Origin: Blastomussa wellsi
Taxonomy: Eukaryota; Cnidaria; Anthozoa; Scleractinia; Plerogyridae
Assembly: GCA_947652115.1 (NCBI GenBank)
Contig: OX393561.1
Span: 2,414,919 to 2,478,918, forward strand
Direction of reading: 5' to 3'
Length of the DNA: 64,000 nt
Shown piece by piece: positions 1 through 64,000 of the stretch. Made by a program: the position numbers and the translations under genes. The notes below the pieces were generated by a model. It was not told the origin of the DNA and did not search any database. It saw only the letters and a list, made by a program, of their open reading frames with translations. How positions within the stretch are numbered: position 1 is the stretch's first letter; each line of letters starts with the position of its first letter.

Positions 1-1180
1 CCACAGGTACATCCTCATCCGTTGAAAACAAAATAATGTCGAATGCAGGAAAAACAAAACATTAACTAAAGTGACTTCTACGAATTTAGCTGAATACATT
101 TAAAATGTTATAGTTATCTGTGATAGGCATCTGGAGACAAAAATAGTGTCTTCGAAGGAACAGAATTTGGGTTTGCCGTATGCTACCTCAAAACAATGTA
201 ATCTTCTTTTAAAATTCAAATTGGCATTGCACGAAATGGCAGAAGAAAGAAAATAATTTGAGTCTCTTTTGGTCCTTGGGCAAGACGTATATATTTGTAG
301 CCTCTTTTCGAAAATAGATGAACAGCTGCAACAGGTTTTGCAAGTCCTCTGAAACTGAAATTTTCCTTTCTCGATATACCATTTTTAAGATGTATAGGTC
401 TTCACTGGCGTGAATTCATCAGAATTGCAGAGGACGTCAAAGAAATGCTCAAAGAATTATAACGTTCGTTCAGAGCTATATATAGTACTTCTCGTTAAAT
501 ATTTTGTTTAGCGACGTCCTCGTTGAAGTTGCCATCGTGGTTTCCAAGCTGTCGAAACCGAGAGAATATTGAATATAGCACGATTAACTGTGCCAATGAA
601 TTTCAGCTCGATATATTGAATTCTTTTTGTCTGACGCGAGTTTAAACACTCAAAATTTTACAAAGAATGTATGAGCCCATTAGCGCGTTTGCCACCCAGA
701 AATTTTGGAGTTTTTGAAAGACAATTTCTCCTTGAATATTACACGCAAAGAGCTAAAAATTTCCCCATATACTAAATTTCACTAGCTCTTTAACTGTTTG
801 GAGTCCATTTAAATCTAACATGTTGCCTTCTGTACGTCAAGCCGTATGCTAATGAGAAAAAAGTAAACAATGACGTCAGCATGAATCCCCCTATACGTCA
901 CGATAATAAATACAAAATGGTGAGGTCTTAGTAAGAAAGCGATTTCGGTTAGGCGATTTTCAAGATTGCGTTATTTGACCTCGACTACAAAAATCCTTTA
1001 ATTTTTTGTGTTAATTCAGGGCAATTGATATTAAAACCACCAGGATTACAAAATTAAAATATTAAAGGAAAAGCTAAATGAATCCTGGTAGATGTAGTCA
1101 GATGACAATATCGTACAAATATGCTAATCCATGGACTAAACAAGCAGCTTAAGATAGCTCGACCCGATTTTTGAGATTCG

Positions 1181-1973
1181 ATAGCTGGTTGGTTGGTTGA
1201 TTGGCTGGCTGGTTAACTGGTTGTTTGATTGGTTGGCTGGATGTTGGTTGGTTGGTTGTTTGTTTGGCTGGTTGATTAGATGGTTGGATGGCTGGCTTGT
1301 TATTTGCTTGCTTGATTAGTTTGTTGGTTGGCTGGGTGAGTTGGCTGTTTGGTTGGTTGTTTGGATGGCTGATTACTTGGTTGGATGGCTGGCTTGTTAT
1401 TTGCTTGCTTGATTAGTTTGTTGGTTGGCTGGGTGAGTTGACTGGTTTGCTGGTTGATTGGTTGGTTGGCTGCTTGGTTGGCTGCTTGGTTGGATGGCTG
1501 TTTGGTTGGTTGTTTGGATGGCTGATTACTTGGTTGGATGGCTGGTTGGTTGGTTGGTTATTTAGCTGATTCCCTGGCGGTTGGTTGGTTTGCTGGTTGG
1601 CCAGTTGGTTGATTGGTTGCTTGTTATTTGCTTGCTTGATTAGTTGGTTGGTTGGATGGCCGGTTCGTTGGTTGGGTGGCAGTTTTGTTAGTTGGTTTAT
1701 TGGTTGGTTGATGGGCAAGGTAAAGGACGCACTAGTCTGCAGTGTCAGACGACATCCCGCCCTGATCCCCTGAGTGGCAGAAAGACGTCTGACACGTCTG
1801 ACATCAAACTAAGGATGGACCATATTATTTTTGAAGGGACATTAAATGCAAGTAATTTTAGGATAGCAGAAGACTAATTCTTTTCTTTTCCTGTATTCCT
1901 GTTGATTGGTTGGTTGGTTGATTGTGGATTGGTTAATTAGTTGGCTGGCTGATATGTTGGTTGATTGGTTGGC
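1181..1973. repeat. TTGG-rich simple repeat tract (unit A copy)
   Basis: Degenerate TTGG/CTGG/TTGA tetramers fill 1181-1715, and a shorter run lies at 1895-1973. Within it a block containing ggctggcttgttatttgc occurs twice (near 1290 and 1390), an internal duplication missing from unit B. The plus strand is strongly G/T biased. The many spaced GG pairs could form two-tetrad G-quadruplexes; this is an inference from composition. The reverse strand would encode Pro-Thr-Asn-Gln repeats, which I regard as spurious. Confidence 0.9.
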
Positions 1974-2690
1974 GAGTATTGACAGAAATTTTCTAATGCA
2001 ATTTCTAGAAGTAAAGTTGCTGTTGTTTCCATAAAACGAAAAACAATATAAAATCCTCCAAGTGCTGTTCTTTATAAGGACTTCCAAGTACTGTTCTCAA
2101 ACCGACAAGAAACTTGTTCTCCAGGCGTTTTCGTTATAACCATTTTTCGACTTTCAATAATACGAGAACTCTGAAGTTTAGAACTCAGCTAACGATTACG
2201 TTTTCTGCTGCCATCAATCATAATTAACACAACACTCAATGAACTTCAAAGAACAGAAAAAGATTAAATAGATCGAAATTATACCAGCCGCAACCGATCA
2301 CGTGACCTCTTGGCCCGGCTGAAGTAAATGTTGGAGGAATGATGGTAGCAGAAACCTAAAGCGTTTATTGAGTACCAAGGGGATGAGTTCGATCACATAT
2401 TGAAAAGTGAAGTAAATGATTATTACAACAATTCTTAATTTTATTTTCAAATGTTCTGTTTTAGAAAGTTCAAGTGAAGATTATAAGAACATCAAATAAC
2501 ATTCTACGGAAAAGAGGTGGTCTTTGCCAGGTCAGCAAGTGGAAATCACTGTGAAAATTTAAACAGTATAATTGCCTTGGCATTGAGTTTCGGTCATCTT
2601 ATTACAATTTTGTTTTTTGCAGTAAAGTTACTTCTTTCGAACAGTTGAATTCATTGCACGATGATTTTTATTTCTGATATTATTCCATTA

Positions 2691-2873
2691 TTACAGCGCG
2701 ACGCGGCTAAGTGTGGCCACCCAACAAACTTTTTTGACAAGTTAGCCAATCAGAGAGCGCGAATTGGTTTGAGTTGTCCCACCTCAGGTTGTCCTCACCT
2801 CTAGAGGCGGGACAGCTCAAACAAATTCCCGTTCTCTGATTGGGTGGCCACACTTAGGCGCGTCGCGCTGTAA
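2691..2873. mobile_element. Short TIR (MITE-like) element, unit A
   Basis: The ends are inverted repeats: TTACAGCGCGACGCG followed by ctaagtgtggccaccca on the left, and the reverse complement with one indel on the right, ending GCGCTGTAA. The inner arms (cgggacagctcaaac and its counterpart gtttgagttgtcccacc) also pair, so nearly the whole element can fold back. There is no coding capacity. Orthologous copies are at 30703-30899 and, with the left end lost, 43241-43422. Confidence 0.75.
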
Positions 2874-3373
2874 TATTATGATCTTCGTCCTTTTCGAAAT
2901 CAATATGTTATTCAATTCGATTTACTCAGTTCTTTGTGCGCGACAAAGTGTATTTAGACGTTGTGCACTGGTGTTCCTGTTTCCAAAGTTTTGTATAAAG
3001 CACAATGTTGCTGAAAAGTGAAAAGGAGAATTTGAATTGTTATTTCACAGATTCTGTGTCAAGCAACAAGTATCTCCTTATTTGGTTCTACTTTTAATTT
3101 TCTATAGTTCATGTGATAGTATAAATATATTTAAACAATAGAGCTTCTCTGTCGAGGAACTATCGGCTAATAGTTGCCCGCGGGAATTTGTTGATCTTAA
3201 AACAAATATTATGTTTTAAGACCGTCAAATGTCCAAGAGGAAACTATTAAATCGATAGTTGGAAGACAAAAACACTCTATTGTCTTTATTGTTCACCAGT
3301 AATTTTTTTTTCCTCGCGCGAACTCAAAAACCAGTATCTCGAATTATTTACTACCGTTAACCCACTAAATTTA

Positions 3374-3426
3374 AATATAATTAGGCTTTATCAACTGGGT
3401 TGATAATGTGAATTGGCCACCGTAAA
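3374..3426. repeat. Left arm of foldback element, interrupted by the LTR retrotransposon
   Basis: AATATAATTAGG followed by the shared sequence ttatcaactgggttgataat starts here. Its inverted partner is 13 kb away at 16757-16887. In units B and C the two arms are contiguous (31254-31437, 44003-44186). The retrotransposon inserted within the sequence taaagagattc of this element. Confidence 0.85.
3423..3426. repeat. Target-site duplication TAAA, left
   Basis: TAAA directly precedes the TG of the 5' LTR and is repeated at 16753-16756 after the CA of the last LTR. The empty sites in units B (near 31303) and C (near 44052) have a single TAAA, so the duplication is shown by direct comparison. Four-base duplications are within the usual range for gypsy-type integrases. 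Confidence 0.9.
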
Positions 3427-3580
3427 TGTAGAGAACTGGAACTAGTTAAGAGATACCGAAAAGGACTGGCCCGAGTCGAGATGATGAAATCACATCTGTA
3501 ATCACAAGATGGCGGAAAGCGCCACGTATTAAAAGAGTAATATGTTTGGTTTTGTGGTTGATTTAGGCGTTAACCTAACA
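3427..3580 (+). repeat. 5' LTR, 154 bp
   Basis: It begins TGTAGAGAACTGG and ends CCTAACA, with the TG...CA termini of LTR elements, and appears identical to the copies at 10013-10166 and 16599-16752. It is very short for a gypsy LTR. It contains AAGATGGCGG (3506-3515), matching the YY1-type initiator motif, and an AT-rich TATTAAAAG (3527-3535) that could act as a TATA-like element. Promoter function is inferred. Confidence 0.93.
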
Positions 3581-3584
3581 AAAT

Positions 3585-3601
3585 TGGCGACCCTGCCAGG
3601 G
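3585..3601 (+). promoter_or_regulatory. Primer binding site, element copy 1
   Basis: TGGCGACCCTGCCAGGG starts four bases after the LTR. TGG pairs with the CCA tail of a tRNA whose discriminator base would be G and whose acceptor 3' strand would read CAGGGTC. That end is compatible with an arginine tRNA, but the identity is only a guess. The same site is at 10171-10187. Confidence 0.75.
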
Positions 3602-3659
3602 CTTGTAACCCAACGAAGATGAAACACTGGATGGAACGTTGCTGGCGATCGATTTTGGT

Positions 3660-5021
3660 ATGTTTTTGAGCAAATTTGTATCTTTCATCGTTTTGACCAC
3701 GTGCTTCAAGTGCCCGCCATTGTCAATCGGAGATATCGGAACTGAAGCCTTATCGATGATGGCAGAAGATCTTCAATTGGAATTACAGTCTAGCATCTAT
3801 GCCGCGGACTGGAGCTCACTCGAGCGAATGGCCAAGTTCTTTAAAGTTGAATATGAGGGAAAAACGAAACTGTTTGTGGCGAAACGTGTTGCTCGACAGC
3901 TCGAGGATGAAATTGAAAAACTGAAGGAAGCCGAAGTCGTGCCGTACCTCAAGGACGTAAAAGGAATGCTGACAGAGAAACCCCCTGACATCAAGATCGA
4001 TAAAGAAGATGGTAAGCCAGTTCTAAGTGATTCAAAACCCCCTCCCTCAGCGAAGGAAGATTCTGTTCAAAAACTGCTAGCGACTAGCGCTTTACGTAGA
4101 CAGTTTAAGATCAGTGGTCAAATCGGGGAACCCGAACAGAAAGACAAAATTAGTTTTTCTTCCCTGGTGCGTCAAATTCAAACGGGGTTGGCCCAAGGTT
4201 ATGGTGAGAGTGAAATTGTTGATGGTGTTATTCGCTCAATTACCCCTGGCATGGTACTTAGGAGTTACCTCGAAACTTACAAAGACTTGACATTGGATCG
4301 GTTAAAGAAAATCCTCCGTAGCCATTATGGTGCAAAGAATACATCAGAACTCTATCAAACACTGGCATCCTTATGTCAGAGCCCAAAGGAGTCACCCCAG
4401 GCATTTTTGATGAATGCTCTTGATCTGAGGCAACATATTCTGTTCGCATGTGGTGAAGAAGAAGATGAAACATCCCTACAGTATGACTCTGGGCACATAC
4501 AACGCCTGTTTCTTCGGACAGTAGAAACTGGTTTACAGGATGAAAGTATTCGTGCTAAGATTCCCCCATTCCTGAAGGACTCGAATGTGACAGATGAAGT
4601 GTTGATGCAACAGATGAGCATGGCTACCTCAGCAGAAAAGGAAAGGGACAAGAAACTGAAGAATAATACCAAGACCAAACCACCACCATTATCAGTGTAT
4701 GCAGTATCTGATGGCCCACCTAAAGAAAAGGAAGAAGGCAAGAAGTGCAGCCCTCAGAATGATCTTCTAACAGCTATAAGTGCAATTAAGTCAGAAGTCG
4801 AGGCATTGAAAAGCGAGGTCAGGAAGAACAGCAGTCAAGGTGTACCTCCAGGCAAGTGGCCAGAGAGAAGAAGACCACCTTTGTGTTCAAGCTGCCTCGA
4901 GAACAGAAAGGAATATTGCAATCACTGTTTTAAGTGTGGGAGCGAATCTCATCTGGCAAGGGGATGCAGGAAGCAGTTAAACAGGAATCGACTGCTCCCG
5001 CGAGACAGGAAGCAGTCGTAA
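3660..5021 (+). CDS. gag: Gag polyprotein, element copy 1
   Basis: Structural protein of the retrotransposon, expected to coat the element RNA in cytoplasmic particles. The frame is open from 3639 (TTG). The first ATG is 3660, giving 453 residues, but the tandem ATGs at 3756/3759 (421 residues, starting MMAEDLQ) are equally plausible because the sequence before them is hydrophobic and poorly charged. The middle is alpha-helical and charged, as in gypsy capsids. Near the C-terminus is one CCHC zinc knuckle, C-x2-C-x4-H-x4-C ([14 protein letters not shown], about 4924-4965), preceded by further cysteines. The stop is TAA at 5019-5021. The last 88 nt overlap pol in the -1 frame, and a -1 frameshift signal starts at 4976. 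The copy at 10246-11607 encodes the same protein. Confidence 0.88.
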
Positions 5022-7621
5022 ATCCACCAAAGTCTCACCAATGTAACCACTGCTGTAAAACTGGAGTAGAGCATGGACAACTTAAAAGATGTAGTCAGTG
5101 TCAGAGTGTATGGTATTGCTCCACGCGATGTCAAAAGGGACACTGGGCGGAACACAAGGTGTTGTGCCAAGCAATAAGTCATCTTTCTGAGGCGAGTTCA
5201 AGTAAGTCAAAAGAGTTTGTAGACCCAGCCTGTGTTAGTCATTTAACTCCAAGTGAGCATGCTAAAGTTATTGGCCTTGTTGGCAAGAAGTGTATGGTGA
5301 AGTGCTTGCTCAATGACTGTGGATCTGAAATGTTATGGGACACGGGTGCCCAGGTTTCAATAATGTCAGTTGACTTTGTCCAAAGATGCTTAGGACAAGT
5401 AGCTATTAGACAGTTGTCAGAACTTCTGGATACAAGCTTAAGTTTAACAGCAGTGAATGGGTCTCAAATACCCTACATTGGGTGGGTGGAAGCCAGGGTG
5501 ATGTTAACCCCTCCTGGTAGTGTTTGCAATCAAGAGGAACTGTTAGTGCCTTTTCTAGTGACATCAGAAAAATTGGACTGTCCCATTTTGGGATATAATG
5601 TCATTGAAGAGCTAGTAAGCCAGGACCAGAATCCAAACCCAACAATTTACAAGAGTTTCCCTGGAACAGATAAGGCAAAAGTAGATGCCTTGGTAAATTT
5701 CATTCAGAGTTCAAGTTCAGATGTCATTTGTAAAGTGAAGACTGGAAGGAGAGATGTGGTTATACCAAGGGATAGCACGATTACTGTTAGTTGCCGTGCA
5801 GCTACAGGACCAGTAAACAAGCTAACACCAGTACTGTTTGAGCCAAATGAGTTGGCACAGGTACCAGAGGGTTTAGAAGTTAATGGAACTTTGTTAAATG
5901 TCAAACCAGGAAAGTCATCTAAGGTGCAGATTGCTGTATACAATGAGACAGACCATGATATTCTGCTTAAGAGCCGCACACCGCTAGGAGTTCTTCAGGC
6001 AGTCAAATCAGTGACAGCAGCAGATGTTAGGCTGAGTGAATGTAGAACCCAGAATGACCAGCAATATTTTGAGAAACCTAAACCTCAGGGACCAACAACT
6101 TCTCCTGAGCAGCAAAACAAAGAAAATGAAAACCCTCTTCCGGCAGTTGATCTCAGTGGTTTGGATCATGACCAGCGGACTGCAGCTGAAACAATGCTGA
6201 AAGAAGAGTACGAGTCATTCTCATCCAATGAAGAAGATATCGGCTGCATCCCTGATCTGGAAATGGAGATTAATCTGAATGATAACCAACCAGTGCAAAA
6301 GAAGTACACCTCAATTCCTCGACCACTGTATCCAGAGGTGAAACAGTACATTGAAGACCTTCTGAACCAGAATTTCATCACTGAATCCAAGTCTCCATAT
6401 TCCTCTCCAGTTGTCTGTGTCCGCAAGAAGGACGGGTCTCTAAGGCTATGCATTGATTATCGAGAGCTAAATCGCAAGACTATTGCTGACAGACATCCTA
6501 TTCCTAGAGTCCAAGAGACCTTGGATAGTCTTGGTGGAAATAAGTGGTTCAGTGTACTTGACCAGGGTAAGGCGTATCATCAGGGGTTCGTAAACAGGGA
6601 CAGTAGGGTAGCGACAGCATTCATTACACCGTGGGGGCTATATGAATGGGTAAGGATCCCATTTGGATTGATGAACGCACCTGCGAATTTCCAGCGGTTT
6701 ATGGAACGTCGTTTGGGTGAACTAAGGGACAAAGTGGCCATACCATACCTTGATGACATCATAGTGTTCAGTAGGACATTTGAGGAACACATCGAGCATC
6801 TGAGAACAGTATTGCGAAAGTTACGAGAACATGGAGTCAAGTTGAAGCCGCGCAAGTGTAGTTTGTTCAAACGTGAGGTCAAGTTTCTGGGAAGAGTTGT
6901 GTCAGGTGATGGTTACCAGATGGATCCAGGGCGTGTACAAGCTCTCGAGAAGTTGAAGGAGGTAACACCCAAAACTGTTGGTGAAGTAAGACAGCTTGCA
7001 GGAATACTAAGTTACTACCGAAGGTACATTAAAAACTTTGCTAAAATTGCGAAACCGATCTATGACTTGCTTACCAGCACGGGGAAGGATGGACAACAGC
7101 CCTCAAAGACGCCAATCGTTTGGGAAAGGGAACAGCAAGTAGCCCTTGAGAAGTTAGTGGGACACCTCAGTAATCCACCTGTTATGGCTTATCCAGATTT
7201 CTCAAAAGCATTTACTCTCCACACCGACGCAAGTAAAAATGGTCTTGGGGCAGTGTTGTACCAAAACCAGCATGGGATCATGAGAGTTATTGCTTATGCT
7301 TCACGAGCACTGTCACCAGCTGAGAAGAAGTACCATCTTCACGCAGGAAAACTTGAGTTTCTTGCTCTAAAATGGGCAGTGACTGAACAATTCCGTGACT
7401 ACCTTTACTACTCGCCAAAGTTTACTGTTTTCACTGATAACAATCCTTTGACATACATCCTAACATCAGCAAAACTGAACGCCACTGGTTTACGGTGGGT
7501 TAATGAACTGGCCGACTTCCATTTTGACATCAGGTATCGACCAGGAAAAGCCAATGCAGATGCTGACACCCTGTCTCGTATGCCAATCAGCTTTGAGGAC
7601 TATATGAAAAGTTGTTCGTAA
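4934..7621 (+). CDS. pol: Pol: MYND finger-protease-reverse transcriptase-RNase H, copy 1
   Basis: This frame follows a TAA at 4931-4933, has no ATG at its start, and lies -1 to gag, so it is presumably made only as a Gag-Pol fusion by frameshifting at 4976-4982. Counting from 4934, the order is: a MYND zinc finger (Cys37, 40, 53, 56, 62, 66, His74, Cys78); a retropepsin-type aspartic protease with the DTG triad (136-138); a long linker; reverse transcriptase with [16 protein letters not shown], the catalytic FSVLD and the YLDD box (about 605-608); and RNase H with LHTDAS and FTDNN acidic residues. All key catalytic residues are visible. The frame ends in TAA (7619-7621) just after RNase H, unlike most gypsy elements, where integrase follows without a stop. 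A MYND finger is not a usual part of gypsy pol. The copy 2 protein differs by one residue. Confidence 0.92.
4976..5036 (+). promoter_or_regulatory. Programmed -1 ribosomal frameshift signal, copy 1
   Basis: The heptamer G TTA AAC (4976-4982) sits in the correct gag phase (CAG TTA AAC) for simultaneous slippage. After a 6-nt spacer comes an 8-bp perfect stem, CGACTGCT (4989-4996) with AGCAGTCG (5011-5018). The loop segment GAGAC (5002-5006) can pair with GTCTC (5032-5036), completing an H-type pseudoknot. GUUAAAC is a known -1 slippery heptamer in animal RNA viruses. The signal lies 12 codons before the gag stop, inside the gag/pol overlap. Function is inferred, but every part of a canonical site is present. 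Confidence 0.8.
7619..7621 (+). other. In-frame TAA between RNase H and integrase, copy 1
   Basis: Pol and integrase are in the same frame and separated only by this TAA (context TCG TAA TTG). The same stop occurs at 14205-14207. It may be an inactivating mutation present before the array formed, or a stop bypassed by readthrough. Confidence 0.9.
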
Positions 7622-9610
7622 TTGGTTAATCAGGATGTTTTGGATGCTGTCACATCTTCAGTCCATGTAACCAACACCCCGCAGACTGCCTGGTTGTCAT
7701 CCCTTACAGCAGTACACGACATGTTAAAGGAAGAGGCTGTAGGCATTCCAACTCTGCCACGTGATGAACTTGTCGCAGCTCAGCAAGAAGATCCATCAAT
7801 TGCTCGTGTTTTACAGTTTATTAAAATCGGAAGACGTCCCACCTATCAGGAAAGGCAGCAAGAGTCAGCTATTGCCCGACAACTCTTACACGAATGGAAT
7901 AAACTGTTTATTGCTGAAGATGGAATTCTTTATCGGAAATATGGGTCTGGAGACAAAATGGTTTTACCCAAGAAATACCACAAAAGGGTGTACGAAGAGC
8001 TACACGAGAACATGGGGCACTTGGGTGCCGACAGAGTAGTCGAACTAGCTAGAGAACGTTTCTATTGGCCGTTTATGAGAGCAGACATCACCCATTATGT
8101 CACAAAAGTGTGTCATTGCCTGAAGCAACGTAAGCCCGCAACTCATGTCAATGCACCACTTCAGCCTATCCTCTCCACAGCACCTTTCCAACTCGTCTCC
8201 ATGGATTATGTTCATCTCGAACCAAGCTCAGGCGGATACCAGTACATATTGGTAATCATGGATCACTACACTAGATTTGCCCAAGCATACGCCACCCGGG
8301 ATAAATCTGCGAAGACCGCTGCTGACAAACTGTATAATGACTTTATCATGAGATTTGGATTTCCAGGAACCATACATCATGACCAGGGCGGAGAGTTCGA
8401 AAACAAACTCTTCTACAACCTTGAGAAACTGAGTGGGATCAAACATTCGCGGACAACACCGTACCATCCACAAGGAAACGGGCAGGTCGAGAGGTTTAAC
8501 CGAACACTTCTATCAATGCTGAGAGCCCTGCCAGAGAAACAGAAATCCCGTTGGCGTGACCATCTCAATAAAGTAGTCCATGCATACAATTGCACTCGCC
8601 ACGACTCTACTGGCTTCTCACCTTTCTATCTACTATTCGGTAGAACGCCAAGGCTACCCATCGACCTAATGTTTGGCTTGAAACCTCCAGAGGGATATTC
8701 TACATACCCTGAGTATGTTAGAAATTGGCGACGAGCAATGAAAGAAGCTTACGAACTAGCCTCCGCTCAGGCAAAGAAAAGTGCAGACATGGGGAAACAG
8801 CAGTATGACAAAAAAGTCAGACATACCACGCTGTGTGAAGGAGACCGTGTTCTTGTGCGAAACATGACGGAGCGTGGTGGCCCAGGAAAGTTACGCTCTT
8901 ATTGGGAGCAAGAAATTCATGTTGTTACTCAGAAGAGGGAGGATATGCCAGTTTATGAGGTAAAACCAGAGACTGGTAATGGAAGGACAAGAGTTCTGCA
9001 TCGCAACCTGCTACTGCCATGTTCCTTCTTACCTGTCGAGACACCACCTAAGTCATTCAAGAGTCGTCGCACGATGCCCAGGACAACCCGAAGGCAGCAG
9101 GCTTTACAAGAGGAAACAACCAGAACCACTGATGAGGACATCCCAGGTTTAACACCTGATCAACTTCAAGAATTTTATGAGTCTACGAGGAATCATACTG
9201 AAGACAACTGCCAAACTGTTCCAGAGTTAGCTGAACAGGATACTTACCCTTGCCAAATTGATGGTCCAGGCTCAGAGGGAGAGGCTGAAGACACAGAGCA
9301 ACCAAGTGGTGCGTTCGATGATGAAGCTGTAGATGGTGTACCTCTAAGACAGTCGCAACGTATAAGCAGACCACCTCTCAGGATGACCTATGATGCAATG
9401 GGACAACCATCCTTTCAACCCAGCTCCACAACAGGAATTCGAGGCATCACCGCGTCATATCCACAACAGTTATGGCAGCCTGTCCCGGTATCATGGATGA
9501 TGCAACAACCTGTCTTTCAGCCCTTCAGTTACTTTGTACCTTTTCCAGTACCAGTTCCGCCAATGTATCCTGTGCCTACGTGGTGTTACCAGCAAGCCTT
9601 ATGGAATTGA
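7622..9610 (+). CDS. Integrase region of pol, copy 1
   Basis: Integrase inserts the element cDNA into chromosomes. The 662-codon frame begins directly after the TAA, with no ATG at its start. It has an N-terminal zinc-binding region (LHENMGHLG ... CHCLKQRKP, residues about 127-165), then a catalytic core with the DDE triad: Asp in MDYVHLE (about 195), Asp in HHDQGGEF (about 254) and Glu in GNGQVERFN (about 290), the last two separated by 35 residues. A GPY/F-type module ends near RVLHRNLLLP. The last 180 residues are acidic, then Pro/Gln/Tyr-rich, without a chromodomain. All catalytic residues are intact, so only the upstream stop argues against function. The copy at 14208-16196 is the same apart from a silent change. 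Confidence 0.9.
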   Translation: MVNQDVLDAVTSSVHVTNTPQTAWLSSLTAVHDMLKEEAVGIPTLPRDELVAAQQEDPSIARVLQFIKIGRRPTYQERQQESAIARQLLHEWNKLFIAEDGILYRKYGSGDKMVLPKKYHKRVYEELHENMGHLGADRVVELARERFYWPFMRADITHYVTKVCHCLKQRKPATHVNAPLQPILSTAPFQLVSMDYVHLEPSSGGYQYILVIMDHYTRFAQAYATRDKSAKTAADKLYNDFIMRFGFPGTIHHDQGGEFENKLFYNLEKLSGIKHSRTTPYHPQGNGQVERFNRTLLSMLRALPEKQKSRWRDHLNKVVHAYNCTRHDSTGFSPFYLLFGRTPRLPIDLMFGLKPPEGYSTYPEYVRNWRRAMKEAYELASAQAKKSADMGKQQYDKKVRHTTLCEGDRVLVRNMTERGGPGKLRSYWEQEIHVVTQKREDMPVYEVKPETGNGRTRVLHRNLLLPCSFLPVETPPKSFKSRRTMPRTTRRQQALQEETTRTTDEDIPGLTPDQLQEFYESTRNHTEDNCQTVPELAEQDTYPCQIDGPGSEGEAEDTEQPSGAFDDEAVDGVPLRQSQRISRPPLRMTYDAMGQPSFQPSSTTGIRGITASYPQQLWQPVPVSWMMQQPVFQPFSYFVPFPVPVPPMYPVPTWCYQQALWN

Positions 9611-10012
9611 GAGAAAGGAACTGATTTGGACCAATTAACTATGTTCGTTTTTGATAAGACTGATAAATGTTTCCTGTTTAGTATTGTATAACTTTGCATC
9701 ACATTTCGTTTGTTTTAAGAGGTGCAGCCTTGATTTATTAGGAGATTTTTTTTTTCTCTATCTCAACATGTTCTTTGTACGGACAAATCAATGTTATAGT
9801 TATAGGCGCGTTATCGAACAGTGCAGTGCAGCAAAGATGAAACAGTAAAATTTGGATAACTAAGCGAACATTCTGGCCTGATCAACCAGATAACTTGGTT
9901 AACCCATTATTGAGATACAAGCATACGAGAAACTGTTATACGAGATAACCTACAAGAGACTATGGTCTATTCTTTCCTGTTGAGGACAACATCTTTTTCC
10001 AGTGGGGGAGAA
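9611..10012 (+). other. 3' untranslated region and polypurine tract, copy 1
   Basis: About 400 bp lie between integrase and the middle LTR with no convincing frame; the 65-codon frame at 9651 looks accidental. The region ends in the polypurine tract GGGGGAGAA (10004-10012), directly abutting the TG of the LTR, as needed for plus-strand priming. The same organisation is at 16197-16598. Confidence 0.8.
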
Positions 10013-10166
10013 TGTAGAGAACTGGAACTAGTTAAGAGATACCGAAAAGGACTGGCCCGAGTCGAGATGATGAAATCACATCTGTAATCACAAGATGGCG
10101 GAAAGCGCCACGTATTAAAAGAGTAATATGTTTGGTTTTGTGGTTGATTTAGGCGTTAACCTAACA
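10013..10166 (+). repeat. Middle LTR shared by both element bodies
   Basis: It appears identical to the 5' LTR. It serves as 3' LTR of the first body (polypurine tract immediately upstream) and 5' LTR of the second (primer binding site immediately downstream). No target duplication lies beside it. Confidence 0.93.
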
Positions 10167-10170
10167 AAAT

Positions 10171-10187
10171 TGGCGACCCTGCCAGGG
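10171..10187 (+). promoter_or_regulatory. Primer binding site, element copy 2
   Basis: Same 17-nt sequence and same four-base distance from the LTR as at 3585-3601. Confidence 0.75.
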
Positions 10188-10245
10188 CTTGTAACCCAAC
10201 GAAGATGAAACACTGGATGGAACGTTGCTGGCGATCGATTTTGGT

Positions 10246-11607
10246 ATGTTTTTGAGCAAATTTGTATCTTTCATCGTTTTGACCACGTGCTTCAAGTGCC
10301 CGCCATTGTCAATCGGAGATATCGGAACTGAAGCCTTATCGATGATGGCAGAAGATCTTCAATTGGAATTACAGTCTAGCATCTATGCCGCGGACTGGAG
10401 CTCACTCGAGCGAATGGCCAAGTTCTTTAAAGTTGAATATGAGGGAAAAACGAAACTGTTTGTGGCGAAACGTGTTGCTCGACAGCTCGAGGATGAAATT
10501 GAAAAACTGAAGGAAGCCGAAGTCGTGCCGTACCTCAAGGACGTAAAAGGAATGCTGACAGAGAAACCCCCTGACATCAAGATCGATAAAGAAGATGGTA
10601 AGCCAGTTCTAAGTGATTCAAAACCCCCTCCCTCAGCGAAGGAAGATTCTGTTCAAAAACTGCTAGCGACTAGCGCTTTACGTAGACAGTTTAAGATCAG
10701 TGGTCAAATCGGGGAACCCGAACAGAAAGACAAAATTAGTTTTTCTTCCCTGGTGCGTCAAATTCAAACGGGGTTGGCCCAAGGTTATGGTGAGAGTGAA
10801 ATTGTTGATGGTGTTATTCGCTCAATTACCCCTGGCATGGTACTTAGGAGTTACCTCGAAACTTACAAAGACTTGACATTGGATCGGTTAAAGAAAATCC
10901 TCCGTAGCCATTATGGTGCAAAGAATACATCAGAACTCTATCAAACACTGGCATCCTTATGTCAGAGCCCAAAGGAGTCACCCCAGGCATTTTTGATGAA
11001 TGCTCTTGATCTGAGGCAACATATTCTGTTCGCATGTGGTGAAGAAGAAGATGAAACATCCCTACAGTATGACTCTGGGCACATACAACGCCTGTTTCTT
11101 CGGACAGTAGAAACTGGTTTACAGGATGAAAGTATTCGTGCTAAGATTCCCCCATTCCTGAAGGACTCGAATGTGACAGATGAAGTGTTGATGCAACAGA
11201 TGAGCATGGCTACCTCAGCAGAAAAGGAAAGGGACAAGAAACTGAAGAATAATACCAAGACCAAACCACCACCATTATCAGTGTATGCAGTATCTGATGG
11301 CCCACCTAAAGAAAAGGAAGAAGGCAAGAAGTGCAGCCCTCAGAATGATCTTCTAACAGCTATAAGTGCAATTAAGTCAGAAGTCGAGGCATTGAAAAGC
11401 GAGGTCAGGAAGAACAGCAGTCAAGGTGTACCTCCAGGCAAGTGGCCAGAGAGAAGAAGACCACCTTTGTGTTCAAGCTGCCTCGAGAACAGAAAGGAAT
11501 ATTGCAATCACTGTTTTAAGTGTGGGAGCGAATCTCATCTGGCAAGGGGATGCAGGAAGCAGTTAAACAGGAATCGACTGCTCCCGCGAGACAGGAAGCA
11601 GTCGTAA
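10246..11607 (+). CDS. gag: Gag polyprotein, element copy 2
   Basis: Its predicted product is identical to that of the gag at 3660, including the CCHC knuckle near the C-terminus. The alternative downstream start ATG ATG is at 10342-10347. The stop at 11605-11607 overlaps pol of this copy in the -1 frame. Identity over the whole frame shows that the duplication of the body is very recent. Confidence 0.88.
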
Positions 11608-14207
11608 ATCCACCAAAGTCTCACCAATGTAACCACTGCTGTAAAACTGGAGTAGAGCATGGACAACTTAAAAGATGTAGTCAGTGTCAGAGTGTATGGT
11701 ATTGCTCCACGCGATGTCAAAAGGGACACTGGGCGGAACACAAGGTGTTGTGCCAAGCAATAAGTCATCTTTCTGAGGCGAGTTCAAGTAAGTCAAAAGA
11801 GTTTGTAGACCCAGCCTGTGTTAGTCATTTAACTCCAAGTGAGCATGCTAAAGTTATTGGCCTTGTTGGCAAGAAGTGTATGGTGAAGTGCTTGCTCAAT
11901 GACTGTGGATCTGAAATGTTATGGGACACGGGTGCCCAGGTTTCAATAATGTCAGTTGACTTTGTCCAAAGATGCTTAGGACAAGTAGCTATTAGACAGT
12001 TGTCAGAACTTCTGGATACAAGCTTAAGTTTAACAGCAGTGAATGGGTCTCAAATACCCTACATTGGGTGGGTGGAAGCCAGGGTGATGTTAACCCCTCC
12101 TGGTAGTGTTTGCAATCAAGAGGAACTGTTAGTGCCTTTTCTAGTGACATCAGAAAAATTGGACTGTCCCATTTTGGGATATAATGTCATTGAAGAGCTA
12201 GTAAGCCAGGACCAGAATCCAAACCCAACAATTTACAAGAGTTTCCCTGGAACAGATAAGGCAAAAGTAGATGCCTTGGTAAATTTCATTCAGAGTTCAA
12301 GTTCAGATGTCATTTGTAAAGTGAAGACTGGAAGGAGAGATGTGGTTATACCAAGGGATAGCACGATTACTGTTAGTTGCCGTGCAGCTACAGGACCAGT
12401 AAACAAGCTAACACCAGTACTGTTTGAGCCAAATGAGTTGGCACAGGTACCAGAGGGTTTAGAAGTTAATGGAACTTTGTTAAATGTCAAACCAGGAAAG
12501 TCATCTAAGGTGCAGATTGCTGTATACAATGAGACAGACCATGATATTCTGCTTAAGAGCCGCACACCGCTAGGAGTTCTTCAGGCAGTCAAATCAGTGA
12601 CAGCAGCAGATGTTAGGCTGAGTGAATGTAGAACCCAGAATGACCAGCAATATTTTGAGAAACCTAAACCTCAGGGACCAACAACTTCTCCTGAGCAGCA
12701 AAACAAAGAAAATGAAAACCCTCTTCCGGCAGTTGATCTCAGTGGTTTGGATCATGACCAGCGGACTGCAGCTGAAACAATGCTGAAAGAAGAGTACGAG
12801 TCATTCTCATCCAATGAAGAAGATATCGGCTGCATCCCTGATCTGGAAATGGAGATTAATCTGAATGATAACCAACCAGTGCAAAAGAAGTACACCTCAA
12901 TTCCTCGACCACTGTATCCAGAGGTGAAACGGTACATTGAAGACCTTCTGAACCAGAATTTCATCACTGAATCCAAGTCTCCATATTCCTCTCCAGTTGT
13001 CTGTGTCCGCAAGAAGGACGGGTCTCTAAGGCTATGCATTGATTATCGAGAGCTAAATCGCAAGACTATTGCTGACAGACATCCTATTCCTAGAGTCCAA
13101 GAGACCTTGGATAGTCTTGGTGGAAATAAGTGGTTCAGTGTACTTGACCAGGGTAAGGCGTATCATCAGGGGTTCGTAAACAGGGACAGTAGGGTAGCGA
13201 CAGCATTCATTACACCGTGGGGGCTATATGAATGGGTAAGGATCCCATTTGGATTGATGAACGCACCTGCGAATTTCCAGCGGTTTATGGAACGTCGTTT
13301 GGGTGAACTAAGGGACAAAGTGGCCATACCATACCTTGATGACATCATAGTGTTCAGTAGGACATTTGAGGAACACATCGAGCATCTGAGAACAGTATTG
13401 CGAAAGTTACGAGAACATGGAGTCAAGTTGAAGCCGCGCAAGTGTAGTTTGTTCAAACGTGAGGTCAAGTTTCTGGGAAGAGTTGTGTCAGGTGATGGTT
13501 ACCAGATGGATCCAGGGCGTGTACAAGCTCTCGAGAAGTTGAAGGAGGTAACACCCAAAACTGTTGGTGAAGTAAGACAGCTTGCAGGAATACTAAGTTA
13601 CTACCGAAGGTACATTAAAAACTTTGCTAAAATTGCGAAACCGATCTATGACTTGCTTACCAGCACGGGGAAGGATGGACAACAGCCCTCAAAGACGCCA
13701 ATCGTTTGGGAAAGGGAACAGCAAGTAGCCCTTGAGAAGTTAGTGGGACACCTCAGTAATCCACCTGTTATGGCTTATCCAGATTTCTCAAAAGCATTTA
13801 CTCTCCACACCGACGCAAGTAAAAATGGTCTTGGGGCAGTGTTGTACCAAAACCAGCATGGGATCATGAGAGTTATTGCTTATGCTTCACGAGCACTGTC
13901 ACCAGCTGAGAAGAAGTACCATCTTCACGCAGGAAAACTTGAGTTTCTTGCTCTAAAATGGGCAGTGACTGAACAATTCCGTGACTACCTTTACTACTCG
14001 CCAAAGTTTACTGTTTTCACTGATAACAATCCTTTGACATACATCCTAACATCAGCAAAACTGAACGCCACTGGTTTACGGTGGGTTAATGAACTGGCCG
14101 ACTTCCATTTTGACATCAGGTATCGACCAGGAAAAGCCAATGCAGATGCTGACACCCTGTCTCGTATGCCAATCAGCTTTGAGGACTATATGAAAAGTTG
14201 TTCGTAA
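11520..14207 (+). CDS. pol: Pol: MYND finger-protease-reverse transcriptase-RNase H, copy 2
   Basis: Same 895-codon frame as at 4934, with the MYND finger, DTG protease, YLDD reverse transcriptase and RNase H all intact. The only protein difference is Arg for Gln where codon CAG became CGG (12931), in the segment leading into reverse transcriptase. It is in the -1 frame relative to gag and needs the frameshift signal at 11562. It ends in the same TAA (14205-14207) before integrase. Confidence 0.92.
11562..11622 (+). promoter_or_regulatory. Programmed -1 ribosomal frameshift signal, copy 2
   Basis: Heptamer G TTA AAC at 11562-11568, stem 11575-11582 with 11597-11604, and possible pseudoknot strand 11588-11592 with 11618-11622; unchanged from copy 1. 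Confidence 0.8.
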
Positions 14208-16196
14208 TTGGTTAATCAGGATGTTTTGGATGCTGTCACATCTTCAGTCCATGTAACCAACACCCCGCAGACTGCCTGGTTGTCATCCCTTACAGCAGTA
14301 CACGACATGTTAAAGGAAGAGGCTGTAGGCATTCCAACTCTGCCACGTGATGAACTTGTCGCAGCTCAGCAAGAAGATCCATCAATTGCTCGTGTTTTAC
14401 AGTTTATTAAAATCGGAAGACGTCCCACCTATCAGGAAAGGCAGCAAGAGTCAGCTATTGCCCGACAACTCTTACACGAATGGAATAAACTGTTTATTGC
14501 TGAAGATGGAATTCTTTATCGGAAATATGGGTCTGGAGACAAAATGGTTTTACCCAAGAAATACCACAAAAGGGTGTACGAAGAGCTACACGAGAATATG
14601 GGGCACTTGGGTGCCGACAGAGTAGTCGAACTAGCTAGAGAACGTTTCTATTGGCCGTTTATGAGAGCAGACATCACCCATTATGTCACAAAAGTGTGTC
14701 ATTGCCTGAAGCAACGTAAGCCCGCAACTCATGTCAATGCACCACTTCAGCCTATCCTCTCCACAGCACCTTTCCAACTCGTCTCCATGGATTATGTTCA
14801 TCTCGAACCAAGCTCAGGCGGATACCAGTACATATTGGTAATCATGGATCACTACACTAGATTTGCCCAAGCATACGCCACCCGGGATAAATCTGCGAAG
14901 ACCGCTGCTGACAAACTGTATAATGACTTTATCATGAGATTTGGATTTCCAGGAACCATACATCATGACCAGGGCGGAGAGTTCGAAAACAAACTCTTCT
15001 ACAACCTTGAGAAACTGAGTGGGATCAAACATTCGCGGACAACACCGTACCATCCACAAGGAAACGGGCAGGTCGAGAGGTTTAACCGAACACTTCTATC
15101 AATGCTGAGAGCCCTGCCAGAGAAACAGAAATCCCGTTGGCGTGACCATCTCAATAAAGTAGTCCATGCATACAATTGCACTCGCCACGACTCTACTGGC
15201 TTCTCACCTTTCTATCTACTATTCGGTAGAACGCCAAGGCTACCCATCGACCTAATGTTTGGCTTGAAACCTCCAGAGGGATATTCTACATACCCTGAGT
15301 ATGTTAGAAATTGGCGACGAGCAATGAAAGAAGCTTACGAACTAGCCTCCGCTCAGGCAAAGAAAAGTGCAGACATGGGGAAACAGCAGTATGACAAAAA
15401 AGTCAGACATACCACGCTGTGTGAAGGAGACCGTGTTCTTGTGCGAAACATGACGGAGCGTGGTGGCCCAGGAAAGTTACGCTCTTATTGGGAGCAAGAA
15501 ATTCATGTTGTTACTCAGAAGAGGGAGGATATGCCAGTTTATGAGGTAAAACCAGAGACTGGTAATGGAAGGACAAGAGTTCTGCATCGCAACCTGCTAC
15601 TGCCATGTTCCTTCTTACCTGTCGAGACACCACCTAAGTCATTCAAGAGTCGTCGCACGATGCCCAGGACAACCCGAAGGCAGCAGGCTTTACAAGAGGA
15701 AACAACCAGAACCACTGATGAGGACATCCCAGGTTTAACACCTGATCAACTTCAAGAATTTTATGAGTCTACGAGGAATCATACTGAAGACAACTGCCAA
15801 ACTGTTCCAGAGTTAGCTGAACAGGATACTTACCCTTGCCAAATTGATGGTCCAGGCTCAGAGGGAGAGGCTGAAGACACAGAGCAACCAAGTGGTGCGT
15901 TCGATGATGAAGCTGTAGATGGTGTACCTCTAAGACAGTCGCAACGTATAAGCAGACCACCTCTCAGGATGACCTATGATGCAATGGGACAACCATCCTT
16001 TCAACCCAGCTCCACAACAGGAATTCGAGGCATCACCGCGTCATATCCACAACAGTTATGGCAGCCTGTCCCGGTATCATGGATGATGCAACAACCTGTC
16101 TTTCAGCCCTTCAGTTACTTTGTACCTTTTCCAGTACCAGTTCCGCCAATGTATCCTGTGCCTACGTGGTGTTACCAGCAAGCCTTATGGAATTGA
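14208..16196 (+). CDS. Integrase region of pol, copy 2
   Basis: 662 codons directly after the in-frame TAA, with the same predicted protein as copy 1: zinc-binding N-terminus, DDE core and GPY/F-type module. One silent substitution (14597 T, AAC to AAT) distinguishes it. Having the same stop upstream in both copies means it was present in their common source. Confidence 0.9.
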   Translation: MVNQDVLDAVTSSVHVTNTPQTAWLSSLTAVHDMLKEEAVGIPTLPRDELVAAQQEDPSIARVLQFIKIGRRPTYQERQQESAIARQLLHEWNKLFIAEDGILYRKYGSGDKMVLPKKYHKRVYEELHENMGHLGADRVVELARERFYWPFMRADITHYVTKVCHCLKQRKPATHVNAPLQPILSTAPFQLVSMDYVHLEPSSGGYQYILVIMDHYTRFAQAYATRDKSAKTAADKLYNDFIMRFGFPGTIHHDQGGEFENKLFYNLEKLSGIKHSRTTPYHPQGNGQVERFNRTLLSMLRALPEKQKSRWRDHLNKVVHAYNCTRHDSTGFSPFYLLFGRTPRLPIDLMFGLKPPEGYSTYPEYVRNWRRAMKEAYELASAQAKKSADMGKQQYDKKVRHTTLCEGDRVLVRNMTERGGPGKLRSYWEQEIHVVTQKREDMPVYEVKPETGNGRTRVLHRNLLLPCSFLPVETPPKSFKSRRTMPRTTRRQQALQEETTRTTDEDIPGLTPDQLQEFYESTRNHTEDNCQTVPELAEQDTYPCQIDGPGSEGEAEDTEQPSGAFDDEAVDGVPLRQSQRISRPPLRMTYDAMGQPSFQPSSTTGIRGITASYPQQLWQPVPVSWMMQQPVFQPFSYFVPFPVPVPPMYPVPTWCYQQALWN

Positions 16197-16598
16197 GAGA
16201 AAGGAACTGATTTGGACCAATTAACTATGTTCGTTTTTGATAAGACTGATAAATGTTTCCTGTTTAGTATTGTATAACTTTGCATCACATTTCGTTTGTT
16301 TTAAGAGGTGCAGCCTTGATTTATTAGGAGATTTTTTTTTTCTCTATCTCAACATGTTCTTTGTACGGACAAATCAATGTTATAGTTATAGGCGCGTTAT
16401 CGAACAGTGCAGTGCAGCAAAGATGAAACAGTAAAATTTGGATAACTAAGCGAACATTCTGGCCTGATCAACCAGATAACTTGGTTAACCCATTATTGAG
16501 ATACAAGCATACGAGAAACTGTTATACGAGATAACCTACAAGAGACTATGGTCTATTCTTTCCTGTTGAGGACAACATCTTTTTCCAGTGGGGGAGAA
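16197..16598 (+). other. 3' untranslated region and polypurine tract, copy 2
   Basis: Non-coding, matching 9611-10012; the polypurine tract GGGGGAGAA is at 16590-16598. Confidence 0.8.
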
Positions 16599-16752
16599 TG
16601 TAGAGAACTGGAACTAGTTAAGAGATACCGAAAAGGACTGGCCCGAGTCGAGATGATGAAATCACATCTGTAATCACAAGATGGCGGAAAGCGCCACGTA
16701 TTAAAAGAGTAATATGTTTGGTTTTGTGGTTGATTTAGGCGTTAACCTAACA
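16599..16752 (+). repeat. 3' LTR
   Basis: Third copy of the 154-bp LTR, apparently identical to the other two, ending CCTAACA. It is followed by the right TAAA target duplication (16753-16756), which rejoins the interrupted foldback element. Confidence 0.93.
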
Positions 16753-16756
16753 TAAA
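16753..16756. repeat. Target-site duplication TAAA, right
   Basis: Second TAAA of the pair (left copy 3423-3426), followed by gagattcaagagctg as in the empty sites of units B and C. Confidence 0.9.
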
Positions 16757-17427
16757 GAGATTCAAGAGCTGACGGTTCAAGCGTTAGCTCTTCGTCGGAG
16801 CTCCGACGAAGGGAAACGTCAGCTCTTGAATCCCTTTACGGTGGCCAATTCACATTATCAACCCATTACATAAAACCTAATTATATTGTTATACTTCCTA
16901 CGGACGCAGCACCGCAGTTTCTTTAGAAACTTACCCCCTCTATCCACTAAATTTAAAATTTGTTTGCCTTTAAGGCGGCTTGCTTCCAAAGAAATACCAC
17001 GGACGAGTACTATCCATCTAGGTATTTTCCTCGAACGGGCGGTTTGGGTTGTTCTTGTTATTGTCTCTCCGCTGATGAACACTATCGAGTCACGTGATCA
17101 ATCAGAATCAGAAGAAAATCAGAATTGGAGAAAATTTAGCAGTGAACAATAATTTAAAATATGTTTTACTTCTAACCGCTGACTAATGCATTATATCTTT
17201 TCAATTCAGAGTTTAAAGATAAGTATTGTATTAATTTTCTGGGTTTAAAAATCGATCAGTTCGTGCATCTACCACACACTAAGCCACTGAGATTTGTAAA
17301 CCTGTTAACTGCATTCTTTCTTGTACATGAAACCAGCAAAAACCTCTAACCGAAATTATTCATTTATCTCAACAGACAGAAGAGCAATTACTTACAAACT
17401 CAAACGAAAGTAGCCTGAGCTTCTGAG

Positions 17428-18294
17428 ATGTTTTCGTTACCGGAGTGTATTCCCTGGCTTGTAGTAGGATTGGCTGAATCTGTTGCTATAGTTACACTTA
17501 ACGTTATAACACTAATTGTTTTTATAAAAAACCGCAATCTGCGCAAGCGTAGTATGTACTTGGTTATAAATTTGGCAGTTGCAGATATGCTGTCGGGAGT
17601 ATTTGCTGCAAATGATTCTTTCTATGATTTAGGAATATGGTGTAATTTATGGGAGGAACAAATACATCAAAACTCGGCGACTTTTGGTATCCTTTTTACA
17701 CTGATCTTTTTGTTTCCTCTTTCCTCTGTCGCAAATATCGCTACAATTTCTGTGGAACGGCTTCACGCGACGTTTTGGCCTTTCAAACATCGCGTCCTTG
17801 GAAAATGGTTTTACGGGTTATTAATTTCCATTGTTTGGATATCAGCTTTCTTGATAGCATTCGCTATATATTATAGCTATGGTGATTATTATTATGGGCA
17901 GATCTTTATTTCATTCTGTTCAATTTGTATATTTATTATTTGTGTTTCTTACGTGTGCATTGTTATTAAAGTCCGTTGTGGAGCGCAGCCTCAACACCAT
18001 GGTGCAGTCAGTAGAGAAAGAAAACTAACCATGACATTGTTGATCGTCACTGTCGTATCTCTACTGTTGTACTTGCCATATATAATCTTTCATTTCATGA
18101 TTATCAATGGAGTAAAAATTTCAATGTCTGTTTCAGTTAGTTTCCATTTAGCAAGAGCAATGTTAATTTTATTTTACGCAAACTCTCTTGTAAACCCTAT
18201 ATTATACGTTTCCCGCATGCCAGAATACAGATCAGCTGTACTTGCATTATTTCGCAGACGACGTCAGCAAGGTTTTCTTCCTCGTGACATTTAA
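17428..18294 (+). CDS. Rhodopsin-family (class A) GPCR, unit A
   Basis: Single-exon seven-transmembrane receptor of 288 residues starting at the only sensible ATG (MFSLPECIPW). Landmarks: TM1 about 10-34 with Asn25; TM2 with NLAVAD (Asp53); Cys72 before TM3; TM3 ending SVERLHATFWP, an ERL version of the DRY motif; TM4 about 126-147; TM5 about 158-183; TM6 with LLYLPY (Pro217); TM7 with NSLVNPILY (NPxxY) and a basic tail. It should sit in the plasma membrane and couple to G proteins. The ligand is unknown and I cannot assign a subfamily. Paralogues at 31977 and 44721 have almost the same membrane segments but differ between TM2 and TM3 (here FAANDSFYDLG) and in the loop after TM4. The tail is short and lacks an obvious palmitoylation cysteine. 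Confidence 0.93.
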   Translation: MFSLPECIPWLVVGLAESVAIVTLNVITLIVFIKNRNLRKRSMYLVINLAVADMLSGVFAANDSFYDLGIWCNLWEEQIHQNSATFGILFTLIFLFPLSSVANIATISVERLHATFWPFKHRVLGKWFYGLLISIVWISAFLIAFAIYYSYGDYYYGQIFISFCSICIFIICVSYVCIVIKVRCGAQPQHHGAVSRERKLTMTLLIVTVVSLLLYLPYIIFHFMIINGVKISMSVSVSFHLARAMLILFYANSLVNPILYVSRMPEYRSAVLALFRRRRQQGFLPRDI

Positions 18295-18683
18295 GACAAT
18301 AACCTGAAGCAATGCAAGCATGACAACTGAAATTTAAATCAACACCACCTGGACGAAAGAAAAATTTATCTTGTAAAAGGGCTTAAATTTAAAAAGAATT
18401 AAACAGAACGCGTCACTCTAAACGCCAAAGTAGATAGCACGGGCAAGCGTGTTTATTGTTTGCACATTGAATATCAGAGCAGGTCGCTAAATTTCACGCA
18501 ATATTCATTAAATTTAATTAACGATTTGTTTTGTATAATTACTGTTTCATATTAACCTTTACTGCGAATACAATGTTGCGGAAAAATCTTTGATGTATAG
18601 TCATTAAAACATGTATAGGATGCTTAAAGGCATACTCTTTATAATAATTCATTTTGAATTATGTAAATCGTTATGAATAATAT

Positions 18684-18689
18684 AATAAA
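18684..18689 (+). terminator. Polyadenylation signal AATAAA downstream of unit A GPCR
   Basis: AATAAA about 390 bp after the stop codon. The same site is conserved after the paralogues (33242-33247 and 45977-45982). Confidence 0.5.
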
Positions 18690-20311
18690 TAAAAAAATTC
18701 TAATGCTACAAATTGTTTGTGTCAGTCTGTGTGAAATTGTTTGAATAATATTGTTCTTTAATGGTTCACGCTGGCGCTATCTTCCTGTATGCATGATCGT
18801 AAAGTGTTTGTTAAAGAATGTTTTTATCCCCTTGGATGAATCCACGCGGATACTGATTTGAATAAGGAAAAACAAATACTAAAGCTCTTTCCTTCACACT
18901 GTTTTTGTCATCCAAAATATTAAAATTTCCGATCCCATCCCAAAACCACGAGAAGGGGGCCTCGAGCAGGTTGAACCGTGACAAAGTGAAAAGGGGATTT
19001 GCATAGGAAAACAAGAAGCTCTATAGCTTTGGCGGGCGCTTTTTTATACCGCTTTGAATTTAGAGATGCGTGTTTTTTTTTTCTTGTCAGTAACTGTGCT
19101 CACATCGTGGGTGGCTCCACCTGAAATGTTCTGCAATTGGTATAGGATTTAATGGAGCCGAAACCAATTGTGAAATTGCAAGCATTTTAGGCATCCTATT
19201 GATGAACGATTACGGCAATTAGATATTTATTACAGGAGCCAACATTGAGATTGTGGTCTGTCGCCTTTGAATTATATTTAATAATTAGACTACGACCCTG
19301 AGTTTTCTAGGAAATACAAGGGCGAGGCTAGCTTTTGAAATGTAATCCTTCTGTAATCCTTTTGAAAAAATGAAATGTAATCCTTTTGTAATCCTTTTGA
19401 AATGTAATCCTTGGACACCCCGTGGCTAAGCCCCTTTTACAATATACAAATTTACAGCATTTCAATATCTAACGAATGGCTGGTTTTGGGTGTGGCCTAG
19501 CCACACCCACGAGCGCCAGGGAGCCTCTAGGGGGGTCCAGGAAAAATTTTTAAGATATGTACCTCTCACATGCCATTTCTTGCGATTGGAGATCATAGTC
19601 AATGGAAAATAAACTAAATAGACTTTGCAAAAACCGTGGACGAAGATCCTGCTTGATTAAACGTTGGATCTCGCATGAGATCTAATCAGAAAAACTTGAA
19701 ATATCAATGAACGATGATAAGTCAAAGACTGCTGCAAGGCTGAAACAACGTAATATATTTTGAACAATATTTCGGCTGGCCAGACCAGCCTTCTACATGT
19801 ATCTAGGTGTTATTAAATTTTGAACATGAAGAAATCGAGCGCCACAAGAGCATGCCACGATGATGATTAAACAAACACATTTTCCATCGAGACAAAGTTC
19901 TAAGCATAAGCAAAAATCACAGCTGTTCGGCACAAAATAGTAAGAACAGTGTTCCCCTCTATTGGTTTATATCTTTATGGCACTAGCATTCCACGTTAAT
20001 TTTCCATATTTATTCAAGATAACTGACTTCATTTCAGAATGATTTTTCCCCAAAAGCCGTCAGATTGGGAGCCTTGCCGTGAGACCGTGAGGAATGACAA
20101 AAAATCGTGAGACTCACGGCAGAACCGTGAGAGTTGGCAGGTCTGGACACTGCTTGAGGCATAAGCTTGATTGAGTTTGTGTTATTTTCTCGTCGGTGTA
20201 TCCGGCTGTAAAACCTTGAAGGTACAGTAAAAATATCATTTTCACAGATTTTATTTCAGTCTAATTCATGTTTTTTAGTCCTAAATTTACTTTAGGCATG
20301 TTTCAGCGCAG

Positions 20312-20411
20312 TGTCCGAAATGTTTGTCCGAAAATTGTCCGAAATGAGGGAAAAAGTGTCCGAAAATTAAACGTCCGAAATTAAACGTCCAAAATTTTAA
20401 CGTCCGAAATT
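20312..20411. repeat. Degenerate GTCCGAAA tandem repeat
   Basis: Seven or so copies of GTCCGAAA or close variants at irregular spacing within 100 bp. Function unknown. Confidence 0.7.
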
Positions 20412-21555
20412 TTTTGCAAGTAATGTAAAAAACTATTTTTATGACTAGGGTTCCTACTCGTGTATTTTGCCACAATAGTTGTTTGGGTACTTAGGCGAAT
20501 AGACACAGTTTTGTCGCATTTTGGAACGAAAGGTTCCACAAAAGTTCCCTTTCTTCCTCTCAAACTGCAAATCAGAGACATTTTTTTAATGCAGGACATG
20601 GCATAAAACTGACGGAAAGTTACCATGCGCTATTGTAATTATTTTGGATGAAAGTTAAAATGTATTTCCGATTGTTTCATTTCAAATGACGATTAGGTAT
20701 GTCAGAAAGTTTAAAGTACTGCTTGGCATACAATAGAAAATAATTTCCCGTAATTTCTCAAACCAAACACTCATACATTTGATTAATAGAAAATTTCAGA
20801 TGGACACTATGTCGACAGTTTCTCGGGTTTAAATGTTTATTTTGTATTTTGCTTTACATAGTTTGTATCGAGCACTCCTCTGATTTAGTAAAACCACAAA
20901 TATTTTCTTTGTATATTCCAGTTTTTGGTATTTTGCGCTTTGGTTCAATGTTGAACAATAATATTTCACATTTATTTTAAAGTTTTGATTACATTAGAAC
21001 TGAATTAAATGAACGAACTGCCGGAAGTTGAATTAATTAATATGGAAATGTAATTGTTTTAAGACAACATTATCTTTGAAATATATTTACAAGGCTAAAA
21101 ATTTTTAAAAAGTTAAAAAGACCGAACGTTTTCGGCATTAAGCCATCTTCAATAAGCCATATTTCATTTTTAAACGCTGAGCGAATATTATGGACAATAT
21201 CCTCTTTCTTATTCAGAATTACTTGAAAGAATTGTCTGTTTGTTCGTTAAAGCTAGATTGTGCAGGGAGTGTAATCGCTTGCGAAACTTGTCTTTCGTAA
21301 GAGTAGTAGAATACTACCAGTAGAATTGAAAGCTTACCGGAGAGCTGCTACACTACCAAAAAACTGGGGTCGTGGATTTTAATAAATTTATGAATGCGCT
21401 TGGTACACTGCAAAATTCGAGTCTACCACGTCCAAAATGCTTTGAAATATCTACGGTAATATAAATTTAGGCAAGCCTAAAGGCGGGGTTTCTCAGTCAG
21501 TTTACTGACTTTTTGCGATGACAATTTATTGTTTATTTGAATGGTAAGGCGATTT

Positions 21556-21872
21556 TGGTTGTTTACCATTTACATGGGGTAACCGGTTGGTCGACGGTTT
21601 GTGCAAATGGAAAGCAAAACTCTCCAATGGAAATTTCCGTTTGGGATTGGAGTGTGCCATATACAAAACAGACCAACTTACCGAGAAAACCTAGGGCCAG
21701 TTTGACATAATTGGAGTAGGGCCTGGAACTTGTGGCGAATGGCAAATGGTTAGTGCATTTTCGTTCCGAAATTTTGGTCCCCCTTTACCGAGAAAATTTC
21801 CGTTCAGGGAGACAAAAGTAGTCTTTCTATTGACATTCCATCCGAAATTTTTGGGTAAATGGTAAACAACCA
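21556..21872. mobile_element. MITE-like element with perfect 17-bp TIRs
   Basis: Left end TGGTTGTTTACCATTTA (21556-21572) and right end TAAATGGTAAACAACCA (21856-21872) are exact reverse complements bounding 317 bp without coding capacity. No clear target duplication can be read at the borders. Confidence 0.8.
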
Positions 21873-22173
21873 TTGAGTTTGAGTTCCTGGCGTACGCATC
21901 TAAATTCTTTATTATTTTTTCAATGAGTCGTCGAAATTAAAAAAAAAAACTTCAGTCTAGCTTAAACTCATTTTTGCAGAACTTTGAGTCCCTCGGTGAT
22001 TTACATTTTCAATTTCGGCACGGGGCGCCATTTGAAATCACTTTATCTACTTCAGTTTTAGATGCAAAATAACCTTAATTTTTTAAACCACACTTTTGTG
22101 GCCATCTTTTAGGCGGACTGGCGTTTGGAATCCATTAGAGAGAAGGTCACCACACTTGGAATACTTAAGGCCA

Positions 22174-23145
22174 ATGGCCACTATCACTGGAGACCACATT
22201 ATTAACACCAGCTACTTCGAGATCATGGCCCATCTACCTGCATCAAACTGCATTCCATGGCTTGTTGTACTGATCTCTGAATGTCTAGCAATAGTCATCC
22301 TTAATGTTATCACGATTATTGTATTTATGAAGCAGCGCCAGCTACAGCGCCGGAGTACATACTTACTCATCCACCTGGCTATAGCCGACCTGTTAGTTGG
22401 AGCGGTCTCAGGACCTCTGAACCTAGCAGAGACAATGGAAAGTCCGTGCGGCCTGTGGAGTTACCCGCTTGATGTACTATCAATACCTCTATTCAACAAT
22501 CCAGTTGTATTGTTATTTTATTTAGTTTCCATTGTGAATCTCGCAGTTATCTCTTTGGAGCGGTTGCATGCTACGTTTTTCCCATTCAAGCATCGTCTCA
22601 TAAAGAAATGGGTTTATGGTGTAATAATTGGTGTCATGTGGCTTTTCTCGATATTGGTTGAATCCGTCCCATTTATACTACACGAATCGATGAAAGACAC
22701 TGATATAAAGTTGGTGTCACTCTATTATACCATTCGTTCTTCGTTATGCTTATTAGTTCTGGTTGTAATTTGTACTTCTTATATTCTTGTATATATCAAG
22801 GTTCGATTTGGACCTCAACTCCAGCATCACGGTGCAGCTAACAGAGAAAAGCAACTTACAGTGACCTTGCTTGTTGTCACACTTGTTTCGTTAATAACCT
22901 GGTTGCCGAGTGTGGCCTTATACATTCTTGCGTACAGTGAAAGCTTCTTGGAAGTTTCCCTGCAATCGAGTCTTTACCTTTCATTTTCTTTCAGTTTGTT
23001 GACTTTGGCTAACTCTTTAGTTAATCCTATTATGTATGCCATACGGATGGCAGAATTCAGGGCAATCGTTGCTCGACTCTTCCGAAAACCTTCAGGGAAT
23101 AGAGAAGATCGACGTGTTATTCCGTTGAACATAAGAAATCTGTAA
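22174..23145 (+). CDS. Diverged class A GPCR between units A and B
   Basis: A 323-residue seven-transmembrane receptor. I chose ATG 22174 (MATITGDHI) because the open frame upstream (from 22096) has no ATG and lies beyond a likely splice acceptor near 22111. It is clearly related to the clustered receptors: NCIPWLVV at the start of TM1, HLAIAD in TM2, SLERLHATFFPFKHR at the end of TM3, WLP in TM6, and NSLVNPIMYAIRM in TM7 with a longer basic C-terminus (KPSGNREDRR). Its N-terminus carries an extra 30 or so residues with a potential N-glycosylation site (NTS). ECL1 contains CGLW, likely the TM3 disulphide cysteine. The ligand is unknown. Its flanks are not shared with the duplicated units, so it is an older paralogue. 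Confidence 0.92.
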   Translation: MATITGDHIINTSYFEIMAHLPASNCIPWLVVLISECLAIVILNVITIIVFMKQRQLQRRSTYLLIHLAIADLLVGAVSGPLNLAETMESPCGLWSYPLDVLSIPLFNNPVVLLFYLVSIVNLAVISLERLHATFFPFKHRLIKKWVYGVIIGVMWLFSILVESVPFILHESMKDTDIKLVSLYYTIRSSLCLLVLVVICTSYILVYIKVRFGPQLQHHGAANREKQLTVTLLVVTLVSLITWLPSVALYILAYSESFLEVSLQSSLYLSFSFSLLTLANSLVNPIMYAIRMAEFRAIVARLFRKPSGNREDRRVIPLNIRNL

Positions 23146-23154
23146 CTACATAAG

Positions 23155-23530
23155 TAGGTCGGGGGGTCACTTGATCCCTGTTTGGTAATAGGGGTGCCGC
23201 TAGAGGTCTGAAACCCCGACTCTGTTTAGGACCAAAATAACGTCAAACAAATACCCTGTTTAGGACTAAGGAAATCGTTTTTATACTACATAATGCTAAT
23301 ATCTAGTCCTGAAATGATGTAATGTTGACTGATAACCGGCTAAATTAATACTGATGAACGTTTCTGATTTCGGATATGCTTAAAAGTCTTGAAGACATAC
23401 CCTGTCTAATATCCATACCCCGTTAGGACAGATTGTTTGAATTATATACCCTGTTCAGGACTGAGGGGTCAAAAACCATACCCTGTCCAGCGGTACGTCC
23501 CATGGCCCATATTAGGGAGTACCCCCGGGA
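23155..23530. repeat. Probable short interspersed repeat with ACCCTGTTTAGGAC motifs
   Basis: Several variants of accctgtttaggac occur (near 23220, 23257, 23400, 23450, 23480), and the block is bounded by G-rich gtcggggggtcac and the roughly inverted gggagtacccccggg. No coding potential. The rest of 23531-24175 is AT-rich with a short tagttagttatagtt duplication (23637-23672) and no supported gene. Confidence 0.45.
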
Positions 23531-24364
23531 AGTAAGTATTTAAGTAGTTAACTTGGTTACAATCAAAATTGCAAATACCTGCAGGATTTTGCTTCAATTT
23601 CAACCCGTTAGTACAAAATGTAAGATTTTGAATAAGTTTAGTTAGTTATAGTTTAGTTAGTTATAGTTTATTCATAATTGGACTAATTCATCTCAAAACT
23701 TTTCCACCTCCGTACTATGTGTCCGAAACACTCTTGGCCACAGCTTGCAGTTCTCTGTGACAAGTCGCTCCGACATGACACTGAATGACATTCACACAAT
23801 TACAAGTATTATAATATACATACTTTACATGACCAGATCTGAATTTTTGCACTTATATTGGTGCGAATCTTCATATACATTAGTAAACTTGCACAATAAT
23901 AATAGTGATTAAATACAAGCATTGAACCCATAAAAAACAATAAAAGAATCAAATTGCCTGTTGTCTGCGTCTCCTTCAAAGTTTTGTTCAAGAGCATTCT
24001 TTATTTTTTTTAGCATGAGGTGTTCGTCAGGCTCGGCATCATAGTCAGTCAGTGTTGTTAAATCAGTATTCACATTTTTTTCGTTAACGCAAATTGTGTA
24101 AACTGTAACGAAAATTGCGTTTCGAGGTACGAGATTGATCTTTATTCTGACACCAGTTTGAATGAAATTAAAAGGACTAATGTTTAGTTCATCCCCGCTT
24201 CAGGTGATTGTTTGCTGTTAAATTAGCGCTCAATGGCCCCGGGTTACCTTTTTTGAACTTTTTCAAATCTCTTAGTAATTACACAAAAAAAATTCATAGA
24301 TGTACAAAACAAATTAAAAGTGAGAGATGATCTTCGCAGTGAATTTCCAATTCAAGCAATTGCG

Positions 24365-24599
24365 ATAAAGAAGCCTGAAAAAATTCAGTGAGCCCATGAC
24401 CTCCGCGATACCGCTGCGATACTCTACAAACTGAGCTATGAAGCCACACATTGTGAGCGAGTTCAATTCATTGAGTTCATGTTTCCCCGTGAGGAATGAA
24501 GTTATGTGTAATATATGAAATAATTCATATGTGAACTGCGGATGAAGATGAAAGTGGGAGATGATCTTGAAGCCATGAATTTTTTTCAGGCTTCTTTAT
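24365..24599 (-). mobile_element. tRNA-like, SINE-type repeat flanked by inverted repeats, copy 1
   Basis: On the minus strand 24450-24386 reads as a tRNA-like head with a good A box (TAGCTCAGTTTGTAGAG) and a decayed B box (GGGCTCACTGA). It is bracketed by a near-perfect inverted pair, ataaagaagcctgaaaaaat (24365) and its counterpart ending at 24599. Probably an old tRNA-derived short element rather than a working tRNA. Confidence 0.55.
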
Positions 24600-24857
24600 T
24601 CCACGTTCTTAAATTGTAAATTTACTCGTTTATTTTTTGAAAATTACTTTTTATTGATGTTTAGTCTTTGGACCACCAAGTTAGAGATGCTGAGAGCAAC
24701 ACTCAGAAAAGTTGATAAAAGTACTAGAAACTTTCCCTTTCATGGCTGATATTTTCACGGTTAACATTTTTTTTACGTCTAACGGTCAAAATTGCTCAAG
24801 TTTTACGCCTAACATATATTTAAGCAATAGAGGACTTCTGCCGTGTTTACATAGCCT

Positions 24858-24970
24858 TGTCTAAACACGAGCGGGTTTGGGAGAATTCGAGACAGTTATG
24901 CAAACCTGAGACGCAGTCGAGGGTTTGTATAACTTTCGAGAAATCTCCCAAACCCCCGAGCGTTTAGATG
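24858..24970. repeat. Foldback element, copy 1
   Basis: gtctaaacacgagcgggttt and its near-perfect inverse aaacccccgagcgtttagat enclose a short loop. Copy 2 is at 37012-37125. Confidence 0.65.
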
Positions 24971-25751
24971 AGGCTACGGAAACAAGCAAAAAGTCATCTA
25001 TTGCTTTTATAAAGCATTTTTTAAAAATAAGCACTAAACTAAAACGCCACAACCGTGTTTACATACTCTCATCTCTATACTCTAAACACACCTATCAACC
25101 AATGAGAGCGCGCGTAGTATATTTCTTAATTTGAACATTTGTCTTCTATCGGATGTGTCAGTTATAAGGATTTTAATAGCGAGCGAACATTTATACGGAA
25201 AAAAACTTTGAAGGCCCCCTGCCATTCACAAACATCATTGTGGGCCAAGTTTGCTAAAGCATCTAGATGCAAATAATTCAAAGGACGTTACCAAAGTCGT
25301 TGTTATTATCTTTTAATTTATTATTATTATTATCATTATCTTTTTTTTAATGTTTCATTTCTGGACTAAATTACAATGAGTTTTGTTAGAAACGTGTGGT
25401 CATATTGTCTTGATCCCAGACAGGTGGAAAATGGAGATGAGATAACATAATAATTACTTAGCAGCACTACGTTTTAAATTGCAATACCGCTTCCATTAAA
25501 TTCGTTTATCTTATCAGTATTATATTTCCGTCTGCATAGCACCTGTTATTATAGCTGTTCTCCTTTGCTATAATAAGAGAGACTACTGAGCAGGAATTAA
25601 GTTTCTCATTTATAAGGAAGGTTAAAGACTTTCTGAACTTTTTGTCTGGTCGTTTTCACTTCAGGTCTATATTCTCTGTTTTCCCGCTTAGTCCGCTATT
25701 GTAATATCTCCTGATGAAAGTAGCCATAACTTCCTTTGAAAAGAATACGTA

Positions 25752-25907
25752 GAATAGCAGCGATGACGACCGGAAGTTGCAGATGTTAAAGAATAGCAGC
25801 GATGACGACCGGAAGTTGCAGATGTTAAAGAATAGCAGCGATGACGACCGGAAGTTGCAGATGTTAAAGAATAGCAGCGATGACGACCGGAAGTTGCAGA
25901 TGTTGAA
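25752..25907. repeat. 39-bp tandem repeat, four copies
   Basis: Four head-to-tail copies of a 39-bp unit (starts 25752, 25791, 25830, 25869) beginning gaatagcagcgatgacgacc. The homologous site near 37901 has one copy, so the array expanded after the block duplicated. Because 39 is a multiple of three it keeps a spurious minus-strand frame open. Confidence 0.92.
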
Positions 25908-28900
25908 GCGCCAATTTGTCTTATTAAGTTATGTAAAAGTTTTGAAATAAACCTCCCCATTGGGGCTTTTCAGGAACAATAAATTAAGAATACCAAAATC
26001 ATCAATAGAGGCTAATTAAAAAACTAAAAAACCTAATTGCGAAAATGTATTAATAAAAACTGCCGATAAATAATTTATAGTTTATTTATGTCTAGACGTT
26101 TGGTAAGGTGACCGATTTCGGTTACCATAAACTCTAAAATTTTAAGTTTGAAACTGAATTTGTTGTTATCGTGGCCTTAGGCTATCGAAAAGTGATCTTT
26201 GGAAAAACATTCTGTACGAAAACGAGAAGCCAACGGGACCAAAATGAAAGCTTGTAAGCAACGGTATTAATGAAGAAGATAAAAGACATGGCAAGCTGAG
26301 CACCAACTGCTAAAAAGGAAATAGGAAAATGTGGCCAAGCTATATGGGGTCCCCCCTCTTTTATTACAAATTCAAATTCCTTTAAGACTGGAACAACAAA
26401 TAGGCAAAGTTTGACTCGAAAATCTACTGTCCGTTCTATTTCATGCTATGACCTTAATAAATTTATTGGTCATAAAAAGTTCGCAAGCCCACGAAAAATC
26501 GTGACGTTAGCGGAAAATCGGTCAAAAGCGATTGTTTTGGATTTGGTATCTCTAGAATTCGTAGAAAACTATTCTGAAAATTTTTTTCGATAACGTCAGT
26601 TTTCACCCCAAAACCAAGCTTTAAATTTCCCGCCTTGGCCACGCCCAATAAAGTTGACCGCGTGATCGAAGATTAATGATGAATGACGTCACTTCAGGCA
26701 ATTCCTTTCTTTGAGTCTGCAGAATTTGAACACCTCACAACAACACATCTATCAGACAAATTATTCGGATGAAATCCGTAACAATTAATCATATTTCTGA
26801 ATTAACAGTGAAATGAACTGACAGGAAGATTTGACGATTCCTGACTTGACGTCACGACCCGTTCTAGAACCAGGACTCTGTTTTAGAAGCAACTCGCGGT
26901 CATATTCATTGGGCGTGGCCGATGCGGGGACTTTAAAGCTCTATTTTCTGGCAAAAAAGTTGCGGAATCCAAAAAACTAAATTGGAATACTTGCTTATGC
27001 AATGTAAAGATACCAAAAGCATAAAAACCCTGAAGGCCATATAGACACTTAAACGAAAAATCGTTGGAAGAAAATCGCAAATTTTGAAATTAAATTTTGT
27101 AAAATCCGCAAGCCGGCACAAGCTGGTGGAATGAACATTACAACGAAATGCCAAAAAATGGGAAATTTTGCAAAGACTTAACGAAAAATAAAAACATTTA
27201 TAACTGAAACTAAAAATTTGTAGCTGCGTTCAATCCTGGAGATAAGTGAAGGTGTAACCAAGTTGGAAATTTCGCTGTTTTTAGAATGTTAGAAACGTGA
27301 AGTTTGTTTCTTGACAGGTGAAAATGGAGATGAGACAATGAAACAATAAATAAATAAATAAATAAATATTTAATACCGGAACTTTTCGCAATATTGTTCA
27401 CCTTAAATTCTTCTATTGTGGTCGTTATCCTTTCTAACTGCGACTTCTTACCAAGAACTGAGCTTCCTATTGGCAAGGTGGGTTGGGGGCTTTTAAAACG
27501 TTATTTTTTTCTGATACGTTTTATTGTATGTAGTATTATCTCTGTTGAAAAGAATGTTTTCCGGTTATCCAAACCTTTTCGTTATTGTGTGATGCTACGA
27601 TAACAGTTCTTTGAAAGCATCATGTTGTAATGCCGAGTAAGTAAATCTTTCAATACCGAGCAAGTCACTTCTGCGAAGAAGTTGGCATTACGACTTAAAA
27701 TACTCTAGTACTTAGGAGAAGTAGGCTGTGAACAGGCTCTCTGGCGAGGATGGGGCGAAGAGGAAGCGGGAAGAAAGGTGGCGGAACAGTGAAGGCTAAA
27801 GGAGGAGGCAATTTGGGGAGTTTCAATGAGGAAGTACAAGCGACGAACGTTGGCGAAGTTCATTCTTAAATTGACAAAAAGGCGAGAATTAGGCGTAGAG
27901 TAAATTCTAATAAACTGTTTTGTTTTAATACGAAAGAATAATTATTTAACACCGCAGTAGTTTTTATTCTTTTAGCTTGTATTAACTAGCTTCTATTTCG
28001 TATTTTTAAAATAGACTTAACAAGTCAATTTCTTTTTCTTTGTTTCTAACTTTCTCACAACATTGGCCAAGAACTTTTGAGTTTTTTACGTTTTCGGAAT
28101 AATAATATTTAATACAACAGTATTTTTCGTGCCTGCTAGCGTCTTTTTTGTTCATTGGCTATCAAGTCGTTTTTCTATATATTTTTATTTCTACCTTTCT
28201 CATAAGGTTGGTTGAGGACATTTTTAAATTTATTCATTTTTGGAATTTTAATCGAATATTTTGGCCACAGGTACATCCTCATCCGTTGAAAACAAAATAA
28301 TGTCGAATGCAGGAAAAACAAAACATTAACTAAAGTGACTTCTACGAATTTAGCTGAATACATTTAAAATGTTATAGTTATCTGTGATAGGCATCTGGAG
28401 ACAAAAATAGTGTCTTCGAAGGAACAGAATTTGGGTTTGCCGTATACTACCTCAAAACAATGTAATCTTCTTTTAAAATTCAAATTGACATTGCACGAAA
28501 TGGCAGAAGAAAGAAAATAATTTGAGTCTCTTTTGGTCCTTGGGCAAGACATATATATTTGTAGCCTCTTTTCGAAAATAGATGAACAGCTGCAACAGGT
28601 TTTGCAAGTCCTCTGAAACTGAAATTTTCCTTTCTCGATATACCATTTTTAAGATGTATAGGTCTTCACTGGCGTGAATTCATCAGAATTGCAGAGGACG
28701 TCGAAGAAATGCTCAAAGAATTATAACGTTCGTTCAGAGCTACATATAGTACTTCTCATTAAATATTTTGTTTAGCGACGTCCTCGTTGAAGTTGCCATC
28801 GTGGTTTCCAAGCTGTCGAAACCGAGAGAATATTGAATATAGCACGATTAACTGTGCCAATGAATTTCAGCTCGATATATTGAATTCTTTTTGTCTTACG

Positions 28901-29448
28901 CGGGTTTAAACACTCAAAATTTTACAAAGAATGTATGAGCCCATTAGCGCGTTTGCCACCCAGAAATTGGAGTTTTTGAAAGACAATTTCTCCTTGAATA
29001 TTACACGCAAAGAGCTAAAAATTTCCCCATATACTAAATTTCACTAGCTCTTTAACTGTTTGGAGTCCATTTAAATCTAACATGTTGCCTTCTGTACGCC
29101 AAGCCGTATGCTAATGAGAAAAAAGTAAACAATGACGTCAGCATTAATCCCCCTATACGTCACGATAATAAATACAAAATGGTGAGGTCTTAGTAAGAAA
29201 GCGATTTCGGTTAGGCGATTTTCAAGATTGCGTTATTTGACCTCGACTACAAAAATCCTTTAATTTTTTGTGTTAATTCAGGGCAATTGATATTAAAACC
29301 ACCAGGATTACAAAATTAAAATATTAAAGGAAAAGCTAAATGAATCCTGGTAGATTTAGTCAGATGACAATATCGTACAAATATGCTAATCAATGGACTA
29401 AACAAGCGGCTTAAGATAGCTCGATCCGATTTTTGAGATTCGATAGCT

Positions 29449-29990
29449 GGTTGGTTGGTTGATTGGCTGGCTGGTTAACTGGTTGTTTGATTGGTTGGCT
29501 GGATGTTGGTTGGTTGGTTGTTTGTTTGGCTGGTTGATTAGATGGTTGGATGGCTGGTTGGTTGGTTGGTTATTTAGCTGATTCCCTGGCGGTTGGTTGG
29601 TTTGCTGGTTGGCCAGTTGGTTGATTGGTTGCTTTTTATTTGCTTGCTTGATTAGTTGGTTGGTTGGATGGCCGGTTCGTTGGTTGGGTGGCAGTTTTGT
29701 TAGTTGGTTTATTGGTTGGTTGATGGGAAAGGTAAAGGACGCACTAGTCTGCAGTGTCAGACGACATCCCGCCCTGATCCCCTGAGTGGCAGAAAGACGT
29801 CTGACACGTCTGACATCAAACTAAGGATGGACCATTTTATTTTTGAAGGGACATTAAATGCAAGTAATTTTAGGATAGCAGAAGACTAATTCTTTTCTTT
29901 TCCTGTATTCCTGTTGATTGGTTGGTTGGTTGATTGTGGATTGGTTAATTAGTTGGCTGGCTGATATGTTGGTTGATTGGTTGGCGAGTA
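29449..29990. repeat. TTGG-rich simple repeat tract (unit B copy)
   Basis: Same tract as 1181-1973, but shorter by about 200 bp because the internal duplicated block is absent. Confidence 0.88.
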
Positions 29991-30702
29991 TTGACAGAAA
30001 TTTTCTAATGCAATTTCTAGAAGTAAAGTTGCTGTTGTTTCCATAAAACGAAAAACAATATAAAATCCTCCAAGTGCTGTTCTTTATAAGGACTTCCAAG
30101 TACTGTTCTCAAACCGACAAGAAACTTGTTCTCCAGGCGTTTTCGTTATAACCATTTTTCGACTTTCAATAATACGAGAACTCTGAAGTTTAGAACTCAG
30201 CTAACGATTACGTTTTATGCTGCCGGCAATCATAATTAACACAACACTCAATGAACTTCAAAGAACAGAAAAAGATTAAATAGATCGAAATTATACCAGC
30301 CGCAACCGATCACGTGACTTCTTGGCCCGGCTGAAGTAAATGTTGGAGGAATGATGGTAGCAGAAACTTAAAGCGTTTATTGAGTACCAAGGGGATGAGT
30401 TCGATCACATATTGAAAAGTGAAGTAAATGATTATTACAACAATTCTTAATTTTATTTTCAAATGTTCTGTTTTAGAAAGTTCAAGTGAAGATTATACGA
30501 ACATCAAATAACATTCTACGGAAAAGAGGCGGTCTTTGCCAGGTCAGCAAGTGGAAATCACTGTGAAAATTTAAACAGTATAATTGCCTTGGTATTGAGT
30601 TTAGGTCATCTTATTACATTTTTGTTTTTTGCAGTAAAGTTCCTTCTTTCGAACAGTTGAATTCATTGCACGATGATTTTTATTTCTGATATTATTCCAT
30701 TA

Positions 30703-30899
30703 TTACAGCGCGACGCGGCTAAGTGTGGCCACCCAACAAACTTTTTTGACAAGTTAGCCAATCAGAGAGCGCGAATTTGTTTGAGTTGTCCCACCTCAGG
30801 TTTCGTGACAAATGCTTTGAACATTGCAAGAGGCGGGACAGCTCAAACAAATTCCCGTTCTCTGATTGGGTGGCCACACTTAGGCGCGTCGCGCTGTAA
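30703..30899. mobile_element. Short TIR (MITE-like) element, unit B
   Basis: Starts TTACAGCGCGACGCG and ends GCGCTGTAA, with long inverted arms. It has a slightly longer centre than the unit A copy (contains ttcgtgacaaatgctttgaa). Confidence 0.75.
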
Positions 30900-31253
30900 T
30901 ATTATGATCTTCGTTCTTTTCGAAATCAATATGTTATTCAATTCGAAGTCAATTAAAACACTTAAATGAATAGTTGTTTACTCAGTTCTTTGTGCGCGAC
31001 AAAATATATTTAAACAATAGAGCTTCTCTGTCGAGGAGCTATCGGCTAATAGTTTCCCGCGGGAATTTGTTGATCTTAAAACAAATATTATGTTTTAAGA
31101 CCGTCAAATGTCCAAGGGGAAACTATTAAATCGATAGTTGGAAGACAAAAACACTCTATTGTCTTTATTGTTCACCAGTAAAATTTTTTTTCCTCGCGCG
31201 AACTCAAAAACCAGTATCTCGAATTATTTACTACCGTTAACCCACTAAATTTA

Positions 31254-31437
31254 AATATAATTAGGTTTTATCAACTGGGTTGATAATGTGAATTGGCCAC
31301 CGTAAAGAGATTCAAGAGCTGACGGTTCAAGCGTTAGCTCTTCGTCGGAGCTCCGACGAAGGGAAACGTCAGCTCTTGAATCCCTTTACGGTGGCCAATT
31401 CACATTATCAACCCAGTTGATAAAACCTAATTATATT
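31254..31437. repeat. Foldback hairpin, unit B (empty retrotransposon site)
   Basis: AATATAATTAGG to CCTAATTATATT, nearly fully self-complementary, with the centre cttcgtcggagctccgacga. This is the uninterrupted state of the retrotransposon target. Confidence 0.85.
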
Positions 31438-31976
31438 GTTATACTTCCTACGGACGCAGCACCGCAGTTTCTTTAGAAACTTACCCCCTCTATCCACTAA
31501 ATTTAAAATTTGTTTGCCTTTAAGGCGGCTTGTTTCCAAAGAAATACCACGGACGAGTACTATCCATCTAGATATTTTCCTCGAACGGGCGGTTTGGGTT
31601 GTTCTTGTTATTGTTTCTCCGCTGATGAACACTATCGAGTCACGTGATCAATCAGAATCAGAAGAAAATCAGAATTGGAGAAAATTTAGCGGTGAACAAT
31701 AATTTAAAATATGTTTTACTTCTAACCGCTGACTAATGCATTATATGTTTTCAATTCAGAGTTTAAAGATAAGTATTGTATTAATTTTCTGGGTTTAAAA
31801 ATCGATCAGTTCGTGCGTCTACACACACTAAGCCACTGAGATTTGTAAACCTGTTAACTGCATTATTTCTTGTACATGAAACCAGCAAAAACCTCTAACC
31901 GACATTATTCATTTATCTCAACAGACAGAAGAGCAATTACTTACAAACTCAAACGAAAGTAGCCTGAGCTTCTGAG

Positions 31977-32852
31977 ATGTTTTCGTTACCGGAGTGTATT
32001 CCCTGGCTTGTAGTGGGATTGGCTGAATCTGTTGCTATAGTTACACTTAACGTTATAACACTAATTGTTTTTATAAAAAACCGCAATCTCCGCAAGCGTA
32101 GTATGTACTTGGTTATAAATTTGGCAGTTGCAGATATGCTGTCGGGAGTATTTACTACGACTTCTTCCATCTATGGTTTAGGAATATGGTGTAATTTATG
32201 GGAGGAACAAATATATCAAAACTCGGCGACTTTAATTGCTATCCTTTTTATACTGATTCATTTGTTTCCTCTTTCCTCTGTCGCAAATATCGCTACAATT
32301 TCTGTGGAACGGCTTCACGCGACGTTTTGGCCTTTCAAACATCGCGTTCTTGGAAAATGGTTTTACGGGTTATTAATTTCCATTGTTTGGATTTCAGCTT
32401 TCTTGGTAGCATTCGCTTCATATTATAGCTATGATGATTATTATTATTATTATTGGCAGCTCTTTATTTCATTCTGTTCAATTTGTCTATTTATTATTTG
32501 TGTTTCTTACGCGTGCATTGTTATTAAAGTCCGTTGTGGAGCGCAGCCTCAACACCATGGTGCAGCCATTAGAGAAGGAAAACTAACCATGACATTGTTG
32601 ATCGTCACTGTCGTATCTCTACTGTTGTACTTGCCATATACAATCTATTCTTCTATGATTATCAATGGAGTCAAAATTTCAATGTCTGTTTCAGTTAGTT
32701 TCCATTTAGCAAGAGCAATGATAATTTTATTTTTCGCAAACTCTCTTGTAAACCCTATATTATACGTTTCCCGCATGCCAGAATACAGATCAGCTGTACT
32801 TGCATTATTTCGCAGACGACGTCAGCAAGGGTTTCTTCCTCGTGACATTTAA
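31977..32852 (+). CDS. Rhodopsin-family (class A) GPCR, unit B
   Basis: Intact 291-residue paralogue of the receptor at 17428, with the same start (MFSLPECIPW), NLAVAD, SVERLHATFWP, LLYLPY and NSLVNPILY motifs and the same C-terminus. Changes cluster outside the membrane: TM2-TM3 loop FTTTSSIYGLG; start of TM3 region SATLIAILFILIH with an added residue; loop after TM4 YDDYYYYYWQ with extra tyrosines from a TAT repeat. The intracellular third loop has AIREGK where the others have S-R-E-R-K, losing one basic residue. Ligand unknown. Confidence 0.93.
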   Translation: MFSLPECIPWLVVGLAESVAIVTLNVITLIVFIKNRNLRKRSMYLVINLAVADMLSGVFTTTSSIYGLGIWCNLWEEQIYQNSATLIAILFILIHLFPLSSVANIATISVERLHATFWPFKHRVLGKWFYGLLISIVWISAFLVAFASYYSYDDYYYYYWQLFISFCSICLFIICVSYACIVIKVRCGAQPQHHGAAIREGKLTMTLLIVTVVSLLLYLPYTIYSSMIINGVKISMSVSVSFHLARAMIILFFANSLVNPILYVSRMPEYRSAVLALFRRRRQQGFLPRDI

Positions 32853-33241
32853 GACAATAACCTGAAGCAATGCAAGGATGACAACTGAAATTTAAATCAA
32901 CACGACCTGGACGAAAGAAAAATTTATCTTGTAAAAGGGCTTAAATTTAAAAAGAATTAAACAGGACGCGTCACTCTAAACGCCAAAGTAGATAGCACGG
33001 GCAAGCGTGTTTATTGTTTACACGTTGAATATCAGAGCAGGTCGCTAAATTTCACGCTATATTCATTAAATTTAATTAAAGATTTGTTTTGTATAATTAC
33101 TGTTTCATATTAACCTTTACTGCGAATACAATGTTGCGGAAAAATCTTTGATGTATAGTCATTAAAACAAGTATAGGATGCTTAAACGCATACTCTTCAT
33201 AATAATTCATTTTGCATTATGTAAATCGTTATGAATAATAT

Positions 33242-33247
33242 AATAAA
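33242..33247 (+). terminator. Polyadenylation signal AATAAA downstream of unit B GPCR
   Basis: Conserved position about 390 bp after the stop codon. Confidence 0.5.
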
Positions 33248-34562
33248 TAAAAAATTCTAATGCTACAATTGTTTGTGTCAGTCTGTGTGAAATTGTTTGA
33301 ATAATATTGTTCTGTATCTGTTATGGTTCACGCTGGCGCTATCTTCCTGTATGCATGATCGTAAAGTGTTTATTAAAGAATGTTTCTATCCCCTTGCATG
33401 AATCCACGCGGATACTGATTTGAATAAGGAAAAACAAATACTAAAGCTCTTTCCTTCACAGTGTTTTTGTCATCCAAAATATTAAAATTTCCGATCCCAT
33501 CCCAAAACCACGAGAAGGGGGCCTCGAGCAGGTTGAACCGTGACAAAGTGAAAAGGGGATTTGCATAGGAAAACAAGAAGCTCTATAGCTTTGGCGGGCG
33601 CTTTTTTATACCGCTTTGAATTTAGAGATGCGTGTTTTTTTTTTCTTGTCAGTAACTGTGCTCACATCGTGGGTGGCTCCACCTGAAATGTTCTGCAATT
33701 GGTATAGGATTTAATGGAGCCGAAATCAATTGTGGAATTGTAAGCATTTTAGGCATCCTACTGATGAACGGTTACGGCAATTCGATATTTATTACAGGAG
33801 CCAACATTGAGATTGTGGTCTGTCGCCTTTGAATTATATTTAATAATTGGACTACGACCCTGAGTTTTCTAGGAAATACAAGGGCGAGGCTAGCTTTTGA
33901 AATGTCATCCTTCTGTAATCCTTTTGAAAAAATGAAATGTAATCCTTTTGAAATGTAATCCCTGGACACCCCGTGGCTAAGCCCCTTGTACAATATACAA
34001 ATTTACAGCATTTCAATATCTTACCAGCCACACCCACGAGCGCCAGGGAGCCTCTAGGGGGGTCCAGGAAAAATTTTTAAGATATGTACCTCTCACATGC
34101 CATTTCTTGCGATTGGAGATCATAGTCAATGGAAAATAAACTAAATAGACTTTGCAAAAACCGTGGACGAAGATCCTGCTTGATTAAACGTTGGATCTCG
34201 CATGAGATCTAATCAGCCAAACTTGAAATATCAATGAACGATGATAAGTCAAAGACTGCTGCAAGGCTGAAACAACGTGATATATTTTAAACAATATTTC
34301 GGCTGGCCAGACCAGTCTTCTACATGTATAGGTGTTATTAAATTTTGAACATGAAGAAATCGAGCGCCACAAGAGCATGCCACGATGACAAATGAACGTG
34401 AACCTTGCACAAGTTCGAGGCAATCCAGTGCATTACTGCGCCAAAAATTACTGCAGGCTCTTGGATGCCCAACAGGTGAAAGAAACATGTAAAGAAGGCT
34501 AAAAAAAACACATAAAAACGGCAAAGAATCTTGCTAATAAGATTGGCTAAACAAGTTGAGCA

Positions 34563-34770
34563 AGTTGAGACGTGAAAAAGTGAAAAGCGGATTGCATAGG
34601 AAAACAAGAAGATCTATAGCTATGGCGGGCGCTAATTCAAAGGCACTTCTTTATACCGCTTTGAATTTAGAGATGCTTGTTTTCTATTTTTAAACAATTA
34701 GACTACGAGCCCGGGTTTTCTAGGAAAAACAAGGGCAAGGGTGGCTTTTGAAATGTAATCCTTTAGAGAC
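34563..34770. repeat. Diverged internal duplicate of the GPCR 3' flank, unit B
   Basis: Resembles 33537-33900 (gtgaaaagcggattgcatag against gtgaaaaggggatttgcata; then ataccgctttgaatttagag and a taggaaaaacaagggcaagg match). Units B and C therefore carry an older tandem copy of this flank; the unit C copy starts near 47330. Confidence 0.6.
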
Positions 34771-35611
34771 CCAGCCTGACCCCATGATGACGTTTGAGCT
34801 TAAACAGTTTAGACGAAAAAAATAGATGGAGTAAACAGACATTAGTTGGGGATGAAGCACTCCCCCTGTCCGATAGACTCACATGGTCAGCTCTCTTAGT
34901 ATTGAATGGGTCCCCGGACGAAAGCCTTGTGTTAACATGATCTACTACCGCATCAACTCTGGTCTCCTTCGGAAACTACATTAGCTCAGAATATAAGCGA
35001 AAAATCTCATCGACTCTCGTGGAAACTTGATAGGGGTTTAATACCCTGGTCAAACGCAGAGCTTTACATTAGTCAAGCCTTGTGTCTGTCACTCAGCAAA
35101 AGCTGTTGGTTTTGCTCAGTCTACAACGGGTGCGGGCGACTCGTGTGAAGTTCAACGTTTGACCCGCGCTCTAAGCATACTAAGTGTTATAAAACATCAT
35201 GCATTGATTGTGTCATTTGCTTTATCGTATATATTTAAAGATTCAATTAAACACTTGCTGAAACTACAAATTGCTTTTTTTGGTCAATTATTAAAAAATA
35301 GAAAAACTGGCCTGCGCGGTAAGTTGTGCTGCTCAATTTTTCATTCAACGGCGTTTTTCTCAAAATATAGCCTGCGTAGCTGGCGGGAATTGCGACGAAG
35401 TGTTGTTGTTTTTGCGGGCAGATCCGCACGTCGTTTTGAGCGGCAAAGTGGCGAGGAGTCGAGTCAGAAATTCACACTCGCGCGCGCGTGTCCGTTTCGT
35501 AAACGGTCGATGCCATTTTTGTCGACACTTGGCTATAATCGAATTTTTTTCCGACAAAACAGAAAGAAAAATTGTTTGTAAATGACCAGAATCGAACCCT
35601 GAACCTCTGAC

Positions 35612-36007
35612 ATGCCAATAGTTACACTTAACGTTATAACACTAATTGTTTTTATAAAAAACCGCAATCTCCGCAAGCGTAGTATGTACTTGGTTATAAA
35701 TTTGGCAGTTGCAGATATGCTGTCGGGAGTATCTAGTACAACTGATTCTTTCTATGATTTAGGAATATGGTGTAATTTATGGGAGGAACAAATATATCAA
35801 AACTCGGCGACTTTTGGTATCATTTTTACACTGATCCGTTTGTTTCCTCTTTCTTCTGTCGCAAATATCGCTACAATTTCTGTGGAACGGCTTCACGCGA
35901 CGTTTTGGCCTTTCAAACATCGCGTTCTTGGAAAATGGTTTTACGGGTTATTAATTTCCATTGTTTGGATTTCAGCTTTCTTGGTAGCATTCGCTTCATA
36001 TTATAGC

Positions 36008-36062
<55 letters not shown>

Positions 36063-36358
36063 GGCAGCTCTTTATTTCATTCTGTTCAATTTGTCTATTT
36101 ATTATTTGTGTTTCTTACGCGTGCATTGTTATTCGTTGTGGAGCGCAGCCTCAACACCATGGTGCAGCCAGTAGAGAAAGAAAACTAACCATGACATTGT
36201 TGATCGTCACTGTCGTATCTCTACTGTTGTACTTGCCATATATAATCTATTCTTTCATGATTATCAATGGAGTCAAAATTTCAATGTCTGTTTCAGTTAG
36301 TTTCCATTTAGTACTAATGTTTAGATCATCCCCGCTTCAGGTGATTGTTTGCTGTTAA
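35612..36358 (+). pseudogene. Chimeric, truncated GPCR fragment
   Basis: The frame encodes a receptor like its neighbours from within TM1 (IVTLNVITLI) to just before TM7, then ends in unrelated residues (VLMFRSSPLQVIVCC). The first 20 residues of the normal protein and all of TM7 with NPxxY are missing. The left junction, at about 35618, joins sequence homologous to 48388 of unit C. The right junction, at about 36312, joins the inter-unit block. Compared with the intact genes it lacks two codons (KV) before RCGAQPQHHG. A run of about 20 tyrosines, encoded by a perfect TAT/ATT repeat (36008-36062), sits in the second extracellular loop. A functional receptor is unlikely. Confidence 0.8.
36008..36062 (+). 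repeat. (TAT)n microsatellite coding poly-tyrosine
   Basis: Pure trinucleotide repeat of about 18 units within the receptor fragment. The corresponding sites have far fewer units in unit B (near 32433-32455) and are interrupted in units A and C. Confidence 0.95.
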
Positions 36359-36499
36359 ATTAGCGCTGAATGGCCCCGGGTTACCTTTTTTGAACTTTTT
36401 CAAATCTCTTAGTAATTACACAAAGAATTCATAGATGTACAAAAACAAATTAAAAATGAGAGATGATCTTCGCAGTGAATTTCCAATTCAAGCAATTGC

Positions 36500-36740
36500 A
36501 ATAAAGAAGCCTGAAATAATTCAGTGAGCCCATGACCTCCGCGATACCGCTGCGATACTCTACAAACTGAGCTATGAAGCCACACATTGTGAGCGAGTTC
36601 AATTTATTGAGTTCATGTTTCCCCGTGAGGAATGAAGTTATGTGAAATATATGAAATAATTCATATGTGAACTGCGGATGAAGATGAAAGTGGGAGATGA
36701 TCTTGAAGCCCTGAATTTTTTTCAGGCTTCTTTATTCCAC
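36500..36740 (-). mobile_element. tRNA-like, SINE-type repeat flanked by inverted repeats, copy 2
   Basis: Duplicate of 24365-24599. The tRNA-like head is about 36523-36587 on the minus strand. Confidence 0.5.
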
Positions 36741-37011
36741 GTGCTTAAATTGTAAATTTACTCGTTTAGTTTTTTTTAAAATTACAAGGTTGAAAATTAC
36801 TTTTTATTGATGTTTAGTCTTTGGTCCACCAAGTTAGAGATACTGAGAGCAACACTCAGAAAAGTTGATAAAAGTACTAGAAACTTTCCCTTTCATGGCT
36901 GATAATTTCACGGTTAACATTTTTTTTTACGTCTAACGGTCAAAATTGCTCAAGTTTTACGCCTAACATATATTTAAGCAATAGAGGACTTCTGCCGTGT
37001 TTACATAGCCT

Positions 37012-37125
37012 TGTCTAAACACGAGCGGGTTTGGGAGAATTCAAGACAGTTATGCAAACCTGAGACGCAGTCGAGGGTTTGTATAAATTTCGAGAATTCT
37101 CCCAAACCCCCGAGCGTTTAGATGA
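37012..37125. repeat. Foldback element, copy 2
   Basis: Same inverted arms as 24858-24970. Confidence 0.6.
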
Positions 37126-40100
37126 GGCTACGGAAACAAGCAAAAAGTCCTCTATTGCTTTTATAAAGCATTTTTTAAAAATAAGCACTAAACTAAAACG
37201 CCACAACCGTGTTTACATACTCTCATCTAAACACACCTATCAACCAATGAGAGCGCGCGTAGTACATTTCTTAATTTGAACATTTGCCTTCTATCGGATG
37301 TGTCAGTTATAAGGATTTTAATAGCGAGCGAACATTTATACGGAAAAAAACTTTGAAGGCCCCCTGCCATTCACAAACATCATTGTGGGCCAAGTTTACT
37401 AAAGCATCTAGATGCAAATAATTCAAAGGACGTTACCAAAGCCGTTGTTATTATCTTTTAATTTATTATTATTATTATTATCATTATCTTTTTTTTTAAT
37501 GTTTCATTTCTGGACTAAATTACAATGAGTTTTGTTAGAAACGTGTGGTCATATTGTCTTGATCTCAGACAGGTGGAAAATGGACATGAGATAACATAAT
37601 AATTACTTAGCAGCACTACGTTTTAAATTGAAATACCGCTTTCATTAAATTCGTTTATCTTACCAGTATTTTTTTTCCGTCTGCATAGCACCATTTATTA
37701 TAGCTGTTCTCCTTTGCTATAATAAGAGAGGCTACTGAGCAGGAATTAAGTTTCTCGTTTATAAGGAAGGTTGAAGACTTTCTGAACTTTTTGTCTGGTC
37801 GTTTTCACTTCGGGTCTGTATTCTCTGTTTTCCCGCTTAGTCCGCTATTGTAATATCTCCTGATGGAAGTAGCCATAACTTCCTTCGAAAAGAATACGTA
37901 AAATAGCAGCGATGACAACCGGAAGTTGCTGATGTTGAAGCGCCAATTTGTATTATTAAGTTATGTAAAAGTTTTGAAATAAACCTCCCAGTGGGGCTTT
38001 TAATTTCAGGAACAATAAATTAAGAATACTATATATCCTATACCAAAATCATCAATGGAGGCTAATTAAAAAACTAAAAAACCTAATTGCGAAAATTTAT
38101 TAATAAAAACTGCCGATAAATAATTTATAGTTTATTTCTGTCTAGACGTTTGGTAAGGTGACCGATTTCGGTTACCATAAACTCTAAAATTTTAAGTTTG
38201 AAACTGAATTTGTTGTTATCGCGGCCTTAGACTATCGAAAAGTGATCTTTTGAAAAACATTCTGTACGAAAACGAGAAGCCAACGGGACCAAAATGAAAG
38301 CAAATATTGTAAAAGCTTGAAAGCAACGGTATTAATGAAGAAGATAATAGACATGGCAAGCTGAGCACCAACTGCTAAAAAGGAAATAGGGAAATGTGGC
38401 CAAGCTATATGGGGTCCCCTTCTCTTTTATTACAAATTCAAATTCCCTTAAGACTGGAACAACAAATAGGCAAAGTTTGACTCGAAAATCTACTGTCCGT
38501 TCTATTTCATGCTATGACCTTAATAAATTTATTGGTCATAAAAAGTTCGCAAGCCCACGGAAAATTGCAATTTTGTAAATTTTGTAAAACCCGCAAGCAG
38601 GCCCTGGCTGGTAAAATTAACATTAGAAAGAAGTGAAAAAAAAATAGTAAACTTCGCGCTCACTTAACGAAAAATCGTTGGAAGAAAATCGCAAATTTTG
38701 TAATTAAAGTTTGTAAAATCCGCAAGCCGGCACAAGCTGGTGAAATGAGCATTACAACGAAATGCCAAAAAATGGGAAATTTTGCAAAGACTTAACGAAA
38801 AATAGAAACATTTGTAACTGAAACTAAAAATTTGTAGCTGCGTTCAATCCTGGAGATAAGTGAAGGTATAACCAAGTTGAAAATTTAGCTGTTTTAAGAA
38901 TGTTAGAAACGTGAAGTTTGTTTCTTGACAGGTGAAAATGGAGATGAGACAATGAAACAATAAATAAATAAATAAATATTTAATACCGGAGCTTTTCGCC
39001 AATATTGTTCACCTTAAATTCTTCTATTGTGGTCGTTTTCCTTTCTAACTGCGACTTCTTACCAAGAACTGAGCTTCCTATTGGCAAGGTGGGTTGGGGG
39101 CTTTTAAAACGTTATTTTTTTCTGATACGTTTTATTGTATGTAGTATTATCTCTGTTGAAAAGAATGTTTTCCGGTTATCCAAACCTTTTCGTTATTGTG
39201 TGATGCTACGGTAATAGTTCTTTGAAAGCATCATGTTTTAATGCCGAGTAAGTAAATCTTTCAATACCGAGCAAGTCACTTCTGCGAAGAAGTTGGCATT
39301 ACGACTTAAAATACTCTAGTACTTAGGAGAAGTAGGCTGTGAACAGGCTCTCTGGCGAGGATGGGGCGAAGAGAAAGCGGGAAGAAAGATGGCGGAACAG
39401 TGAAGGCTAAAGGAGGAGGCAATTTGGGGAGTTTCAATGAGGAAGTACAAGCGACGAACGTTGGCGAAGTTCATTCTTAAATTGACAAAAAGGCGAGAAT
39501 TAGGCGTAGAGTAAATTCTAATAAACTGTTTTGTTTTAATACGAAAGAACAATTATTTAACACTGCAGTAGTTTTTGTTCTTTTAACTTATATTAACTAG
39601 CTTCTATTTCGTATTTTTAAAATGGACTTAACAAGTCAATTTCTTTTTCTTTGTTTATTGGCCAAGAACTTTTGAGTTTTTTATGTTTTCGGAATAATAA
39701 TATTTAACACAACAGTATTTTTCCTGCCTGCTAGCGTCTTTTTTGTTCATTGGCTATCAAGTCGTTTTTCTATATATTTTTTATTTCTACCCCTCTCATA
39801 AGGTTGGTTGAGGACATTTTTAAATTTATTCATTTTTGGAATTTTAATAGAATATTTTGGCCACAGGTACATCCTCATCCGTTGAAAACAAAATAATGTC
39901 GAATGCAGGAAGTTCACCTTTTCAAAACATTAACTAAAGTGACTTCTACGAATTTAGCTGAATACATTTAAAATATTATAGTTATCTGTGATAGGCATCT
40001 GGGGACAAAAATAGTGTCTTCGAAGGGACAGAATTTGGGTTGGTCGTATGCTACCTCAAAACAATGTAATCTTCTTTTAAAATTCAAATTGACATTGCAC

Positions 40101-41120
40101 GAAATGGCAGAAGAAAGAAAATAATTTGAGTCTCTTTTGGTCCTTGGGCAAGACATATATATTATATACATATATAGTCCTCTGAAACTGAAATTTTCCT
40201 TTCTCGATATACCATTTTTAAGATGTATAGGTCTTCACTGGCGTGAATTAATCAGTATCGCAGAGGACGTCAAAGAAATGCTCAAAGAATTATAACGTTC
40301 GTTCAGAGCTATATATAGTACTTCTCATTAAATATTTTGTTTAGCGACGACCTCGTTGAAGTTCCCATCGTGGTTTTCAAGCTGTCCAAAACGAGGGAAT
40401 ATTGAATGTAGCACGATTAACTGTGCCAATGAATTTCAGCTCGATATATTGAATTCTTTTTGTCTGACGCGGGTTTAAAAACTCAAAATTTTACAAAGAA
40501 TGTATGAGCCCATCAGCGCGTTTGCCACCCAGAAATTTTGGAGTTTTGAAAGACAATTTCTCCTTGAATATTACACGCAAAGAGCTAAAAATTTCCCCAT
40601 ATACTAAATTTCACTAGCTCATTAACTGTTTGGAGTCCATTTAAATCTAACATGTTGCCTTCTGTACGCCAAGCCGTATGCTAATGAGAAAAAAGTAAAC
40701 AATGACGTCAGCATGAATCCCCCTATACGTCACGATAATAAATACAAAATGGTGAGGTCTTAGTAAGAAAGCGATTTCGGTTAGGCGATTTTCAAGATTG
40801 CGTTATTTGACCACGACTACAAAAATCCTTTAACTTTTTGTGTTAATTCAGGGCAATTGATATTAAAACCACCAGGATTACAAAATGACAATATCGTACA
40901 AATGACAATAGATGACAATATCGTACAAATATGCTAATTCATTGACTAAACAAGCAGCTTAAGATAGCTCGACCCGATTTTTGAGATTCGATAGCTGGTT
41001 GGTTGGTTGATTGGCTGGCTGGTTAACTGGTTGTTTGATTGGTTGGCTGGATGTTGGTTGGTTGGTTGTTTGTTTGGCTGGTTGATTAGATGGTTGGATG
41101 GCTGGCTTGTTATTTGCTTG

Positions 41121-42110
41121 CTACATACATACATAAACTTTATTTGAGTGTCAGGGTATTTAGCTAAGAGCTAATTGTGGACACTATAAATTAATATAAT
41201 GGATATAATATAAGATTAAATAAAGTATATATAAAAATATTAAAAAAATATTCTTAAGATATCATTAATGTATAAAATTGCTGCAGACAAACAATAGAAT
41301 TAAATAAAGTATATATAGAGATATTAAAAATATATTCTTAAAATATAGTTCATGTATAGAATTACTACAGACAAACAGTAGGACAAGCAGGGAAAGAACA
41401 AAGACAAAAACAGGTGGACAGACAAGACAGACAATTAGATAGCCAGACAAACAACCAGACTGTATAGAACAAATATATAAGTACAGTAGCAGTAAAATAT
41501 AGATGCAAATTTCAGAATGTTAAGAGTCTCGCAGACTAAATTAGTAAAATTGAGGATACAGGGGAGCACACCCCCAATTTACCAGGCAGTCACACAGCAA
41601 AAGCCACTGCACATACCCACCACTCTAAGATGAGCATGCGCAGCAGCCACACGTGCCGTCCAGCAAGCCAAGCACATTGAGAGCACGCACCCCTATCCTG
41701 AATGCCTGAAGACTGGTCTTACTGCGTAGTTCCTGGCTTATCTTGCCCCATATGTGTGGGCCAAAATATCTAATACTGTGCTTGCCATACTTAACAGTAT
41801 TATATCTTGGAACAGGAAAGTCACTTCGTAAGTTATAATGCTTATCTTGCTGAAAAAACATATTACATACATGCTCTGGAGCTAATGAATTTTTAACCTT
41901 ATACATTAAAATTAGTATATCTTGTAACCGTCTGTTCTCAAGACTAGAGAGTCTTCTCTTCTCTAAGAGTTCCTCATACGTAGCATTCCTATCATTATAT
42001 ACAGCACGTAGTGCACGTTCTTGTACTCTTTCTAATTTTCTTGCATCCGATGCTTTGCAAAAATGCCATACTGTGTGACAATATGTTAAGTTGGGTAAAA
42101 TTGCTGATTT
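41121..42110 (-). mobile_element. 5'-truncated non-LTR retrotransposon (LINE)
   Basis: About 990 bp present only in unit C, on the minus strand. It encodes the C-terminal end of a reverse-transcriptase polyprotein, followed by about 500 bp of 3' untranslated sequence. That ends in AATAAA (complement at 41140-41145) and a short TATG-type tail (catacatacat on the plus strand). An approximately 84-bp direct duplication lies in the 3' region (41211-41294 and 41295-41378). Truncation at the 5' end is typical of LINE insertion. No target duplication could be defined because the site is itself repetitive. Confidence 0.8.
41625..42107 (-). pseudogene. LINE reverse transcriptase, C-terminal fragment
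   Basis: Open from the truncation point to a stop at 41625. Recognisable segments, in order: LPNLTYCHTVWHFC, KLERVQERALRAVYND, LLEKRRLSSLENRRLQDIL, MYKVKNSLAPEHV, YNLRS and YGKHSIRYFGPHIW. These match the region after the polymerase core in many animal LINE proteins. The catalytic core and endonuclease are absent, so it cannot move by itself. An ATG inside (41906) is not a real start. Confidence 0.8.
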
Positions 42111-43240
42111 ATTGTTGGTTGGCTGGGTGAGTTGACTGGTTTGCTGGTTGATTGGTTGGTTGGCTGTTTGGTTGGCTGGCTGTTTGGTTGGTTGTTTGGA
42201 TGGCTGATTACTTGGTTGGATGGCTGGTTGGTTGGTTGGTTATTTAGCTGATTCGCTGGCGGTTGGTTGGTTTGCTGATTGGCCAGTTGGTTGATTGGTT
42301 GCTTGTTATTTGCTTGTTTGATTAGTTGGTTGGTTGGATGGCCGGTTCGTTGGTTGGGTGGCAGTTTTGTTAGTTGGTTTATTGGTTGGTTGATGGGCAA
42401 GGTAAAGGACGCACTAGTCTGCTGTGTCAGACGACATCCCGCCCTGATCCCCTGAGTGGCAGAAAGACGTCTGACACGTCTGACATCAAACTAAGGATGG
42501 ACCATTTTATTTTTGAAAGGACATTAAATGCAAGTAATTTTAGGATAGCAGAAGACTAATTCTTTTCTTTTCCTGTATTCCTGTTGATTGGTTGGTTGGT
42601 TGATTGTGGATTGGTTAATTAGTTGGCTGGTTGATATGTTGGTTGATTGGTTGGCGAGTATTGACCGAAATTTTCTAATGCAATTTCTAGAAGTAAAGTT
42701 GCTGTTCTTTCCATAAAACGAAAAACAATATAAAATCCTCCAAGTGCTGTTCTTTATAAGGACTTCCAAGTACTGTTCTCAAACCGACAAGAAACTTGTT
42801 CTCCGGGCGTTTTCGTTATAACCATTTTTCGACTTTCAATAATACAAGAACTCAGCTAACGATTACGTTTTCTGCTGCCGTCAATCATAATTAACACAAC
42901 ACTCAATGAACTTCAAAGAACAGAAAAAGATTAAATAGATCGAAATTATACCAGCCGCAACCGATCACGTGACCTTTTGGCCCGGCTGAAGTAAATGTTG
43001 GAGGAATGATGGTAGCAGAAACTTAAAGCGTTCATTGAGTACCAAGGGGATGAGTTGATCACATATTGAAAAGTGAAGTAAATGATTATTACAACAATTC
43101 TTAATTTTATTTTCAAATGTTCTGTTTTAGAAAGTTCAAGTGAAGATTATACGAACATCAAATAACATTCTACGGAAAAGAGGTGGTCTTTGCCAGGTCA
43201 GCAAGTGGAAATCACTATAAAAATTTAAACAGTATAAACA

Positions 43241-43422
43241 GGCTGAGTGTGGCCACCCAACAAACTTTTTTGACAAGTTAGCCAATGAGAGAGCGCGAAT
43301 TTGTTTGAGTTGTCCCACCTCAGGTTTCGTGACAAATGCTTTGAACATTGCGAGAGGCGGGACAGCTCAAACAAATTCCCGTTCTCTGATTGGGTGGCCA
43401 CACTTAGGCGCGTCGCGCTGTA
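43241..43422. mobile_element. Short TIR (MITE-like) element, unit C, left end lost
   Basis: Right end gcgcgtcgcgctg is intact; the left end begins at gctgagtgtggccaccc, about 10 bp short, with flanking sequence also deleted relative to units A and B. Confidence 0.7.
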
Positions 43423-43510
43423 TTATTATGATCTTCGTCCTTTTCGAAATCAATATGTTATTCAATTCGATTTACTCTGTTCTTTGTGCGCGACAAAATA
43501 TATTTAAACA

Positions 43511-43677
43511 TTATTAAAAACTAGCTATGGTATATTGCATTTCCCGAGTTTTGATTAGGTGAGAGGCAATGGTATATGAGTTCATATACCATTGACCAAC
43601 CAAAAAGGTACTTGTACACGTAAAAGAATACATTTTTGCAATGTTTGCACAATATTTTTGGGTCGTTTTTAATAAAA

Positions 43678-43712
<35 letters not shown>

Positions 43713-43793
43713 GTTATAGCCAACTCGGCGCTACGCGCCTCGTTGCCTATCTACCATCTCATATCCAACGCACGCTCGTGGAATAATTGTTAA
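43511..43793. mobile_element. 283-bp foldback element, copy 1
   Basis: Absent from the same site in units A and B, so a real insertion. Begins TTATTAAAAACTAGC and ends AATAATTGTTAA. The right half folds into a hairpin around ggatatgagatggttatagc and its complement. A relative is at 51323-51594. No protein coding. Confidence 0.75.
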
Positions 43794-44002
43794 ATAGAGC
43801 TTCTCTGTCGAGGAATTTGTTGATCTTAAAACAAATATTATGTTTTAAGACCGTCAAATGTCCAAGGGGAAACTATTAAATCGATAGTTGGAAGACAAAA
43901 ACACTCTATTGTCTTTATTGTTCACCAGTAAATTTTTTTTCCTCGCGCGAACTCAAAAACCAGTATCTCGAATTATTTACTACCGTTAACCCACTAAATT
44001 TA

Positions 44003-44186
44003 AATATAATTAGGTTTTATCAACTGGGTTGATAATGTGAATTGGTAACCGTAAAGAGATTCAAGGGCTGACGGTTCAAGCGTTAGCCCTTCGTCGGAGC
44101 TCCGACGAAGGGAAACGTCAGCTCTTGAATCCCTTTACGGTGGCCAATTCACATTATCAACCCAGTTGATAAAACCTAATTATATT
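44003..44186. repeat. Foldback hairpin, unit C (empty retrotransposon site)
   Basis: Third copy of the hairpin, with small changes (ggtaaccgtaaag on the left arm against ctttacggtggcc on the right). Confidence 0.82.
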
Positions 44187-44720
44187 GTTATACTTCCCAC
44201 GGACGCAGCACCGCAGTTTCTTTAGAAACTTACCCCCTCTATCCACTAAATTTAAAATTTGTTTGCCTGTAGGGCGGCTTGTTTCCAAAGAAATACCACG
44301 GACGAGTACTATCCATCTAGGTATTTTCCTCGAACGGGCCGTTTGGGTTGTTATTGTCTCTCCTCTGATGAACACTATCGAGTCACGTGATCAATCAGAA
44401 TCACAAGAAAATCAGAGTTGGAGAAAATTTAGCGGTGAACAATAATTTAAAATATGTTTTACTTCTAACCGCTGACTAATGCATTATATGTTTTCAATTC
44501 AGAGTTTAAAGATAAGTATTGTATTAATTTTCTGGGTTTAAAAATCGATCAGTTCGTACGTCTACACACACTAAGCCACTGAGATTTGTAAACCTGTTAA
44601 CTGCATTCTTTCTTGTACATGAAACCAGCAAAAAACCTCGAACCGAAATTATTCATTTATCTCAACAGACAGAAGAGCAATTACTTACAAACTCAAACGA
44701 AAGTAGCCTGAGCTTCTGAG

Positions 44721-45587
44721 ATGTTTTCGTTACCGGAGTGTATTCCCTGGCTTGTAGTAGCATTGGCTGAATCTGTTGCTATAGTTACACTTAACGTTAT
44801 AACACTAATTGTTTTTATAAAAAACCGCAATCTCCGCAAGCGTAGTATGTACTTGGTTATAAATTTGGCAGTTGCAGATATGCTGTCGGGAGTATCTAGT
44901 ACAACTGATTTTTTCTATAGTTCAGGAATATGGTGTAATTTATGGGAGAAACAAGTATATCAAAACTCGGCGACTTTTGGTATCCTTTTTACACTGATCG
45001 TTTTGTTTCCTCTTTCCTCTGTCGCAAATATCGCTACAATTTCTGTGGAACGGCTTCACGCGACGTTTTGGCCTTTCAAACATCGCGTCCTTGGAAAATG
45101 GTTTTACGGGTTATTAGTTTCCATTGTTTGGATATCAGCTTTCTTGATAGCATTCGCTTTATATTATAGCTATGATGATTATTATCATGGGCAGATCTTC
45201 ATTTCATTCTGTTCAATTTGTCTATTTATTATTTGTGTTTCTTACGCGTGCATTGTTATTAAAGTCCGTTGTGGAGCGCAGCCTCAACACCATGGTGCAG
45301 ACAGTAGAGAAAGAAAACTGACCACGACATTGTTGATCGTCACTGTCGTATCTCTACTGTTGTACCTGCCATATATAATCTATTCTTTAATGATTATCAA
45401 TGGAGTCAAAATTTCAATGTCTGTTTCAGTTAGTTTCCATTTAGTAAGAGCAATATCAATTTTATTTTTCGCAAACTCTCTTGTAAACCCTATATTATAC
45501 GTTTCCCGCATGCCAGAATACAGATCAGCTGTACTTGCATTATTTCGCAGACGACGTCAGCAAGGTTTTCTTCCTCGTGACATTTAA
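44721..45587 (+). CDS. Rhodopsin-family (class A) GPCR, unit C
   Basis: Intact 288-residue paralogue of the receptors at 17428 and 31977, with the same seven-segment layout and motifs (NLAVAD, SVERLHATFWP, LLYLPY, NSLVNPILY). Distinguishing residues lie mainly in predicted outer segments: the TM2-TM3 loop reads SSTTDFFYSSG, the following helix start has WEKQVYQN, and the loop after TM4 has YDDYYHGQ with no tyrosine run. The third inner loop is DSRERKLTTT. Ligand unknown. Confidence 0.93.
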   Translation: MFSLPECIPWLVVALAESVAIVTLNVITLIVFIKNRNLRKRSMYLVINLAVADMLSGVSSTTDFFYSSGIWCNLWEKQVYQNSATFGILFTLIVLFPLSSVANIATISVERLHATFWPFKHRVLGKWFYGLLVSIVWISAFLIAFALYYSYDDYYHGQIFISFCSICLFIICVSYACIVIKVRCGAQPQHHGADSRERKLTTTLLIVTVVSLLLYLPYIIYSLMIINGVKISMSVSVSFHLVRAISILFFANSLVNPILYVSRMPEYRSAVLALFRRRRQQGFLPRDI

Positions 45588-45976
45588 GACAATAACCTGA
45601 AGCAATGCAAGCATGACAACTGAAATTTAAATCAACACGACCTGGACGAAAGAAAAATTTATCTTGTAAAAGGGCTTAAATTTAAAAAGAATTAAACAGG
45701 ACGCGTCACTCTAAACGCCAAAGTAGATAGCACGGGCAAGCGTGTTTATTGTTTACACGTTGAATATCAGAGCAGGTCGCTTAATTTCACGCTATATTCA
45801 TTAAATTTAATTAACGATTTGTTTTGTATAATTACTGTTTCATATTAACCTTTACTGCGAATACAATGTTGCGGAAAAATCTTTGATGTATAGTCATTAA
45901 AACAAGTATAGGATGCTTAAAGGCATACTCTTCATAATAATTCATTTTGCATTATGTAAATCGTTATGAATGATAT

Positions 45977-45982
45977 AATAAA
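45977..45982 (+). terminator. Polyadenylation signal AATAAA downstream of unit C GPCR
   Basis: Conserved position about 390 bp after the stop codon. Confidence 0.5.
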
Positions 45983-48388
45983 TAAAAAATTCTAATGCTA
46001 CAAATTGTTTGTGTCAGTCTGTGTGAAATTGTTTGAATAATATTGTTCTGTATCTGTTATGGTTCACGCTGGCGCTATCTTCCTGTATGCATGATCGTAA
46101 AGTGTTTATTAAAGAATGTTTCTATCCCCTTGGATGAATCCACGCGGATACTGATTTGAATAAGGAAAAACAAATACTAAAGCTCTTTCCTTCACACTGT
46201 TTTTGTCATCCAAAATATTAAAATTTCCATTCCGTCCCAAAACCACGAGAAGGGGGCCTCGAGCAGGTTGAACCGTGACAAAGTGAAAAGGGGATTTGCA
46301 TAGGAAAACAAGAAGCTCTATAGCTTTGGCGGGCGCTTTTTTATACCGCTTTGAATTTAGAGATGCGTGTTTTTTTTCTTGTCAGTAACTGTGCTCACAT
46401 CGTGGGTGGCTCCACCTGAAATATTCTGCAATTGGTATAGGATTTAATGGAGCCGAAACCAATTGTGGAATTGCAAGCATTTTAGGCATCCTATTGATGA
46501 ACGGTTACGGCAATTAGATATTTATTACAGGAGCCAACATTGAGATTGTGGTCTGTCGCCTTTGAATTATATTTAATAATTAGACTATGACCCTGAGTTT
46601 TCTAGGAAATACAAGGGCGAGGCTAGCTTTTGAAATGTCATCCTTCTGTAATCCTGTTTAAAAAATGAAATGTAATCCTTTTGAAATGTAATCCTTGGAC
46701 ACCCCGTGGCTAAGCCCCTTGTCCAATATACAAATTTACAGCATTTCAATATCTTACGAATGGCTGGTTGTGGGTGTGGCCCAGCCACACCCACGAGCGC
46801 CAGGGAGCCTCTAGGGGGGTCCAGGAAAAATTTTTAAGATATGTACCTCTCACATGCCATTTCTTGCGATTGGAGATCATAGTCAATGGAAAATAAACTA
46901 AATAGACTTTGCAAAAACCGTGGACGAAGATCCTGCTTGATTGAACGTTGGATCTCGCATGAGATCTAATCAGCCAAACTTGAAATATCAATGAACGATG
47001 ATAAGTCAAAGACTGCTGCAAGGCTGAAACAACGTGATATATTTTGAACAATATTTCGGCTGGCCAGACCAGCCTTCTACATGTATAGGTGTTATTAAAT
47101 TTTGAACATGAAGAAATCGAGCGCCACAAGAGCATGCCACGATGACAAATGAACGTGAACCTTGCACAAGTTCGAGGCAATCCAGTGCATTACTGCGCCA
47201 AAAATTACTGCAGGCTCTTGGATGCCCAACAGGTGAAAGAAACATGTAAAGAAGGCTAAAAAAACCACATAAAAACGGCAAAGAATCTTGCTAATAAGAT
47301 TGGCTAAACAAGTTGTGCAAGTTGAGACGTGACAAAGTGAAAAGCGGATTGCATAGGAAAACAAGAAGATCTATAGCTATGGCGGGCGCTAATTCAAAGG
47401 CACTTCTTTATACCGCTTTGAATTTAGAGATGCGTGTTTTCTATTTTTAAACAATTAGACTACGGGCCCGGGTTTTCTAGGAAAAACAAGGGCAAGGGTG
47501 GCTTTTGAAATGTAATCCTTTAGAGGCCCAGCCTGACCCCATGATGACGTTTGAGCTTAAACAGTTTAGACGAAAAAAATAGATTGAGTAAACAGACATT
47601 AGTTGGGGATGAAGCACTCCCTCTGTCCCATAGACTCACATGGTCAGCTCTCTTAGTATTGAATGGGTCCCCGGAAGAAAGCCTTGTGTTAACATGATCT
47701 ACTACCGCATCAACTCTGGTCTCCTTCGGAAACTACATTAGCTCAGAATATAAGCGAAAAATCTCATCGACTCTCGTGGAAACTTGATAGGGGTTTAATA
47801 CCCTTGTCAAACGCCGAGCTTTACATGAGTCAAGCCTTGTGTCTGTCACTCAGCAAAAGCTGTTGGTTTTGCTCAGTCTACAACGGGTGCGGGCGACTCG
47901 TGTGAAGTTCAACGTTTGACCCGTGCTCTAAGCATACTAAGTGTTATAAAACATCATGCATTGATTGCGTCATTTGCTTTATCGTATATATTTAAAGATT
48001 CAATTAAACACTTGCTGAAACTACAAATTGCTTTTTTGGTCAATTATTAAAAAATAGAAAAACTGGCCTGCGCGGTAAGTTGTGCTGCTCAATTTTTCAT
48101 TCAACGGCGTTTCTCTCAAAATATAGCCTGCGTAGCTGGCGGGATTTGCGGCGAAGTGCTGTTGTTTTTGTGGGCAGATCCGCGCGCCGTTTTGAGCGGC
48201 GAAGTGGCGAGGAGTCGAGTTGAACTGAATTCACACTCGCGCGCGCGTGTCCGTTTCGTAAACGGCCGATGCCATTTTTTTCGACACTTACAATTTTTTT
48301 GGCTATAATCGAATTTTTTTCCGACAAAACAGAAAGCAAAATTGTTTGTAAATGACCAGAATAGAACCCTGAACCTCTGACATGCCAA

Positions 48389-50084
48389 ATACCTACCTTT
48401 CCGCTACACTACCAGGCTGATCCGCCAAACCCCACAAAATTTCATTATAAAAGATAACTTTCCTGGTCTATTTTACTAGTATTGCCCTACCCAACAAATA
48501 AAGGCTAACCGCAACCAAACCAGGGTGAAATTGAACTAGCATTGGTAAATGTATATTAGTCTATCACCAAATTATAACCGGTTTCGACCTAGTCCAGGCC
48601 TAAACTAGAGCAGATATAGCATCGCCCATTCCGAAAAGCTTGGTTACCAATTATGGCAGCCTGTGTAGCCGGCGAGATTCACGGTCGATACTCAAAATCT
48701 ACCCGTACGACCCAACCCCAACTTTGAGACTCAAAATTTCAGAAATTAGTAGTGGTAGTTAGTTCTGATTAAACATAAAGTAAAAATCTGTAAGATAGAT
48801 TTTAAGCTATTTTTAAAATAGGCAAAAATCACATTTTCCTCTTTTGCTAAAAATCTGTCCTACAGATTTTTATTTTATTCGGCATTAATGTTTAATCAAA
48901 GCCAATTGCTAATTTCTGAAATTTTGAGGTGGGCCCGTACGGGTAGGTTTTGATAAAAACGCCTTTGAAAGTATGAGTACCCAGTTTCTACCCCTTGGGC
49001 AATCAGTTGTTCATTTTGGCTGTTTATAACCATTTTTCCGTTCAAATGTCTCATATGGTAGTTGTACGCTGTGACAAATAGTAATAAGAGAAAGATAAAA
49101 CACTTCTGAGCATTTAACAAAAAAGTTAAAAGTTGGGCTCATTTACTCCCTCAAAACTGTAGCAAAGGATCTACCTCATCATTCGTGCACTTTAAAAAAA
49201 ATTAGCCTAAAATTTTTTAAAATCGTCATTTCCAATCCGTTTCAATATGCTCCATCCTCAGCCATCCTTGTTCCTTTTTGGTTTAGTATCTCTCCTTTGG
49301 TATTTTTCTACTATTTTTAGGATTTAGGTTTTCGAAGAAATATAGCAAAATATCGTGACTTGGCTCCCTTAGGTCGAGCCAGAGAGTCAGATCTTTGGCC
49401 TCACCCAAATAAGCTTACAATATTATTCCTTTTCCGAGATAGATACCAAAAGCGACCAGCGAAGCGAAAAAATTATGCTAAAGCAGTGATGTATGTTCAA
49501 GGGCATGTGCAATTTATTTATTTTTAGCAGGTGGTTTATTTCTCTTTTTCCCCTTTTGGTCGTTGGAGTGCGGGACTTTTCACTATAATTTAATAATAAT
49601 TTACTTAATTACGTCGAACTGTTTTAGTCCCTTGTAAGCGATTTCGTAATTTATTCCCTGAAGTCACTAAAAACAACAACCTGTACGTTACCCTTGGCTA
49701 AATAATTAATGACTTTCAAATATTCGCAAAACGTTTGTAAGCTGATATGCTCTTCGCATCAAAATTGCCTTGGCATTACAGGGAATATAACGACCTTTAC
49801 CTTAAATTTCACGAATCCTGGTGGCTTGAAAAATTAGTGAAGTAGAAAACTAAGATCTTAGGAGCCATGAAAATAGATGTAAATAGCAATCCTATTCATG
49901 TCTCTTGTCCTACTGATCCCTGCTGTGCAGTTCTCGCATGTTCTTGCCATGGTTACCCCAGGTCAAAAACAAAGCAGCGTATGAGAAACAAGTCACGGAA
50001 TCCCCAAAAGCGGCGTTAATTGAGGGAAGTATTATCTGTGTAACACTATAATATGAGCTCTTTAGCCTGTCAATTCGTTTACTG
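48389..50084. other. Spacer between the duplicated array and the ARM-TIR gene
   Basis: Single-copy within the window apart from the foldback at 48692-48953. AT-rich, no supported gene. It should contain the promoter and 5' UTR of the gene starting at 50085, but I see no convincing TATA box. Confidence 0.6.
48692..48953. mobile_element. 262-bp foldback (MITE-like) element
   Basis: Ends TCAAAATCTACCCGTACG and CGTACGGGTAGGTTTTGA are inverted with one mismatch. The inverted homology continues inward (tcaaaatttcagaaattag, then aaaatctgta) so most of the element folds into one hairpin. Confidence 0.75.
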
Positions 50085-50723
50085 ATGGGAACAGCATGCT
50101 CTAAAGGTGCTGCCGAGGTTGTAACGACCGATGCTAACAGGATCAATTCGCTACACAATCACAATTTCGTTTTTAAGGACACGGACGTGGATCATCGCGG
50201 AGAACCTTCTCACCCTGCGCAATCTCAAAACGATCAAACAGAGAAAAATCCTCCACTGGAAACGTCGGATATGTCAAATCTTAAAACCGAGGCTTGTTCA
50301 CACGAAGAGGGTACAGCAGATGTAACAGAAGATCAAATTTCACAAGCACAAGATGTCGATGACCAGTCAACCGTGCTACTAAATTCATTCTGCGAAAAAA
50401 ATCCGAAACTTCAATCAGATTTGAGGGCAAAGCGAGATCATTACCAGGCTTTGAAAGAAGCCTTAGAGAGTGGTAAACTGGCGACACAGGCCGCATTGGA
50501 CAATGTGACAGGATTGTTCAATCTTTACACCAAGAATGGGAAGCCGGCGAAAAAAGTGTTAACTGATTTTGCTGTAGCTTTGGGGATTCCAAAGCTTGCC
50601 TACGACATAGTCGTTGACCGCCGAGCTAACTGCCATGAGGTGACTACCTGGGATAGGGAAGAAGAGAATGAACAACCAACTGAGGGGAATGCGACTGAGA
50701 CATCAACGAAAGCTGAGAATCAG
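50085..50723 (+). CDS. ARM-TIR-SAM gene, exon 1
   Basis: 213 codons from the first ATG to a donor CAG|gtaggt (phase 0). The N-terminus MGTACSKG fits the Gly2 myristoylation signal with a nearby cysteine for palmitoylation, suggesting membrane attachment; this is inference. The middle is acidic and disordered. Residues about 105-185 (FCEKNPKLQSDLRAKRDHYQ onward) look helical, of unknown family. Without splicing the frame would stop at 50763-50765. Confidence 0.8.
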
Positions 50724-53700
50724 GTAGGTGACTGCTGTAGTGCGTCATGTCGAGAGATAGCTTGACAAAGTTTGATAGAAAATCGCCCCTTCGAATTTGT
50801 CTTCTGGGACTTCTTGGTCTGTTTTAAATAAAGTGGGATCGAGGAACTTGTCATATTTTTTTCTTCCTTTGTCGCTTAACATCACAAAAGCTGTGCCGTT
50901 TAATAGAAGCGCCCGGAGACAAGGAAGACAAAAATAATCCCAGTTTCAACTTAGTGATAACAATAGTCACGCAAATAATTTTCTTTTTCTCTTTCATAAA
51001 AGTTAGAAATAGCTCAATTTACAATGTTAAATCCAACTGCGAAGTCGAAACATCGTTGACTCTTCCACCGCTCAGTGCATACAGTAACAAGAGCCTGCAC
51101 TAATAAAGACAGCAGTTTCATCTTATACTTGATGTAGTGTCAACAAAACGTCTTCACAGTCTTACTCCTTCATGCATTTCTCTTTCTTTGTGACGACTGG
51201 CTTTTGGTTTAAATTACATAGGACCATACCATAGAACCATGCTGAATTACTCACCGTCAAACGAACGAAAAAATTTCTTGTTACTTTTCTCCCTCCAGTA
51301 TCATACCATATCATATCATATCTTATTAAAAACTAGCTACTGTATATTGCATTTCCTGAGTTTTGAATGGTTGAGAGGCAATGGTATATGAGCTCGTATA
51401 CCCAAAAGGTAGGTGTACGCGTAAAATAATGCATTTTTGCAATGTTTGTACAATATTTTCGGGGCGTTTTTAATAAAACAATTACTCCACTCGCGCGTGT
51501 TGGATATGAGATGGTTATAGCCAACTCGGCGCTAAGCGCCTCGTTGGCTATCTACCATCTCATATCCGACGTGCGCGAGTGGAATAATTGTTAAATATCA
51601 TATTGTAATGTTTATCCTTTCTTTTATATTCCCTTCTTAATATAGCGTCCCCAATTAGCGTCATTATAAAGCTAGAAGTATTTGACACTTAAATCATATA
51701 CCTATTCATATCATATTATGGGTGGATATTGTCCGCAATATCTTAAGAATGGTATATAACACTCCAAGAATACAAATACCAGTAGGAATACCAATAGGGT
51801 CTTTTTCTATTGCAGAATATTATGCCATTTTTCAAAACTTTTCCCTCTTCATATGTGGAATATTGAAACAAAGAAAAAAAAATCGAAAAAGGGCCCAGTC
51901 ACAAACCATTGAGAAAGGACGACTGGGTTTTCAGTCAAGCTTATTCCTTCAATTCACTTACGTAAGTCATTACAATGAACGAATTCGGGACAATACCCGG
52001 TCCTGTACTTAAAAAGTATTGGCCCTACCTGCAATGGAGCAATCTGATAGTCGTTGCATTTGGTCCTCTGATTACCATCAGTCGTGAAATAAAATGTGAT
52101 GTGATATGATACTATAAGATACGATATAATCTTATACATCATACAAAGGTTTTTAGAAATATAAGATCATCTATTGGAATCCATTGGAGTTTGTTGAAGG
52201 TGTCGACTGGGTTATCCCTCAGATGGAAAGATTATTCTTCCACAGAGCTTCTGAATTATAAGGACCTCAGCAAAGGCCCTCAAAAATTTATCAGTGCATT
52301 AACAAACTTCTGTTGTAGTAAGTGAGGTGGCCAGCACTTTCTCTAAGAGCTATTCTTGAGAATTCAACATGCATGTGCTAGTAGCTACAGAGACACATGG
52401 AGACACTTTTCAAGCCAAAGTCACACAATGCATTGACATCAACAAAATACCAGTCTAGGAACAACCAAGTCAAGATCCATCGCCAGAAATACGCGACATC
52501 CGCCATTTTGGAAATCGGTCAGCGGTTGTACCCTTGAGCGCACGTTGTCTCATTCAAGATGGCGGACCATCGCTCCTCGAAGCGAGTGGGTCGTTCAGTT
52601 GGATTCTACAAGGATCTCGAGACTTTAGAATTGCCAAAAGCCAGACGAGTGCGAGGAGAAGTGAATGTTCTACCACGGCGCTATAACGTGGAAAGGATCA
52701 TTTCCCGCAGAGTGGTCGCAGGGGTACGTAAAATTATCCCTTTCTCGATGTTTTGAAATTATAGTCAAGTATCAGCCGGCTACGAATCCTCCACTGCACT
52801 GCAGCTCTATTTTTATCAAGAAACTTGGTATTTTATTTTGAATTTTCGTGCCAAAATGGTATAAACCGCTGACCCTCCCGCCAAATCGACGAGCCATCGA
52901 GGGCTCAGTATAAGATGCCGAAAACAGGTCCCTTTCGGGACCATTTTTGGTGATAAGGGAGCATCAAAGGGACATTTTTCATATGGAGTTCAAAGAAAAG
53001 GCCTTAAGGCGTTCCAATGGAAGTTCCCTCGAGCTGGTTCTCCAATTCTAAGTCAAGTTATGGCCGCGGAAAGATGACGAATTTTTCGTACTTTAGCGAA
53101 CAATATGGCGGAATTTCATGGAAGAAATACACCAATGTTATTTCTCATCTCAAAAGTAAAGGTCGATTTATTCTGTGGGCGAAATTCATGGATTTTAGAG
53201 GTATGTATAAGCCTTCCCGAACGTGGGATCACTTGAAACTAAGTTGTGTATGTACGATTTCAATGACTTCTGGCGAGTTAGAAACTATTTCCAACCAATT
53301 CGAGTACAAAAAAATACAGTAATTGTATGGACTTGACGCGATTATGTCGGTGTACGAATTCAATTCAAAAAAGTAAAGGCCAAAATATTCGTAGCAATCC
53401 AAATATTTACCGGAGTTTGTCAGTGAAAGGTTAAATTTTTTAGTACCGCTTGAAACTAAGTACCTTGATTTTTAAAACGCGAGAAATATTTAGATTTGCG
53501 TTTTTAGCCCATACATTCTCTATATTCCATCAAAGCCACTAGAATAACCTGAGCCTCTAATTTCGAATTCAAAATGGCGGCCATGTCGCGTATTTCTGGC
53601 GATGCTCAAGTTCCACATGGGTTTTGTTGCATTTTATTTGAGCTGGCTTTCTGGCTGGTTTCATTTAAAACTGCTACACCGTGCTGACGAGTTCCAATAA

Positions 53701-56700
53701 GAACGAAACAGCTGTCCACGGTTGCAGCCTTGCTTTATCGGTTTCTGTCGGGTTGTTGTCTCGCAAAGTCAATTTTTTCACGTAGTATCAGCCTTGCAGT
53801 TATGTTTGTGTTACAGTTTATTTTTGGCTGATTAGGTCTCTTGCAGATCCTATCCTATCCTCCTATCCTACTCCTTTTCGGTAAACATAAGTCAATGCGT
53901 AAATGAGTCATGTTTCATGAGTCATGAGTTAAGTTATGAGTCAGGGTCAGCGGTTTTCAAAATTCAAAATGGCGGACATCGCAAAACTCGGCAACCTCGT
54001 CCCCAGGGCCACCCGCGCGGTGCTCACGACGAATGGCCTCGTTTTCAAATTTTGTTCGAGGTGGGGCATGGGACCCATTTCTTGCTACAAAGGGCGTTTC
54101 TTGTCGCTGCAATGTGATAGTTTGCAAAAATTGGGAAGAGTTGAGAGCTGTAAAAGTTTTCCCCAGAGTTTTGCCAACTGGTTCCCTCGTTATCAATATC
54201 TCAGTTAACACGCTTTCAAAGCGCAGTTACAAAGGCTGAATTGTGTTAGCTCGCACACTAAGCTTACGTCATTTGCGGGGGAATTTGCGCGCGTGTGTGG
54301 ATTTAACGAATTTTTTTAACTGTTTTTCTTCAATAGTCTGAGTGCAAAGACCATATAAATCAACCCTGAAATCGTCTTTTCACTACTAACAATTTTGAGT
54401 GCCAAAAAACCAAGGGAGTTTTAGATGCTCCAGGAGTTTTGTGATTTTATTTTTCACTTTGCGTGAGCTGACGCGTGATGTGACCTTGACCGCAGTCGAC
54501 ATCGTCAGATTGTCGTCATGGCTGCGCCATACTTTCGAAACGTGCGCCAATCAAATGCAAGATTATATTCGACATGTAAATAAACCAATCGTGTCGCTCG
54601 ATAAAACAGCCTGCACCAGGGCCATTCGTCGTGAGCACCACGCGGGTGGCTCTGGGGACGAGGTTGAAAACTCGGTAAACATGAGCCAATGTCAAACAAA
54701 ACCGCTGACCTGACTCATAACTTGACTCATGACTCATTGATTCATTGACTCATAAAACAGGAATCCGCACGTCCGAGAAAGATGTTAGCTGTGTGAGGTC
54801 TTAACGTTTCTGTGTTCTGGTCACGTGACGTTCCAACCATGGTCACAATTGCCTAAAGTGAAAGCAGCCTACAATAGGAACAAGCATGGCAATAAAACTA
54901 AATCCAGAATTGAAAGGAAACCCAAGATATGAGGGGCGGATCTAGGGGGAGGGTGCTGGGGGTGCCCCTCCCTGAGATGACCTGCGACTCTCTAACAGAA
55001 CGAGCATTCTGCGTACGTCACCTATTAGTTACGTCATTCTTTAGAGGTTCACTCCCTCCGGAGAAAAATCCTGGATCCTCCCCTGAGATATGATGGTTAG
55101 AAGTCTTACATAGCAATCGTTTTGTAGTTAGGCGTCTCCCCCCTCAAACCTGATTTGTAAATAAAATTATCTTAAATTACTGCTTAGCCGCCTGCTGTGG
55201 TGCCTTTGAATTAATGAAAGTACCTAGCTATACACTTATAACACAATTAAAATCTACCTTTAACCAGAGTATTTTATATTTATAAGTAATTCATTTTCCG
55301 AGTGCTGTGGGTCGTAGCCACTTTGGTTGATGAGTTGTCTTACATGAAGCGTGGAATCGTTGTAGCCTCCGTAGCCATTGAGAGCGCTGAGGCTCCGATA
55401 ATTCCACACTTCGTGTAACACAACTAAATCTGTCAATGATTAGAAACGTCCCTCAGGGTCATCCCTTTTGGCCATGACCTCTTTGATCTTCCCTTTCGTG
55501 CAATCATCTCTTCACACCAACCCAATTCACGCATTAGCTGGCTGAAAGAGCCTTTCATTTTTTTCTAGGAGTCAAAAGAAGATGACGAGATGATAAGTGC
55601 ATTAAAAATGTTACAGGATGTGATCTGTCTGCTTTTTGGAGCACTTCTGAATTATTGTGATCTCCATGATCAGTTCTGTTTGGCGTGCAATGAAGCTGGA
55701 ATGGTCCAACTTTTTGTTGAGATCGTTAAAGAACTCCAAGATTCAATTCCACACAATGTAAAACATGAGGTAAGTAAAAGATAACTATTTTGTATTAGGT
55801 AAACTGAACGCAAACGATGTATATAACAAACGATGTATAAATATACGATGTATATTTAGCTTTGGTATAATTTCGGTGGAGATTACATGGAATCGGACGC
55901 GAATTCCGATTGGTCGAGAAACTCGGCTTAGGACATTATAACACCCCGCCAGAGGTGATTATAGCATTTCAAGGCTTGGTCGCTAAGCTAGGCCTTCCTT
56001 GTTCAATATAATTTGGTTTTATCAACTGGGTTGATAATGTGAATTGGCCACCGTAAAGAGATTCAAGAGCTGACGTTTCGAGCGTTTGGATTCGCTCCGA
56101 CGAAGGGCCAACGCTCGAAACGTCAGCTCTTGAATGTCTTTACGGTGGCCAATTCACATTATCAACCCAGTTGATAAAACCAAATTATATTGTTATACTT
56201 CCCACCGACGCAGCACCACAGTTTCTTTGGAAACTTACCCCCTCTCTTCCTGTTCAAGTCAAGCAATTATCGCTTTTTCCGAGGACATCAATTTAACTCT
56301 GTTCCCCTTTATGTCCATACCCCTCGACTTCGTCTCGGGGGAAATTCGCCGAATAATTGTTTAAATTGTCTATAACAACTTTATTGGCATGATAAAAAAT
56401 TATTTACTGCCTCGAAACAATAGATCAGCACTATAAATTCTGAGAAATGACTATTAGATTTGTTTTATTTCACGAAAGTTCCATTCATGGGAATCAGAGC
56501 CACGTTTCTTTTTTTGTGTGTGAAAAATTCAAGGCGGCTCTGAACCTTCTTAAAATTTGTAAAAAAGCCGTAGATATATTGTTTATTTGGCAATATATAA
56601 AAATAGATTACCTTATGGTTATAACTACAACCTATCGCAATAAAAGCATTCCTAAGGCATACCCGTTTTGTATTGTAATCAACAGGATCCTCAGACGAAA

Positions 56701-57448
56701 GCCTTAACGAAATTCACAGTGCGTGGCAAAATGCTGTCTAGGGGTCTGGGAATTCTTCATAACTTGTCGAGAAGGGGAGCGACAAGGACAAACTTTGCCG
56801 CTTGTCAGGCAGTAAATACAGTACTTATACCAATCTTTAAAGTTGAAACCACATTTTACAGTGCTAAGAGCCTGCTCGTTTTGGCCAACTTGATTGATGA
56901 AGAGAACAATCACTTGATCATGGCAGATGAAGGTAAAACCCTTTAATTTGTTGCATTAAAATGATTCACAAATAGAGATCGATTTGCCGAATAGAAAATT
57001 CCGTTTAGTCAATGACGTCATCACTCCCCTAATGTGCACATTTCCCCCATTTTTAAAAATCTAGGAACACCTAGGTTGCGTACCGTGTCACTGCAAGGAA
57101 AGTGTTCAGGTTGTAATATGTAACATGAAAATGTTATTTCAGGTCCAATCAAATTTCTCATGCGCTTACTGAGAAAGGCCATAGGAATCTCCCACCACAG
57201 ATATTTGGGTTTTGCTGCTAGAGAACTTGCGGAAGGTCTGACGAAAGTTGCGGTCAATGATAACAACAAGAAAACGGTAATACAGTTGTCTACTTTCACT
57301 TCATTTTAATGTTCGCAGCCAAAAAGTGTTATAAAAATTTGTTTTTTCTACTGGCCATGTAACACAAGGTAACTTTTCTTGCAACTGACAATACTACATA
57401 CGCTGCATTGATTACCAGATGCCACAACACATTTCATGTAGAGCAAAC

Positions 57449-57517
<69 letters not shown>

Positions 57518-60500
57518 ACCGTTTTTCAATCTGCAGTGGAAAACTGTGTTGCATTGCGAGTTGAAATAAAGGTAGAAGCAGGATTCCCATGTAGTTTGAC
57601 GGAAACCCGGAAAAATCAGAAACATTGCCATTGCCACATAAATAAAACGAAGAGGCGGAAGCCACTAATGAATTAACGGGAACTGGGAGTAAAAAGAAAG
57701 GGAAGCGGGAGATGCAGATTCTATGTCTCCCACCCCGCCAACCCACACCCCCACCTTCCCCTTCCCAGAGGAGGTGTTGCAACACCTTTTATTTATTTCA
57801 CGAAGAGTGTTTATTAGGCAACATGATATTGAAGTAACCCAGTCCAATTTTAACCTGCAGTATGTGCTCCTATTGTCTCATTCGTGTTATAAGTTGCCTT
57901 ACACCATCGCATTGCTAATTATTTTGTGTATTTTCTATTTAGATTGTTAAGTGTGGAGCTATTCCAATTCTAGTCAAAATGCTGCAAAATGCTAAAGACG
58001 ACCAAGAGAAAATTAACGCATGCAACCTATTGTGGACATTGGCTTTTGATGAAGATAATAGAAAAGAAATCAAGAACGATGAATCCGTTATTCCCGAGCT
58101 AAAGAAACTTGTTACTTCAGATAATAGCGAGATAAAAAGAGCTGCTGCAGGTGCATTATGGGAATGCGAAGGCAAAGAGAAATACGCGGAGGAGAAACAA
58201 CAATCAGTTGAAGTACAGCAGGCAGGTGCGCATGTGCACAGTTTATGGGCCTTTACTTGACAGTTTCGAACTGGGCAAGTATCCTTCAAACTCTTTGAAC
58301 ATGAAAACAACAACACGACCTTGGACATCCTTAAAATGATAACCTAGTACTTGAAAGTTCCACAAATTTGTTTTCATTTATCATCCTATATCTATCTAAC
58401 GTATGATACAAAGTTTAAATCATTTTAAGACTCTGGCATTTCCATATGGTTTATGAGTTTTTATATGATGGTAATATAGGATTAAGTGGGCCCCGTTTAG
58501 TCCATTTACAAATCATTTATTTGATCACCCGAGCGCGTATCTGGTGTCCAATTTCTTTGTTCGGACCGAGTTTCCGTTACTAGTCAATCATAGCTATTAA
58601 AAAATCAATAAACTTTTCAATGAATGAAAGTCAAAAAATTATTTTTAATCAAAATTTGGGTCGCCGGAATCTCACCAAAAAGTCCTTGTATATTAGTTTG
58701 GTCAAAAAACTCGCCAAGAGAATTAAAGCTTGCATACGTTTTTCTGTTCTTTGTCTGTTCGAAACATCATCTCTTAATACAGTCGGCGCTCTTTGATTTT
58801 AAAGAAAACTCTCCTTGAAAATGGTTACCCGATAGGCGTAGTTTGTTATACATTTTTCTGTTTGTTCGTTTCAGACACGAAGCACGTGATGATCAGCTAC
58901 CAATGGGATGTACAAAGACTCGTGATTCAGTTGAAAAACAAGCTGCAGGCAGACGGCTTCAAGGCCGGTCTGGATGGACATTGATGAGATGGGCGGCTCT
59001 ACATTGGAGAGCATGGCCAAGGCTGTGGAGAATGCAAGCGTCGTTTTGGTCTGTGTGTCTCAGAAATACAAAGAGAGTCCCAACTGTCGATCAGGTAAGA
59101 ATACCTACAGTGCTATTATGTGAAGAAGCGCGCGTTATGTAGTGTGCTTGCCACTCGCGATCGTGTTTTGCGTTTTGCGTTGTCAGTAAATCACCGGTTC
59201 TGCAGGATAGCCAAAGATATGTCATCATATAACTTGCACTTTGAATGGTTGTGAGGTCGTTACCGCTATGAAATGTTTTCCATTTTCATGGCTATGTTTT
59301 ACAAAGAAAAAAGATGGCTGCTTTCTTAATAGGGAAATGACGAATTTTGGGAGAATTTCAAGTGCTAATACCTTCAGCACGGGTTTACATAAATTTTAGA
59401 TTTCTTCCAAGCGTTTTTAAAAAAATTTGTAACAGGCTCTGTGAGCACGCGCGTCGCCTTCCATTTTTTCAAAAGCCTTTAACTTTTCGATATCCTTCTC
59501 TTAAAGGTCTTTTTGATGTAACGTTTACGCTGTTAACAAAAAGCCAGTTAGATTGAATTTATGTTTTATTATTGTACTAATTTAGAGGCAGAGTACACTT
59601 ACCAGCTGCATAAAGACGTGATTCCACTAATGATGGACAGTAAGTACAGGCCTGACGGATGGCTTGGCTTTATAGTGGGTTCCAAATTCTGGATTGACTT
59701 CAGTGAAAAACATAAACTGGACTCGAACGCGGAAAAGCTCGTAAAGGAACTGGGGAACAGAGGGAAAATCACAGCTCAGGAAACTACTGTTCAAGGTTTG
59801 AGAATTAGGCCACAAAGAAGGTTTTTGTGCGGAACTGGAATTTACCACAATTTCCTTTCGCGCCAAAACTGGCTGCGTTCCTTTCAATTGGAAGAACTCG
59901 TATGAAGCTGAAGATTTTGTAGACTCGAGGTAATGCTGTTCCAAGTCAAATTGCGACTTCTTCTGTTTTGTTGAATTGCAGCAGCAGGTGTAGATGTTTT
60001 TGACGCTTCGCCCCAGTCCTCCATTAGATCATGGACACACGGTGACGCTAAAAAGTGGATCAAGGAAGCGGGATTTGGAGACAGGTCAGTGGCTGAATTC
60101 AAAGGGGGCAGAGCACGATCTCTCTGTGTGCACCCGTAACCATAATTATAATTACACAGGGACTTTCGATTCCAAAAACGTCACACAAGAAACTAGATAT
60201 TGCTTACGCAATGAGCTAAAATTAGCTGCGATTAGTCTATTGTTTCTAGAGGCAACCATTAACCATTAGAATATAGCCCTGTATGCCTGGTACTCCGGAT
60301 GTAGTTTATGTCACGTTGCGAATTGAAAAAAAATGGCGGCGACAATCTTTTAAAGTTGTCTTTTTATTTCCTTTATTATGGCTGCTAAAACAACTATTAT
60401 CGAAACAAGTTCAGGTGACTGGGGAGACGAAAATGTGGACGAGCTATTGAGCAGCGAGTGCCAGAAATACGAACAAGGAGGCCGCCCGCGCGCGTAAATT

Positions 60501-63484
60501 CGGTTAACTTTTTAGGATTTTTTAATGCTATATTCTAAACCAGCTAGAAGATGGGTTTCCCCAATGTCCTATAACAAAATAATTAATGCCCTTTTGAGGT
60601 CTAGAAAAGCAGCTGAATGGCCTCGGCTAACGGCTCGGACATCCACTAGCAACTTTTCTAGACCTCAAGCGGGCATTATTTTCTTATAGAACATGAATAC
60701 CCATCTTCTAGAAGGAAAATATACCTCTTCAGCTTCGTTTGTTTGTTGTCACATTTCAGATCACGTGATGGTACCCTTGAGAATTATTTCTTTCAAATTC
60801 AAAGTCCCAGTCTCCAGTAGTTCCTGGAGCTAGCTAATTAGCACGTGACATCACATCTCAGCGGGTGCGCACTGCGAAATTGAACGTTTATAGAACGGTT
60901 TATTTTGATGTAATATATCAAACACGAGAAACAGTGTTTCATCAAATTTCAAAACACCGAGAAGAGAGTTGAAAATACGACGCGCAGCGGAGTATTTTTG
61001 ACGAACTTCGAGGTGTTTGGAAACGTGATGAAACACTGTCTCGAGTGTTTGATATATCTTCTCAATCGAAACAAAAACTACGGAAAAAACGAAGAAATAA
61101 AATCATAAAAATCTATGCTAATTAAGATACATTTCCACTATGATTTCCTTTGTTTTAACGTGATGAATTATTAATGAGTTTGAGAAGGAATGTTCCAACT
61201 TATTTGTCTTTTTTTAACATACTGTATTTTCTCGATTAAACGCTGAACCCCGAATAATCCCCGGTTTGATCGAGGTCCCGTCTTTTATAAGAGGCCCGGA
61301 ATTTCAATTTGGTATTACACAACTGAATCGCATTCAAAAATAGGTATATTCATTTAGTTTCACAGGCGAACACGCTCTAACATTTCAATTTTCGGTTTTT
61401 CTCCCACCCATCCAACAAACAAGGGTGTCAACAGGATTTACCCGTTATGCGAAAACTGGAGCCCACTAGTCAAATGTCAAAAAAATGTCAAATGAATGAT
61501 TATAGTGGTCATGCACTTAGCTACATCAAGCTAATTCTCAGACATGCCACTCAAACAGAGGGAAACAAATATTTCAAATAAACATAACAAGCTTGAAAAT
61601 CCCAACTGGCGGGAGGCGAACCAGTTGGCTATATACAAGCATGACCGAGGAGTTGAACTAGGGTTCACCAAGAAACAACTCCAGCTAAGTGGTCAGAGCG
61701 GGACTTGAACCCGTGACCTCCGGATTTCAAGTCCGGCGCCCTAACCACTCGGCCACGCTGCCTAGATGATGGACTAGTGATGGGCTCCTGGCCAAAAATT
61801 GCTTAAAATTTAACCTTTAGCAGTAAAACAAATTGACAACCGTTAACCGCAAAAAAATATTAGCGCAAATTAAAGGTCTCAATTGTCCTGTAAAGAAATC
61901 CATTTGCAATTTTTTAATTATTTTTTAACAGTTTTTTTTATTATTTTAATTTAAACAATGTTTTTTTTTTAATTTTTTAAACAACTTAAAAAAAAATTAT
62001 TACCATTACCATTACCAAAGCCATTCAGAGCTTTTCATCGGGCGCAAACGAAGGTGAAAAGGAAGACAGAGTTGTGCCAGTAACTCTCCCCTTCAAAGAC
62101 CAAACATCAGCCAACGCGGTTAAAAGGCAAATGCGTGATCTCAGTCACAAGACTGGCACTACACTTCAACCCGTGTTTATTAGCAGAAAATTGGAACAAG
62201 ATCTCAAGCACAAAGAAATCAAGCCCCAAATCGTAAATCAACAATGCCTTGTTTATTCTTTTTTATATAATAACAAAATCAATGCGGGCGCTCTGATTGA
62301 TCAATCAGCTATGGTTTATTGGTTTATCTGAATTATTATATAAAAGCAATAGACCACGCTTTCTATGGGTTTATAGGAGTAACAACCCACTTGGGATGTT
62401 TGGTAGAACACTCGAAAAGTTTGTAAAGTTTGTAAGTTAGTATTTAAACATTTTTATCGGTACTCTTTCTGACTTGATAATGACGTGAGCTAAACGTCGA
62501 AACGTCGTCTTGATAAACACTTTTTTTAATATGCTTTTACGAAATGTTTTATCGCAATTTTTTTTATCGTCAGATATTTTTTTTTTTACATTAAAAATTA
62601 AAATAATTGTCTACGCCCCCAGTACAGGACTGGTATGTATTTGTGGACCAGATAAATTTCATTTTTTGTTTACCGATATCCGAGAAATGTAAAACAATGG
62701 TAATTAATTTTTAAAATTTTAGTTAACCGTAACGGAAAAAAATCAACCGCTAGCCTTGAAAAGGCCATTGAAAATTTAACCGTTAGGCGTAAAAAATGCT
62801 TAAAATTAAATCGTTAGCCGTAAACGCCACTACCCTATTGAGACCCTCACAAACTACCAACTAAGTTTGTGGTATTTTGGTTTTCTTCTCTTGAACTTCT
62901 TTTGTTAAATTTTGCCTTAGATTCAATAATTTTTATGCAAAATCAGTAAAAAGCGAGGCTTTCAAAAATAATGCAAAAATATCCTTGCTCAATGCTGAAA
63001 CGCCGGGCCCCGAATGAAGGCCGGGCTCAAACAAACGCCGGGCCCCGAATGAAGGCCGGGCTCAAACAAACGCCGGGCCGAAAAAGCCGAGTTTTAATAA
63101 ACGCCGGGGGCATCTAATCGAGAAATTACGGTATGCTAATTGCGACATTCAAATTTCCAAACAAACTTCGTCACCGTCAATTTATCGAAAATAAATTGCT
63201 CCAAAATATCATTTTTTTTTTAATTTGAGCTCGAGTTATTTGCGGATAATATTTTTTGGGCAATATTATTTTGCTCTTACCTTTCACAAGAGGAATTAGA
63301 TGTTCGTTCAAACTGTGTGGATCGCAGCTGTGTTTACAGTGCACATATAGTGTGATGAAAAAACTTTCCTAGTTGAGTAAATTTCATTTCAAATAATCGA
63401 AACAATTTTTACAGGCTGGACCCAAAGGCTGTACAAAGATTGGATGGTCCGATGTTGCTGCGATTGCAAGATCTCAGGAAGGAG
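50085..63484 (+). CDS. ARM-TIR-SAM multidomain gene (9 exons in window, 3' end not reached)
   Basis: Coding exons: 50085-50723, 55569-55769, 56686-56932, 57143-57276, 57943-58225, 58875-59094, 59586-59795, 59982-60084 and 63415-63484, all with AG/GT borders. Every phase agrees across junctions except inside exon 6. Predicted layout: MGTACSK start (myristoylation/palmitoylation type), about 200 residues without a known domain, about 290 residues of armadillo-like helices (exons 2-5), a TIR domain (exons 6-7) and a SAM-like segment (exons 8-9). TIR proteins act in innate immune signalling or, in SARM1 and its relatives, cleave NAD. A likely catalytic glutamate is in NCRSEAEY. SARM1 has the order ARM-SAM-SAM-TIR; here TIR precedes SAM. 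Exon 6 has one extra base (near 58967), which ends the frame within the TIR domain, so this allele may be a pseudogene. The gene probably continues past 64000. Confidence 0.8.
51323..51594. mobile_element. 272-bp foldback element, copy 2 (intron 1)
   Basis: Same family as 43511-43793: TTATTAAAAACTAGC start, AATAATTGTTAA end, and a hairpin from cactcgcgcgtgttggatat to its complement. The remainder of intron 1 between 50724 and 52477 is AT-rich and without a supported gene. Confidence 0.72.
52478..53604. mobile_element. 1.1-kb TIR element in intron 1
   Basis: The left end CATCGCCAGAAATACGCGAC continues to ccgccattttg (52511). The right end is its inverse, caaaatggcggcc then gtcgcgtatttctggcgatg (53570-53604), with a small indel. 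Between them lies a possible short coding exon at 52559. Confidence 0.75.
52559..52732 (+). CDS. Possible short coding exon inside the TIR element
   Basis: ATG in a strong context (caagATGGCGG) opens a basic peptide (MADHRSSKRVGRS) that reaches RRYNVERIISRRVVAG, reminiscent of the first strand of a chromodomain. A gtacgt donor follows near 52724-52733. No second exon was recognised. It may be a remnant of the element's own gene or chance. Confidence 0.3.
53901..54757. mobile_element. 0.85-kb element with long inverted repeats in intron 1
   Basis: The left arm runs from tgagtcatg through aagttatgagtcagggtcag to ctcacgacgaatggcc (54037). The right arm is its inverse, from gggccattcgtcgtgagcac (54619) to tgactcataacttgactcat (about 54730). 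The arms are about 130 bp with small indels. No coding capacity. 54760-55330 after it holds repeat-like G-rich sequence (ggatctagggggagggtgct) and no gene. Confidence 0.75.
55334..55424. repeat. Short foldback in intron 1
   Basis: gttgtcttacatgaagcgtg and the near inverse cacttcgtgtaacacaac bracket about 45 bp. Confidence 0.65.
55569..55769 (+). CDS. ARM-TIR-SAM gene, exon 2
   Basis: 67 codons, acceptor ttttttctag, donor GAG|gtaagt, phase 0 at both ends. Encodes helical sequence (LKMLQDVICLLFGALLNYC, then AGMVQLFVEIVKEL) typical of the first armadillo-like repeat. Confidence 0.82.
56005..56191. repeat. Foldback hairpin in intron 2, same family as the retrotransposon target
   Basis: AATATAATTTGG to CCAAATTATATT, sharing ttatcaactgggttgataat and the ccaccgtaaagagattcaag arm with the hairpins of units A-C. 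It is followed by the same downstream sequence (tgttatacttcccaccgacg) as in the units. It is the only copy outside the duplicated array and has no retrotransposon. Confidence 0.85.
56686..56932 (+). CDS. ARM-TIR-SAM gene, exon 3
   Basis: 247 nt, acceptor tgtaatcaacag, donor GAAG|gtaaaa, phase 0 to 1. Encodes two armadillo-type helical repeats (LSRGLGILHNLSRRG, AKSLLVLANLIDEENNHLI). Confidence 0.85.
57143..57276 (+). CDS. ARM-TIR-SAM gene, exon 4
   Basis: 134 nt, acceptor ttatttcag, donor ACG|gtaata, phase 1 to 0. Continues the helical repeats (GPIKFLMRLLRKA, RYLGFAARELAEGLTKVAV). Confidence 0.85.
57450..57516. repeat. (ATT)n microsatellite in intron 4
   Basis: About 22 uninterrupted units. 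The minus-strand poly-Asn and poly-Ile frames through it are artefacts. Confidence 0.95.
57943..58225 (+). CDS. ARM-TIR-SAM gene, exon 5
   Basis: 283 nt, acceptor ttctatttag, donor GGCAG|gtgcgc, phase 0 to 1. Contains the clearest armadillo signature: CGAIPILVKMLQNA, KINACNLLWTLAFDEDNRK, VIPELKKLVTSDNSEIKRAA, AGALWECEGKEKY. Ends in a short linker to the TIR domain. Confidence 0.88.
58875..59094 (+). CDS. ARM-TIR-SAM gene, exon 6 (first half of TIR, frameshifted)
   Basis: Acceptor gttcgtttcag, donor TCAG|gtaaga. It begins in phase with TKHVMISYQWDVQRL (TIR box 1). After GFKA the frame meets a stop (TGA at 58982), while the +1 frame gives the expected box 2 and helix (WMDIDEMGGSTLESM, VVLVCVSQKYKESPNCRS). 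The 220-nt length is one base more than the phases of the neighbouring exons require. The extra G is probably one of 58967-58968. Confidence 0.82.
59586..59795 (+). CDS. ARM-TIR-SAM gene, exon 7 (second half of TIR)
   Basis: 210 nt, acceptor ctaatttag, donor CAAG|gtttga, phase 1 at both ends. Encodes the TIR C-terminal half (AEYTYQLHKDVIPLMM, YRPDGWLGFIVGSKFW). The glutamate codon that is probably catalytic is split by the intron 6 junction. Confidence 0.83.
59982..60084 (+). CDS. ARM-TIR-SAM gene, exon 8 (SAM-like start)
   Basis: 103 nt, acceptor gttgaattgcag, donor ACAG|gtcagt, phase 1 to 2. SWTHGDAKKWIKEAGFGD fits the first helix of a SAM domain. Acceptor choice is uncertain because CAG repeats there offer alternatives three bases apart. 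Confidence 0.65.
60378..60497 (+). pseudogene. Short open frame after an aaaATGGCGGC-type leader in intron 8
   Basis: A 39-codon frame (MAAKTTIIETSSGDWGDENV onward, ending in an Arg/Pro-rich stretch). Its composition is protein-like, so it may be a first-exon remnant of a transposon gene. No family recognised. Confidence 0.25.
60543..60712. repeat. Foldback element in intron 8 (a)
   Basis: ctagaagatgggt plus cctataacaaaataatt and cttttgaggtctagaaaag are matched by inverted counterparts up to cccatcttctag. Confidence 0.7.
60911..61060. repeat. Foldback element in intron 8 (b)
   Basis: atatatcaaacacgagaaac and agtgtttcatca pair with gatgaaacactgtctcgagt and gtttgatatat. Confidence 0.72.
61485..61762 (-). 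mobile_element. tRNA-derived SINE
   Basis: On the minus strand from 61762 the head reads as a serine-type tRNA with anticodon TGA, A box TGGCCGAGTGG and B box GGTTCAAGTCC. It continues without a break into a non-tRNA body (ggagttgtttcttggtgaac, then agccaactggttcgcctccc). The head lacks the long variable arm of a real serine tRNA and its acceptor has two mismatches. Similar SINEs occur in many cnidarians. Confidence 0.75.
62032..62331 (+). pseudogene. Penelope-like element polyprotein fragment (probable)
   Basis: The open frame contains VTLPFKDQTSANAVKRQM, LQPVFISRKL and KPQIVNQQCLVYSF, resembling the segment before the GIY-YIG endonuclease of Penelope-like retroelement proteins. Both the reverse transcriptase core and the endonuclease itself are missing. 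Identification rests on family memory, so it is tentative. Confidence 0.4.
63415..63484 (+). CDS. ARM-TIR-SAM gene, exon 9 (SAM-like end)
   Basis: 70 nt, acceptor atttttacag, donor GGAG|gtatac, phase 2 to 0. LDPKAVQRLDGPMLLRLQDL fits the second half of a SAM domain and joins exon 8 in phase. The frame is also open without splicing to a stop at 63671, so this could instead be a terminal exon. 63674-64000 shows no further exon that I can support. Confidence 0.6.
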
Positions 63485-64000
63485 GTATACACATCAATAG
63501 AGACATTTTCCTTCTTGTGCACTCTTTCAGCGATTGAGAGATGCGATTCGCCCAAGTGGCGAATTTCACCTATCGAGCAGCGTTACGTAATTTTCAAATA
63601 TATGCACTTGTTTCGAGAACTTAGTCTACTAATAGGGGAATCCTTGTTTACAATATTTGCCTCATTAGCATAAGCGATTCAGTTTCAGTTTTGAAACCCA
63701 CGTTACACAAACGTTATAAAGTGCAACGACTTAAGCTCTTACAATAAGGCTACAATATCCAGAGGTGATATTTTTTATGGCTTGATCAAAACTGATGCCC
63801 TTATGCTAATGAGAAAAACATTGTAAACAAAGATTCGCCTAAAATAATAACGATTTTTCATTGTCCGTACTAACCGATATGTCATATTAAGGCGGGAGTA
63901 CACGTGACTTTAAATTAAATTTAAGACGTTTAGGAAGGGTTAAAAGAACGACAACTATTTATGGAACTCCAACTGAAATTTGTCCCCCACGCACTGAAGA

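What the first reader, a model, noticed from the sequence alone, without database searches (positions are those of the whole stretch)
50085..63484. ARM-TIR-SAM gene: SARM1-like parts in a different order, with a membrane-anchor-type N-terminus
Seen: nine phase-compatible exons encoding MGTACSK, about 290 residues of armadillo-like helices, a TIR domain with NCRSEAEY and a SAM-like segment. Known: SARM1 is ARM-SAM-SAM-TIR, where ARM inhibits and SAM oligomerises an NAD-cleaving TIR. Inference: a cnidarian family in which the oligomerising module follows the TIR, and in which N-myristoylation could place the sensor at a membrane. This is the best candidate for an undescribed immune or cell-death architecture here.
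Basis: partly seen in the sequence, partly recalled or inferred. Interest (0 to 1): 0.75.

Follow-up and report, generated by a model that had tools for sequence, protein, structure and literature searches.

The report
Ancient membrane-anchor-type ARM-TIR-SAM gene, frameshifted copy
A coral gene joins a helical-repeat sensor-like part, an enzyme-type immune TIR domain and a protein-assembling SAM-like end in an order unlike the known cell-death enzyme SARM1; relatives occur from corals to molluscs, lancelets and a fish, but this particular copy carries a frameshift inside the TIR domain.

Summary
The gene's nearest relative found is an Oculina patagonica protein (80% over 727 columns). It has ten exons; the tenth lies just past the window. 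The order ARM-TIR-SAM-like and the MGxxxS start are conserved.

Corrections. (1) Exon 6 has a four-base insertion against an intact tandem paralog about 3 kb downstream, so this allele would stop near residue 537, before the TIR glutamate. Assembly error, null allele and young pseudogene cannot be separated here. (2) The family also occurs in amphioxus, molluscs, gar, sea urchin and a rotifer. (3) The window gene's own tail matches no Pfam SAM model; 14 of 21 family tails match SAM_1 weakly or better.

Best explanation: a lipid-anchored, ARM-regulated TIR enzyme oligomerised by its C-terminal SAM-like domain, working like SARM1 but not a SARM1. The glutamate aligned with those of Cat1, RPS4 and TIR-1 is retained in the family; activity and lipidation are untested. 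TIR exons of two paralogs were apparently homogenised (dS 0.14) while ARM and tail exons diverged (0.9-1.0).

Print knows pieces: TIR-SAM (amphioxus), ARM-TIR (molluscs), SARM-like and tandem TIR genes (corals). My ten searches found no paper describing this order with the anchor.

The parts
50085..50723 (+). Exon 1: MGTACSK start, about 90 residues of likely disorder (judged from the ortholog's model), then helices
   Evidence: P0002 residues 1-213, 68%; residues 1-92 under pLDDT 50 in the P0002 model
55569..55769 (+). Exon 2: ARM region
56686..56932 (+). Exon 3: ARM region
57143..57276 (+). Exon 4: ARM region
57943..58225 (+). Exon 5: ARM region with the best Pfam Arm match
58875..59094 (+). 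Exon 6: first half of the TIR domain, interrupted by a frameshift
   Evidence: two overlapping frames match P0002 502-537 and 528-575
58963..58968 (+). Place of the four-base insertion relative to the intact tandem paralog (exact place ambiguous by a few bases)
   Evidence: alignment; copy 2 exon 6
59586..59795 (+). Exon 7: second half of the TIR domain; the codon of the glutamate in NCRSE spans the exon 6/7 junction
59982..60084 (+). Exon 8: linker and first part of the SAM-like domain
63415..63484 (+). Exon 9: middle of the SAM-like domain; exon 10 follows outside the window at 64276-64377 (contig C1:2479194-2479295)

Best explanation
The locus is a member of an old animal family of mostly about 630-750-residue proteins: N-terminal glycine-serine lipidation-type signal, armadillo repeats, an enzyme-type TIR domain and a C-terminal SAM-like domain. 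Most likely mechanism: the N-terminus tethers the protein to a membrane; the ARM solenoid holds the TIR off until it meets a ligand or partner; the SAM-like domain assembles copies so that their TIR domains pair and cleave NAD+, giving cell death or a nucleotide signal. Shown: architecture, conservation, retained glutamate in the family, purifying selection between two copies. Inferred: lipidation, autoinhibition, oligomerisation, NADase activity, immune role. The copy in this window as assembled is frameshifted in the TIR exon and cannot make the whole TIR; the neighbouring paralog can.
For: Kinship and spread. Domains: TIR_2 in 48 of 48 and Arm in 40 of 48 of a set across phyla, E up to 0.1. 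Tails of 15 proteins of the first search and 19 of the second are homologous by hhalign (99.8%, 1.8e-28). SAM kinship: the tail profile finds liprin, ETV6, SARM1 SAM (1.8e-6) and Shank in PDB. AlphaFold model of P0004: mean pLDDT 83.7, ARM about 50-396, TIR 400-524, five-helix C-terminal domain about 555-627. The TIR profile's nearest solved TIR is Cat1 (1.8e-7); RPS4 and TIR-1 follow at 0.0013, and the family glutamate aligns with a glutamate in all three. At that place of a motif pattern all 126 and 47 matches have E; the stricter motif is present in 119 of 120 and 42 of 49 proteins. MGxxxS: 103 of 120 and 13 of 49. Copy 1 against copy 2: dN/dS 0.10-0.32.
Against: No biochemistry or expression data. 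The window copy is frameshifted. The TIR profile matches SEFIR proteins (0.0012-0.0023) as well as TIR-1, and chains named SARM1 alone only at 0.005 or worse, so a non-catalytic scaffold is not excluded. SAM evidence is weak protein by protein: SAM_1 in 13 of 40 and SAM_2 in 25 of 40 coral-type proteins, 9 and 8 of 48 across phyla, all at E up to 0.1; for four tails of this genome none reaches the Pfam cut-off and the window tail has no match; most profile matches end at or before position 48 of 78. 16 of 120 and 32 of 49 members do not begin with MG (some are partial models).
Confidence: 0.5

Rival explanations
1. A scaffold or adaptor: the TIR binds other TIR proteins (TLR, IL-1R-like, MyD88 of corals) and the SAM-like domain other SAM proteins, at the membrane, without enzyme activity.
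For: Many animal TIR adaptors work so (established knowledge); SEFIR-type proteins match the TIR profile at E 0.0012-0.0023, about as well as TIR-1.
Against: The glutamate is kept in 119 of 120 and 42 of 49 proteins by the strict motif, and the nearest solved TIR is Cat1 (that Cat1 cleaves NAD+ is recalled).
Confidence: 0.3
2. The window copy is a pseudogene or null allele and has no full product of its own; only its paralogs matter.
For: A four-base insertion shifts the frame in exon 6; the 40 relatives of alignment A2 read through that place.
Against: The other exons and splice sites are intact; dN/dS 0.17-0.18 in ARM and tail exons. An assembly error or a polymorphism is equally possible; other haplotypes could not be searched.
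Confidence: 0.45
3. It is simply the coral's SARM1.
For: Same three domain kinds; a source names an amphioxus member 'NAD(+) hydrolase SARM1'; SARM1 and TIR-1 chains are among the first rows of one Foldseek list (E 2e-6 to 1e-5, TM-score about 0.2).
Against: TIR is C-terminal in SARM1, internal here; one SAM-like domain, not two; the ARM part matches designed ARM proteins, Vac8 and others first and SARM1 is not among the 60 rows shown of 111; the TIR profile is no closer to SARM1 than to plant or bacterial TIRs.
Confidence: 0.06
4. A chance assembly of unrelated exons or a gene-model artefact.
For: The frame is broken and no transcript was available.
Against: Exon order and sequence follow full-length proteins of other corals and an intact neighbouring paralog.
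Confidence: 0.01

Closest known systems
SARM1 / C. elegans TIR-1 (NAD+ hydrolase)
   Same: ARM, SAM-type and TIR domains; glutamate aligned with one in TIR-1; SAM-like tail profile finds SARM1 SAM
   Different: Order ARM-TIR-SAM, one SAM-like domain, lipidation-type N-terminus, several tandem copies; TIR only distantly related
ARM-TIR proteins of oyster and Aplysia (PMC4346834, PMC9334734; passages seen)
   Same: ARM plus TIR; molluscan relatives found here carry the same kind of tail
   Different: The passages I saw mention no C-terminal SAM-like domain or N-terminal signal for them; whether they are the same genes was not checked
TIR-SAM hybrid gene of amphioxus with transcript support (PMC2575513; passages seen)
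   Same: TIR with SAM; amphioxus relatives found here
   Different: No ARM named for it in the passages; same gene or not was not checked
Coral 'SARM-like' proteins and tandem TIR orthogroup OG0000106 (PMC10236652; passages seen), and novel TIR genes of sea anemones (PMC5094078; section 11 and passages seen)
   Same: Coral and anemone TIR genes, tandem duplication, SAM named in a figure legend; may include this family
   Different: Order and N-terminal signal not described in what I read; supplements not read
Vac8 (yeast ARM protein)
   Same: Best natural match of the ARM part in PDB (3.9e-16); also N-terminally lipidated (recalled)
   Different: No TIR or SAM (recalled)
Group 18 TIR domains (PMC7075850; passages seen)
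   Same: A TIR class of Cnidaria, molluscs, echinoderms, lancelets and bony fish with mixed architectures; similar phyletic spread
   Different: Membership not tested

Membership tests
SARM1 | Domain order ARM-SAM-SAM-TIR with C-terminal TIR | tested here: not met
   Order ARM-TIR-SAM-like in the gene and its relatives
SARM1 | Two tandem SAM domains | tested here: not met
   One SAM-like domain of about 75 residues ends the protein
SARM1 | Catalytic glutamate in the TIR | tested here: met
   Met for the family: aligned with a glutamate of TIR-1. In the window copy it lies behind the frameshift
SARM1 | NMN/NAD+-binding pocket in ARM | not tested
   No SARM1 ARM alignment obtained
TIR NADases | NAD+ cleavage | not testable with these tools
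   Needs an enzyme assay
TIR domain (Pfam TIR_2) | Score over curated cut-off | tested here: met
   82.6 bits against 28, with X at the frameshift
ARM repeats (Pfam Arm) | Score over curated cut-off | tested here: met
   46.4 bits against 20.6
SAM domain (Pfam SAM_1/SAM_2) | Window gene's tail scores over curated cut-off | tested here: not met
   No match for exons 8-9 or for the complete tail
SAM domain (Pfam SAM_1/SAM_2) | Kinship of the family tail with SAM domains | tested here: met
   SAM_1 in 14 of 21, best 1.5e-6; the rows under E 0.1 of the profile search are SAM-bearing proteins as far as their names and my knowledge tell; five helices in the model
N-myristoylated proteins | Glycine 2 with serine or a small residue at position 6 | tested here: met
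   MGTACSK here; MGxxxS in 103 of 120 and 13 of 49 relatives; the consensus is recalled
N-myristoylated proteins | Lipid attached | not testable with these tools
   Needs a labelling experiment

The most novel reading that the evidence does not exclude
A second animal system of ARM-gated, SAM-assembled TIR enzymes, separate from SARM1 and older than the cnidarian-bilaterian split, anchored to membranes through N-myristate (in some members also palmitate), in which tandem copies diversify the ARM part while the TIR effector exons are kept alike by gene conversion: an immune receptor array with a shared executioner.
Probability: 0.35. Interest if true: 0.8.

Novelty: new variant of a known kind. 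Interest (0 to 1): 0.55.

Why it matters
SARM1 is treated as the animal TIR NADase with ARM and SAM parts. A widespread second arrangement, with the assembling domain after the TIR and a membrane-anchor-type start, would give a natural test of which parts of the SARM1 design are needed, and would add a candidate sensor of infection or symbiont stress in corals. The members that bear a name in the listings are largely 'uncharacterized', 'hypothetical' or 'TIR domain-containing', and one is called 'myosin-7'.

Tried and rejected
Nine-exon reading in one frame: stops in exon 6. SAM test on exons 8-9 alone: no match; with the whole tail: no match; the family profile was needed. Alignment A3 led by P0123 was dropped because that protein lacks the start of the TIR. 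Copy 3 of the array could not be judged: 5,000 N lie where its TIR exons are expected. My first copy 2 splice ends were one base short in several exons (its dN/dS figures are not used) and were corrected. The NCBIfam scan gave one match at E 0.23, taken as chance. Whether the genome has its own SARM1 or another haplotype of exon 6 did not complete. Gerdol 2017 and Poole and Weis 2014 were seen only as cited by other papers. Passages of PMC7563517 gave nothing on this.

Full report
What is there. Reading 50085-63484 gives nine exons with AG/GT introns. The joined translation, with X at one point, matches Pfam Arm and TIR_2 above their cut-offs. The protein search on residues 214-702 found 749 proteins at E up to 0.001 among 7993 scored candidates, 120 of them listed; a Pocillopora model (P0001) ranks first, and Oculina patagonica P0002 and P0003 follow with 83% and 82% identity, the highest of the listed identities. 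In a tree of 33 proteins the window gene pairs with P0002 (100/100), 80% identity over 727 columns. So the animal is probably a stony coral near Oculina (inference), and the gene is real.

The broken frame. Exon 6 read in one frame ends soon after LQADGFK; the TIR continues in another frame. The paralog's exon 6 is 97% identical and lacks four bases at that spot. The first stop comes at about residue 537 (my count), with four exon junctions downstream, so decay of the message is likely (inference). The finding's 'phase-compatible' is therefore wrong for the sequence as given. Outside this spot the gene looks kept: dN/dS between copies 1 and 2 is 0.18 for ARM exons 2-5, 0.10 for each half of the TIR, 0.17 for the tail and 0.32 for exon 1. 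Error, polymorphism and young pseudogene remain open.

The missing end and the array. The own-genome search with P0002 (39 matches, a lower bound) placed exon 10 just past the window; it is 64276-64377 in window numbering and ends in a stop. Copy 2, C1:2482194-2493026, is an intact ten-exon, 736-residue gene. Copy 3 starts near C1:2500106; five exons before the TIR and the last exon were matched, and 5,000 N lie between. Intronless open relatives lie on C15 and C12 (686 and 678 residues from the methionine), and a diverged locus on C2 shows two ARM stretches, TIR exons and one tail.

The C-terminal domain. But 21 family tails (20 from fetched proteins and one from L012) give SAM_1 in 14 and SAM_2 in 12 of 21 at E up to 1, best 1.5e-6, and a profile of them finds liprin, ETV6, SARM1 and Shank SAM domains; lower down, at E 0.19, it also lists an unrelated kinase. 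In full-length scans at E up to 0.1 SAM_2 is found in 25 of 40 and SAM_1 in 13 of 40, and in 8 and 9 of 48 across phyla. The window tail sits in this family (82% identity in the hhalign). The model of P0004 has five helices there, with ten-residue pLDDT means of 82-93. The second half carries a conserved ESPEFFY-type stretch beyond the reach of most SAM matches. I call it a divergent SAM domain.

Spread. A second protein search with an amphioxus member found 50 proteins, among them amphioxus, bivalve and gastropod molluscs, the gar Lepisosteus, the urchin Diadema and the rotifer Seison; several others have no named source. Many of their tails show the same pattern by eye; a simple tail pattern fits 117 of 120 and 26 of 49 proteins, and misses some clear cases by eye, while some of the 49 are truncated or have another tail. 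Tails of 15 proteins of the first search and 19 of the second (three of those unnamed) are homologous. The tree sets the anthozoan-type rows apart from the others with moderate support (90/98, the other side 83/50), in keeping with an origin before the cnidarian-bilaterian split. The Seison, Diadema and Nucella branches are long.

How it may work. The TIR of the family keeps a glutamate that aligns with one in Cat1, RPS4 and TIR-1; the strict motif is present in 119 of 120 and 42 of 49 proteins. The start MGxxxS fits the myristoylation consensus (recalled) in 103 of 120 and 13 of 49; the sets are redundant, with 18 and 11 different MGxxxS heptapeptides in them. MGTACSK and MGAGCSK also offer a cysteine. 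ARM as regulator, SAM as assembler and TIR as enzyme is inferred from SARM1. A scaffold role is the main rival.

A further result. Between copies 1 and 2, dS is 0.91 in ARM exons, 1.02 in the tail and 1.46 in exon 1, but 0.14 in both halves of the TIR. The closest relatives of copy 2 are in Desmophyllum and Orbicella (88-89% in ARM, against 72% to copy 1), so the duplication is old and the TIR exons were most likely homogenised by gene conversion; strong synonymous constraint is the alternative and was not tested. Across 13 coral-type proteins (one of unnamed source) TIR identity is 80-100% while ARM identity is 58-93%.

Literature. Ten searches (two searches found nothing). Amphioxus TIR-SAM (PMC2575513, passages); ARM-TIR class in oyster and Aplysia (PMC4346834 and PMC9334734, passages); TIR Group 18 (PMC7075850, passages); coral SARM-like proteins and a tandem TIR orthogroup (PMC10236652, passages); sea anemone TIR genes whose figure legend names SAM (PMC5094078, section 11 and passages). 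The last three may include this family. None of what I read describes ARM-TIR-SAM with a lipidation-type start; supplements and subscription papers were not read, so absence from print is not shown.

Verdict. A true member of an old, little-described family; broken in this assembly; a new variant of the SARM1-like kind, not a SARM1.

Noticed in passing
58875-59094 and 59586-59795 against C1:2489519-2489734 and C1:2490588-2490797: TIR exons of two old paralogs are 96-97% identical with dS 0.14 while other exons have dS about 0.9-1.5: likely gene conversion.
   Followed up: partly
G000 C15:17523522 (L011) and C12:25637965 (L012): Open intronless ARM-TIR-SAM relatives that group with Porites lutea and two unnamed proteins in the tree, which suggests a retrocopied branch.
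   Followed up: partly
G000 C2:24846825-24859425 (L043, L044): Diverged locus with two ARM stretches, TIR exons and one tail, perhaps like the 1,196-residue Oculina protein P0013.
   Followed up: no
3609-9610 and 10195-16196: Two almost identical retroelement-like units side by side, each with frames of 470, 895 and 662 residues (judged by eye).
   Followed up: no
17419-18294, 22087-23145, 31968-32852, 35603-36358, 44712-45587: Five single-exon frames that look like rhodopsin-type receptors by eye (not scanned).
   Followed up: no
61691-61762 (-): tRNA-Ser (TGA) in intron 8; the stretch 61563-61763 has a 71% copy in copy 2's first intron, so it is probably a tRNA-derived repeat.
   Followed up: partly
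53678-53722 (+): Type I hammerhead ribozyme above Rfam's cut-off inside intron 1.
   Followed up: no
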